Shown here one piece after another: positions 1-64,000 of a DNA stretch of 64,000 nucleotides. Under the pieces are notes generated by a model. It searched no databases and was not told where the DNA came from. It worked only from the letters and a program-made list of their open reading frames with translations. Position numbers and translations under genes: made by a program. This stretch comes from Isoetes taiwanensis (taxonomy: Eukaryota > Streptophyta > Lycopodiopsida > Isoetales > Isoetaceae). Position 1 is the first letter of the stretch, and every line of letters begins with the position of its first letter. The DNA lies in NCBI GenBank assembly GCA_021234155.1, contig JAJEKV010000126.1, forward strand, positions 186,001 through 250,000. Direction: 5' to 3'.

Positions 1-86
1 ATACATGTGTTCAACTAGAATATCCAAGCTTCTTAGTAATTAATATATAGATCCTTAAAGTTTACCTATGTTTGCTTTTGTTAGGG

Positions 87-570
87 CCCGAAGGGCCCAA
101 AAATTTTTTTTAGTATAACAACCAACACATAACTACCATTAACATTAATTAACACAAACCATTGGGTCCAACACATTTAAATTAAAATCCCCCTAAACCC
201 CTTTGGTTTGGGCATATTCACACTGGGGGTGACGAAAGGGCCAGAGAGCCCTTATAATTATGTTTTGCACGTACAAAATCAACACCATATAGTATATTAC
301 CTGAAATCTTATAGTATTTTGCAAATCTTGTTATACATTATAACAAATTCTGTACATCCATACCCCACAAACGAGGAACTTTGTGTACGGTGTAGATTAA
401 GGAATAAGGGGTGAATATGCCTATCCAACAGCTCTCGTTGCCCGGAGTCACCCCCGTGTGAATATGCACCCAAACCAAAGGGGGTTTAAGGGGGATTTTA
501 ATTTAAATGTGTTGGACCCAATGGTTTGTGTTAATTAATGTTAATGGTAGTTATGTGTTGGTTGTTATGT
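87..570. mobile_element. Foldback/MITE-like element, copy 1
   Basis: Two arms of about 120 bases, 115-233 and 447-568, are near-perfect reverse complements, including the runs ACCATTGGGTCCAACACATT (left) and its complement (right). About 210 AT-rich bases lie between them. Homology to the second copy at 59.8-60.2 kb extends a little outside the left arm, so the real end may be near 87. No transposase is present. A 68-codon frame at 208-414 lies inside and is not a gene. The superfamily is not clear because I cannot fix a target-site duplication. Confidence 0.75.
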
Positions 571-599
571 GTTGGTTGTTATGTGTTAATGGTAGGAAT

Positions 600-1904
600 A
601 AGGGGTGAATAGTAGAATCGTATGGCTTGGTCATGGCAATACAATTTTTAGGGAATCAACAATTAGCATTATATATGCCCTGTATATCTACGTTTGTCAA
701 GGAATTCAATTGATCACCTAGGGTCAAGAGGCTTTTGCGATAACTCTATTGAGTTTAGAGATGTCGATGTGTAAGGGGAAGCGGACCATTTTGGTCAACA
801 ACTGCCAAAGGTAGACTCTTAAGTCCCATCTTCAATGGTTTTAGCTTCCTACTCTAGTTTTTCATTCTGATGTCACATGTAAACTCGCTTTAATGGAGTC
901 TTCTCGATGACTATTTTTTTTTTTGCCCAAATGTCTAGGGTAGTTGCGATCTAGCAAATAGAGGAGCTTATTTTTGTGATGTTGATAATTCACAAATCAA
1001 GGGAAGCATTCTATAACCTAAGAGATTATTATTATTTTACTCCTTGCATAGTTAAAAAATTCAATAGTGTGTTGCAACCCCCGAAGATCCGCCATAGGTG
1101 AATTATGTTGTCCACCAAAATCCTTTTGTGCAAAAAGCTTCTACTACCATCAAAAAGGAATATTTCACGAAAGGTTTGCAATAAACTCAAAACGAAAGCT
1201 ACGAATCTATCCGAGGCCTTGCAAAAATCCATAGAAAGCCCTAAGGTATGCACTTAGTGCGCCTTTTAAAATCAACTTGTTCTATGCAAGCCGTGGTATG
1301 CACATGTGCGCTTTAGAACATTCTCCTTCCATCCACAAATTTCAATAATGTTATGTAAGTTTAGAACATTCTCCTTCCATTCATAAATTTACATAATGCT
1401 GTGAAAAAAATGCACATGTTAAAACCTTAGTCCTAGTCTTGCAGATATGCTACTACTTGTTGCAGGAAACCAAGGCAAAAGATTCAGTTCCCCATTTGTT
1501 TCAGTTCGATAAGCTACAAAAGGTTCAAGGATATATGAAGCACCCTTGATTAGTAATAAAGCCAGATTCTTCCTATCATACGAATGTTGTTCTCAGAATA
1601 AGACATTTGCCAGTTCAATTGTTCTTCTTCTAAGACATTACCAGTTCAATTGTTCTAATTTTCTTGGCATCATGAGTTGAAGTAATGGCATATGGATTAA
1701 TCTCTGTTAAAATTGTTAAAAATCTCTGTTGAGAAAAGGGTCATATTTATGCAGTTACTTTGTGGTGTTGTTGATAATTGTGCATCCAGATTTATATGTT
1801 TATAAAAAACCAATCATAGATTGCATTCTCGACAGGTCTATGTTCCACTCTAGAACATATAGATCTAGCAGATATACAAAGAGGTCCAACGTTATACATA
1901 TTAA
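600..1904. other. Intergenic, no gene recognised
   Basis: AT-rich sequence with only short stop-rich frames. It contains the short tandem repeat at 1,312-1,403 listed separately and nothing else I can name. Confidence 0.6.
1312..1403. repeat. Two-copy tandem repeat, ~48 bases
   Basis: TTTAGAACATTCTCCTTCCA begins two adjacent units (about 1,312 and 1,360) that stay similar through the following AT-rich half. Confidence 0.8.
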
Positions 1905-2330
1905 ATAGACTTTAAATGTGCACTTCAACCATGACATGCAAAAGAAATGTTGTTATGGAGCAACCAATTTAATTTAGGAAAAGGGAAGAAGAATCACTAA
2001 TATGCCAACTCAAAAAGAGTTTGTATGATTTAAAGCGGGCCCGAGAAACTTGGCTTCAAATGTTCAACAACAGATCCTAGTCTTTACTATAAGCAACCAA
2101 ATGGCCGATATGTATTCTCGTTCTTTATGTGGATGATTCAATAATCACACGAATGCGCCCAAAATCATTGTAGATTTAAAGGAGCAGCTCAAAATGTCCT
2201 TCCGGATAATAACACTGCCATTGCCTCTTATTGAGATATGGCAAGAGGATACATCCATCATGTTCACCGCACCAAATACAAGGATTCAGCTCAAGAAGTA
2301 TCACAAGATGAAACTAAACCATAATCTACA
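1905..2330 (+). pseudogene. Ty1/copia reverse transcriptase fragment
   Basis: Translated with frame shifts, the plus strand gives the copia RT order: VVMEQPI (usual VYMEQP), then QLKKSLYDLKRA.ETW (usual KLKKSLYGLKQAPRAW) at about 2,005-2,050, then LYYKQPNGRY, then a VDDSIIT-like stretch at about 2,130-2,150. This covers only the central RT block; no LTR, integrase or RNase H is seen beside it. It is truncated and contains stops, so it is a dead fragment. The family call rests on motif order that I recognise by eye. Confidence 0.7.
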
Positions 2331-5244
2331 TATATAGGACGTGGGCACCACCTACATGTGACATGGCTATATCATTATCTATCTATTGTTCTCACATATA
2401 TAATACTTCATCTATCTATCGTTCTCACCATGTTATACCAATGCAAGGTTGAGGCATATGAAAAACAACACCACACCGGAAACGAAATAAGCCAATCGTA
2501 GGACCGTATTCCAGTGAATTTGATAGCACAAAACATGAGTTGAAAAGTTCGTGATTCCTCGAATGCGAGATAAAATGGGAATGAAGTGCAAATCGGGGCA
2601 AAAAGCTTTTGAGCAAAGTAGATATGCCCATCGGAAAAGTATGTTCACGATAATTTAATCTTGTAGGTAGTTAAGCAACTTGCACAAGAAGCTCCCCGAT
2701 TTTCACTAGAAAATTAGATCTAATCTTCGGCTGATTTGGTTGCACACATGAAGAGGCAAAAGAGGTAACATCCATGAATTGTTGTTGGCCAAGATATCAC
2801 ACTAGCAAAAGGGGAGTACAACTTCAATGTATCGCGGAAAACCTAAACCTTTTCCAGCCAAGTACCAGTAGCGTTTTTGATATTAGAAGTGATTTTATGT
2901 TTGTATGGGTTGGGACCGCTTCGATGAGTTCATCCTTGGCCTTCAACTCTGTCTCCAACGCTATTATTTCCCAGTGAACAACAATGACTTAGCCCATTAT
3001 TTGGCGGGTAACAATGACAAAAGATCAATACATAAAAGGATAACATACCTTCTTAAGACATTCTTCTTTATGGGGTTCGTGATTCATGATTTTATATGAG
3101 TAAAACCACGGGGGGTTCACCTTATCACATGAGCATATGCCACCTCGTGCTTAAAGTGAGAAGAAACACCCCCTATATACCGCGACGCGAAAAGTGTTAG
3201 AAGAAACCCCTTCCGGAAAAAATACACACTAGAATGTCGGCAGAAGAGGGGATTTAAAACCCCTAGTATAATGCATCAAAACGCCGAGAAAAACCCCCTT
3301 CCATGCACTCACTAGGTTTATACGTCTTCGTGTGAATCCCCATGTAAAAACATTTGTAATTTCTTCACAGATTCCATGAACTCTTTCGCATGGCATTCAA
3401 CAACATCAACTAGAAATCCATAAGAAAATCATTAAAATATGGTGCATTTCAACAATACAAGACAATAAAGAATACCACCATGATGAGATGCATGTCCCGA
3501 ATGATCTATGTACTGAAAGTTCCCCGAAATGGGTAAGCAAGATAGCGCCAGAGCCATCCATAGCAGCCACCCAAATTATCATCATTCTCGCCTTTGGTTT
3601 TCTTTGCCCGAGGGGAATCCATTTGCACAAAGAAGGCTACCACCGCCATATTTATAATAATTTAGCCCTTAATGACGGAGGACTTTATTGAATATAAAAA
3701 ATAAAATAGCATGACATTTGAAGACAACAAAACGAGGCCAAGCCTTGTTGCAGTCCCTTTTGCAAGTTAAATAGCAAAGCACGGAGCAATTAGCCGTAAA
3801 TCATCCTCATCTCGTGGATAGGCTTCAATCTCGAGAATAAACAATTTACTTCCTTCGATTGTCCCCTCCAACAATTAACAATGCATGTACGAGATTCAAT
3901 GAACAAAAACAGCTTGACGCTGATAATAGAAAGAAAAGCATTTATGGCAAATATTGGAAACAGATTCGCATTGAAGAGTTGATTCGATACAAGTGTCCGT
4001 GATCCAATGTATGTCCATGTTGATCTCTTTTGGTTGTTTCTCATTATCAACAACGACATGTTCTCAAAAACACAAAAGCATATGAATTAGTTTATCCAAT
4101 ATGAACTCCTTTGAACAATCATGCCTTCTCTCTCAAGGGAAGCAAGATTACAACTTCTACCGGGGCTATTAAGGGAGCTTCTAGTCTTCTAATGAAGTGG
4201 AACACACAGTGCATGATCATGCATCATATATCTTTGTTTGGAGATAATGTCTTACATCGGCCTATGAAAACATGGTAGCAAAGTATATAAGAAGCTTGTG
4301 TCGCCATATTATACCTTGGTACCAAATGGGCGAAAAATTAAACAATAATTAATAGATTTTCAATTTGTAGAATGACCCGATTGATCTATGCGCCTTTATG
4401 TCAAGATGTAACCACAAGAACTATTTGCCTACATCATTTCATGTCTACTTTAGGCAACTGATTTCTTTAAAACCGGAAGGGCGCTTAGTTGGATGTTGAA
4501 TACCAGCCCCTCCTTTACTGCAAACAATTATTATACCATTGAGCTACTTTGTTCAAGATCAAACCCTGTGAGCTTCGCTAAAACCAAGATGCCGAGGTAC
4601 CGGCCAAAGGCTTTGTCTTTGGATAGATCCTTCATCGTGATCGTCCATGTAACAATCGCTTAATCTTTGTAAAAGTTTTGTACCGCTTAAGAACTCATTA
4701 ATCGAGACTTGTAGTTGATTATGATACAAATCTTTCTCGCTAATGGTAACGGATCTAGAGCCATATAATCCAAACACCCCCTTTAAAATCCAGGTTGGAG
4801 GCTAAACACATCATATACAATTTATTACAAGACTTGGGAAATGAAACATTGCACATGATGCCGGGTTGCCTAGACATTCTAGCCTGCATGGACACAAGTA
4901 TTGGCATTTCTAATCAAATGTTCTTACCTCACCAAATAATCGCTTAAATATCCTCCCAGAAATTCTAACTCTTTTTTCTATATAGCCATAAGCAAATTTA
5001 TCGCTCCCCAAGAAGAGCGTAAGCATTACAAATCGCTGACGTGCCATAGCCCTATGCTCGCTTTGTCTTAGCCAGCCATCCCAGGTTCAAACGTCCCCAT
5101 GACCCACAACGGAAGTGACCGGCCATTTACGAGGAACGAAGGTTTTAGCAAAATCCAGAGCATATCTTAGTATATTCCGCATATGCTTAGAATATGCGAA
5201 AACCCACATGATCGGGTTTTGCCCCCCTAGGGGCAACCCAAAAA
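2331..5244. other. Intergenic, no recognised gene
   Basis: Short frames occur on both strands (for example 3,406-3,630, 3,790-4,059 and 4,559-4,777, all minus). None shows a domain I know, a splice pattern or a regulatory context. The 4,559-4,777 frame is the most protein-like but I cannot assign it. Confidence 0.5.
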
Positions 5245-5588
5245 GAGGTTAGTGACGTGCCTTGTTGATGTATAGGAATTCTTGTAATAGGATAGGAAGT
5301 AGTAACGCGCCAGACTTTAGGATGAAACTTAAGAGTGCTAAATAATGAATATTCTATGAACTGCATCCACTTGGATGGAAAGATTGCATAGGTTGGATGG
5401 AAAGGTTGCATAGGTCATCAGCAGAGACGAACCATGTTACTTCAGGAAATATGTCCCCATGAAGATTGGGACCAGTGCCATCATAGAAGCTTGGGAAATT
5501 TGAGAAGCGACATGCTTTCATGAGTGTCATATTTGTGACCATTTTTCCAACAAACTAGCTTCCATTCAAACATGGCCCTACTCCCATT
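5245..5588 (-). pseudogene. Unidentified exon, copy A
   Basis: This is about 85% or more identical by eye to 7,655-7,992. Read on the minus strand it encodes HGDIFPEVTWFVSADDLCNL followed, after a shift, by a stretch ending YPITRIPIHQQGT. The conservation of amino-acid sequence between the copies suggests a former coding exon. Copy A carries a small internal duplication (GGATGGAAAGATTGCATAGG, twice) that breaks the frame. I do not recognise the family and assign no function. Confidence 0.45.
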
Positions 5589-7654
5589 AAACGAGAAGAA
5601 GTACAATAAGATGTAGCACAACAAGAAATAGGACAACAAGAAGTAGCACAATAAGCATTAGAGTTCTCGTCGAAGCTAAAAAGCTTTAAAACTAAGCTAT
5701 GGCCATATTTTGATCATTTTACAGAAGATCTTATGGGTGCAAAATGGGTACTGGATAGCATAAATCACCATCCGGACGCCGCTTACAAGTGCTTAAACTA
5801 GGCATTTAAAACTTTGATCTCTATTGAATTCAAACTTATATAATGCTGGCAGTGGTATGGAAGAGTTATGCAATGTTCAAGTTGTGAGTACATGCATTTT
5901 ATAAGCCGCAATAAAAGAATTTCTCATTTCATGGTTTAGTTTTATGCTTCACATGTAAGGTTTTGAATCTACAATTGCTAAGATAGAATTGAACCTAACA
6001 GTTCTATGCTTTGTTCGCTTTTGACTCACTATTGTATAATATGCGCCTAGGCCAACTATATAAAAAGGATATGATTGGACTGATGGTTTACAAGGTATTG
6101 TATTGCAAAGATTCATAGTTTAAGCTTTCATAAATTATCTTTGGATGGAACCTAACTATTTGTGTGTTTTAAGGCAAATGGTGCGATTACAAAGAGAGTT
6201 CATGAAGGCCATTATGCAAATTTTATATTTATCTAAGGTTATGCTATTCCACAATGATAATTTGCATCTTTCTATTTAGGCATTGATTATTAATTAGGTG
6301 TGGCGGGACGGCGGTGAACATAAAATTTAGCCTAGATCTTGGGCCATCGATGGTATTATCTCTGGAGTTAGATGCAAGGGATGACAATTAAATTGTATGT
6401 CTTTTCAATGTTAAACGGCCTTCATATGTTAGCATGCTAGATAGGTATGCTATTGCTTCCCTTTTCTGCACAACACGAATTATGTAGCACCAAAGATCCC
6501 ATATACTCTGTTCTGTTACGTTTCTCAGCCAATGTTTGCATCTGCAACCATGAACCTGCATGCGGAGGTTCCATATGCTCTAATTTTTTCAAGATTTCTC
6601 ATGCAAGAGATTGTTTAATGCAACGTATTTTCTCACCGTGTATGCTTTGTTCATGCCGTAATCATCAAGCGGTATCGCAAGTCTTTCTTGGCAAAATATG
6701 TTTATTTCCATGTTTATTTCCTACTTTACAGGTTTGAAAAAATGCAGCATTCCTTTAGAGTGCAAATTTTTAACTTAGCTCAAGGAAAATTGGCATGCAT
6801 TATATACATTAGGAGTAGTATAACGACTTTGGGTAGTAGGGATTTTGGCATTTGAGATTACAAATACAGTTGTAAAGGGATATAATTTGAATTAGACAGA
6901 GAAATAATGATTATCAAAGAAGAGATTCTGCCATTTGAGGCTGTCCAAAGGCTGGTATTGGAGGGCATGCATGTACTATGGAAAATTATAGTAGATTTAT
7001 AATATCAAATGGCTTGCATAATTCATGCATTGATTATATTCCCGTGTCAATGAGGATTTCATAATGTAACTCTAGCTTGATAAATTTGTATATCACGAGT
7101 TCCCCTTGGAACAACAAAGCGATAATAAAGAAGTAAAAAGAAGGCATTGAATTCTAATGATGAAATTCATGAAGCAATTCAAGTGCATACTATTTCAAGT
7201 GCATAGAAGTAAGCAGAAATAGATCAATTCGTTCACAAATATAAGAAGACAACGCATCCCTTCTTTTCCTTACTAATAGGTTAAGAAAGGACGGTCGAAT
7301 GCATAAACAAATTGTTGATTTCGCCTTTTTTTTTCAGTTTATGCCCAAAGAACGCTTAGGCACCATACTAGTAGACAAGATAAAATCTCCTCTCCACATC
7401 CTCCCACCCTCCTCATGAGGGCAACAAGCCAAAAATAGTTATGCAAACCCGGTGTTGAATTCTCCTCATCTGGCCTTCGAATTTCATCGGGATGCTCAAG
7501 ACCGTAGTAGATGTGTCTTTAGCAAAGTTTTCATCATAGCTTAAACAGTTTAATATGCAAGTGTTCGTGGAATTAATCAGTTTGGAAATCCATCCTTGAG
7601 CTGACAAAATAAAATGTGAATTAGCTAGGCAATAGAGATAACGCATTAGAAGAA
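5589..7654. other. Intergenic, no recognised gene
   Basis: The first 90 bases are a degenerate AGTAGCACAACAAGAA-type repeat. The rest is AT-rich with short frames only; a 96-codon plus-strand frame at 6,447-6,737 has no recognisable domain. Confidence 0.55.
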
Positions 7655-8045
7655 GAGGTTAGTAACGTGCCTTGTTGATGTATAGGAATTCTTGTAATAG
7701 GATAGGAAGCATTATAGCGCCAGAGTTTAGGATGAAACTTAGGAGTGTTAAGTAATGAATATTCTATGAACTGCATCCTTACATCGAGATCCACTTGGAT
7801 GGAAAGGTTGCATAGGTCATCAGCAGAGACGAACCATGTTGCGTCAGGAAATATGTCCCCCTGAAGAATGGGACCAGTGCCATCATAGGGAAGCTTGGGA
7901 AATTTGAGAAGGGGCCCGTGTTTATGAGTGTCATATTTATGACCATTTTTCCAGGACTCTAGCTTCCATTCAAACATGGCCCTAATCCCATTTTGCCCAT
8001 CATTCAAAAACATGGACTTGACTAGGATCACCATGGATGGATTTT
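7655..8045 (-). pseudogene. Unidentified exon, copy B, beside copia LTR
   Basis: An open minus-strand frame from Met at 8,034 reads MVILVKSMFLNDGQNG, then FEWKLESWKNGHKYDTHKHG, GDIFPDATWFVSADDLCNLS and YPITRIPIHQQGT. It is about 130 codons without a stop and is the better preserved of the two copies (copy A at 5,245-5,588). It ends about 40 bases before the copia 5' LTR. The minus-strand ORF just beyond the 3' LTR (12,554-12,838) points the same way, so the copia may have split one gene: that ORF would be upstream and this one downstream. The family is unknown to me. Confidence 0.5.
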
Positions 8046-8081
8046 TAGTCGAATATTAGCCACCGAAAGCGCGGTTAAGCG

Positions 8082-8638
8082 TGTTAGAATTAATGGCATA
8101 TGTTAATGCCATATTCGGATGGACTATTATAACACGAAACACTTGGTGCAATGTTAAAAAGCCAATGCATTGCATATACGTGTTGAATACATGCTTAGAA
8201 AGGGCAAAATAAAAGAAGAGGAGAGGACCCCAAGGACGTGAGAAAACAACTCCTTGAGGTGTTCTTACCAAGATCCGGGTTAGCGTATTGATTGATGCCG
8301 GCGCGGGATAATCCGTAAGGAAGAAGCATCGGTTGGTATTCCCAAAGTTGTGGAACCCAAAAGCACTTCTAGCGCATTTGACCTCCACGGCAGTGGAGCT
8401 CGGATCAAGACAAGGAGCTTGGCTGATCCGGTTTAGATCGATACTAGCGGGACCGCAGCTGCGAGCGAGGAGCGAGCTGTGTAGGGCTACCATGAAGAAT
8501 CGACTTGCCCCGGTTTCCGCCAAATTCATGCATTATGGTGTTTACAAGTCAGCGTACCGGGATTCTATCTATGAAGAAGTGTAATCCGAAGGAGACGGTA
8601 TTGGTATTCTTGGGTTCGATTCGGTCTGAAATCTAACA
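8082..8638 (+). repeat. 5' LTR of copia element
   Basis: 557 bases, TG...CA bounded. It begins TGTTAGAATTAATGGCATAT, with a small inverted GGCAT/ATGCC pair, and ends CTGAAATCTAACA. It aligns end to end with 11,987-12,559, but with many differences concentrated at CAG/CTG triplets. The 157-codon minus frame at 8,056-8,529 is a shadow of the LTR. Confidence 0.93.
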
Positions 8639-8650
8639 TTGGTATCGAGC
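8639..8650 (+). other. Primer binding site, initiator Met tRNA type
   Basis: TTGGTATCGAGC follows the LTR directly. The usual plant copia PBS is TGGTATCAGAGC; the observed sequence equals it with the A of CAG missing. Confidence 0.85.
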
Positions 8651-8667
8651 AAAGTTCAAGTAACCAT

Positions 8668-11600
8668 GGAAGCGGGCTAGAGAGCGGTTTCTCTCACCAT
8701 TGACCTCGAGTGAGAAAACTGATGATTGAGAAATAAAGGAGTTAAGGAATCGGATCACGCGGCATGCATGAATGGGTAATGGGCAATTGCGAAGTAAAAG
8801 GAAGTGGAAAATTTGGAATTTTGTCACGCGACCATACTGAGAAAATATGCTTGGAAAATGCTTTGTACACTCCCGGTATGTTGTATAATCTTGTTTTGAT
8901 GCGTGAAATTAGCGGATCACGGGTTATAAAAGAATTTTTGATGCTTCGCGTTTGAGATGGTGCGTAATGGAAAAATCATGTATGCATACGAAAGAGGTAA
9001 ATTATATTGTTTGGAAGCATTTCCATATATTGGAAGTAGGTTCACCGAGTTGTGGCATTTGAGATGTGGACATGCTAGCAATAAAACCGCATGAAATTAT
9101 GAAACATTGTTTGGTTGAGGCTTGCCCACTGGTTTTAGACAAGAAGAACATGAAATTGTCGTGGGTTGCATGCTTGGGAAGCGACTAGACTTGCCTTTCA
9201 TCCTCGTTTCCAAAACGTTGGGTATTTTGAATTTAGTTACATTCGATTTGTGTGGTCCTACGCGTTGGCAAGAGTATGAGTGGCAAGACCTACTTTATCA
9301 CGCTTATTTGATGATTTTCTAGAAGGATAGATGTTATTTTTTGAAATCTAAAGATCGCATTCCACGCGCTTTCGATTATATTTGGCGTATTTAACGTGAA
9401 ACTTCCTGCATTGAAAACGTTTGGTTCTGATTCGAGGGAGAGTATCTATCCCAGCATTTATGCAGTTTGTCGAGAAAAAGGGATAATGGTGTAACGAATT
9501 CACTTGTAGCCATACCCCCGCCAGAACGGCATCACGAAAGGAAGAATAGAACTCCTCATGAATGCAAAGGCGCTGTGGCGATGTTGAAGCATCGCGTTTG
9601 CCCAACATTATCCGCGGGCGTGAAGTTTCGCAGGCATGTTATTATCTAAGAATAAGTTGCCCCTCGGCGGGGATTAGAGGGAGAATTCGGAGGAAGTGTG
9701 GTGTGGGAGAAAAGCGATGGAGTGGTTCGCGTCTTGTATGGTTGTTTTAGCATACATGCATGTGCCTGAGGAGTTCGTTCCAAACTAGATGACGAAGTAT
9801 AGAAACTTACCTTGTTGGCTATGAGGATCGGGGGTATAGGTTGTATGATCCTAAGACTAGAAAAAATTCATGTAAGTCGAAAGATGTGGTGTTTGGCGAA
9901 ACCGGGTTTTATAAAGATAGGTTACGCAAAGCGGATATGGCGATAAAGAAAAGGAAGCTTGGAAAACCAACCTTGGGCTCCGGAAGGCTGGTTTGATGAT
10001 GAGATGATGAAAAGAAAGAAGAATATCAACACACGAAGATGTTGAGGCCTGTGGAGATAGAAGATGACATTGTGGAAGAACTTCCTAAAATGAGGATTAG
10101 AAAGGCGGTATGGAAGCGGGTTTTTGGAAGAACAGATTGAAGAGCGGTAGAAGTAGAGGTCGAGATGTAAGGGTTGAAGAACAAACCGAAGAGCGATTGG
10201 AACCCGGAGAGTAGAGGGTCGGGTTGAACCGCCTTCATCCACGGAGGAGTGATGCAGTAGAGATCAAAGAGAAAGTACCCTTTGGACACATCAAAATATG
10301 GAAGGGATGGCGTGGTAGAAGCGCATAACGCAGAGTCCCCGAAGATTTTAAGGAATATGAATTGGGGCCACCATCCATGTTATGTGTTGTGGAGCGAAAT
10401 CATAAGTGATGAAGGCTGTCAACTCACCCGGCGTAAAAAATGGCACAGGGGCAATGGAGGAGGAGTTGAACTCATTTAAATTGACAATGCACCTATGATT
10501 TAGTTTAGCGTCCCAAAAAGGAAGAATGTTGTGGGATGTAAGTGGATTTTCCGTTTGAAAAGGGGCCTGATGGTGAAGTTAGAAAGGTACAAAGGCAAGG
10601 TTCGTGCATACGGCTTCACTCAAAAGGAGGGTATAGATTACCACGATACATTTTCTCCTATTGTTAAACTAACCGGTTTGAGAGCTTTAATAGCCCTCGG
10701 GTAGCTTGGAGCATAACTGAACTTGACCATATGGATGTAAAAACAAATAAGCAAATGGGGATTTGGAGGAGGAAATTTTCATGGAGCAAACCGATTGGCT
10801 TCTCGTTGCAAGGCAACAAAGTTTGCAAAAGCTGAAGAAAGTTTCTTGTGATACCTGCCATAGATTGTCAAAGCAACTGATATATAATGTATGTATGAAT
10901 TCTTCTTATTATCTCTAAGGGTTTGAAAAGTTAGCGAGTGAAGGAAATTTATACATATCAAGAGTAGGTGATGAGTCTCTTGCATTATTGCTTTGTATGT
11001 TGATGACTCAAGGTGAATGACCGGCTGGTGAAAGCAATGAAAGCTTTTGGATGAATGCAAAGCTATCCTAAAGCCGTGTTTGAGGATGAGTGGATCTTGG
11101 TTGTTTAAAGAAGCTTTTAGGATGGAGTCCGCCACTTCTAAATAGGGAACCGAGTGCTTATGTTGACCTCAAGCAATATATTAGAAAGATGCTTGATAAG
11201 TTTTTATGATCTGAGTGTAAACCGCTCCAACCCCCTAGTGGTTAATAATAAAATCTGGGAGTATAAATCCGGCGCGACCGGTAAACAGGCGCGCGATGAA
11301 GGAAAACACCATATAGGGAACTCCATAGGAATACTTTTGTAAGCCAATGCGCGCCCCATGGATGGTGCCATGAGTCCATGATGAATCAATCCAAAGTTGG
11401 GCACACCGGGTCGCCGTCCGGAATTTTGTGTACTGAAGGAACTGATAGAGCCGGGATTGCCATAAGCGTGATGGGAACCCCGAAATAGCGGTGTTTTGCG
11501 AGCTTTTGGTTATCTCCAGCGTGATGCAAAACGGGTGGGAGACTTGATGAGCCAAAGTCTACCCGCGGGATATCTTTGCAAACTCAATGGGGCCGATGGT

Positions 11601-11900
11601 ATTTCATGGTGTAGTAAGAAACGCAATTGCACGGGGCAAAGACGTCTTGAAATTCGAGTATATATCGGCGGCCGTCGTTATGTAAAATAATTTGGCTAAG
11701 GAGACCTGAGATGAACAGGGGAGAAGCAAGAGAATCCAACTAAGTTATATTGATAACAAAAGTTGTATAGCTATAGCTAAAAATCCCTTTGCATTCGGTG
11801 ATCTAAACACATTGATTTGCATATCATTTTATTCGAGAGAAGGTGGTCAAGGAGAAATTGATTTGGCAATATATCCCTACTAGTAGACGGAAAGAAGCGC
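8668..11900 (+). pseudogene. copia gag-pol polyprotein remnant
   Basis: A candidate start ATG lies at 8,668, but only about 100 bases separate it from a protease-end/gag-pre-integrase region, so gag is missing or collapsed. Then come, in order: ALYTPGMLYNL (about 8,860-8,892), LWHLRCGHASNK (about 9,050-9,085), FDLCGPT of the integrase core (about 9,243-9,265), QNGITK/ERKNRT-like strings (about 9,530-9,550), GYEDRGYRLYDPKTRK (about 9,818-9,865), KVRAYGFTQKEGIDYHDTFS of RT (about 10,596-10,655), the RT catalytic box YVDD (10,996-11,007), and RNase H signals NKSCIAIAKNP and SREGGQGEIDL (11,750-11,870). Many stops and frame shifts interrupt it. Family assignment is firm; whether all breaks are real is not. 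Confidence 0.88.
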
Positions 11901-11976
11901 ATATTTTGACTAAAAGCGTTGGGTGAAAAGGAAACATGTCGAGTTTAGAAGTGCTATTGGCATTCGAATATGGCAT

Positions 11977-11986
11977 GAAGGGGGAG
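11977..11986 (+). other. Polypurine tract
   Basis: GAAGGGGGAG lies directly upstream of the 3' LTR, where plus-strand priming would occur. Confidence 0.85.
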
Positions 11987-12559
11987 TGTTAGAATTAATG
12001 GCATATGTTAATGCCACCATATTCGGATGGAACTATTATAACACGGAAACACTTGGGGCAATAATGTTAAAAAAACCACGTATTGCATATACGTGTTGAA
12101 TACATGCTTTTTAGAAAGGGCAAAATAAAAAGAAGAGGAGAGGACACACAGTGACAGGAGAAAACAACGAGGAGGTGTTCTGAAGATCTGGTTAGCAGAA
12201 GGCGATTGATGTCTGGCGCGTGGATAATCCGCCAAGGAAGAGCATCGGACGGATTGGTATTCGGGTTGTGGAACCCAAAGCACTTAGCAGATTGACGGCG
12301 TTTTACAGTGGCAGGAGTCGGATCAAGACAAAGGAGCTTGGCTGATCTGGTTTAGATCGATACCAGCAGGGCACTGCAGCAGACAGGAGCAGAGCTTTGT
12401 GTAGGAGCTGCAAGAAGAATCGACTTGCCCTGAAGCTGCCAAATTCATCTGTATGGTGTTTACAAGCTGCGGCTGATTCTATCTATGAAGAAGTGTAATC
12501 CAGAAGGGAATGAGTGACAGGTATTCTTAGGTTCGATTCCCAGGCTCTGAAATCTAACA
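11987..12559 (+). repeat. 3' LTR of copia element
   Basis: 573 bases, TGTTAG...TAACA. Compared with the 5' LTR it keeps many CAG and CTG triplets that appear there as CG, CGT or CCG. Near its end it contains AGGTTCGATTCCC, which matches a tRNA B-box by chance or descent. Confidence 0.92.
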
Positions 12560-12838
12560 GGGCGTGATTGAGAAATTTATAACATCTGGAAAGAAACCGA
12601 AAGCAAAATCAAATTGCACGAATTGGGTACCTGGAACTGCGACTTTGAGAAGCTTTGTCTTTACATTGAGTTGAGATCCGTCGTGTTTAAGAAAGGGCAG
12701 GAGCAAGAAACTGGCCACAATGTTCTGTTTGCCAAAGTAAGGATATGGAACTTGTAAAACTTCATGGTCGCAGATATCATCCTGGATTACATCCAGGATT
12801 TGCCAACCCGCTTCTTCGTCCTCGCAATTTTCTCCCAT
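12554..12838 (-). CDS. Unidentified ORF split by copia insertion?
   Basis: A 94-codon frame starts MGENCEDEEAGWQILDVIQD, continues through PYFGKQNIVASFLLLPF, and runs into the copia 3' LTR boundary at FSITP. The only Met candidate is at 12,838 after an AT-rich, stop-containing leader, so this could be a true N-terminus. It is collinear with the minus-strand ORF at 7,655-8,034 on the far side of the element. I do not recognise the family; acidic start and mixed composition look protein-like. Whether both ORFs belong to one protein is inference. Confidence 0.45.
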   Translation of the reverse strand: MGENCEDEEAGWQILDVIQDDICDHEVLQVPYPYFGKQNIVASFLLLPFLKHDGSQLNVKTKLLKVAVPGTQFVQFDFAFGFFPDVINFSITPC

Positions 12839-15779
12839 GTTAACTTCTATCTATTCAAGGCGCCAGATCTTCATCTCAACGCTGCCCAAAAGTCTCCTTT
12901 TGCTCTTAATTTAAGAGAAAACACATTCAATCGGCTTTTCTAAATGGGCTTCTTCTAAAATGGGTTGCATCACATAGCCCGCACCATGGAAGCTTTCTTT
13001 TCACGCTGCAAATTCACATGGCTGTGTCCATTGTCAATGTAAGATATCTTATTTTACAGCCTGCATACCGCCTCACTCCTTTTTTTTTTTACTTAAACCG
13101 GGACATTCCGCGAACAGCTTTCCACATGCAACATTAAATGCTTTAGGAGGTGATTTAGGACCTTCCAGAATAAATCGATGATTTTTCTGTAACATTGATT
13201 GCCACTATATAGGATCTTCTCCGTAATCATCTCGAGCAGTTGGTGCAATCGGTAAGTAATTTTGAAAACAAGATCACGTATTCTTGCTTTTGGAGGCTTT
13301 TTTTTTTAAGTTGCCATAAGCTGATAGGGGTGTCCTGGAATATTCCATCACATGTTTACTACAAGAAAGATCATGCATCTCGATTTCTGAATACATTGGA
13401 AGAGAAAGCAGATTATCTTGTATTATCAGACTAATTTTGTCATCCTTGCCTTGGGAAAACCTTTTTCCTCCTATTTGGAAAAATTCCTGTAGTTTCCTCA
13501 CCCCATCAAAATTTTCAATTTCCAAACGGATTGTTCCTACAAACAAAATTCACAACTGGATCCAATTTCACAAAACATCAGATGAAATTTATCAGTGGGA
13601 AAGAAATTTCAATCAAGTAGAAGAACCAGTTGTACAGAAGATTAAGAGATATTCTACAACAAATTGATTGAAGAGCGCTCAAAGCCGAGCTGCTTTGGAA
13701 GAATAGATGGAGCTGGAGATTACAGGGTTGAAAAATATGGAAGAAGCAGGACAGCAATTGTTGAATATGATAGTGTGTATCAGTGTGTATCTGTGAGTTT
13801 TTTAAATGCAAAGCATCCAAATTAGAATGCACATCCATATTTATAGAGGATAGGATGATTGATAGAAGATCCAAAGAACAAAGAGATAAAAGGCAAAAAA
13901 ATGGAACCCTGTATATCTCAAGCGAGATGTGGTTAATGTGGCATCTGTATCAGCCATGAAGAACAACGCGGCGGTTTGAAGCCCAAAAACCAACTGTGTT
14001 TTTGGCCCCAAGACCATATCTACCTTCACTGTTTAATCCGACTCCACGCAACGCAATCACCAGCGATTATTTGCCTATTCGTGTCTGCCCAGTAATAGCA
14101 AAATTGATTTTTTTCTTATTATCTATGCCAAATCTTCTTCTAGTCGCTGCGCACATCAATTTCAATTCCGCCAGCTTTTTTTTTTTTCGTTTTCAAATTC
14201 ACCCCTTCTTGCTTCCATTTCTAATTTTGCCAACTACATCTCCAATTTTCTTCTCTCGACACGCTCTTTCTCTAGTTGAACCTGAAACGCCAATTCCCTT
14301 TCTCGCAATGCCACTCTCAGCAGCTCCTTGTCTTTTTATAATCGCTCCCTTCCAGCATCTACATCATCCGGCACTTTCTTTTCAGGCTCAAGTCCGAAAT
14401 TATTAATTAGCAACCTCAATAATACTTCCGCAAATAAAGGCAAAATCATGGCCAATATCTTATTTTTCGATGAAGTGGATAGTGAAAATGCAGAAAAAAG
14501 TTGAAAACAAAACAAGTCAAACCTGGGATCTGAGGAATGGTTTGGTGCAAATAAAGATATGAGGATCTAAAGTTTTGGGCTATCCACCGAAGAAAGTGAA
14601 AGAGATGCATGCATGCCATCCATGCTGGTTATATGTCGACTCCGTGTCTAGACTGACAATGACTATAATATCCCAGTCATATGGTGCTTATATTTGTAAA
14701 GCTTTGACATCGATGTAATTATTGCAGTGCAAAAGATGTCTTAATGTGCTTATTTTTGGCCTTTGTTTGTCATACATTAAATGTGTGAGCTACACATACG
14801 TTATTCCAATTTAGGGCTTCAACAACATCAAGTTACTTAGATAGTTAATTGACCCGAAAATGCTAAAAAACAAATTTCGCTAGAATAGTAAACATTAGTG
14901 CAGAATTTATAATGTGACAAAGTTGACAAGGCCGGGATATGTTTGTGCTAAGGAAGATCGGGTTCCACACTATATACATAAAACTTTCCATGTCTCCTAA
15001 GATCATGTCTTGACATAGTCTGCAGATAGCTACTACATCTATACCTAGTATGTAGCCACATTTGGCGAAAAGTTATGTGTCCAAAAAAAAAAAAATGGCT
15101 ATATTTGATACATGGTATGTAGCAACATTTGCAATCCTTTGGCTAAGTTACATGCCTTCCTTTACGCATCTTTATCAATGAGGGGAACTATTGCCAAAGC
15201 TTTGAAACACCGTGATTCCATCCAATATAAAGTAGCATCCCGACTATTTCAAGTTGTTATAATTAGATACCCTCGCACATGAATTTAGCTACATGTGAGC
15301 AACAAAAAAAGAACCGGAAAAGGATGGGGAAGGGGGGAGGGAATAAACCGATAAAAGTTGGTCTTCCAGAAGACTTTGCAAAGAAGTGTTCAAATGTGAA
15401 CTTTGCATAGCTCAAGCTTATAAGGGTTTGTCGACATTTCTCAATGCATTTTTCCGTGATGATCCACTTTACCTTTCATTCTTTATTTCAAAATATATAC
15501 CTAAGTAGGATATAAGAATTTCAAGATTCATGCTTCATGTTGCATAAAAACAAAGAGTAAAAACTCATATGCAATGGGATTCTAGAACATCTCCATTAGC
15601 GGTGAAAAGAAATCATTCCACAACAAGGCTTCATGCTCCGTGCGGGTGCTATTTAATACAACAAGTTAATAGATCTTGGTCAGAGGGAACACTAAGCACC
15701 ACAACCCAATTCAACTTAACAAATCCCATTTGGAGCGAGGGTTCATGGAGGCAACCCCGCGTAAAGTGATAACGGCTCG
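12839..15779. other. Intergenic, low-complexity frames only
   Basis: A minus frame at 13,274-13,546 (begins MFVGTIRLEIENFDG) faintly recalls a copia gag start but lacks other support. A 136-codon plus frame at 13,996-14,406 is rich in Pro/Phe/Leu from pyrimidine-rich DNA and is not convincing. No other gene is seen. Confidence 0.5.
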
Positions 15780-16330
15780 ATAAATGTCACGCTTTTGGCA
15801 ATAGGGCATTGATAGTTGGAGCAACAACAACTTGTGGTATGCTTGTGGTGCCGCTTAAGAAAGAGTATCAACCGACAAATTATGCTCATTCCTTGTAGTC
15901 TAGGCATATCTTGCTTATGCTTTCGGTCGCATCACCACAAAGCCTTCCCGATGATAAAACATTTTGAGATATAAGGCCCAATGTTGTTCATGCTTCATGT
16001 CGAAAAAATGCTTGAGGTTCTTCCGTCCATCATATTTTAGGCAAAGCCCCATATATAAAGCTAAGTTTAAAACCTATTTTCTTTGCTCATTGAAGACTAA
16101 ATTCACAAAACTCTTTCCATGGTTTTACATCAACTTACAAGATCTGGTAAATAATGCTTCAAAAGAGACAATTTCCTTGGTCGAATAGCTCCATAAGATT
16201 GTCCCAATTTCGCATCGAGGACTCCTAGTCCAAGCTCCTATGCAAGGATGCTCTGAGCTAATATATGCCTTTGAGTTGATAAGCTACCCGAGGTTCCACC
16301 ATCATTAGCATTACATCCGGAATTTTTTAG
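15780..16330 (-). pseudogene. Possible Ty3/gypsy pol fragment
   Basis: The minus-strand translation contains a stretch KNLKHFFDMKHEQHWALYLK followed by a VDTLS string. These loosely match the end of a gypsy RT (HL..FF..C....L.L.P.KC) and the start of the RNase H/integrase spacer (VADALSR). The match is weak and many stops are present; it could be coincidence. Confidence 0.25.
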
Positions 16331-16979
16331 CATGGCTAAGAGGGAAGTTTTTAAATAATACGATAATAATGCCTAGGGTATGATGAGAGTTCTAGCAATG
16401 TTGTGTGCAAGCTGAGAAAAACAATGTAACACCTTAATCAGCTCCATAGCAATGGCTCATTATATCTAGAAGTTTCAAACTTTCCAATTCGAATTAGCTT
16501 ATTGCATCTAAAAAGAGAAAGATCAAAATTCACAAGTTACACATCTAAAGAGCATATTTGAGAGAAAGGTTGACCTGGTCTCAATACACCGAATAATATA
16601 TATGCCATAACCCTGAAGGCCAAAGACCATTGAAAAAAAAACCGGGACGTTCTTGATGTAGCAAAGATCTCTGCACCATATAACTTCATCATCTTCCGAT
16701 GCTACAACATCTATAATAAAGTCAGCCATGCAAGAATGTTGATAAATCTATCCACAATTTGTGTAACATTTTGATCACAAAAATAATCTGTACAATTACA
16801 ACTATTTATTATCTCATGAGAAGTCAATCCAAAGCCAAAGATGCTTGAAGAGGGATGCAAAAAGTTTTACGTTAGAAGCACTCCTTGAGGGATGCCCTCA
16901 ACTACAAACAGCTTTTTGAAGCCGGGGGCACATAAAGAATTAAACTCCTCAAATGGTAGCGCGACCCAGGAGCTTACAT

Positions 16980-17235
16980 CCTGCAGATTTCGGTAGGCCG
17001 GACTTGCTCTTCTGGGGCATGGTATTTTGAGAGCCTACTTGTTGGTTTTTCCTCCCCAAGTGGGGTTTTTTCATCCCAGAATAGGGATCTCTTGTCTACC
17101 GATTACATTGTTTGTTTTTTTTTTTGTGTTGGGGTTTTGGCTTTTTTACTGCTCTGCATGTAGTCTCTCAGGCCTCTCGCCCTCCGTGGACGTGCTAAAA
17201 TAAACTTCCTTCCTTCCTTCCTTCCTTTGATAGAT
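16980..17235 (+). mobile_element. Probable LINE 3' end with (TTCC)n tail
   Basis: Pyrimidine-rich text with TTTTTGTGTTGGGGTTTTGG, then TCTCAGGCCTCTCGCC, then a terminal TTCC microsatellite (about 17,206-17,228). This resembles the 3' untranslated end of plant L1 elements, here without its coding part, as expected of a 5'-truncated insertion. Confidence 0.45.
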
Positions 17236-17807
17236 TCAAAGCTTTAGTAGAAATACGATGAAGTAGACTGAGGTATATAAATTTCCTAGATGCATCTACT
17301 TCAAGAAAATGCGATGGAACTTCAACCGCTTCATGGTTAGCGGGATCATAGCATGGTATCCCCACTCAGAAAGCAATCTTTTGAGAACTGCCATTTTTAG
17401 TTTCTCCACATGAACAAGTACAACATGACAAGGATCCACATATTTCACAAGATCCATACGGATGGGGTGTTGCTGGTAAAATGTAGGCAAAGCACTGGAA
17501 GCCCGCTTAGATCCGGCCACGCCCTATCCCTTTGCTGGAGACCCGTGATGGGCATCTATTTGTCCGCCATGGCTTCCTTCCAGTCGGATCTAAGCCGCTT
17601 CAAAAAAAAAAGACCTATAATTACTTGGCTTTTCTAATTTTCCTGGCCCTACGATCCGAAATTACAGAATCGGATGACTCAAATGATTACGACTAACGTG
17701 ACACAAACGCGGCATAGCTAGAAATGCGTAAAAGTGGGCAGTTCTAAAGGGTAAAACCCCGCTTAACCAGCGTAATCAGGGTTGGGAAGAAGGCTAGGCA
17801 ATGGCTC

Positions 17808-18400
17808 GCGTTGTTGTTCTTTTCCATGGTAATTTGAAGATCGGCGCGGCACCTTTTTAGGTTTTTTTTTTTTCCTTCCCATGCCCGCAAAGGCTTGATT
17901 CCTTTGAGAAATGATACGGAGTTTTAAGAATTGCACGTTGAGTTCCAATTACTGGTTTGATATGATGCCAAATGGAATTGTGTGTTAATAGGAATTATAC
18001 ACATAAGGAAAAGGAATGCCAACGAAGATACGGATCTGTGCGAATGGCCAAGACGGATAGGCAGGCAAATGAGATCAACTTCCATATCTTTTCCTTGACC
18101 ACTGTATCAATGGATAACCATTCAATAACATGGTTCTCTTTGCAACCTTTTGCAACTTTGAGGACCCTTGCATGTGTTGATTAACTGAAATATAGCATCC
18201 GATATGATTAACATGCAACTTATTTACATAGACTGAAGTAAAGCTCTAAATTATTGACCTTTTGATCGCGTTGGTTTTTTTTGTGGTAGTTCGTGGAGCG
18301 GCGGCGACCTTCTTAGGGTTTTTTTTTTTCTTCTGGTATGCCTGCAGAGGCTTGGTTACCTTTGAGTAGTTACCAAGATTTAAGAATTGCGCGTAATGCA
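17808..18400 (+). repeat. Duplicated ~130-base segment
   Basis: 17,808-17,945 and 18,267-18,400 share the order GCGTTG, a GCGGC block, a GGTTTTTTTTTTT run, GCCTGCA/GCCCGCA and AAGAATTGC. The spacer is unrelated sequence. No coding potential is evident. Confidence 0.6.
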
Positions 18401-20140
18401 CGTCCCCACTACTCAGTCATGTCTAAATAAGCATTTGGTAAAAAGACTAGACTATTGTGGTCAAAAGTCCAAGTGGAAAAAGTCCAAAGTTCTCAGATAG
18501 GAATCAAAACCTCAAAAGATTGGGCATCAAACAACTACTTGAACATGTTTAAAGGTTGAATGTGTTGGAGATGTACCATTTCCTCGGACGGCAAAATGGG
18601 GATTGCCACAGGTTTTGAACTGGCTACATTAGCGGCGTCTTGTTCGGCTGGAAGTCCGCCGTCGTAGGCTTGAGGTAAGGGTGGATATTAATTTTGGAGA
18701 GGTAAGCGAAATGTTTCAATATTAGCCATGTAAAAAGATGCGTATGTCAAAAGATCTGTAATGCGCAAGTGAAATATGGTTCAATCTGTCATGTAAAAGA
18801 CATGAAACAACCTACGATAGTTAGACATTTTGTTGACAACCTTAATTTAGATTGCGGAGAACAAAGTAAAATTGTTTTATATTATGTGAACCACACACAA
18901 CTATTGTGACTAGTGTACATTCCTTTGCTGACAGTTACGATTGCTTGTGCTCATCATCCACTGGATATTGCAGGGGTTTAAATATAATCACATTCGATAA
19001 GGCGCCCGCTTGGACTGGGGTGGTTCCTCTATCTGCACTAGTCAGTTTGCACCATTCCTTGTTTGGAATGCATTATAAAGGCTCCACAACTTAACGCAAG
19101 TGAGGTTGGGATGCCCCAACTATGAAGCCCAGGGGGTGCACATAATGGAAACCGTATAAAAATATGTGCCGTGTACCTGTGGGGGGTTATTTTAAGGTAT
19201 TTCCGGCACGATACGTACGGGTGAGGTAAGGCCACAATTTTGTTAGGGTACGTTAGGGGTAGTTTAATTAATGGTCTACACCCACATGTCTCAGATAATG
19301 CTAGAGGTGTAGGGTTTTTTTCGCCCGGTCGTATCTTAAAGGGGTTGAGAAGCCTCGAGGTCTCGCGGTGGCTCTAGAGCTTTCGCATCTTAAATGCTGT
19401 TTGGCAATTGGAATTTGGTACTTCTTCTGGTGGCACTGCGGCTACGGTAGTTGTATTTTGGCAGTAGTCATTTCTTCGGTAGTGTTCCAAATAGATCTCA
19501 TTTAATCGACAATGAAAGATCAAGGCATTACAATGGCGTTGATGGCCATGGTCGCTATGGTGATGCACCTGGCTTAGAAGAACAATATATGGGATTAATT
19601 TCTAGGTAAAGCTACGGTTTAGTGGCAGTTGAGTGGTTGGTTAACCTTGAAGATAATAGCAGCTCTCAACCTTCTTTTTAACGACAACTAAGAAGGTTTA
19701 AAACAAAATCGATCGGCTCTGCTCTGACTGAAAAGAAAGTTATCAGGGCAAAAGATCTGTCTGAATGCTACAGTATGGCATGCATTGAGCAAGGAAAATC
19801 ATCCTGATGTTGAGCTCCAAGTTCTGATGCCAGATTTAGAAGCTTCTACGGGAATCTGTGATATTCTCCATTCTTTCAGGCTGCAAATCCATCAGCATCG
19901 TCCTTGGTACATAACGAGTAGGTAAATATCTAGACATTCATCCTCTCCAATTGGAGATCAGAGTATGCTGTATGATGTTATTTTTTTCGTTTTTTTTGCA
20001 GCATTATTGTGGCTTCATTTCTTGCTCTGTTTTCTGAGTTCGATTTGCAAATGTATGGCTCTACATTTATATTTTTTGTGGTTTTTATATACAAATATTT
20101 TCTTCTAACCTTCTTTTCTTTTGTACAGAGTTTCTAAACA
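18401..20140. other. Intergenic, no recognised gene
   Basis: Mixed-composition DNA with short frames only. A GC-richer patch near 19,090-19,330 has partial inverted symmetry (GTGCCGTGTAC and CCGGCACGATACGTACGGG) but no named feature. Confidence 0.5.
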
Positions 20141-20145
20141 GCATT

Positions 20146-20600
20146 TTGGGAACGAGATTACAAATGTTTAGAGCGGATGTAAGGTTAGTTATGATTGTTC
20201 GTTTTTATTTTTGTTTTTTGACTTGGCCAATAGGCCATCTAACATGGCTTTGTATAAGGTTTGTGATCAGTTGGCTCGGGATTCTTGTCAATGGTACATA
20301 TATGGCTTGTTGGAGAACCACAATCGTAGAATTAGAAAGTGCGATTTCCTTTATCGATTTAACATTAGTTCTGCTAATAACAATTATGCATTGCCTGACA
20401 GTGACAAGACAAAGTTTGATAAGTTTGTGAGTAATTTCTTTGCAATGACTTGCTTTTGGTAACTAAACTAACTGTCTAAACATTTTGAACATTTTGCAGA
20501 GACCAAGGGAAAGCATCCAGCACAAATGATTAAGATTAAGACCAAGAAAGGCAAAGTTGATTTTGGCCATGATGTTGTTATAATGGTATTAAATTTTATT
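20146..20600 (+). other. Candidate exons of unknown gene
   Basis: A plus frame gives LANRPSNMALYKVCDQLARD then DSDKTKFDKFVSN, followed by a possible donor GTGAGT at about 20,427. After a short AT-rich intron-like stretch, a second block from about 20,500 reads TKGKHPAQMIKIKTKKGKVD. The composition is exon-like and it lies just upstream of the beta-amylase exons, but the residues do not match the beta-amylase N-terminus as I know it. Function unknown. Confidence 0.3.
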
Positions 20601-21325
20601 TGCATTTCATTTGTTGGTCAGGTTGCAGTTTGTTCAGGCTTGATAAGTAGTGCTTGTGCTAAGTTCAATATTCTTGTAATGCACTAAATTACCATGGTGT
20701 GATATTTCTATTAAAAAACCGGCTGGTTAATGCTAGTTCCCAAGGCACAGATTGCATGTGTTGGGCTGTTGTAATAGAATAACTATTTCCAGAACTTTTT
20801 TAAGAACTACTTCATGATTCAAAGTTTGATAGCATAGGGGAATGCAACATAAGAATAATTTTACAAATAGTAGAAGTTCAGACCTATTTTAAGCTTTTAT
20901 TGTTATGCTGATTTTTAGCTTCCCTAGCTAAAAAGATAGGAAACTGGAAAAGACAGGTTGGTTCTTAGCAGCGATTATATAGTGGAGCAATTTATAGGGA
21001 TTTAGATGCAGAGCCGATGTGAAATGCTACATGGATTTTTGGTTTTTTTGGAACCTAAATGTTGAATTTGGCAGACCTTTGCATTTTAGAATGTTAGGGC
21101 TACTTTGTGATCTTAGTCTACCTATTTTTCTGGCCTTCAGATGCTAGGTGCTGCAAAGTTGTCCTTCGTCTGCAATTTGACACTTCACATTTGCATTCAT
21201 TCATTTGTTTTCTATATGTCCTTTGGAATAGGCTGCTCAATGCATGTGATAAATTCTGCAAAATAGAATAATGTTTGAACCTAAGCTTGCAGAAGAGATG
21301 TTTACTGTATCTTTTGATTATATAG

Positions 21326-22650
21326 GCATGGCACTAGAGCTGCTTCCAGAATCATGTGCGATAAATACTGTTAATAAGCATGGAGAAGAAAGAACGTGGT
21401 GTATTAAATTGGCGCACCGGACTTGAGGTATAGTGTTTAAGTCATTGTCAAGCACTTGTTTATAGTTTTTGCATTACAAACAACATTCTTGAATTTTTTG
21501 TCTCGTACACAGGTTTATTTTGACTTCATGAGGGGTTTCTGCTAGGCATTTGATGACTTTTAAGGATGGGACTATTGAAGAGATTGAAGCGGGTCTTGGT
21601 TCATGTGGGGAGTTGCAATATCCTTCATATCCTTTAAAATATGGTTGAAATTATATTGGCATGGTGAATTTCTGGTGTGCCTTTTACCTTTTAGGACTGC
21701 ATAAAATTATGTTCCAAATTTACAGACTTTTTGCTAATAGTTTGAACGTTAAAAATCATGATTTATGGATGTTAGATTCTTAAAATTGGATATATAAAAT
21801 CATTTATATTTGTTGTTGCTTGCAGTGTTACGATAAATATTTGATGTGCAAGTTGAATAGAGCTGCAACGAGTCGAGGACGCTCGAAATGGGGCGTGGCA
21901 CCTATTAATGCAGGGGATTACAACTCCTCATGGGGTGTGCTTTTTCTGTGTTGGAGGGCATTATGGTAGCTATGATGGTTGCTTTTTTTTTTCGTGGTAT
22001 TCTGAAATACTTATAAATTATGGGGATGAAGTCTTAGTCTTGCCAAACTTGCTTTTGGAGACAAGAATTTCTAGCCAAGGTGAGCTTTCCTAAACTGGGG
22101 CAACGGGTCAAACTGTAAAAGGATCACTGAGCTGACCTCATTGTTGTTCCTTAACAGGTTTCTGGCATTGACTAGCGGTATAAAACGGCCCGGTCATCCT
22201 GCTTTCTAATTAATTAAAGAGGTTTTCACAATCCAACTCACCCGAGATGGATATGCCTCAATTGCCTAGATGTTTGCCAAGCATAATGTGGAGCTTCCGG
22301 GAATGCACTTTGATAGGAATTATTATGAAGCTTTGTCAGATCTAGAGGATTTAGTCTGGCAGGTATATTCTCTGATGCAATGCAATCACTTAAACAATCC
22401 TTCATCTTATTTCAGACATTTTGAGTTGTTTGCTTATAAGAAATGTGTTTGATTTTAGGTGTTGAATACTGCATGGGATGTTGGAATTGATGTAGCTAGT
22501 GAGAATGCACTCCCTTGTTAAAACAAGGCTGGATACAATAAAATTCTTGAAAATGCCAAGCCTAGAAAAGACCCAGATAGATGGGCGGCACATGCACTTT
22601 TACTTACCTTAGACTGGCTTCGGCATTAAGTTATGTGGCAAGTCTTGCAT
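21326..22650 (+). pseudogene. Beta-amylase-like gene, 3' exons
   Basis: Five exon-like blocks with plausible GT/AG borders encode the C-terminal half of a glycosyl hydrolase family 14 protein (hydrolyses starch to maltose). Exon A (21,326-21,427): NKHGEE, ending before VYFDFMR. Exon B (21,513-21,674): [26 protein letters not shown]. Exon C (21,826-22,079): CYDKYL, WGVAPINAGDYNS, then after a +1 shift GGHYGSYDGCFFFSWYSEIL. Exon D (22,158-22,362): VSGID.RYKTA, TRDGYASIA.MFAKH, LEDLVWQ. Exon E (from 22,459): VLNTAWDVGIDVASENALPC, YNKILENAKPRKDPDRWAAH. The wording fits the BAM2/BAM7/BAM8 (BZR1-BAM) clade best from memory. The N-terminal half, including any BZR1 domain, was not found upstream. Two stops and one frameshift suggest a pseudogene, but both stops in exon D fall in CAG/CTG contexts that this assembly corrupts elsewhere, so a functional gene is possible. 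Confidence 0.85.
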
Positions 22651-22736
22651 CTGTATTAATTGTCTAACAATTGGAGAACCCAAACATATTCACATTGATT
22701 TTTCTTTGGATTTACAAAGCCCTAGTACCATTTAAT

Positions 22737-22880
22737 CCAAACATGTACATCATTGAAGGCATCAATGCAAGAGATTTATTTTTACTATATGATCTAGGTC
22801 ATGTCCAAACATGTACATCATTGAAGGCATGCCATCAATGCCAAGAGATTATTTTATAATGTATGATCTAGGTCATGTGG
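22737..22880. repeat. Two-copy tandem repeat, 68 bases
   Basis: CCAAACATGTACATCATTGA starts units at 22,737 and 22,805; both end TGATCTAGGTCATGT. Confidence 0.9.
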
Positions 22881-25150
22881 AGTGAATAATTTAATTATAT
22901 GTCCAAACACAACGAAGACAAGAACGTGGAAGAGTTGCCTTAAATATGAAGTTCATAGTGATGGGAGAAAAGGATTGATCTCAAACCATTAATGCACATG
23001 ATTATACATGTGCTCTCAATCCAGTCTAGTCATGAACCCATGTCTAGTACTTATACAAGTTCTATGCAAACTAATCAACTATGCTTTTGACTCGGTTATT
23101 TTCTCCTAAACTTGTCACCTTAACAAAGACCATGAAATTTGATATCTTATGAATTCTATATGGGGTTATCCATACGGCCCAAAGTAAATAGTAGTGTCCC
23201 CTACTAATACAATCATAAACACAACCTAAATATTTTCAAGCACAAGAAACTAATCCTAAGAACCTATTTTTTACATTATACTTTTGTGGATTATAGAACT
23301 AAAACTAGTCCTAACAATACATTTCTTAACATTATACTTTTGTGGATTTGAATTGTAAATCCATTGTTTGTGTCATGCAAACAAATAATACGAGTCTTCA
23401 TTGCAAGCAACTTTCAACTCCCTCTCCAAACCCATTCTACCCTTCTCCAAGCCCCATTCTACCCTTTTCCCCAACCCTGCCCTACTACTAGTTGTCCTCA
23501 AGTTTTCATCAAAACACAACTACTTGACACTCAACACAGTCACTCAAATAGTCAACTATAGACTATATACACAACTTGTTTGGGGCACTTGGCTTGTAGC
23601 GGCTTGTAGTACAAATATGGTAGGGGGTATGGAGGAATTTATAGAACAAAGTGTACATATATGGTAGGGGGTATATCTAGAGTTTCTAAAAAATCCATAT
23701 AATGGGTATTTTTCTTAGTTTTTTAACCGTATAAGGGCCTTTTTCTTTAACCCTATGCACGCACATGCCATATAGACCTTACATTAGCTGCACCCCCCGG
23801 GCTATGAAGTCGTGAAAGGTGCACTACAACGCAAACAATAAAGTAGATATAATAACATGCAAGAGTTCATGGTACCATTTGGTGAATTTTAGAACGCTAC
23901 TAAAGTTGTTAAGGAAAATAACTTATGCAAGAGTAGAGGAAGTAAAGGAGTAAGGGAGTTCTCTTGCCGGTATATAGTAGCCTCGGGTGATTACTTTTGT
24001 AAGATGCATTTTGTTTTGTCTAGAATCCTAAGTTTGCAATGTACCATTTACATTTAGCTAAAGTATTTTTGTAAAGTATCTTTCTTGGCACATACATTCA
24101 TAATACTACAAAAGGTTGCCTCACAGCTTCTTGTTAAGCACCTAGAAGGTTTTCCAAGTACTAAATAGAATTGCATGCCACAAATTTTCTAGCACGTTAT
24201 TCATCACCACAAGTTCCATTGAAGTACCTCTGACATTCCATCAGTTCTAAGAAATTGCTTCAATCTTGAATGTGCAACGTTTCCTAACAAAACTTTGGAG
24301 CTAAGGTGACAACACGTCAAACTAGAGTCCATTGTCCCATGAATCTTAACTTCACAAAAACAATTATAACATTCATCAACTGGACAGGGCCAACACAATT
24401 ATATGTGCAAAGGATGCTTCCGATTATGTGATTTTAGTCTCCATAATTAGTACAACCATAAATTCATATGTCCACAAGTGCTCTATTACTCTCCATAATT
24501 AGTACAACCATAAATTCACATGTCCACAAGTGCTCCAACTCTGAGTTTGCCACACAAATGCATGGAGAATTGCTACAACAAAAGCAAGGAATGCAAAGGA
24601 CCTTTGCCATGGCGCGCCAAAACCTGAGTTGTCAAAAATGCAATCTCTTAGAGCGCCAAAAAAGTATTTCACTATGGAAATGACCCGTCTACTTAATGTC
24701 AAACTAGTTGATCAGCTTAGCTTCTCATTAAACCAATACAGCTATGGCTATAAAGTCTAAACATCAAGCAAAGACAAAATGAGATCCTGCAGAAATACAT
24801 GTGAGCTCTTACATGGCAATAAAATGTGATTGTTGCAAATGTTCCACATTACATTGATGGCTCAAGCTTCAAAAAAAAAAGAGTGAGAAAAACAATTTAC
24901 AAACACATATAATTGCTTTATTATGCAAGTTTCTGGTCCAATCCACCGCTTGTCCTTGAACGAACCATTTGAGATGAGGATCTTAATGACATGGGATGTA
25001 GACTTGCACGCAATTCATGTCCCTTCTCCCATTATTTGAATTTCTATTTATTGTGGCAACCATGGCTACTGAAGCTAGATAATCTAGCTTTGGAGTATGG
25101 AGTGTATAGGATATGTTGAAAGCAAATTAAAACAAATAGGAGGTACTGCC
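22881..25150. other. Intergenic, no recognised gene
   Basis: AT-rich DNA. A ~65-base imperfect duplication (TACATTATACTTTTGTGGAT near 23,270 and 23,330) and the repeat at 24,438-24,535 are the only structures seen. Confidence 0.5.
24438..24535. repeat. Two-copy tandem repeat, ~52 bases
   Basis: TCTCCATAATTAGTACAACC begins two almost identical units at about 24,438 and 24,490. Confidence 0.9.
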
Positions 25151-25157
25151 AAAGAAA

Positions 25158-25820
25158 TTGAATGGAGCAGGGTCATGGAGAATGAGTTGGTTTCTTGATT
25201 TTATAGATCACCAAGCAGCCAAAATCGTGGAAGAATGGGACGAATTGAGGTTCCAAGAGAAATGGGTAGAATGCCGAGTATGGCAAACCAATTTGAAGCG
25301 AGATAGCATCTTTACACTGCACTTCCTTTTTGTCGGATATGCACAATTATAGAGGGAGCTTTTTAGGCTGTGTCCTCCTACCACCCAACCGATGTCTTGT
25401 TTTAAACCCTTCTCTCTCATACATGAATACTGGCACGTGCCTGAGCATTGCTCCTCTGCATCCGGCTATATTTCAAGTGAAGCAGCATCCATACATTAGA
25501 GACGCAATTATGAATCCATTTCATTGATTGGAATTTGATGTTGAGGTAGAACATAGTGCATCCTCAAGGTTGCTCTTTTGCTATGCCATGAACTATTCCA
25601 TATTCTATGCAAAAGTGCTTTTCATTTTTGTATTTGACACCCTTAATTTGCAGCAGAAAATTAAGGCACTTGAAGAGCACATTTTTGAGATTCAGGCAAC
25701 CTTGCAAGACCGTGATTCAACACTTGAAATGCTAAAAATCACTTGAACTTACCAGTTTTATTGCCGCTCAAAGAGAAGCTCTCGAACCAAATAAGAATCT
25801 CAAACAATGCCTTCAGTAAC
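25158..25820 (+). other. Candidate exons, coiled-coil protein
   Basis: A frame at 25,158-25,352 contains EEWDELRFQEKWVECRVWQT. Downstream, after a pyrimidine-rich stretch and an acceptor-like TTTGCAG (25,647-25,653), a frame reads KIKALEEHIFEIQATLQDRD then STLEMLKIT before a stop at 25,744. The next frame gives AAQREALEPNKNLKQ. Heptad-like spacing suggests a coiled coil. These may be exons of one decayed or mis-sequenced gene; the family is not recognised. Confidence 0.35.
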
Positions 25821-26699
25821 TGCTAAATCATTCTTGTTGCCCTGCATGGATGCACCATGTCTAGAAATATTACATGGAACAAATGCATGTAGTGCAACAG
25901 AGCATTTGACTTGTTATTTGATGACTTAAGTATCAAATGATATTTTCAAAACCAGCCCATCTTTACTAAGAAAATAGCTACTTATCCGATTAAAGTGGTG
26001 GTGCCAAAGTTTGAATTACCTGCATGGACAACTGCATGACCTGCAATTGCATGCTAGAAGATGTGCCAATTCTATTTTATATATCAATGATTATCGTGAA
26101 ATTGAAGTTTGAATAATAAATAAATCATAGACTGTTAGAATCTAGTTGTATCATGAATGGATCCCACTTAAAGAAAGGAACCTACAAGTGGGAAGTTATT
26201 CGGTGCCACCTACACAAAAACAACAATGAAAATTAATGCAAAGGAAGAAAGCAAGGCAACAATAATTGTAAAACCTTTAATTTGCTAGAAAACAAGTGCA
26301 TGTTGTAACTGAAAATGAGCATACATGAAAGGTTTCGGATAAATGTTGTCGGCAGCGAGGTTGAAGCTGGCCGCGTCCGCGCACTTCGGAAAATCGGACA
26401 CAGGTTAGACCCAGCGATTTCAACGAGGCACAGGGGCCTCGACTTACCTTTCCACGGAAAGCTCGGGGTGCACACAACTGGTCGCCGCTATTGGGGAATC
26501 CTGTAAACCATCCCCAGCCGAAGGGACTTCCAACGAATCCCATCAAAAAATTGGGGCTTCTGCCCTGCAAGAGGTAAATCAATCCATTAGCTTGTTTATA
26601 ACAGTTCTAGCCTAGCTACATCTAGCCTAGCTACAAGAGTCTCTCGATTTACATAGCATAGAATACTCCCCAAAAGGGCAAACGAAATGGAGCAGGAAG
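25821..26699. other. Intergenic, no recognised gene
   Basis: Overlapping frames on both strands at 26,233-26,582 come from a GC-richer patch. None has a recognisable domain. Confidence 0.5.
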
Positions 26700-27353
26700 A
26701 TAAAAAGGAAGGAAGATCCGTGCTCCCATTGCATGTCCGAAAGTGCTTGGGGCTATCTACAAACCGAAAACTCAATGTTAGGAGCGGAGGCAGGATTTAG
26801 TGTGAAAGGGCGGGAGACATTCACTCAAAGCGTAAAATATCGATTCAACCATGAAGGATGTAGCAAAAGAGTGAGTGAGAATGGGCGGAAAAAATCCATT
26901 CAATCTAGTATAGCGGACTCAACCATGGAAGAGGTTTTAACCGCCTAATGCAGAAAGCAATGGAATCAAATAATAAATTAGCGTAGATGAAGTGTAGATC
27001 CGCAATATTGGCGTCCTTACAGGAAGAGAAACAAAACAGAGATATTCACAAAGGGGATTTACTTCACCATAATCCGGGATATGGACAAAAAGCGGTCTAT
27101 TTCATCAAAGCAGCACGCACTAAAATAATATCTCCACAAGGCACCACTACTACAAATGATGCTAAAGAAGGGCATAACAATATTGCAAATCTAGGACCCA
27201 AAAGTGGTGGCTGCATGGCATGCAAGGAATAACGTAAGGGAGGCTTGGAAAAACAAACGACACAATAGCAAGAGTTAACAAGCCCGGATCCCCTAATGGA
27301 TAAAGAGCAATGTGCCAATAGAAACGACCAAGAGTTTGAGAGTAGATGCAAAG

Positions 27354-27949
27354 ACTTAAAACAAGAGAAGGGGGTTTTGCCCAAGATCCGGCAATTTAAA
27401 TAAAAGGCCACCGGAAAAAGGAACCGGCGTAGGGAAATATGGAAGTAGGCGAGGAGTCTAACTTTCCAATAGCGTGGATAGACCATGGAATGCATGTAAA
27501 AGTGGTGGAGAACTTGGTATCAATGATCCGTTATAGGATTCTTTACAGGAGGATTCCTCGGACTTTTCAGAAACTAGAATCCCGGCGGTCAACACACTTG
27601 AAAAGGTTAGGTTTGCCCTCAAAGATGAATCTCTAAAGGCACTAGGTGGCACTTAAAACAAGAGAAGGGTGTTTTGCCCAAGATCCGGGCAATTTAAATA
27701 AAGGCCACCGAAAAAAAAGGAACCGAAGTTGGCGGGAAATATGGAAGTAGACGCGGAGTCTAACTTTCCAATAGCGTAGATAACCATGGAATGCATGTAA
27801 AAGTGGTGGAGAACTTGGTATCACAACCGCTATAGGATTCTTTACGTGAGGATTCCCCGACTTTTCGTAAACTAGAATCCCTGGCCGCCAACACACTTGA
27901 AAAGGTTAGGTTTGCCTCAAAGATGAATCTCTAAAGGCACTAGGGTGGC
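27354..27949 (+). repeat. 297-base tandem duplication in LINE ORF1 region
   Basis: ACTTAAAACAAGAGAAGGG starts both units (27,354 and 27,651); both end with CTCTAAAGGCACTAGG. The units differ at TACAGGAGG versus TACGTGAGG and TTCAGAAAC versus TTCGTAAAC, the CAG-to-CGT pattern seen elsewhere. Confidence 0.92.
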
Positions 27950-28149
27950 AACTTTTCCTCATCTTATTCCAAAGTGAAGACACAAGATAAGATGGTGGCT
28001 TGCGCCTAAGACACACCTTTATGGGGAATACATCTTATACCAATACTATTCTCCGGCTTCTCTCCCCCATCAAATGTCGAATCAAGATCCCATGTCGGGT
28101 CGGAGATCGAACACCTACCTCCGTGACTTGCTTATACTGAAGTTTTTAA

Positions 28150-28790
28150 AGGTTATTGCTAACACAATAGGTGCTTATATCTCACATTCCATAGCCAGGG
28201 CCAAGGATTTGGCGTAGCAATTCCAAAGAAAGGCGAGCATACCCAAGGGGGTGATAGTTAAGAGTGGCAATTGCTCTTTCAAATTTCCCTTGAAGCCTCC
28301 ACTCAACAAATGGGAAATATACGTAATGTTTCCAGATCTAGAAATTGAAGGGCTGAAGAGAACCCCTCGTGCAAGATCTAAAGAGGAAATGAGTCCTCAA
28401 CATCAAGCACAGGAAGCGATAATACCAAAGACCCTCCACAAGTGATGGGGTCTCAACGAAGCACCCCACGGCTCTCGAATAATCAATCACCCCATGTGCT
28501 CCATGCGGGGAGCGTAAACCCCTAACACTAGCAATGCGGCATCTCCAACCAAGGGACCTAAGACCAAGTCTATCATCTCCACAACCTTGAGGGCTTGCCA
28601 AAAACAGATGGTCAAACTTGGGAAGTGGGAGGGGCCGTGCAAAAAGGGAGAACCGAAATATTGCTCGAAGACCGGAGGGCCTTCTTCCAAAGTCTCCTCC
28701 CTCGTGTGTCCCCAAAGACTCATATCGCCTCTCGAGGTAAACAACCCTTTCTCTCAAGACATTAAAGAAGTAATGATTTCGTGAGGAGGC
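28150..28790 (+). pseudogene. LINE ORF1-like fragment
   Basis: The plus-strand frames read NTIGAYISHSIARAKDLA, then NKWEIYVMFPDLEIEGLKR, then KLGKWEGPCKKGEPKYCSK and PLEVNNPFSQDIKEVMIS. This order resembles the nucleic-acid-binding ORF1 of plant LINEs (a DUF4283-like stretch followed by a basic tail), but the match is by impression. Stops at several points make it non-functional as assembled. The 230-codon open frame on the opposite strand (28,338-29,030) is a shadow. Confidence 0.4.
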
Positions 28791-29059
28791 ATTGCCGGAC
28801 AAAGCGAAAAGGAAATCGAGGAGATAATTGTAGGATGGGGAGAGTTGGTTTCTATAGAGAGTGCCCCTCCCACCACACAAAACCGATGGGCGCATCCTTG
28901 CAATGGAAGAGGAGAATGGGGAGGATCTAAGACCCTTGATTAAAATGTGAAAAAAAAAAAATAAAAGGCGTAAGCAATAGACACAGATGGGGACGGGCAA
29001 CATGAAAAGGAAGAAAGGGTCTCCAAACATCTCCCCATGAATTATAAAATCCTTAGCCG

Positions 29060-29158
29060 AATATCGTGGGAGTAAAATCCTCTAATACAAGAAAAGCAGA
29101 TTATCAAACGCTAATCAAGGAGATAAATCCAGACGCTATATGCCTACAGGGAGCATAA
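29060..29158 (+). pseudogene. LINE ORF2 endonuclease N-terminus
   Basis: In one frame: NIVGVKSSNTRKADYQTL then IKEINPDAICLQ, followed by a stop. This matches the start of the L1 endonuclease (usual WN.RG.....K...I..LI....PDI.CLQET). Only about 33 codons remain; the catalytic part is absent. Confidence 0.7.
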
Positions 29159-29264
29159 ATGTAAAATCGGGGAGGTACAAGCAGAGTTTCATTAAAAGTT
29201 GGAATTCAAGACAAGTTGGAATAATTTTTATATAGTATACCTTGGAGGGTTATGTATACCCCAA

Positions 29265-29470
29265 TACTTATAGTATGGTTATGTGTATTACAAAAGGTTA
29301 TGTATACCGTTGTATACTAACACAACCAGACACAATAAGATAACAAGTACTATTATTCTTCTATATTACTTATAGTATGGTTATGTGTATTACAAAAAGG
29401 TTATATATACCTGTTGTATACTAACACAACCGTGATTACAACAAGATGATAAGTACTATTATTCTTCTAC
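29265..29470. repeat. Two-copy tandem repeat, ~102 bases
   Basis: TACTTATAGTATGGTTATGT starts both units; both end AAGTACTATTATTCTTCTA. Confidence 0.9.
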
Positions 29471-29756
29471 TATTACTATTCTCAATCATCGAACTGTTCA
29501 AGGCCCGTAGATCCTTTTCGACATGAACATTTGATGCCTTCTATTCCATATAAGATGGATGATAACATCGGGCTGGATCGATAATGGCGGTGATTGAGAG
29601 CAACAAGTAGGAGCCGCCTTCGCTTTATATCTCAGCCACAAGACCGCTTGAAGTCCCTCATGATTCATCTTGCAAGTGATACACGCTCAGACCGTACGCG
29701 CCATAGTTAGACTCGAGGCCAATGTTGCCGCGACTCCAAGAATTTGATGTATATTT

Positions 29757-29830
29757 ATACCCACCAAAATTATTGATGGTATATACCCACCAAAATTATT
29801 GATGGTATATACATAGAAATTATTGATCAT
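29757..29830. repeat. Short tandem repeat, 25-base unit
   Basis: ATACCCACCAAAATTATTGA occurs twice in a row, followed by a third diverged unit containing AAATTATTGATCATATAC. Confidence 0.85.
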
Positions 29831-29903
29831 ATACATACATACTTGTATGGTACTCGAGATAATGGCAATGAACACCAATAATTCACATCAATAATTTTAC
29901 TTA

Positions 29904-29911
29904 CTATAAAA
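29904..29911 (+). promoter_or_regulatory. TATA box, module 1
   Basis: CTATAAAA in the context TTACTATAAAAGCAGCCATT, 39 bases before the ATG at 29,950. The same block recurs in module 2. Confidence 0.55.
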
Positions 29912-29949
29912 GCAGCCATTCTAAGGGTAGAGGTCATTCATCTCCTCCG

Positions 29950-30190
29950 ATGGCTTCCTTTGCCTAATCATCCCGAGAACATCCAAACCATCAAGTGCTA
30001 AGCATGAGCTACATTATGCTAATAAAGGGTGTCAAGATGGATCCATGGTCGTAATCCAAAGCAGATGGTCCCAAGGAGTGCTTCGGTGAAGCTCATTCGC
30101 GTTGTGATCCAACCTATATTGGCTTCCCCATCGAGATCTATGAGTTGAATGCCAACCCTCAGCTGTTGATGATGAGTGAATCGATGATAT
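29950..30190 (+). pseudogene. Small ORF, module 1, broken
   Basis: From the ATG at 29,950 the frame stops after five codons (MASFA). Later in the same register an open stretch reads KADGPKECFGEAHSRCDPTY then IGFPIEIYELN. The DNA aligns with the 67-codon ORF of module 2, but the reading frames do not agree, so either the module is non-coding or the frames are disrupted. Confidence 0.35.
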
Positions 30191-30392
30191 GTATACCACC
30201 GTTAAGGATATAATAATATAAGCACTTATGATTTGTGTAATCATAAGGATATAATAATATAAGCATAGTGAATATTAGTTGATATATAGAACCGAGTAAT
30301 TAACATTTCATACTTTGTAATGAAAGTATATAATACTTACAAATAATGGCGCCACAGCCACCCCAATAATTCACATCAATAATTTTACTTCA

Positions 30393-30400
30393 CTATAAAA
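30393..30400 (+). promoter_or_regulatory. TATA box, module 2
   Basis: CTATAAAA in CACTATAAAAGCAGCCATTC, 41 bases before the ATG at 30,434; upstream TTCACATCAATAATTTTACT is identical to module 1. Confidence 0.6.
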
Positions 30401-30433
30401 GCAGCCATTCGGGCTAGAGGTCATTCATCTCTC

Positions 30434-30637
30434 ATGGATTATTTTCCGCTTCTTCGCTTCACCACATCGAGGCTTATCAAGTGCTCAATGAGCTACACCG
30501 ATCTTGTGGGTTGCGGGATAGGGGTATTCTTCTTGATCCCTACCTGCAATCCAAAGCCAATGGTGGCCGATTCGCAGCCCTGCCGATTCGGTTATGATCC
30601 ACCTCATTTGGCTTCCGAAGCAATAGCTATGAGATAA
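30434..30637 (+). CDS. Small ORF, unknown product (module 2)
   Basis: 67 codons starting MDYFPLLRFTTSRLIKC, with a hydrophobic stretch GCGIGVFFLIPTC in the middle and four cysteines overall. It does not have a clean N-terminal signal peptide. It is the first ATG after a well-placed TATA box and a ~40-base leader, which is why I list it. The matching DNA in module 1 is not open in this frame. No known family; it might be a small peptide gene, an RNA gene leader or chance. Confidence 0.35.
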   Translation: MDYFPLLRFTTSRLIKCSMSYTDLVGCGIGVFFLIPTCNPKPMVADSQPCRFGYDPPHLASEAIAMR

Positions 30638-30675
30638 GGGGATCACCACAGATCATGATGATGAGTGAATCACCA

Positions 30676-33500
30676 TAATATAGCACTTCACCATCTTATC
30701 TATGAATCATGTGTATGCATTTATATTATAATTAAAGATGTAAGCAGTTATATATGATCTACATTATAGTAATGTACAAGATCTTATGTATTAAGATGAA
30801 AGATATGTATTACAAGTACAAGATCTCATGTATTAAGATGAACAATGTGCTATGTCTTTCCACATGTCTACAATATATTTCTGGAATTTGACTGCTGCCC
30901 TCTGCCATTGGCATCCCAAGCATAATGAATAGCATCTAAATTTTCGCATCTTTGAAGGATTAAGGATTAGGCCGCCAACGCTTAGTTAAGCGCTTTGTAG
31001 TCCCTCCAAGAGGCTTCCACCACGATATATAAATATGGCCAAAATATGTAGATTCTCGATCAAGAACAAAGATTCTCCTCTACATATCCCAACCAAGTGG
31101 CAAGTTGTTATCATCTCCGTGTCCGACTAGAACAAACATACCCCTTTGTCACATGTAAATGGAGGATCAAACTCTTCAAGCGGCAACACCGGACGGCCAT
31201 CCGACCCGCCAATAAGATGGTAAAGGTCGCGACCAAGGCAGATAATGTCGAATCTCCTGAACAAATGATGTTTGTTCTAGAGGAGCCATCTTGTTTGTGG
31301 CCAAAATACATCATTTTGAGGATGTCCCGAGCAACATCCTCCAAAGAGATAAGAAGTCGGCTCCAATACTCAACACTTGCCGTATTGCCTTGCAAACAAG
31401 CTAGTTTCTGATTCTTACATATGTCCTTCCATAGGGAGATGTATTTGTTGATGCTATCCTTCAACCCCGGAAGATCTTTCAATGTTGGTCTAGGAGGAAT
31501 ATTTTTGTGGCACACCACTTGGTATCATTGGTGACCATATTCATCCCTCTTTCCACATTCAACTCCTAGAATCACCGAAGCCACTTTTTATGTGTAGGGA
31601 CGATTTTGTATTGCATAACGTGCCAATCTCCCCGCCATCTTAAATTTGAAGAGCAATGGTTCAAGATGCCCAACCGTGACGCTGGTCTCTTATCAGAATG
31701 AATCCCTTCACAAAAGCCTTCCAATTTGGAACTTCATCAATAAAGTATGGAATTGGAGATTTTGCATTGCATTTGTCGGGGAACAAGTAAAGCAGCTGTG
31801 TCAAAGCATCCTACTAACTCATCAAGGTCGAAAAACTTCCAAATAAAGCATCAATATCATCATGGGTGTGGTCAAATTCATCATAAAGCCCACTTGATCT
31901 CATTATCAAAGACCTTAAGCCAAGTCAAATAAGATAAGTATGAAAAGACATACCTATTTTGTTTTGGCCTCGATGCATTATCAAGTTGCAAATAGAGATT
32001 TCGAGGAAGAGGGTTGAACACCTCAGATTCGCTTGTAGTTGAAGTATTTGGCAATAGAAGGAAAAAAGCTTGTTCTTCAAAGGATTGATGTCCTTGACGC
32101 TTTGCATCCATTTGTAATTCTGTGCTTACTTCCACATAAGTCACCTATCTTGTCCTCTTGCACCAATTCCAAGTTATGCAATATTCTAGAAAGTGAACCA
32201 ATGTGGAAGTTTGAAATCATCTTTCCATAAATCAAGTGAAAATGACCATAGGCACGCACCACCATGCCCATGAGTCAAAGCTCCTCAAACCGCCGCTTCA
32301 AGCCATCACCTCTTCATACGATTTTGCTAGATGATGACTTCTAGGCACTAAAGTCTTAACCCCGATCCATCTTTATCATGTATTATACATAGATGATTTT
32401 CGTCGAGACCGCCGTGACAATGCTCTCCAATGCCAATATTGACTTCTCTAAGAGCTGTTTCTAGCATATGAGACCCGGACGCTGAATTGCAAGATTTCGC
32501 CTCTCTTGTATCTTTGTTTTTTTTTCCAAATTAATTACCACGCAGATGTTGCATTTAGAGAAGGTCTGTATTTTTGCAATGCTAACATCCGGAAATTCCT
32601 TTTCCATATACTATATAGAAAAGAGCCGGTTCCCGCTGTTCCGTAAGCTCTTCAACGACCGCACTAACTTTTATGTATAAGCTTCTTATTAAGAATGGAA
32701 GGAAGCTCCTCGTACATCACATCATCTCTACCTCTTTTGTTCTATGGGGAATACTTTCAAAGATTCCTCCCGGAATGAATCTGTCCTAGCACACATTCTA
32801 TGGCCAATGTAGAAGATCTAGGCTTCTTAGAGCCAAAAGATACCATGTTCACCTACCTTCCACCCGCTTCAACTGCTTCTCCAATTGTAAAATGTTGGAT
32901 CGACCGATACCCAAAGCCATAAGCCACCCAAATGCATTGCAGACTTCCATCCCCTTGGAGTACACTATCCCGCCCCCTCCTTCTCCTCCTGTAAGTCACA
33001 CTCAAAGACGCCAAAAAATACGAACCCCTTGTATTGTATGGTTGAGATAAAAATTTTTCTTTAAATTCAATGATTTTGATGCTTTGGTAAGTTTCTTTGT
33101 TGCAAGTATTTTGCAAATGTGCCTTGACTTCATGAACTTATTGATTGAAGTTGTGGAGCATAGCCTTCCTCTTTGCTTTCCCTTGGGCTGCCTTGAATCC
33201 TATTTGTGTAAGTATACTTCCCTTTTCGCTTGAATTGAGCCTCGAATAAGTTGTCCTCAAATGATTCTTTCCATATCCTCATTTTCTAGTTTAGCTTCGA
33301 AGCTTGCGATGTTGTGAGATGGGCCCTTCCATCCCGCAAAGATCACATCGCTATTTTCCCATTGTACAAGTGCATTTTTTTTCGGCCTTTCTTCGCACAA
33401 GCATGACATTTGAGATCCTTCAATTAGTGTGAAAGATCTTTTCCCACACAGAGCCCCACCTTTGAGTCTCCTAAAATTCATCGCCAACAAAGATCCCTGG
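30676..33500 (-). other. Unassigned coding-like fragments
   Basis: Several minus-strand frames look protein-like: 31,111-31,518 (DLPGLKDSINKYISLWKDIC, LISLEDVARDILKMMYFGHK), 32,077-32,271, and 33,257-33,490 (NFRRLKGGALCGKRSF, VQWENSDVIFAGWKGPSHNI). Their shared strand and spacing suggest one long, decayed gene or transposon ORF. I recognise no catalytic motif and give no family. Confidence 0.35.
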
Positions 33501-34440
33501 GATCACCGAAGATAATTATGGCCTCTCGTGATATTTACTTCTGGCACATGCATGAAGAATGTGGCAATGCTTATCCAAGAGATTAGTTCTTGAGAAACTA
33601 GGTGGTGGTTCATCATCATCCGATGCTATCCCCGCGAGGAAAACGGTACCCAGATCCACCGTGAGGGATCAATTTCTTCATCCAGATTCCGACATTGCCT
33701 CTACGCATTCTACATTCGAGGTCGATGGAGTAGCTAAATCAATGGCATGATATCTTTATATCCCGCCGAGGCTATTCGATAAACGCGGCCACAAAATTTC
33801 TTCAATGTTGTCACGCCATCACATGGAATCTAAGGATGTGGGTAGGCACCATGCCTGCAAGAATCTTGCACCGCTATGTTGAGTGCTACCAACATTCTTC
33901 CCATGGATGCAAGTTCTATTCACTAAGACACCCTTACCAACCACAATTATATATCGACAAGGTTCACCATATTCTCTTTGTCCGCATCGCTTGTAGGGAG
34001 CTTTAGCAAATGATTAATCGAAGTCCTGATGATGATGTGGAGGGACTACTAGGGCAAGTTGGGGGTATCGTGACGACGCCCCCGATGACACATGTGAGGC
34101 AGTTTCACAAGATTTTTACTTGATTTCGAGGCCGCTCGATAAATGTCCCCACCTGCCAAAGAATGTTATCCCAAGCCCCTCACATGGAATGGGAAGCACA
34201 TGGGTGGGTACTATGGCTTCAAAGTGGACCTCCACTCCACCACATTGCACCATGGAATGTTCCCCGCCATGCGATGGCCTCTATCCGGGCAACTACCACA
34301 TCCCCATCTACAAGGTTACGCAGGGCCTTTTCCGAGAATCAATAATACACATACATACTTGTTAAAGACATGCAACCCTCGGCATTGACATATACTTAGT
34401 AAAAATAGCGCCGAAAATGTGAAAGAAATTAGACGACATG
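33501..34440. other. Unassigned, internal partial duplication
   Basis: 33,760-33,850 and 34,120-34,210 share GAGGC.. TCGATAAA, .AAAGAATGTT.TC, CACATGGAAT and GTGGGTA in the same order, suggesting an old duplication of ~360-base spacing. Three overlapping ~60-80-codon plus frames at 34,120-34,390 are all shadows of one composition bias; none is recognised. Confidence 0.4.
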
Positions 34441-34459
34441 GGACAAATGCTAAATGTGC

Positions 34460-34730
34460 CCATTTAATGGAGGAGCAGTCAAGGCCATTTACCTTTAAAT
34501 GGCTAGTTGTCTCGGCCACTCAATGGCCATTTTCCTGAAAGGAGTACCAAGGCTACCATTTTCCTTTTAAATGGAGCAAATATTTTCCTTAATGAGCAAA
34601 TACCCATTTTCTTTGAATGGAGTACCGCTTATTTTTAAGAAAATGGCTAATGTCTTCATCTAAAGGAAAATGGCAATACCGCCCATTTAAAGGAAAATGG
34701 CCCATTGACGTGTAAATGGCATCTTTAATC
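34460..34730. repeat. AAATGGC/GCCATTT array, left
   Basis: At least a dozen copies of AAATGG or CCATTT within 270 bases, in both orientations, such as GGCCATTTACCTTTAAATGG. Confidence 0.85.
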
Positions 34731-35339
34731 TAAATGCTATATCTAATAACTAGAGTTATGGATTCCTATTAGTACAAGATTCAAGAAGACCTCAATTGTT
34801 GAGAACTTATCTAATGAACAAGATAGAGAAGATCTACCCTTTACCATATATTAAAACATTTAATATCCTACATCCTACATTTAACATATTAAAAATTTAA
34901 CATACTAGAACCTAATAGCCTCTAACCCGAGGTCATTGACGGCCCTCCGACCGCTTATATCGAGAATGCTACTCAAGAATTTGGACAAGCTACCGAATAA
35001 TTGGACAAGTCCGACAAGCAAAGAATCCGGACAAGCCTAAAAATGAAGACGAGCGCCTACTAGAATGAAGCCTTTCCAAGAACGGGGTTTGCCACCAAGA
35101 ATGAAGACAAGGGCTAAGGCCGCGAAAAGAATGAAGCTAAGGCGACCGGCCAAGCATCGACTAAGGAACCAACGCCTAAGACTAATAGACGTTTTGAGAA
35201 GCCACCGCTTTGTCTAAAGCGATCCGAGGCTAAATACCTACGAATATTGAAACGAGGACAAGGTGCATAAAATCGCGAACCTACCTGAGTCGAACCTAAT
35301 GACCATGTTCCCTCCCTCGACGAGATAGCTTAAAGGCAC

Positions 35340-35660
35340 CCATTATAAAGTGGACCCGCCGCAAAATCCAAAAGTTCAAAATACCTGACGGCAAATTCAA
35401 ATTTCAAATTTGAGCCGAGGGCTGTCTAAGACGCGGCTTTACGACTCAAACTACTTAAAATTTATATCGACGAATCCAAGGAGAGACTGACTCAAGTGGA
35501 AAATTCAAATTTTTAAAATTTGAGAGATTCGGATCAAGGAAAAATTCAAAATTTTCAAAATTTGAGAGACCTGACGGGCGGGTAATTTGGAGAGACGCTC
35601 GGCGGGGTAAATTTGAGCTTACAAGGACTGGGCGGCAATTGGAGAGACGCCGGACTTTCT
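35340..35660. repeat. AAATTCAAATTT / GGAGAGACG degenerate repeats
   Basis: Units of ~55-60 bases contain AAAATTCAAA, AAAATTTGAGAGA and ACCTGACGG/GACGC.CGG. They lie in the centre of the candidate CACTA-like element. Confidence 0.65.
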
Positions 35661-36029
35661 TTTCCTCGAATTTTTTTTCTTTCTTCCTCCTCATCCAATT
35701 TTCATTTTCACTTCATTGTTCTTTTTCCCTCACCCCCTTCCCCGCCTTTGCACACCCCACTCTCCTATTCAAACATTTTCCTCTAGCGCCTCGCTGATCC
35801 CAGGAGCCGCTTCTGAAAAAAAGTGGAGTAGGATTTATAATGGTCCTCAGACTTTATACTCTTTATACAATGGCTAATCTTCGCCAAAATCCAGAGCCGT
35901 GCCCAAAGTTAGTATCCTGGTTGTTTCTATTCCATCGATTTGTAGTGTCTTAGGGTAACGAATGATACGGGACGCCGCTATTTCATTAGGAGAGGGTGGG
36001 GTTTGCAGCCCTTCCTCCCGAGTAGTTTA

Positions 36030-36295
36030 TGAAATGGCTAGCTGCCCATTTCTAGAATAGAAGAGCAAATGGCTTAAATCGGCTTATTTAAGTCTCAAAT
36101 GGCTTGTGCGCTCATTTGCTTTTAGAAGGGGATCCATTAATAGAACAAATGGCTAATTAACTGCTTATTTAGTCTAAAATGGCGTTTACCGCACCATTTA
36201 GACTTAGATGAGATATGCTTCATTTGTTTCCACATAATAGAGCAAATGCGTAGGCGCTATTTAGACTTTACAATGGCGACTGCTACCATTTAGTG
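36030..36295. repeat. AAATGGC/GCCATTT array, right
   Basis: Dense AAATGGC, ATTTAGTCT and CCATTTAG copies in both orientations, ending at the TAGTG terminus. Confidence 0.85.
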
Positions 36296-39200
36296 AAAAT
36301 GTCGTCATCAAGCTTTTATCTTTCTAGCACATGTCATTTTTCTCACCATGCTTTACTTTGCAGCCACTAGTGCTACCAAGAAATGGAATGTGGTGACTTC
36401 GAGGAGCATAGTCCCTAATCGGAAGATCTTGGTGTATGGAGATTGTTAGAGCCATACCCTTGACCGGAGGGCGGACCCAAACCAAGGAGACAAGAGGCTT
36501 GTGAACTTTGCCCCTTGTCCAATCGTGCAAGTGAAGAAGGAGCTTTAGTTTTGGCCCGTGATGAGCATCATTGTTAACATGAGAGAAGTCAAGAAACAAG
36601 GGAAGACTTGACTTCTTTGGTTGCACAAGAGAAGATCCCACACCGGCAAAGATTGATCTCTATCAAGATGGATTGGTAAAGCATACGAGCCTCAATGATG
36701 GAGTCCAAAGATAAAGGACCAAAGCACCGCCTACCAAAAGAAAGGTTGGCCACGCCATCTTATGAGTCTAGAGAGCAAGCGATATCAAAGGCACTGTAGA
36801 GATCCCCAAGGATTCGTATTCTCATGAGCTGGGGAATGGACATGTCCAAAACCTCGGTCCTACATTGTAAGAGCCAAGATCAAAACATGCCAGTGAATGG
36901 ATAGCATGGGTCGCCGAGAGATGCAGAGAAAAGGTGTGGTAAACAAGCCACCAAAGTCGGGCAAAGGAACAAAAATGGTGGAGGTGGTGAAGTACAAAGG
37001 AGACAGTAACAAGAAGAAGGAGGACTAGACGTTGAGAAAGGGGACGACCATAAGGATGAGAAGAGGGATGAGGTCGATGCTCACAAACATGATTCTCCAC
37101 CGAAGTCCACCGGGAAGCCTCGCCGATAGTGGATCGCGACTATTAGTGACAATAAGGAGGCTAAAGCACATAAGAAATGTAGCATCCATGTTAGACAGCA
37201 AGACCCGTGAAAGAGAAAGACGAAACCAAAGCAATGCATAAGGCATGAAATTACAAAGATTGCATCTTGAAGTGCCCGAGGAACTAAAGATGGGACCGGG
37301 ATGAAGAAGAAGAAATGGCAGAGGAAACCCTAAAAAAAAATACAAAAGACGGCCACATGTTCCCCCTGGAGTCACATACACCGTAATAATATCTTATCCG
37401 ATTCAGAAGAGGGCCCCACCTAACATGACCGCCAGGTTATTAACCCCGAACATGTTAGGAGGCCTCGCAAATCATTTGTCGAGGATCCACATCCGGTATT
37501 CACTCCGCCAGATGTGGTGCCCCCTTTGATCCTGATACAAAGGAGTTGCTGAAATACGGGTCAGAATCTGATCCGACATTCGAAAAGATTTTATATTATC
37601 AATGGTAATCATTCTGGTCACGCCGCCACTGCAAGTTGGGGAAGTCAGACGTCGGATGCCAGCCGAAGATCTATAGCTATAGAATATGCAGAGTTCTTTC
37701 CTGAGAGATCGACTGACCGACCTTCACCGAAAGTGGATGTGGGAATGATATAGTAGCAGCAACTGCCTTCAAGGAACCATATGTGGATCGATCCACCATC
37801 TCCGCAAGCAGCATCGTGAGCGGAAGACCGTACCGGGTAAAGGACAGCCAAGGCGACGAAGCACAAGGCAACGCCACGCCCACCCATGATCGAAATACGC
37901 CAGCCTGCCATTTGAGGCTGAAATGGCGCAAAATGCCATTTGATGGGAATAGCAAATGGCGCCATTTGATAAATACGCCACCATCCATTAGGGATAAATA
38001 GCAAATATTTGGAATTTAAAATCGCCTTCTGCAGCTAATTCACCTGAAATGGCGTGAATAAGATCGAAAGCAAAACACACCTAAGGATGGTGTCAATCTG
38101 GCTTTTGTCTTCACGCGATGATGTTCATGACTCTTCCCGCCGTAGATGTGTGAAACGAAAATGGAGGAAAGGGAGAACTTAAGGGACAATAGGGGTCAAG
38201 CTATAGTAATCAATTTTGCCAAAGACAAAGATGATTTCAAAGGACAACTACCCTTAGATGCATGAGGGCTTGGACTATGATGATTGTAGTCCCTCAAGAA
38301 GCATTGCTGGGATATATAATGCCAAAAGTCACCCTCAGACAAAGGCGAGAATTTTTTCAAGACGCAGGGCTTAATCCTAAGAATTTTGCTTACATGAAGA
38401 AGGAGACACCGCACTTCATTGCAGATCAAATTGGCATTAAGTACAAGAAATTGAGGACCTAAGGAAGGCCACCAACCATTTTATAAAAGCTAATCTCTGC
38501 TTTGGGGTATGCTACACCACAAGTGGGTGCGGTGAAGGAATACTCAAAGAGGGAGTTCATGGTAACATGCCATTCTCCTTGTCCGTGTCCATTAGAAAAA
38601 TCCTTAAGCCCGAAAAAAAGGACCCTCGCCAAGATACCGTTGAACATGTCACCGCCGGGGATTCCGCAAGAAATGCGTGCTTACCGCCAAAGATGATATG
38701 TTTAGATGCAAGGCGCCTTTACCCACTTTGGAATAGTGAGAGATCTAAATCCGTTTTTCTTGATAATGTCTCAAAGATGATGATGTAGAGACATACCGGA
38801 TTCTATGTTTCGCCAGTCGGAAGCATAACTTTCTATTTGGTTGCACTTTTGAAAGACCAGGAATCCAGTCAAGAGTATTTTGTAGAATCTGCGAAGAGGA
38901 AGCCGGAGCTATGTGTGGTTCAGAATCAAAGAGCCACAAGCCTTCTATTTGCTACAAGGATTTCTAAGATTGCACGGGAGGAGAGCTCGACGAAGACCTG
39001 ATCTCGTGCTATATGGGCGACCATCCTAGAAAAGTTCCCCCAAAATTCCTCCTCCCATTCCTAAGGAAGCCATCGGAAGTGAGGGAGATGTTATGGGCTA
39101 AAAAAATCATGCAAGATGTGCTTGGCGGAGCGCTAAGACAGTATGGAAGGAGAATAACTGGTGCATAAACAGATTGGTCCCGTGAACCTGCTTTCTACCT

Positions 39201-39640
39201 TTGTTGAGTCAGCCTCCAAGGTAACATCGCATCAGATTTTTCTCCGTGAGGAGCCTTCTAGGGCATCCCTTCATGTAGGAAGAATCGCTGGTGACATACG
39301 AGCATGAGTTAGAAAGATGAAACATGAAGGCATCGGTAGGGTCGGTAGAACGCCATGTACCCCTCGCTTGACCTAAAGGACCAACGCCAACGGAAGTTTT
39401 GACTTTGTGTAAGATGCTAGTCCGGTAAGTGACGGGCGTTTCATCCAGAGAAAGGTGGAGACGCTTCACAGAGAGTAGACCAAGGATCAGCAAGTAAATT
39501 AACTGATGATTGGTGAGGGAGAAGTCCTCCGATGAACACTACCAAATGATTACAAAAACTGCATTTTAAAAACGTATCTATATATTTCATTTTCATATAT
39601 ACTCCTGCTACGGCCTTCCTCGAAATATATGTTATCTATA
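36296..39640. other. Unassigned, fragmentary frames
   Basis: Protein-like pieces without a known family: plus-strand PFDPDTKELLKYGSESDPTF (about 37,520-37,580); plus LRQRREFFQDAGLNPKNFAY (about 38,334-38,393); plus GFYVSPVGSITFYLVALLKD (about 38,796-38,855); minus 36,324-36,641 and 37,025-37,381. They may be parts of old transposon or host ORFs. No catalytic motif is visible. Confidence 0.35.
37890..38055. repeat. AAATGGC/GCCATTT array
   Basis: GCCATTTGAGGCTGAAATGG and GCAAATGGCGCCATTTGATA show the same paired motif as the arrays at 34.5 and 36.1 kb. Confidence 0.75.
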
Positions 39641-39970
39641 GCAAAATGGCCGAGCACATTTGTTTGGTTCGATGTCACTAAAATAAGTCAGCACTATTCT
39701 GTCGTTTCATTGACCTTGAAGTAAATATGCTACCGCATTCATTTGTTTGTTTCAATGCTTCAAAGCAATAGCGCCCTACCATTTGCTTCCTTTTCATTGC
39801 AGCAATAGCTATGGCGCTTATTTACTGGTTACTTTTGGGTTAGAGCGGGCCGCCCATTTTGTTTCCGTTTGTTAGCACTTTGGTAATTCAATATTCGGTT
39901 CTTTGGGCCGCTCTCATATACCTCTGGCAAGTAAATGGCTACCATACTTCTCTTCAACAACCAAAACCGC
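39640..39970. repeat. Degenerate ATTTG/AAATGGC array
   Basis: Repeated ACATTTGTTTGGTT, CATTCATTTGTTTG, CCATTTGCTTCC and AGTAAATGGCTACC. It is weaker than the other arrays. Confidence 0.5.
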
Positions 39971-40039
39971 CGCTTTATATTAAATAAAGGTTTTGCATGA
40001 TAACTGGTTTTTAAGCAAATAGTTGTTATCTAGCCATAA

Positions 40040-41047
40040 ATGTGTGATAAACAGTGGAAAGAAATCGATTTATGAGAAATGGAATCACTTACCAACTTTA
40101 ATGAAACTCGCTAAGCGTAAAATGCAGAAGTTAATGGATTGCTCAAGAAAGCTTGCATAAATCTTGTGGCGGTTATGAATGGTCCCTTTGCCATAAAGGC
40201 TTATTCTGCCACGCTGCGAAGTTTGGTGCTTCAGCTCAAACTTAATACCTGACCACTCATGGTTTTGAATAAGGTATGATACACTATTTTATGCTTTTAT
40301 TCAAACAAGGAATAAGCCTCGCCAAAAATCGTGAATGCTTATTTGGTCGTTTTATCCGTTAGTTGTGCTATGTTAGATTTATAATATAACGAAGCAAGGC
40401 TATGCTGAAAAAGGGCTTTTTACCTTAAAACAAATTTATGCAAATTCAAAGATGGCGCGAAAATTTCAGAACCGACATTGTCGGATCTCTTTAGTTCTCA
40501 CAGAATAGAGCAATAATGCGATATTATGAGTTTAATAACCAGCAGGGCTTCATCGTTTGGCCGCTTTGGAAACATTGTATGATCTAAAATAGATGCTAAG
40601 GCTTTGATTCGCTATGTTTGTTTGTTATTCTCATGCATGAATATAAACGTGTCGAAATGGTTGATGTACTAAACTAGCTTGCGTTTCCATCATTTTGATT
40701 GCATGCTTAATTATATAGTTTTCTTCAAAGACCGATGGCTTCGAGGTTACCGCTATACCTTAACCAGAAAAATCCGGGTGCTCTTCAGCCACCTCGGTAT
40801 ACCGCCAAAGTCCGATAATGTGATCGTGAGAGGAGGCCGGGTCGCGGTGCATTTGAAGCTTCGGGAGCTGGGTGACCTACCGGCAACCGGGTGAAGAGCC
40901 CAAGGTGCTTCTTTTCCCGGCAAGTGTGCATACTGCTCATTTTTGGCTTGTGTTTTGATTATTTATGCCTGGCTTCTGCAGGAAAGGCCGGTTGAAGACA
41001 GTGATGACGATATAGTTTCAGCTTATTTGACTAACCCATCGGTTTAA
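40040..41047 (+). other. Candidate multi-exon gene, unknown
   Basis: Plus-strand pieces in order: INLVAVMNGPFAIKAYSATL (about 40,155-40,215, then RSLVLQLKLN); DRWLRGYRYTLTRKIRVLFS, LGIPPKSDNVIVRGGRVAVH and LKLRELGDLPATG (40,730-40,894); and, after an acceptor-like TCTGCAG (40,975-40,981), ERPVEDSDDDIVSAYLTNPS with V and a stop at about 41,047. The last block looks like a genuine C-terminal exon. I do not recognise the family, and the exon borders between blocks are inferred. Confidence 0.4.
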
Positions 41048-41944
41048 AAGAACACTGGGTTTGTAGTGTCTTTCGATTTGTTAGACTAATTATAGAACCA
41101 ATCTGCTTTTAGAGTATTTTGTGCATCGCTCGAAGCAAATGGAATTTGACCGGTGGAGATTCACTGTGCGTTTTTCTTTATGGTTGAGATCTTTGTGCAA
41201 GTTTATTGTTTCTGCTATTTAACCTTGATAACAATAATTCCTTCCTTACATTTCACATTATCAAAATACCGCTATTTCTACATACTATTGCTCCCATATG
41301 TTTGCGGATTTTTGGCAGATCTGATTACGCTTGAAACCGTTTCATTTTAAGTGGTAAAACCTTTTAGACATTTATTTACCCTTCTAGATTTAGGGTTTCA
41401 GATCTATTTTAACGATTTTTTACTATGTTTTCGTATCATTCAATTGGTTTCCTTTGAATTTGTTCGTAAATGGAAATATAGGGAAACTGAGGGTCCTTTT
41501 GAGTTTCACAGGTATTTTCTTGTTTTATTTTCTTTTTGTTTCATTCGTGAGCGCTAAGATTTCACATTGTTGTGTTATCATATATTTTATATGAGTGTCT
41601 TTATTCAAAGTTTTTTCCTTGTTGTACTAAATGAGTAACTTTTATATGTTTGCAAAGAGACTTCAACTCCCTTGTATGCTTAACCTAAGATCCTAAAAAT
41701 TGGACTCGCTAAATGTGCGTCAAAGTCACATCAAAGTTTCTACCCTAGAGGTCGCATTCGTCTCCACTTATTTATAGAAGTATAACCTCTTTCCTTCATG
41801 ATATCCAGAATAACCGGGTTCAAATCCATGTTCTTGTGCTCTTGGAATGGCCGGGGTTCAAATTTCTGCCTTCTGCACCGAGTATGAAGAAAAGGCTTGA
41901 CAATCGCATTGTAACCATTGATATTGGCAGTTATTTAAAAAATG
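41048..41944. other. Intergenic, no recognised gene
   Basis: AT-rich DNA with short frames. Two tRNA B-box-like strings (GGGTTCAAATCC at about 41,818 and GGGGTTCAAATTTC at about 41,851) occur 30-odd bases apart, without an A-box. Confidence 0.5.
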
Positions 41945-42461
41945 AAATCATTAGCCATTGATGTGGACGTTTCGTTTATGGCGTAAGCAACGATACAACA
42001 AACGCTGGAAATCCACGATGAAGGACATTATAACACGCTTGTACGCTGCGTGCACATCGCGCTGCAATATCGTCAGAAACAACGCCTGCGCGCCGCGACG
42101 CAAGCAACGGTGATAAGAACGTGCTACTTTAATGCATCCGCGGTGGAGGATCGCTACACCGACGCCCGGACGCGCTATAAACATGTTGCATGCACGTCAA
42201 AACAACGCTTCGCTGGGTGACGAAAGAGCACCCAGATTGAACGCCGAAGGACGTATTAACAACGCATACACGCCGAGGACATCGCAAGAAACCACGTTTA
42301 ATAAGGACAAGTGACGCCGCCTCTCGCTGACGTAACCAGGCTTACGCCATTTGCAACGTACCCGCGGTAACATTTGCAAGAGACGCTCATGCGACGCCCG
42401 ATGTCTCTACTGATGACGCCACTAACGACGCCGCTAATAGCCCTCGAAGCTCGTAGTAGTG
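41945..42461. mobile_element. CACTA (En/Spm) terminus, solo end
   Basis: The segment is much more GC-rich than its surroundings and packed with ACAACGC, GACGC and CGACGCC units. It ends CGTAGTAGTG; the reverse complement CACTACTACGAGC followed by GGGCTATTAGCGGCGTCGTT is typical of plant CACTA termini. The mate end was not found in this window, and no transposase is present. The 77-codon minus frame inside is a product of the repeats. Confidence 0.7.
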
Positions 42462-44760
42462 AAGAAGGAACATCTCATAGGCTATGAAAGAAAAATTGCA
42501 CGCCATAGTGTGTAAAGTAACCATACATTTCATCTAGTTCCAAACTTCCAAAATTGGATCCATGAGCTCACAACCCTTTTCATATGACATCTCCTCTAAA
42601 CAACCAACGCACTTTCATGCATTTGAAGCAAATTTCTTTTGAAAAACACCCGACAATATCTTGAAGGAAAGAATGCCTTTTAGATGATCTTCCCACCCAA
42701 CTTGTGGCCTTTTTAGCCAACTTATCTAGTGTCTTAAATTCTGAATAGATTCATATGTATCAGCCATGGCAAAAGCCTCTCTGTGCTATACAATGAACAC
42801 TCAAAAGATGTGGTATTTCCATCTTAAATCCATACTCCAGCTTGTAGAGCCAACCATAGCAGACTTTCCCCATCGATCCAAAACCAACCATCTTTTGGTG
42901 TAAATCAAAACCTAGTCCTTCCAAAGATACTTCAATGCAACATACATATTATTTGCACCTCCACCACCACATTCAACAACTTCAAAAATTTAGTAATCCG
43001 GGCAATCCCTACCTCCATCTTTCAAGAATGAAGTACACTGTATAAGGTGATCCAAAGAAATATCCATGCTTTTGGCTCAATGAGAATAAATGGCTATGGA
43101 CTTAAGCACATCCCAAGAGCTTCCAAAGTAAATAGAGTAGAAAGCATCCAAGAACCTCACACTGTAATTGACGTTTGTATATATAGAGTAATCATCACTC
43201 AATAGGCATACCCTCGGAGTTTCCAAGTAGCTTACGATGGGGCGTTACAATGTTGAGTAGAAATTCATGGACAAATCATTTTAGTTGTAAAATACATAAT
43301 TTCATCACGCACTTCACCCTTTTCTCTCGCCTCCTCGTGATCCAACATACGATTGATATGCAACTTCTAGTGGAACAAACTTTCTTCCTCTCCCCACTTA
43401 CGATAACCTATGATCTTTAGACATTGCATGCACATCCAATGCTGAATCGAATGTTAGTGCTTTCCTTGTTTAGAAAACGACAATTGTAATGCTTAGCTTT
43501 TTTATAGAGAGCAATACATCCTTTTGACCACCATCATCAAGAATCTTTCTAAAACCCATGGATGCTTTAATAAGCCATTCCCATTCCCAATTTTCTCGGG
43601 CCAGGCTCCTTCCTTTTTATTATTCTTAATTGTTGCCTCCTCTCCCTCTATTGAGTATTCAAAACTTGCACCACGGCCTTTTTAAAAACTGAAATTAGAG
43701 AAGCTTGCCCTGTCCTTCTTTTTACGCCCCATTTCTTCATCTCCCTTCCAAAATTGTGAGATTAAATGCCCAGTTCCTTATCCCTGAAGGTAATTTGATA
43801 GGAAAAAAGATTCAAATTTGAAAAGAAGAATAGTAAATACAACAAAATACAATACTAAGTAAACAATCAAATTCAAAAAAATATATCCCGACCAATGTTG
43901 GCGCTAAATAGGCTTAAAAAAGAATTGTTGATATCGATTCAATTGATTACTGGAGCTATTCCCTAGCTGTCCAATGCATTCTTTCAAAGAAGCCTTTAGA
44001 GATTTTAGTATTATGCCATATGAATATGGCATGACTGCATCCTACGGGCATGGTCACATATATGGGGCTTTTTCGGATAGTTAACGTCTTCTATCTCTAA
44101 TTAAACAGTTTGATTCTATTGTAATTTGCAATTGTACTTTAAACATATCATTTCATTGGTCATCGGGTAAATGCACTTGACACAACCACAATACATGGAA
44201 ACCACGCAACATCGGGCAGTCACAATAGCGTATTTAAAATTGGTACTTCTAGATAGTTAAATCATCTGCCTAGCCGACAACAAAGAATGAGCTACAGAAT
44301 ATAGATGCCTGAGTCTCTAAGTTGCTCTTTCCCGCCTCTGCCCGCATTCAAATTGCTACTTATTTTGCCCGGCATCCGCTTTTCAATTATTCTCAGATGG
44401 AATAAGAGATTTTAGCACAACCATTGATCCATTCCCACCCTACAAGCTTTGAGCCGCAAAAATTTTTACCTTGAACTTGGACTACCCAAATCAAGTGTAA
44501 CCACACGTTGGAGCAAGGAAAATACATAGTCGGCCAACATCATCTCATAATCTACCAGACGAAAGGCTTTCATGCTCAATTTCGCAATAATACTTCAATT
44601 CAAGAATCGGATTCAGCTCAAATTTTAATTTTAGAAGAGGTGAACCTGGCTGCAATATTAATTGCCTACCATTCCATGATTTGTCGCGTTTTCATAATAC
44701 AATAATGATCCCCTCGATTTTTATCTCCCATTCATATATTCATATCAGGGTTGAAATTGA
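42461..44760 (-). pseudogene. hAT-like transposase, copy 1 (truncated)
   Basis: Read on the minus strand, broken frames give LGFDLHQKMVGFGSMGK and SAMVG (about 42,841-42,910), then SVHCIAQRGFCHG in another frame, then DKLAKKATSWVGRSSKRHSF LQDI (about 42,650-42,720). This is the order found in ZNF862/KIAA1586-like, DUF4371-type hAT domesticates and transposases (VGFGSDGASVM.G, then VHCIAHR..LA, then LQ...). It aligns with copy 2 at 45,879-48,155 and ends at the CACTA terminus, so its C-terminal third is missing here. Many stops; dead as assembled. Confidence 0.65.
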
Positions 44761-45059
44761 TGGCTGCCCCTTTTTGAAGGTCGCCTCTTAGTGGATCCTT
44801 TCAATTGTAAGGCATAATATAAATTAGACTTTCATGTGCATTGTTAGTGTAAAAGTAACAATGCTACGACTTAATTTTTTCTCCTTAAATACCTCTAAAC
44901 ATAAAGCGACTGCGAATATTAAACTTATAAAACATTGTGACATTAACATCGCTAAATTCCAGCAAATCATTTAATTCATAAGAATTTAAAAACATAAGAG
45001 TTAAGTTAACATATAAAAGTCATAAGGATTATAAATGATTTTCAGAAATATACAACATT

Positions 45060-48000
45060 ACTGCTCATTTCACCGCTATTCTTCGACTTCTTCTCTACTA
45101 AAGATTAAAAGCCATCAACATCGTTTCTCTCTTCTTCTGGTCCCTGCCAATGATAAAACATGAGCTTCCATCTAGCATCTTCAAGTCAAGACGAGCTATC
45201 ATCATCTTTATGTAGTTTTGCTTTGAAAAACCTCTTTCAAATGGTCGTACCACTAGAAGCACTAGTTAATTTTGCCAGCCAACTTAGCCAATTGTGGTGA
45301 GCTACAAACCATATCTTCATCACAAACATCACCAAGAACCAATCATTTCTATTTTGACACACCTTCTCCATTTTGATTAATAAAATTTACTACCTTTTGC
45401 AACTATGTGCATCAACCAAGGGGATTTAGACCACTACCAAATTTAGTTTAATCGCTGAGTAAACTATTAGATGCCTTTAGTATTGAAGAATTTACATCAA
45501 TGAGTAAGATAACCCTTGGCTTAAAACCCTGTAATAATAAAAATATCGATATCATCAAACCTTTTCAACAGAGTCAACTATAAGCGTTAGCGTATCTTCC
45601 CAATGCAATGCAAGCTTCCTTAGAATCTGCACAATGTGTGTCCTTTTTATGCATGAAACCAAAATGTAAAGTACTGTGAACAGGTCATGTACCTTGATTA
45701 TCCAGAATTGAACAATAATCCATGTTCTTCTCAAGAAGCTGTTTGCAAGAATACGGTATGTGGTAACCTTTGTCCACAAATTCTCCCAACACTGGAAAGT
45801 ATTCAGACTATCAATGCTTCCCAATTGAGGTACGTCAACGTGATTCAAACTGAAATTTTGCTTATCTCATTCCCATTGAAGGAAGAACATCTCATAGCAT
45901 ATGAAAGAAAAAATTGCACGCCATAGTGTGTGTGCAACTATACATTTCTTCTTCTATCTAGTCTCCAAACTTCCAAAAATTGGGACCCATGAGCTCACAA
46001 CTCTTTTCACATCTTCTAGACAACCAACGACTTCATGCATTTGAAGCAATTCAATTCTTTCTTGAAACACTCGACACATCTTGAAGGAAAGAATGCCTTT
46101 TAGATGATCTTCCCACCAACTTGTGGGCCTTTAGCCAACTTATCTAGTGTCTAAATTCTAATAGATTCATATGGCCCATGCATAAAGCCTCTATGTACAT
46201 AAGAATGAACACTTCAAAGATGTGGTATTTCCATCTTAAATCTGCTAAGTACCTAGTTTGTGAGCCAACCATAGCACTTTTTCCATCTGATCCAAAAACC
46301 AACCATCTTTTGCAAATCAAACCTAGTCCTTCCAGACATTTCAATGCAACATAACATATTATTTTGCCCCCACCTACTACATTCTACAACCTCAAAATTA
46401 GTGGAATCCAAGCATCCCTTACCCATCTTTCAAGAAGAATGAAGGTAAATGATCCAAAGAAATATCCTGCGGTTTATCAATGAGAATAATATGGACTTCT
46501 TAAGGACATCCCTAAGAGAGCTTCAAAATAGAGGGGAAAGTACCAAGAACTCACATCAGATTTGATTTGTATAGGGAGGAATCATCACTAGCATACCCTA
46601 CCGAGTTTCCAAGAAGCGATGATGTAACATACGTTGAGGGAATTATGGATGTCATTCTAATGAAAATACATAATTTCATCACATTTCACCTTTCTCTCCA
46701 ACAACATACGATTGATATGCACTCTAGTGGAACAAACTTCCTTCTCCTTCATTTCACGGCAACCTATGATCTTGGCATTGTATGCACATCCAATGCTTTA
46801 ACCGTGTTAGTGCTTCCTTGTTTAGAAAACATTAACTTTGCAATGCTTGATGCATAGAGAGCAATACATCCTTTTGCATCACCATCATCAAGAAATCTTT
46901 CTAAAACCCATGGATGCTTAATAAAACCCATTCTAAAATTTCTCAATTTGTAACCTTCCTTTTTTTATCTTCCGCCCAGAACTATTCCCTTCCTCTTCCC
47001 CTCTATCTCCCTTTTTAAAAACAACAAATTAAGAAAGCTTGCCTCTTGTCCCCTTTCTTTACGTCCCCATCATCTTCATCTCTCCTTCCAAATGAGATTA
47101 AATGCCTTTCTAGTTCCTTTTTTCCGTGCTGTAATTTGATAGGAAAAAAGATTCAGATTTGAAAAGAAGAAATGGGCCATAATCAAATACAATACTAACT
47201 AAATAATCAATTCAAAAAATATATATCCCGACCATCACATGCTTAAATAGCTTAAAAAATTGTTGATGGTGAGATTCAATTGATCGCAGAGAGTTATTCC
47301 AGTAGCTGCCCATGCATTTCCAAATAAGTTAGAGTTTTAGCATTATGCCATGGCGGTGAATATGGGCATGATTGGCATCCAAGGGCAAATCGGCACATAT
47401 GGCTTTTTTCTGATAGTGAATGGGCCTTTTCATCTCCTAATTAAAACAAATGATCCAAACCGAAGAAATTGCGATTCATTAAACTTTGCTTCCATCGTAA
47501 TTTTGCAACACCATATCATTTCATTAACAATGGTCGGCAATGCAATCTGCATAACTATAATACATGCAGGAACTACTACAAACATCTGGCAATCTAGAAT
47601 AGTGTTTAAATTGGCTCCTTTGAACACTCGGGTTACACCCGTAGAAAAGTTCTCGTAAAAACATTCTATGGAATTCATCCTCCAGATTCAAGTTCTAAGT
47701 CTCCGTTTCTTCTGATTCAATTTCTAAATAAGCAACCCATCCGCTTCAAATACCAACAAATGGAAGAATGAGCTTAATGATGCCTGGAGTCCGGAAAGCA
47801 AGTTTTTTTCGCTACTGTTCGGGCATTCAAAATGTTACATTTTGCTCCTCGGCATCTGCTTACCATTATGTATGGAATAAGAGATTTTTTAGCAACCCAT
47901 TAATCCATCTCAATCTCATGCTTGAGCCGCAAAAATCTTACCTTTGAACTTGGGTTATCAGTCACCGGAAACGAAGGTTTGAGTAATACATAATTCAAAA

Positions 48001-48155
48001 GATCATCTCATAATCGCCGTGATCAAAGAAAAAAGGGTTTCTTCATGCCCTTTTATGGCAATATTAATTGCTTACCATTCTATGATTTAAGCGTTTACAA
48101 TATATTAATGATCCCCTTTCATTCCATTCATGATTCATTCATATTCATATTAACG
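45060..48155 (-). pseudogene. hAT-like transposase, copy 2
   Basis: The minus strand runs from an N-terminal KHPWVLERFLDDGDAKG (about 46,920) to FGSDGKSAMVGSQT (about 46,261-46,300), then a HIFEV..MYIEAL block equivalent to the VHCIAHR region, then the SW.GRSSK/LQDI-like block (about 46,080-46,145), then QLGSIDSLNTFQCWENLWTK (about 45,830) and ERGFSKQNYIKMMIARLDLK (about 45,190-45,250), which resembles the hAT C-terminal dimerisation region (ERGFS..N.IK..LR..L). This copy keeps the C-terminal part that copy 1 lacks. It is interrupted by stops. The 5' side runs into the tandem repeats at 48.14 kb. Confidence 0.65.
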
Positions 48156-48775
48156 TAATGCCCTTATGCCAAGCCAATGCCAAAAATATAAAAATTTTTT
48201 TCTCTATTTTTTTTATTTGCCCTTATTTTATATATTATGTATGGAATTGTATAAATATATTTTAATAATAAAATTAAAATAGTGTAGGTATAAGTGCATG
48301 GCTATAAAAAGTAGACTTTTGTCGTGATGTCAAATTTTTTTTTACTTTTCATTTTGCAAGGCTACATAAAATGTAGACTTGTTTTTGAAGGTCTATTTTT
48401 TTCTTGCACTTTATTTTGCATGGTGGGTCTTTATGTGGCCTCAGAACCTTCATCACTTCCAATTCATATTAAACAATGCCAATTATGCTAAGCAAAATGT
48501 CAAAATATAAAATCGTTATTCTCTATTTTTTATTTCCTCGCCCTTTTATTTTTATATATATTATGTATGGAATTGCAAAAAATATATATTTTAATAATAA
48601 AAATTTAAAATAAAGTATAAGTGAAGCGGCATGGCTATGCTAAAAGTAGACTTTGTCGCATGCCATTCTTTTTTTGACTTTCTTTTTTTGCGGCCATAAA
48701 TGTAGACTTATTTTGAAGGTCTATTTTTTCTAGACTTTATTTTGCATCGTAAAAGGGTCTTGCAGGTGGCCTGTT
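48141..48775. repeat. Two-copy tandem repeat, ~320 bases
   Basis: Units at about 48,141 and 48,461 share ATTCATATTAA, TATTATGTATGGAATTG, TTTTAATAATAAAA, ATGTAGACTT, TTTTGAAGGTCTATTTTTT and TTTATTTTGCAT in order. Confidence 0.85.
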
Positions 48776-51492
48776 TCGAATTTCCAAACCGCCCCCACAT
48801 GTATTAGATCATTGGAAACCCTCAAAGAGGGGAAACTAGCCACCGATCTTCTTATCATTGAGCAATGCGATTTCGCCTTAAAGCTTGTTTCACATGAATT
48901 TTTGCATTCTAGATAAAACGTTTCTTTTAGCACGCTATTGCTAGCATTACAACGCTTAATTGGAGCCCGTGACAATTGATCTTCTTTCACGATTGTGGCA
49001 TCGTAATTACAAAAGACTCTTTAAACTCTTGCGCCACCTACCGCTTAAAGCACAAAAGACCTTAAAATTGTTCTAGTCTTATCTAACCCTGAGCTATTCT
49101 CATGTGTCAAAGATATGCCCTCGTGATTTGCATTTTACTTTGAAATACAATACAAGCACTTCCAAATGCAAATTCAAAAACTATACAAGCACTTCTAAAT
49201 GCAGTCTAATAACAATACAAACATTGTAAATCAAAAAACAACACAAGCACTTCAAAATGCATTATGAAAATTTACAAGCACTTTCAAGTGTTTTTTTATA
49301 GGACCTGTTAACAAACAAATTTGGGTGGGGTCTATATTGGGGTTAAATTTAGCTGTTAAAAAAAGTTTAGGTTAATTGTTCACACCATTCCAAAGTAAAA
49401 ATGCTAGACCTCGCGTAAGGGGCTAATTTTTAACGATGAATCTGCTTAAAGGTGGTTCACATGATTCCATTATACAGGTTCAACAATTAAAAGAAAAAAA
49501 TTTAAATGTTAGGTGCAATGCAGTTAACCTCCCTCCCCAGAGGCACTTAAGATCAAGAGTTTTTACCACCCACTAATATAACAATTTATGTGTGAATTCA
49601 ATTTTAACAAAATCCATTACGTTAGCCACTAATTATTGTTATGAAACATTCTAACCGGAATTGCGAAAATTAACTTTAACTGCTCCCGATATATAAATGT
49701 ATTTTATCAAATTCGCGGCGTAAAAAATTAACATAACGACAGAACTGGGGCAAAGTCAATTTAGTCATGAAAGAAAGCGATTTTAACATAATATAACGTA
49801 AGTATGAACTCAATGCAAGAGGGAGATAGACAAAGTCATAACAACAATTCCCACCTCTATAACCACGATTCGCTAAAGTCTGCGCAAAGATAACGTTAGC
49901 TTCCATAGTCCAAAATTCTTAAACAATTATGGAACCTACTTCCTTATTAATCCTTATCGCACCACACTATTCCGATTAGCCATTAAAATATGGAAACCCG
50001 TCATCTAAATTGAACCTAAGGGTTTCAACAAGAACAGTCGTATAGCTTCCAATAATAAATATAATTTTTTGGGTTTCCAAGATATCCATCCAATTGTACT
50101 TTATTGAAGAAAGCTTTTTCCCGTGTGATTTTTTTGTTCTTAGTTCTCCTCCCATTCCATCTTCTTTTCATTTGGCGGATTGAGGAAGGCCTACAATTTG
50201 ATCCAGGAAACGCTTTGAAGTGCATGGTGAAATTTTCTGAGTTCGGCAATTTCGCTTCATTTTTAGCTTTTTAACTGCTTGAAAAGTCTACGATTTTGCG
50301 AAGCAAAAAACTCTTGCGTAATCGTAGGAGAGGTTTGCCTATTCTTTTATATCCACTTTTAATATATCAGTCTTGATTAGTTTTGTGATGATTTTCCTCA
50401 TATAGCTCATCCATGACTTTCAAAATGAATTTTATAAGGTTCTGAATTGCCAGATTACAACTCGAGCATATTCTCATTTCAATCGCCTCAAGTTTCACAT
50501 TGCCAAGTAAACCGTGTATTTTCTTTTATATGTTACCGTTTCAGTTCCCAGTCACACATAGTTTAGTATTGCATTTTAGATAATAGGATAGGGTTTCAAG
50601 AAACCATGCCTAATCTCTTACCTGTTTGTCTTCGATCTCATTTGAACTCTTGGAAATGCCAAACCCCTAAAATTTGAGTGTTCTAAGCATTCTAATTTCT
50701 TTGTTCTCGTGGAAGTTTTGATCGTTATAATCTCTACTGATCAAATTTCCTCCTAGTGTGATTTGCAATACTTATCAGCAACAAATGTGGTTTTAATGTA
50801 AGAACTTTGTTGGAATTATTAAGATACTGTAGAGCTAAAGCGAAAGACTGAAGTCTGAAAATGATACCTCTAAGTTGAACTCTTCTTTACAAATCCTACT
50901 CAAATGCTAGTGAAAGATGCTACAAGGTACCACTTTTTGAACCCCTAAAAAGTACCTGGCTAATCGGGTACTTTTAAACCGGTAATTGTTTTTTCTTCCC
51001 ATTAAAATTCATCCAAAGGTCTGGAATTGAAGTTGACTGCATTCTAAGAAAAGAACCGCAGACCAAAGGGGAAACAATGTATGGATCAATGAGACCTAAT
51101 CCAAAGATCAGCCACAAAGAACATAAGGCACAAGTTCAAATAATGAAGGTGCCAAGGCAAGCCGGCAAGAAGGCGCTCGAGGAAACGTGGAGGCTTGTTG
51201 TTCAAAATGGAATAGGGATCGGTGCATCGTGGTGGGGTGTGGAATGTTAATACCTTAAAAGCTCGCGATGTATACAATGGAGGATGTTTTGGCAGTTTAC
51301 ATCTAGTTTTTGGAAACCTGAGAACATGAAGCTGTAATCAACGGCTTTTCTCATCGACTCCGGCCTGAACCATAAGGGTTGAGGTAGCTGGGCATTTGAG
51401 AGCTATTGCTATATTAGAACGTAATTTACACACATATCAAATTGCAAACCACGTAGCTACAAAAAGCAATACGTACTCGAACGAAGTACGAA
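48776..51492. other. Intergenic, no recognised gene
   Basis: AT-rich. A minus frame at 50,025-50,249 (GRRTKNKKITREKAFFNKVQ) and a plus frame at 51,078-51,248 (KVPRQAGKKALEETWRLVVQ) look somewhat protein-like but are not recognised. Confidence 0.45.
49145..49290. repeat. Short tandem repeat, ~33-base unit
   Basis: ACAAGCACTTC.AAATGCA recurs four to five times with AATTCAAAAA-type spacers. Confidence 0.85.
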
Positions 51493-52168
51493 NNNNNNNN
51501 NNNNNNNNNNNNNNNNNNNNNNNNNNNNNNNNNNNNNNNNNNNNNNNNNNNNNNNNNNNNNNNNNNNNNNNNNNNNNNNNNNNNNNNNNNNNNNNNNNNN
51601 NNNNNNNNNNNNNNNNNNNNNNNNNNNNNNNNNNNNNNNNNNNNNNNNNNNNNNNNNNNNNNNNNNNNNNNNNNNNNNNNNNNNNNNNNNNNNNNNNNNN
51701 NNNNNNNNNNNNNNNNNNNNNNNNNNNNNNNNNNNNNNNNNNNNNNNNNNNNNNNNNNNNNNNNNNNNNNNNNNNNNNNNNNNNNNNNNNNNNNNNNNNN
51801 NNNNNNNNNNNNNNNNNNNNNNNNNNNNNNNNNNNNNNNNNNNNNNNNNNNNNNNNNNNNNNNNNNNNNNNNNNNNNNNNNNNNNNNNNNNNNNNNNNNN
51901 NNNNNNNNNNNNNNNNNNNNNNNNNNNNNNNNNNNNNNNNNNNNNNNNNNNNNNNNNNNNNNNNNNNNNNNNNNNNNNNNNNNNNNNNNNNNNNNNNNNN
52001 NNNNNNNNNNNNNNNNNNNNNNNNNNNNNNNNNNNNNNNNNNNNNNNNNNNNNNNNNNNNNNNNNNNNNNNNNNNNNNNNNNNNNNNNNNNNNNNNNNNN
52101 NNNNNNNNNNNNNNNNNNNNNNNNNNNNNNNNNNNNNNNNNNNNNNNNNNNNNNNNNNNNNNNNNNNN
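51493..52168. other. Assembly gap (676 N)
   Basis: Unbroken run of N. Long open frames across it are artefacts of translating N. Confidence 0.99.
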
Positions 52169-52329
52169 TCATTACGTAATTGCTTTAGCGAATAAAGCCA
52201 AAAGTTTATTAATCGAGAAAAGCATAAAATTTACACTTCATCTAATCACAGAAGTTAATAAAAAGCCGATGTCAGAGCACGAGCCCGAGTACAATGTACT
52301 CTTACCTGCATAGAGACTAATGATAATAA

Positions 52330-54060
52330 CTGCATTCAAGATAATCAATCGTGACAAGCAAGCCGTCGCTTCTAATTCAAGGAGAACATTCATAGTCGCT
52401 AAATATTCTTTTCAGGTCGCAATAACACCTAAAAGGAATAAATGCCCCGAAGATGGAAGTTCATGAATGGCCCCATATCGCACCATAGGAGCCAACTCCT
52501 GAATCTGCGATGAAATGCCTTTGTTTAGCCGGGAGGCCATACTAGATAGACGCCAAGAGGATGCATCTAAGCAAATCTTGAATGTACCTAAACAAACCTT
52601 AGCCCAACACCGGTTGAACTCAAGACAAATCAAAGAGACAATGCTCAAGAGTCTCAACGCCCCAGCGGCGATGCATACCGCAGATATGCGAGGATCATAC
52701 GGCGTCGAAAAGGCATTAACCCGCCAGTACCCGCGTGGGATAACCCACACCACAAGATGTGAATTTAGGTGGAGCAAATCATCCCAAAGCCACGCCATGC
52801 AAATACATTAAAAGTGGGCCGTGGAACCTCAGAGGGTGCCAAATCTATCCGCAAATCAGCTAAAAGAAGGCGAATATACTCAACCGACAAATTGCTTGCC
52901 TTTGTGAATATTTTCATGACAAATTCCCATGGCACCTCCTTTCTCAAAGAACACCAACTTCTGTACTATAAGAGTAAATTCTTTCTCAAGCGCACTTTCT
53001 CCCATAGAGATATGTCCCAACGAGTAGAACTTTGCCTGTACCAGCAGAGAGGGCGACCCGGCCATATAAATTAGCGCTTGAATAGAGACACACCGGGGCA
53101 ACCCATCGCCTCTCGTGGTAAGGGGAAATGAACCGAGGTCGCCAATGGAGGTGCGAGGGTTCAGAGGCAAAGTGGTGCCTACTCACCATGGAGTTCCAAT
53201 AGGGGTGTGGATAGAGGCCGTAAAAGATGTCCGACCGCCCTATGTCAGCCAACAAGCCACACAAAAACGGAGCGGCCTGGTGCTGGGCCGAGTTCAAATA
53301 AAGCCCAAGGTAGGACCGGTTTGATGTACCTTCGGGCTTAGAGGGATACAGCGCGGGATCTGAGTTTACCTAAGAAGGCGCGGAACCAGAAACGCTTTGC
53401 GCTGTGCTATGCAGCTACTTCCACTTTGGCATTTACACGCTAAAATACAACACCTTCCCAAATTCACGTGCTTTTTAGAAGCACCTCGTGTCCGTGCATG
53501 GGTATCAGTTTCACCCAGTAATGAAGAGTCATGGAATCGCTCCCGAGATCTGTGCAGCAACATGAAACAAAAGGCCACAATTGCCTCTACTTCGCCAATC
53601 CAAAATACATGGCTCGAAGCAAAGGTATCTGCCTTGGCAAGTAAATGCCTTCAGAGACTTCCTTTTTAAACGTAATAGTAGCTAGTGCATTGCCTTTGAA
53701 CACAATGAACATAAATAAAGATGCACGGCTTATTGGGTCCACTATGCCTTTGGTCGTCGCTACACTCATGAGACCAAACGCTATTTATATATGGGCCTGC
53801 CTGCTAAATATTTCTCTTTATGCCGTAAATGGGCATATCCTCTGCAACAGACCAGAGTAAATTCCACTTGGAGACCGGAGCTCCTTAAACATTGTAAGTA
53901 CATGTTGGGGTTCTGTGATGTAGGGATTAGTATCTTGTCAGAAGCTAATATAATTAGGAACCTCTCTTTCAAAGGTGCATGTTTTAACACTATTTTAAGA
54001 TGTAATTTGCTATGAGTCAAGAGCCACTTTCGCGAAAAAATTCTTTTTTGCAAATTTACT
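52330..54060 (-). pseudogene. LINE ORF2 fragment (RT to C-terminus)
   Basis: On the minus strand, in order: CLRSSGLQVEFTLVCCRGYA ... YLAGRPIYK (53,781-53,930), matching the RT block before the catalytic region; TKGIVDPISRASLFMFIV ... ALATITFKKE..EGIYLP (53,600-53,760), matching the RQGDPLSP..F region; LLKST..WEGVVF.RVNAK, matching the SGL.VN..KS region; and near the end GVETLEHCLFDLS.VQP (about 52,600-52,670), matching the zf-RVT C-terminal domain (C...ETLEH.LF.CP.V). Several frameshifts. The 5' endonuclease part was not found; the 3' end may lie in the gap. L1-type, from motif order. Confidence 0.7.
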
Positions 54061-57000
54061 AAAGTGCATTATTCAACCAAAGGATGGCAGCATTTGCTGT
54101 TCCTGCGCGGCTTCGTCAGAGTCGTTACCTTGAAAGGTAACCATTTTTCTTTGTGAAAATTTAATGCCGGAATTATCAAGTAACCCAACAGATTGAGTCC
54201 ATCGCATTTTCAACAAGCAGCCCGGCAAATTACTAATCATGAGAAATCCAATTTTACAAAGATGTTCGGTGGATTTGAGAAAACTTCAACTACAAGAACA
54301 GAAATAGAATAGTTTTTTTATCGCCCACCGAGACCAATCGCCTATGGGACTCCAGATGGTATGAATACGCGAGCATATAATTGAAAGATACATAAACATA
54401 GGCAGTATCGAAAGACAATGTGACATTTTTAAGCTTTTTCTCAACTCTTAAACTTGTATGCCTTTACATTTGACCCAGATCAAATTTAAAGAATTGGGAA
54501 TATTTTGCATCGATAGCGTGACAGAAAGATACTAACACAAAAGATTTTACTGATCCACAACTTTTCAAGCCCTGCACGACTCGACTCGAATGGGCAAATG
54601 GTACTATTCTTACATGGCAGCCACCTATGGAGGTGCTGGTAAACTAGGTGGGACCCAATATGGAGCAAGGAGTGCGTCATTAAACCAGATGTGTTCTTAC
54701 AAATTTTATTGTTTTATGTCAGCTTAATTTTATTTTAGCCGATTTGGCAACGGGTTCCAAATCCCTTACGAGTCAGCTCTAGATATTCTATGTTGACTTA
54801 TAGGTTTGACTTTATTGCAAAGGTTGCCAGTACCGCCGGTGGAAAATGGGGATTTGACTACCATCATGGGACTTGGTGGATAGCCCTAACGCACCCGTAA
54901 GGAATGCGGCAAGAATATTATGTAAATCAATGTTCAAAACAAATCTATAATGACAAAACAAACTATAATTATTCTGATATAACGCACATTGCAGTACCTT
55001 AATATTTGTCTTTCCGCCAAACATGACTTTGAACTTGTAATTAAGCCCCTTCACCCTCCGCCATGGAGGGCGCAACCCTCCCGTATGAAAGTAATCTGCT
55101 CTGTCGGTTTAAACATACCACATAACGTCAGCTTTCAATTATCCTTTATTTGGCAAAATGCCAAAATGAAGTTACAAATGGCTACAACAAGTTACCCAGA
55201 AGAGAGCAAAGGGAGTTACAAATGAAGTTACCCCAAGATGGAGCAGTTGATCTACAAATGAAGTTACCCTGTAAGCCGCATCAAAAAATATCGCACATCA
55301 GAACTGCCTCACCAACAATACTTCTTATGATTGGAATTCCCCGTGTGTGAATTTTGAAGCTCTTGAATCGCGGCATTATGAGCCATTGCCAGCCTACAAC
55401 CCCGTACAAGCTTTTTATTTGTGCCGTAAAAGCTATATGGCGCTAACGGTTATCCCGTATCCTAACTTATTATATTGAGAACAGCGATCAAACAATTTCT
55501 CCCTATGAGTGTAACGCCTGATTACAACTTTATGATACTTGGTGGAAATGTGAAACTGAGGGATGCATCTATGCTTCTTATAGTTGTTTTATTCTCATAC
55601 ATACAGCAATAAAGGTGATAGCACCCATTACACGAAGACTGAACCCCTTCACCCTTTGAGGGAACAATGGAGTCAAGCGCCACCCAATACCGAAAGTATT
55701 GTATCGAAAAGTTCCTTTTAAACATTTAAACAGATTTGCATGCAATTGTTGCAGGAAGTGTATGCGGTTATTGCGGCTAATTGCCCGCCGTTTTATGGTG
55801 TTATATATGGATACTGTAAAACGGTGTGATGTGTCTATCGTCTCTATGGTACTGTGTACATGGCCTCTATAAGGGGATGTGTTGGTTTGCCTTATGGTCT
55901 CTTTGTGTACACCTATCATTCAAGAGTATTTGGGATAAATTACTTGTAACATTCAACAATGATAGATGAATTCAACGGCGGGCTTCATCGTCATCCGCGC
56001 ACATAACATTATGTCGCTACCAGTACTTTGATGAAGGCCTTGTAGTATCTTCTAGTACAACCACCAACCTTAAAATATCCTATAATTTTGTCATCAGAAA
56101 GCTTCTCTTACTCAGCATCTTTGATGAAGCCTTGTAATATTCTAGTACACCCTATACCCTTTAAATATCCTGTGTACTCTCGTCAACATTGAGAATGCAT
56201 CAATAAGATATATTTTTTACATATATGCAGCGCTTATATGCGTCGAAACATATTGGCTGGCGAGATAATGTATAGAGATACGATGCCTTCCTTAAATGTC
56301 TCACCAACACTTGACTTTTAAAATTTCATAGCTACGAAGCTGAATGGACTAGCCAACAAACTAACAATATAAGGTCGTTCAAGCTACATGGTAAAGAGTT
56401 CACTAAAGTCGGTTAAACTATTCTCATTGGCTTGCTGCATACTAAAATGTGCAGAAAACATCCTCACCATCATATGAATATGTATTAGGACCACACACAA
56501 GCGATAAAGTTAGTGCTATTGCCCTCACACGAGAAAGTGCACATATACTAAACTATCTAGCAACAATTTCTTCAACAGCAATGAGGATGGCAAACAAAAT
56601 AGTTTGTCCATAAGATCGATGTTTATAGTTGTAGCTTTTTACATCATAACATACTGCCATATGTTATCCCTTAAGCAATACTGTACTTGAACATAAAGAG
56701 ACGCTAACTACCATTAGGACCTAATGGCAAGATTTTTTTGGTCACTTGTGTTACACAAGCTCACATGTTACTATTCGCACTGCCTAACCGCACCAAAATG
56801 GTCACGTAATGAGTCACCCGTGGTTTAATTTGGTTGCCGAGGAGTCTACAAAGCCCCATCCATTGCTATCCGTGATCCGTGACAAACACAACACACGTAA
56901 AAATGCACAAGCACAATTATAGAATTTGAAAGACTAGGCCTGGCCTCGGCAGACTATCGATGGTTTCAGAAGCCAAAGAGCGCAAGATCACAGACGAAAT

Positions 57001-57423
57001 ATATTGAGCGCATATGTAGCATCCTTTAAACACGTGATTCTAAGGGAGGACCCCTCTTTTTTTTTTACGACAAAATTTAATCCGCCGCCTATCCTCTACT
57101 GCCACAAAATGGTATATTGATCCCCTTTGGGGATCCAGCCAACAGACTCCGCAATCACCATAGTCAAGGTTCCTCCTTCGCTCGATGTGCATGCCCGCAT
57201 GGAAAGAGGCAAATCAATCCAAAATAGGGAATCTCAAACCTCGTTCTAAATCATACCAAAGGAAAACGTCGTCTAAATCATGCCAGCTAAAAATGTTATA
57301 ATTTTTTGAAGTACCGAATACACAAAATCAAAACACAACAATCTTAAAGAAATCATATAAGAAAAACCAAAAACCTTCCAAAACTACAAAAAACCCAACA
57401 CAGCCACACATATTTATATTCTT
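54061..57423. other. Intergenic, no recognised gene
   Basis: Short frames only. A patch at 55,160-55,275 repeats TTACAAATGAAGTTACCC-type units three to four times. The repeat at 56,019-56,190 is listed separately. Confidence 0.5.
56019..56190. repeat. Two-copy tandem repeat, ~91 bases
   Basis: TTTGATGAAG.CCTTGTA.TAT, TCTAGTACA, CC.TTAAA.ATATCCT and TCGTCA/TTGTCA occur in the same order in two adjacent units. Confidence 0.75.
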
Positions 57424-59455
57424 CAAATCTTATAGTATCTTATTGATCTCATATACATTATATACCCTAACATGTGGAACATACCCCACAAACGCAGGAT
57501 CCACCACGAAAGCCCAAGCATCCCTAATGTAAATATGCACCTAAAACAAAAACCGGCTTGTGGGGAATTTGATTACAAGTATGAGTAAAGAATGGTTTGT
57601 GTTTAGGTGTAAAACTTTTGAAGAGTACCCTCGAGGAAAAGTATAACAAAGGTACATACACATGGACAAAGTGATATAATACAATAAGATGCAATTCTAA
57701 ATTTGTGCAATGTATTTCTTCTTAGTTCAGCGCATTTAATGGGTTCAGCATGTGATTGACACTCAACCAAGCGCATACATTGCGGGTTATGGAACTTTGG
57801 ACCCACCCATATTTTTGTATGAGACTTGAATCCACCATATCCTTGTAACTCCTTTTAATGATGTGTGCTTACCATATGAATTGATGTTGCACCTTGAATT
57901 TGAGACTCTGAAGAAGTCTTGGACATAAAGGCAAACTACCACGCATTTCCTATGAAACAACAGCACCAAATATGTATGTAGTATATTTACATATCTACAA
58001 AAGTCTAATACACCATGTTATTTTACTTCAGAAATAATACAACTACGTAATAATTTACCAGGAAATAAAGGGAAGCATATTTAATAGAAATGAAGAAAAA
58101 GATATGTTGGACCACAATGGTGTGCACTTGTAATTTAATTATATTAACTTCGTGGAGACAAACGCTACAATTGAAATTAGACGCTTTGGTTTTTACAATG
58201 CATCACGTAATTTATTTATTTATTTTTTTACTACAAACAATAGAGGAAAGATGAACAGGAAAGGGAGAAATATACTGACCCAAAATAACTTCCATGTTAT
58301 AATTAATTGTCTTTGTGATGCCTATTATTCCTAGTAAGTACTATCTAGTTGTATTATTTAGTATATATTATATAGTTGGGATAGAATTTGCTCGAATAAT
58401 ATTCCTAGAATCCAAAACATTAAAATAATCTCAAGAAATCATGCTAAGAAAGAAAACCAAATCTTATAGGGCATCTATTGATCTCGGCATACATTATAAT
58501 TTCAACATGTGGAATATACCCCACAAACGAGGATCCTGGCTCACCTAAAAGGAGGCACATGAAGCATCCTTAATGTAAATATGCACCTAAACAAAAGTGT
58601 GGGTTTTAGGGGGAATTTGATTACAAGTAATATGAGGGCGAACATTTGTGTTTAGGTGTAAAACAGCATTAGCTGTAAGACAAACATTTAATAGCAATGA
58701 TGTAAGCATATATAATACAATAAGATGCACAATTTAAATTTGTGCAATGTATTTTAGTTCATGATTTAATTTGTCTAGCATGTGATTGGACAACTCAAGC
58801 GCATACATTGTGCGTTATGGAACTTGGACCTCCTATACTTTTGATATGATCCTTATATGATATGATAAAAATTCTATCTCTATTATATTCTATTCTCAGA
58901 ACCTTAATGATATATGTGCTTACCTATATGAATTGATGTTGCGCCTTGAATTTGAGACTCAAGAAGTCCTAGTGATAAGGTAATTATCATTGCATTTAGC
59001 AGTTAATATTCAGCACCAAATGTGCATCGTATATATTCAAATATCAGATATCGAGTTAAAGCTCCAATACAACTACATAATATTTACTGCGAATAAATAG
59101 AACTAGGTAATATTTGGCTCTGGAACAATAAGGGAATATGAATAAATGAGGCGATATATTTGGACCCTCATGATAGCGCTTTGTAATATCATATTAACTT
59201 CCGTATACCGCTTACAATTGAATGCATACTATTTTATATGCATCTAATTTTTTTACTACAAAACAATAGAGGAAAGATGAATTGAAAGGGAGAAAAGATA
59301 CTTTGGACCATAATAATGCAAATTTGTATTTTGAGTCATATCAACTTCCATGTTGTTCAATGGATTGTTTTGTCCTCAGATGAGTCTATTATTCCAGTAA
59401 GTACTATCTAGTTATTTCGTATATATTGTATAGTTGTATTAGACTTTGCTCGACA
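57424..59455. repeat. ~1.03-kb tandem duplication
   Basis: 57,424-58,400 and 58,458-59,455 align along their length: CAAATCTTATAG, ATACCCCACAAACG, AATATGCACCTAAA, GTGTTTAGGTGTAAAAC, GCGCATACATTG, ATATGAATTGATGTTGC, ACAATAGAGGAAAGATGAA and AAGTACTATCTAGTT, all in order. Each unit starts with a piece homologous to the interior and right arm of the foldback elements at 0.1 and 59.9 kb. Confidence 0.9.
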
Positions 59456-59792
59456 TCCAATGAATGTATGCCATACATTTCGTTGATGGTTGGGTGCCTT
59501 GCTGTGAAAGGCAATGGTAGCTTGCTTTTTATCAAGACCTAGACTTCTATGCAATATCAATTCATCCTATAGTATAGGGTGGGTCCAGCCCCATACCAAC
59601 AACATGATGGGGTTCATGTCTATACCCCACAAATATGCTGTTGGTTAGTCTGATCATACAATTATCAGCATGCATTAAATTGAAATACATTACACAAATT
59701 TCAAACTACACATCTTAATCATTATACATCAGCCATTATTAAAGTTTGCTATTCTCTCCTCTATATAGTATTATTATATCTTTCCCATGGAT

Positions 59793-60205
59793 CAAGGTAA
59801 TTTTTTCACACATGAACACAAACTATTTCCTCATACTTACAAATAAAAATTCTACAACGGTCTTTTGGTTTGTCGCATACATATTCATACCTGGGTGACT
59901 CGAATCGGTAGAGCCGTTGGATAAGGCCGTATGCCCTTTATTCCTCGATCTAGGACCGTATATAGAGATCCTCATTTGTGGGTATGCGTGTACAAGTTTT
60001 GATATACTATATAACACAAATACAAAATACTATAAGATTTTGAGGCAATGTACTATATGCTGCTGATTTATACATGTATAATATGATTTTTAGGGCTCTC
60101 GTCACGCACACGCCACCTCGTGGTGAATATGCACCCAAAACCAAAGGGGCTTATGGGAATTTTATTTTAAGTGTGGAATGTAATGGTTTATGTTATATCT
60201 AAAAT
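59793..60205. mobile_element. Foldback/MITE-like element, copy 2 (inverted)
   Basis: In reverse complement this follows copy 1: GGTTTTGGGTGCATATTCAC, then CTTATAGTATTTTGTA, GAGGAATAAAGGGCAT, ATCCAACGGCTCTACC and GAGTCACCC.GGTATGAATATG. The two arms (about 59,793-59,905 and 60,110-60,205) still pair but are more diverged than in copy 1. Confidence 0.75.
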
Positions 60206-60339
60206 TTTTTTTATACGGCCTTCAAATAAAACCAAAGGGGTCAATGTAATGAATTGTATTACTTATTTTAAAAAATTTAGTCTTGGTTGTTTATTATAAA
60301 ACTAAGCGCTAGTATATCTTTTGAACATGCAACACAACA

Positions 60340-60720
60340 TGGTGAATAGTCTCAAGGTACATTCCCTTGGTAAGAGGTTTGCTAATACTTTGAAATGCTT
60401 ATAACACCTAAAAATCAGATTGAAGATTGCTTTTATGAAACTTTAGTAATACGTATGTAATGCCTTTGCACTTTGCTGTACTGAAAAATCTTGCACAAAC
60501 ATCTTCTTCAAGGATGTGCCTATATGATATGTAAGCATCCGCAACAAAATTTGACCGATTTGAAAGATAAAACCAATGATAATACTTCTATCGCAAGGCA
60601 TCGTAGTTTATCTCAAGGTGTTTATATGTAATCGCATTCATTTGTAGATCTTTTTCTACATCAAACTCATAAATCTAACAAAGCACAATGAGAAATATAA
60701 TAAGATGAAATCAAGATTAT
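60340..60720 (-). pseudogene. Possible copia RNase H tail
   Basis: The minus strand gives ILEEDVCARFFSTA and, after a shift, LANLLPREMYLETIHHVVL. These recall the copia end (HFIREK...G.I...YV.T..Q.ADILTKPLPR..F..LR). Single-copy, shifted and unsupported by LTRs, so tentative. Confidence 0.3.
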
Positions 60721-61279
60721 CTCATAATTTTGCCAATTTAAGATTTATTTCAAATCTTATAGAAGTCAGCCAACCGATTTTCACACCCTCTGTCAATCTT
60801 TCTTCATCAGTCCAGTCAAAAATACTTCTTCCCCAAACTCCAGCGGATCTCACATGACCTTTGTGGTTCATGAAATTGGGAACAAAATTTCCTTTCCTCG
60901 TGTTCCGTCAGGAGCAAGCTTATCTCAAAGTCCCGGTTAGAGGTGGCTGGAGCGTGTTATGCCGTGTTCCTTGCCACCTAAGAGAGAGGAATTTCATAAT
61001 TAATAATTACAAACAGTTTAAATAAATAAATCAAATTTAAGTTGCATAGTTGAGCAAATGAGCTCATTCATTCTATCTCAGATAAGCTTCCCATTATATA
61101 CATGTACCAATTGGTCATGATTTCATAAATTGAGTAATCCAATTTCTAATTTGCCAATCAAGAAAAGGCCGGGAAGGATATTATATAATTTTTACTTGCT
61201 CCAAAGCGTTACTGCACATTATATAGAGAATAGATTTTGACATATTTTCTCTTTTTTTAACATTCAAAATTTTTTATCA
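60721..61279. other. Intergenic, no recognised gene
   Basis: AT-rich with no frame over 60 codons that I can support. Confidence 0.5.
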
Positions 61280-61905
61280 TTCACCATAGTATTTCCGTCC
61301 ACTCTGTAGATTGCCTTTTAAGTTCTCACGACATTCCTGTAGATTTGCTAGATTTATACATTTATGATATTCCTTCAAGATTGTGTTATATGTTTCTAAG
61401 ATTCCATTATATTTTATAAGAGTTCTCTTGTTGTGATTCCTTAGATTCTTTAAGGCCTCATGAAGATTTCTTTGGATTTCCATACATTTGCCTTATATTT
61501 TATGAGATTCCTTTAGATTTCTTGAGATTCCCTTATTTTCTAGAATGTTCTAGAACATTTTAGAAAGTTCTAGAGGATTCTAGAATGTTTTAAAGCATCA
61601 TGTCTGATTGCATGTTCCTCACGATGCAAGGATTAAAATTCGGTCCACAAATTCTCCAAGATTCTATATGGCGCTGCGTTTTATGAGATTCCTCACAGGT
61701 TGCATCAAGATTCCCTTAGGTATTCCGCATTTAGGAAGGGTTTACATACATTCTCTTATATTTAATGAAGATTCTTTTGGTTTTGTAAGGATTTTATGAA
61801 GATTCCATTAGGTTATATTATATCCTATCAAAATTCCCCTAGATTCTCCATGGTGTTATGGAGATTCCCTTATGTTTTATGATATTGCCTTAGATTTCGT
61901 AAATG
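61280..61905. repeat. Degenerate AGATTCC minisatellite
   Basis: Repeating text such as TTTTATGAGATTCCTTTAGA and TTATGGAGATTCCCTTATG recurs about every 25-50 bases in one orientation, broken near 61,545-61,600 by TTCTAGAA units. Confidence 0.75.
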
Positions 61906-62390
61906 TTTTTTACTTTCTACAACTTTCTATAAGGTTTACAACTTTTTTTAATTATTCGCAATTTTTTTTTTTTACTTTCTACAATTTTCTATAAGGTTTG
62001 CAACTTTTTTAATTATTCTAGAAGGTTCTATGTTCTAGAACCTCCTGGAACCTTCTAGAACATTCTAGATTCTTCTAGAACATGTAGAAGGTTCAAGAAG
62101 TTTCTAGAAGGCTCTAGATTTTCTAGAAGGTTTTAGGTTATTCTAGAACTTCTAGAAGCTCTTGAATTTTCTAGAACATACCATAATTATTTGGAACATC
62201 TTAGAACTTTTTAGAGCATTCTAGAACTTCATTCTAGAACTTTCTAGCCAAGAACTAAAATGCTTATTCTCATCTGGATAGCCTCCTTATATACTGGAAA
62301 AAGAGGCTCTTTTCTACATTTATGCATGTGGGATATATCTGCAAACCCTAAATTCTAGAACAATCCTGAGCATTCTAGAACTATTAAGGT
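61545..62390. repeat. TTCTAGAA-rich field
   Basis: TTCTAGAA and close variants occur more than 20 times at 61,545-61,600 and 62,014-62,375. Many lie in alternating TTC..GAA..TTC spacing, for example TTCTAGAAGGTTC at 62,016-62,028. That spacing matches the heat-shock element consensus, but simple expansion of the palindrome could also explain it. Confidence 0.8.
61911..62018. repeat. Two-copy tandem repeat, ~62 bases
   Basis: TACTTTCTACAA.TTTCTATAAGGTTT.CAACTTTTTT.AATTATTC occurs twice. Confidence 0.9.
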
Positions 62391-63723
62391 TTGAGATAGC
62401 CTTAACAAGAAAAAACCATATATATATTCTTGAATAGAAGTGTGGAAAGTTAGTTAAGGGTTCCCTCCAAATCCCCCTTGTGGGGTAAGGATTAAGTTAA
62501 TTCCCTCTAATGCAAAAAATTGTCAAAATTTAGGAATCCCCAAACAAATGGGCCGGTGAGATGGACCACGGGAGACGCCAAGAAGCTACCCCGGAAGCCA
62601 CGGATCCACGACGGCCAGAGATTGCAAGGCAAACCCGGCGGCGGGGATGCAGCGGTATAGGCTATAAAGCATCTAGAAGCCACTAATAATCTATATATAA
62701 TTACTAAAAAGCAAAATCATTAGTTTGTGTGCACTTTGGTAGTTGATTTTGTTGCATGTGTGAAAAACTCTTATTATAGGCGAGTAGGATTTAGAGTGAA
62801 AGAATGCGCGGTTTTTCTCATTCATTCTCGCGTCGTTGTATTAATTGCTAGATTCTTATATATGTAGCTACGGCGATCTAGAAGTCAGGGTTTTAAGAAG
62901 CGGGTCTTTTCATGAGTTGCTCACCCCATCGTTTTGACCTAGCTTGATCTTTGATATGTGTACGTAAAGACAAATGTCATGTGCTTTATTAATTTGTTTT
63001 TTTGAACCTTGGCTTTCAAGCAATTAGAGGTAAAATATCTGCCATTTGGATTCCACACGATTTTTGTATTTATACTGTCATAGTTCAGCCACAGCAATTG
63101 CTTTCTTTGTATGCATTGCATTCAGTTCTACTATTGGATTCTTGTGGGGTGTAGACTTATTTGTATTAGATTTGCTTTATTTTCTGCTCAGGATCGTCGG
63201 TATCTTAAGGTTTGTTATGAATCCTAGTTTTGTCGCGGCATCTTGACCAACAATTTCAATGTAGGCCCTTAAATGTAAAATCAGTTGGAGGTGATGTATA
63301 ACTATGTTTTCGGCTCATTCATTCTTGTGCTCATCCATTCTTGTGCTCATTTTACTCTTGGAACCTATTTGCTATAGATTTTGATAGCCCGACTCACGGC
63401 GGTTACATTCTTTGGGCTGCATTTCTAGCGTTGGTTCTTCATATCGGTAATGTCTTCAGGATTTTGGTAGTTTTCTTACATGTCTTAGAAGATTTTTAGC
63501 CCATTAGGTGCTTATGAGCGACATATTTGCTTACTTATGGATTTTTTAAGGTTGAATTGAGTTGAGCGGTACAGGTTTAAGGACTACTTGGAATGATGTC
63601 GAGAGTTAGATGTTAGGATTGAACATCTCTGACTGTTTCATAGCTAAGCCCGACATAAATATTTAGGGAGGTAGATAACCTATGATCCTTCTTTATGAGT
63701 ATTTTTCCTTCTGATGATGTCTC
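62391..63723. other. Intergenic, no recognised gene
   Basis: A GC-rich patch at 62,555-62,670 interrupts AT-rich DNA. A plus frame at 63,046-63,246 is hydrophobic but has no recognisable family. Confidence 0.5.
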
Positions 63724-63817
63724 TACACATAGATTTGGAGATCTAGAAGAGAATAGAATCTATCTAAGGGTGCTACACATAGATTTGGAAGTCTAGAGAA
63801 TAGAATCTATCTAAGAT
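63724..63817. repeat. Two-copy tandem repeat, ~50 bases
   Basis: CTACACATAGATTTGGA.ATCTAGA..AGAATAGAATCTATCTAAG occurs twice. Confidence 0.92.
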
Positions 63818-64000
63818 GCATAACAAACTTGCACATCAGAGGTAACATTCACGTTTTTCCCCAACTCATGTTCTTCTTCTTCCTTCATCCTCTTTTTCTA
63901 TGTCTTTCAATACCTACAAGATCTGAAATCATCCCGCAATTCTCTCACGAATATAATATTTTAACAATAGTAATATAAGTCCTCAAAAGGTAAATGTTCT

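What the first reader, a model, noticed from the sequence alone, without database searches (positions are those of the whole stretch)
8082..12559. CAG/CTG triplets systematically corrupted between repeat copies
In five independent pairs, CAG in one copy reads CG or CGT in the other. 3' LTR GACAGGAGAAAAC is GACGTGAGAAAAC in the 5' LTR; AATCCAGAAGG is AATCCGAAGG; the PBS TATCAGAGC is TATCGAGC; duplicate at 27.35/27.65 kb has TACAGGAGG/TACGTGAGG and TTCAGAAAC/TTCGTAAAC; foldback arm CCCCCAGTGTG is CCCCCGTGTG. CTGG often becomes CCGG (GATCTGG/GATCCGG). Plants methylate CHG sites, and uncorrected nanopore reads err there. This would make many frameshifts, stops and LTR differences artefacts. The pattern is seen; the cause is inferred.
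Basis: partly seen in the sequence, partly recalled or inferred. Interest (0 to 1): 0.75.

Follow-up and report, generated by a model that had tools for sequence, protein, structure and literature searches.

The report
Nanopore errors at methylated CAG/CTG sites
In this plant assembly many CAG and CTG triplets in patches of repeat DNA are misread, very probably because nanopore sequencing stumbles on methylated cytosine and short reads did not correct those patches, so many apparent mutations there are not real.

Summary
By a first-order Markov model CAG and CTG are the window's two most depleted trinucleotides (445/835, 449/758), in patches; five tubulin loci are near 1.0. In three elements with unequal LTRs, CAG/CTG of one LTR survive in the other at 3/28, 4/16 and 3/14 sites, other trinucleotides at 254/341, 258/268 and 247/260. 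Lost sites mostly gain a CG rather than showing C>T; [A/G]CG sites are hit too. 5S rRNA genes show it as well: CATCAGAAC reads CATCGAAC in 25 of 44 units, beside letter-identical clean units. Size and contig number nearly match the published Isoetes taiwanensis assembly (nanopore R9.4.1, Racon, Pilon; passages of PMC8566536). Best reading: methylated CHG, partly CG, cytosines were miscalled and left where Illumina polishing failed. Methylation was not measured. One repeat pair of the window shows no bias. It is a new member of a known kind, nanopore errors at modified motifs.

The parts
8081..8638 (+). 5' LTR, CAG/CTG-corrupted copy (7 CAG/CTG in 558 nt)
8651..11985 (+). element interior, CAG/CTG-depleted (bins 8001-10000 and 10001-12000 at 0.44 and 0.43 of expectation)
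11986..12559 (+). 3' LTR with CAG/CTG largely kept (24/28 against copy L007) but indel-rich
12104..14680 (.). segment of normal CAG/CTG density
   Evidence: two-state HMM; bin 1.19
16816..22555 (.). segment of near-normal CAG/CTG density
   Evidence: bins 0.87 and 0.91
38780..42185 (.). segment of somewhat higher CAG/CTG density
50169..55831 (.). segment of somewhat higher CAG/CTG density (holds the 676-N run 51493-52168)
30021..33000 (+). piece of a high-copy repeat family; CAG/CTG 32 against 83 expected; compared with six other copies
115..568 (.). foldback (arms 115-201 and 482-568); the strings CCCCCAGTGTG (minus strand at 219) and CCCCCGTGTG (451) lie just inside the ungapped arms
5240..7992 (+). 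repeat pair 5240-5588/7650-7992 without CAG/CTG bias (counter-example)

Best explanation
The CAG/CTG variants are assembly errors. Native plant DNA, methylated on cytosines in CHG (CAG, CTG) and CG contexts of repeats, was read by nanopore with a basecaller not trained on methyl-CHG. The call at methyl-C in CAG/CTG turns into CG-containing or other wrong products. Such errors recur at the same motif and survive long-read consensus. Illumina polishing (Pilon) removed them where short reads could be placed, but not in other patches, notably repeats and perhaps late gap-fills. Shown here: the context bias, the patchiness, the product spectrum, hits in functional sequences and context-specific loss in several repeat families. 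Inferred: the organism and hence the sequencing method (from assembly size, contig number and a paper's methods), methylation as the trigger, and failure of polishing as the cause of the patches.
For: CAG/CTG depletion that is patchy (log-likelihood gain 39.2 against at most 0.1 in each of 10 shuffles, the shuffles fitted with 20 instead of 60 rounds). LTR pairs of single elements: 3/28, 4/16, 3/14 CAG/CTG kept against 254/341, 258/268, 247/260 other trinucleotides; control element 28/28 and 317/317. Lost sites with clean anchors (41 of 75 lost in four LTRs, 134 of 194 lost in three repeat copies) gain a CG in 30/41 and 75/134, against 1/10 and 5/19 between intact copies; TAG or CAA outcomes 4/41 and 5/134 against 6/10 and 5/19. 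CG density rises as CAG/CTG density falls, r = -0.98 (7 copies) and -0.86 (14 LTRs). [A/G]CG kept 93/250 in corrupted against 109/119 in intact comparisons; LTRs alone 25/40 against 38/40. Primer-binding site changed in two of three copies looked at. 5S: CAG/CTG 75/176 kept, other 2284/2860, CATCGAAC in 25/44 units, five letter-identical units among noisy ones. Tubulin loci L019-L023 at 0.90-1.09. Separable from general noise: L006 keeps 5/28 CAG/CTG but 86/87 AT-only trinucleotides; L010 keeps 24/28 with 17 indel events to 10 substitutions. Likely Isoetes taiwanensis: 1,658,258,908 bases in 1110 contigs here; 1658.30 Mb in 204 scaffolds plus 909 contigs in print, ONT R9.4.1, Guppy 3.1 flip-flop, Racon, Pilon, LR_Gapcloser (PMC8566536 passages). 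Precedent: about 70% of ONT consensus errors of a Klebsiella genome in CCAGG/CCTGG (PMC6591954 passages).
Against: No reads and no methylation data were available. The repeat pair 5240-5588/7650-7992 shows no bias. A matching 1-kb part of the C943 and C974 copies is low in CAG/CTG in both (12/26, 12/27) without such corruption, so small natural deficits occur. 59 of 134 lost sites in the high-copy family do not gain a CG, and at two of the four 5S sites (78, 111) the usual products contain CTTG or CTTTG, not CG, so 'mC is read as CG' is incomplete. CCG, also CHG, is hit less than CAG/CTG (52/103 against 129/569 kept). Corrupted copies also have more other errors (other trinucleotides 0.86 against 0.93 kept; 254/341 in the window's own LTR pair), so lack of polishing and methylation are only partly separated. 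The classes 'corrupted' and 'intact' were chosen by CAG/CTG content, so pooled retention is partly circular; LTR pairs, CG gain and CG loss are less so. The nuclear plastid-copy test was uninformative.
Confidence: 0.88

Rival explanations
1. Motif-only basecaller error: the pore or basecaller misreads CAG/CTG k-mers regardless of methylation, and polishing alone decides where errors remain.
For: Corruption is absent in letter-identical, apparently polished units and copies; the preserved tubulin and plastid-type loci may simply be better polished.
Against: [A/G]CG is hit as well, as expected for 5mC. L010 keeps CAG/CTG although rich in other indels and L006 loses them although otherwise clean. 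Published ONT errors at Dcm motifs nearly vanish with models trained on Dcm-methylated data (PMC6591954 passages).
Confidence: 0.07
2. Errors introduced by correction software (Racon, Pilon or gap filling) rather than by the reads.
For: PMC9364492 (abstract and one section) reports self-correction adding errors in an ONT plant assembly; short duplications are seen in the window's 3' LTR.
Against: Correction errors have no evident reason to single out CAG/CTG and CG (inference).
Confidence: 0.02
3. A real in-vivo mutation process that targets CAG/CTG in repeats (a RIP-like defence or faulty repair of methyl-C).
For: It is repeat-associated and context-specific, and transposons are where plants place methyl-CHG (PMC8514461 passages).
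Against: It would have to hit 75-89% of CAG/CTG in one LTR and largely spare its partner, change the primer-binding site and 25 of 44 5S units in the same way, and alternate with clean units. The genome nearly matches a nanopore assembly.
Confidence: 0.01
4. Ordinary CHG deamination over time (C to T), giving natural CAG/CTG depletion.
For: Intact-intact comparisons show it: TAG or CAA in 6/10 and 5/19 differences.
Against: Only 4/41 and 5/134 of lost sites in corrupted copies are TAG or CAA; CG rises instead of falling.
Confidence: 0.02

Closest known systems
Nanopore consensus errors at Dcm sites CCAGG/CCTGG (Wick et al. 2019, PMC6591954; passages seen)
   Same: 5mC in a CWG context, untrained basecaller, errors survive into the consensus, clustered on the motif
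   Different: Bacterial, one five-base motif; here CAG/CTG in general plus part of CG, patchy by locus
Modification-mediated ONT errors, Modpolish (PMC10687267; outline and section 6 seen)
   Same: Low-quality ONT genomes blamed on modifications absent from training
   Different: Listeria, mainly mismatches, no motif named in the part read; here a plant with many indels at CAG/CTG
Regions uncovered by short reads in ONT assemblies of polyploid plants (Veratrum, PMC9364492; abstract and section 14 seen)
   Same: Error-dense patches that short reads do not cover
   Different: The word 'methylation' does not occur in its main text; methylation context was not the subject
Species-specific basecallers for plants (PMC9749173; passages seen)
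   Same: Attributes plant accuracy loss partly to methylation differences
   Different: 'CHG' does not occur in its main text

Membership tests
Modification-induced nanopore consensus errors | Native DNA read by nanopore with a model not trained on the modification | not testable with these tools
   Inferred only, from the near match of assembly size and contig number to PMC8566536
Modification-induced nanopore consensus errors | Errors concentrated in a methylation motif | tested here: met
   counter-example pair 5240/7650
Modification-induced nanopore consensus errors | The same motif gives recurrent wrong calls at independent loci | tested here: met
   CATCGAAC in 25/44 5S units; same primer-binding-site reading in the window and L006
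Modification-induced nanopore consensus errors | Errors disappear with unmodified DNA or accurate reads | not testable with these tools
   No reads held
Modification-induced nanopore consensus errors | Unmethylated DNA is spared | tested here: inconclusive
   Tubulin loci and a plastid-type contig have normal CAG/CTG, but may simply be better polished
CHG deamination / RIP-like mutation | C to T transitions (CAG to TAG or CAA, read in the CAG orientation) predominate | tested here: not met
   4/41 and 5/134 of lost sites

The most novel reading that the evidence does not exclude
The uncorrected patches of this published assembly are a readable archive of cytosine methylation. Methyl-CHG is decoded largely as CG, so the local CAG/CTG deficit and CG excess in the FASTA could map which loci, and which LTR of an element, were CHG-methylated in the sequenced plant without signal data. 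On this reading the 5' LTRs (the corrupted ones in all five elements judged unequal, two of these from match identities alone) would be more methylated than the 3' LTRs.
Probability: 0.25. Interest if true: 0.6.

Novelty: new member of a known kind. Interest (0 to 1): 0.42.

Why it matters
Where this pattern stands, LTR divergence (and so insertion dates), frameshifts, stops, pseudogene calls, CpG content and repeat identity are unreliable. In two LTR pairs 25 of 34 and 22 of 28 differences lie within 3 nt of a CAG/CTG; in the window's own pair 71 of 126. A count of CAG/CTG against expectation is a cheap quality test for nanopore plant assemblies, and may double as a crude methylation map. In the eight paper searches that bore on this no listed title or abstract beginning described CAG/CTG-to-CG corruption of a plant assembly; only listings were seen for most hits, and the library lacks most subscription journals.

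Tried and rejected
Natural CHG deamination: rejected by the product spectrum. Genome-wide compositional bias: rejected because stretches of the same genome range from 0.35 to above 1.0. Nuclear plastid copies as a known-truth test: uninformative, because the nuclear rbcL-like copies differ by about 10% from the 34.6-kb contig C840 and the short ones share the letters of another copy. Supposed haplotig pairs: the C61/C1026 pair aligned only over a gene region, its flanks did not align; in the C943/C974 pair the first 60 difference columns shown look like ordinary variants. Origin of the richer segments: 12.56-14.8 kb is partly duplicated and repeated sequence, 52.2-53.4 kb a repeat family; whether polishing or lack of methylation preserved them stayed open. 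The eukaryotic 18S rRNA search failed by machine error and was not repeated; 5S was used instead.

Rows dropped or chosen: the 14 LTR loci are the best 14 of 31 matches; the six repeat copies were taken from the top and bottom of a list of 40 scored candidates. In the pooled counts the LTRs L009, L011, L015 and L018 were left out (reversed, partial or intermediate) and L008 was not pooled; the intermediate copies L049 and L054 were counted apart (23 of 52 anchored lost sites gain a CG). In one search L049 and L054 were left out and each corrupted repeat copy was compared with two references, so those counts are not independent. Of 8 C937 stretches fetched 3 were all N, of 12 stretches of other contigs 2 were all N. 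The 5S loci are the 7 best-scoring of 47 listed matches; they gave 43 units on C13 and 1 on C986. Several paper hits were seen only as listings.
Full report
What was checked. The window is G000:C937:186001-250000 of a 1,658,258,908-base, 1110-contig assembly. By a first-order Markov model CAG (445 against 835 expected) and CTG (449 against 758) have the lowest ratios of the 64 trinucleotides, while CCG (1.15) and CGG (1.02) are not depleted; by single-base composition CGT and ACG are lower still. It is read after the 5' LTR of another copy, L008 on C1051, while the window and the copy L006 read TGGTATCGAGC (three copies looked at).

Patchiness. In 2-kb bins the CAG/CTG ratio is 0.3-0.7 over most of the window but 1.19 at 12-14 kb, 0.87-0.91 at 18-22 kb, 0.79 at 40-42 kb and 0.84 at 54-56 kb. 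A two-state HMM improves the log-likelihood by 39.2, against at most 0.1 in each of 10 shuffles, and gives nine richer segments, the longest at 12104-14680, 16816-22555, 38780-42185 and 50169-55831. Elsewhere, five further stretches of C937 gave 0.52-0.75 (three more were all N) and four stretches of C1030 0.68-0.78; ten stretches of other contigs gave 0.63-1.04, pooled 514/592 (two more were all N). Five tubulin loci, the best-scoring ones, gave 0.90-1.09, and a plastid-type contig 1.32. So the deficit is neither uniform nor a fixed property of the species.

LTR family. The best 14 of 31 LTR matches were fetched, on C937 and eight other contigs. Against L007, L008 keeps 28/28 CAG/CTG, L009 27/28, L010 (the window's 3' LTR) 24/28, L013 15/18, L016 and L017 14/18 each. 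L005 (the window's 5' LTR) keeps 4/28, L006 5/28, L012 4/18, L014 3/18, L015 3/13, L018 6/18 and L011 11/28, while trinucleotides made only of A and T are kept at 84-99% in these. The cleanest test compares the two LTRs of one element, identical when it inserted: C937 3/28 kept against 254/341 other trinucleotides more than 5 nt from a CAG/CTG; C1046 4/16 against 258/268; C963 3/14 against 247/260; a control element on C1051 28/28 against 317/317. On C1077 both LTRs are poor in CAG/CTG and share none (0/3, 0/4). Of the differences between the first three LTR pairs, 71 of 126, 25 of 34 and 22 of 28 lie within 3 nt of a CAG/CTG, in 38%, 29% and 27% of the columns; outside, the C937 pair still differs at 55 of 376 columns, so that contig is noisy in general.

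Other pairs inside the window. The diverged pairs at 42.5/45.9 kb (1/16 and 1/12 kept against 857/1468 and 871/1440) and 57.4/58.5 kb (1/9 and 1/11 against 424/871 and 436/875) agree. The pair 5240-5588/7650-7992 does not: 6/6 and 6/8 kept.

A second family. A 3-kb repeat piece (30.0-33.0 kb) has 40 scored candidates; six were fetched. CAG/CTG per copy runs from 32 to 84, and CG rises as it falls (r = -0.98 over 7 copies with the window; -0.86 over the 14 LTRs). From copy L050, CAG/CTG are kept at 14/84 in the window, 23/84 in L051, 21/84 in L053, 34/76 in L054, 55/84 in L049 and 67/84 in L052, other trinucleotides at 0.82, 0.86, 0.85, 0.85, 0.94 and 0.93.

What CAG/CTG turn into. Between intact and corrupted copies, 30 of 41 (LTR) and 75 of 134 (repeat family) lost sites with clean anchors gain a CG; 4 and 5 are the deamination products TAG or CAA. 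Between intact copies it is the reverse: 1 of 10 and 5 of 19 gain a CG, 6 of 10 and 5 of 19 are TAG or CAA. Away from CAG/CTG, ACG/CGT and GCG/CGC are also lost in corrupted copies (93/250 kept against 109/119), CCG (52/103 against 45/59) and TCG (121/211 against 80/105) less so, other contexts with C or G a little (8618/10020 against 3679/3958), AT-only likewise (2558/2899 against 1105/1178). In the LTRs alone [A/G]CG is kept at 25/40 against 38/40. These pooled classes were defined by CAG/CTG content, and the use of two references makes counts non-independent.

Known truth. In 5S rRNA genes (the 7 best-scoring loci; 44 units, 43 on C13), CAG/CTG are kept at 75/176, CG at 221/352, CCG at 315/440 and other trinucleotides at 2284/2860, relative to one unit. 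CATCAGAAC reads CATCGAAC in 25 of 44 units and is intact in 16. Five units, the reference among them, are letter-identical and sit among units with 1 to 71 differences. Such alternation is hard to explain in a real array and is what short-read polishing would leave if it corrects only the units on which reads land (inference). The primer-binding site makes the same point: the CG reading would mispair with the tRNA primer (recalled knowledge of LTR elements), yet it recurs in two of three copies.

Separating noise from context. L006 has lost CAG/CTG (5/28 kept) with AT-only trinucleotides at 86/87. L010, the window's 3' LTR, keeps 24/28 although it has 17 indel events to 10 substitutions. So corruption at CAG/CTG is not just general lack of polishing; a locus-specific factor seems to act as well. 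Methylation is the obvious candidate, but it was not measured.

Which genome, and how it was made. Isoetes taiwanensis was published with 1658.30 Mb in 204 scaffolds and 909 contigs (1113 in all; 1110 here), sequenced from ligation libraries (so native DNA, inferred) on ONT R9.4.1 with Guppy 3.1 flip-flop, assembled by minimap2/miniasm, polished with Racon and Pilon, scaffolded by Bionano and gap-filled with two rounds of LR_Gapcloser with one Pilon round between (PMC8566536, passages). The identity is very likely but inferred. Gap-fill of the second round would then not have seen Pilon; this is my inference. Precedents: Dcm methylation (5mC in CCAGG/CCTGG) made about 70% of nanopore consensus errors in a Klebsiella genome and nearly none after training on methylated data (PMC6591954, passages); modified Listeria genomes (PMC10687267, section 6); error-dense patches not covered by short reads in an ONT plant assembly (PMC9364492, abstract and section 14). 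The role of CHG methylation in silencing plant transposons is stated in PMC8514461 (passages). Whether Isoetes itself has strong CHG methylation I did not find (search listing only).

Why CG. My inference, untested: a basecaller that met methyl-C in training mostly before G would tend to call methyl-C as C followed by G. It fits CAG to CG, CGG, CGT and CTG to CCG, but not the 59 of 134 lost sites that gain no CG nor the two 5S sites whose usual products contain CTTG or CTTTG.

Verdict. Observation confirmed, interpretation supported. CAG/CTG-linked frameshifts and LTR differences in this window should not be read as biology without accurate reads. The remaining open step is methylation against motif alone, which reads or bisulfite data would settle.

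Noticed in passing
G000 C937, C1046, C963, C778, C949 (LTR family of window 8081-12559): In the five elements judged to have unequal LTRs the 5' LTR is the corrupted one (C778 and C949 from match identities only, C949 with a 109-nt 5' match and its pairing assumed); C1051 is equal and C1077 mixed. n is too small to exclude chance.
   Followed up: partly
G000:C13:281389-304503: 5S rRNA units in which five letter-identical units sit among units with 1-71 differences, which looks like all-or-nothing polishing.
   Followed up: partly
L002 (G000:C840) and L001 (G000:C1052:5414403-5418329): Two rbcL reading frames differing by about 10%: one intact on a 34.6-kb AT-rich contig, one inside an 11.4-Mb contig with threonine where the other's start methionine stands. 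The short nuclear pieces L039, L040 and L041 share L001-type letters. One of the two may be foreign or transferred.
   Followed up: partly
window 12560-13690: Sequence with further copies on C937 (290-308 kb), several on C1035 4.13-4.28 Mb and one on C1018, 80-97% identical over parts of it.
   Followed up: partly
window 5240-5588 and 7650-7992: Repeat pair 87.7% identical with no CAG/CTG bias, so its differences may be real.
   Followed up: no
window 52194-53390: Repeat family with about 40 scored copies at 71-75% identity across the genome, right after the 676-N run.
   Followed up: no
G000:C937 at 500 kb, 1.0 Mb and 1.6 Mb: Three of eight sampled stretches of this contig are entirely N (gaps or withheld).
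   Followed up: no
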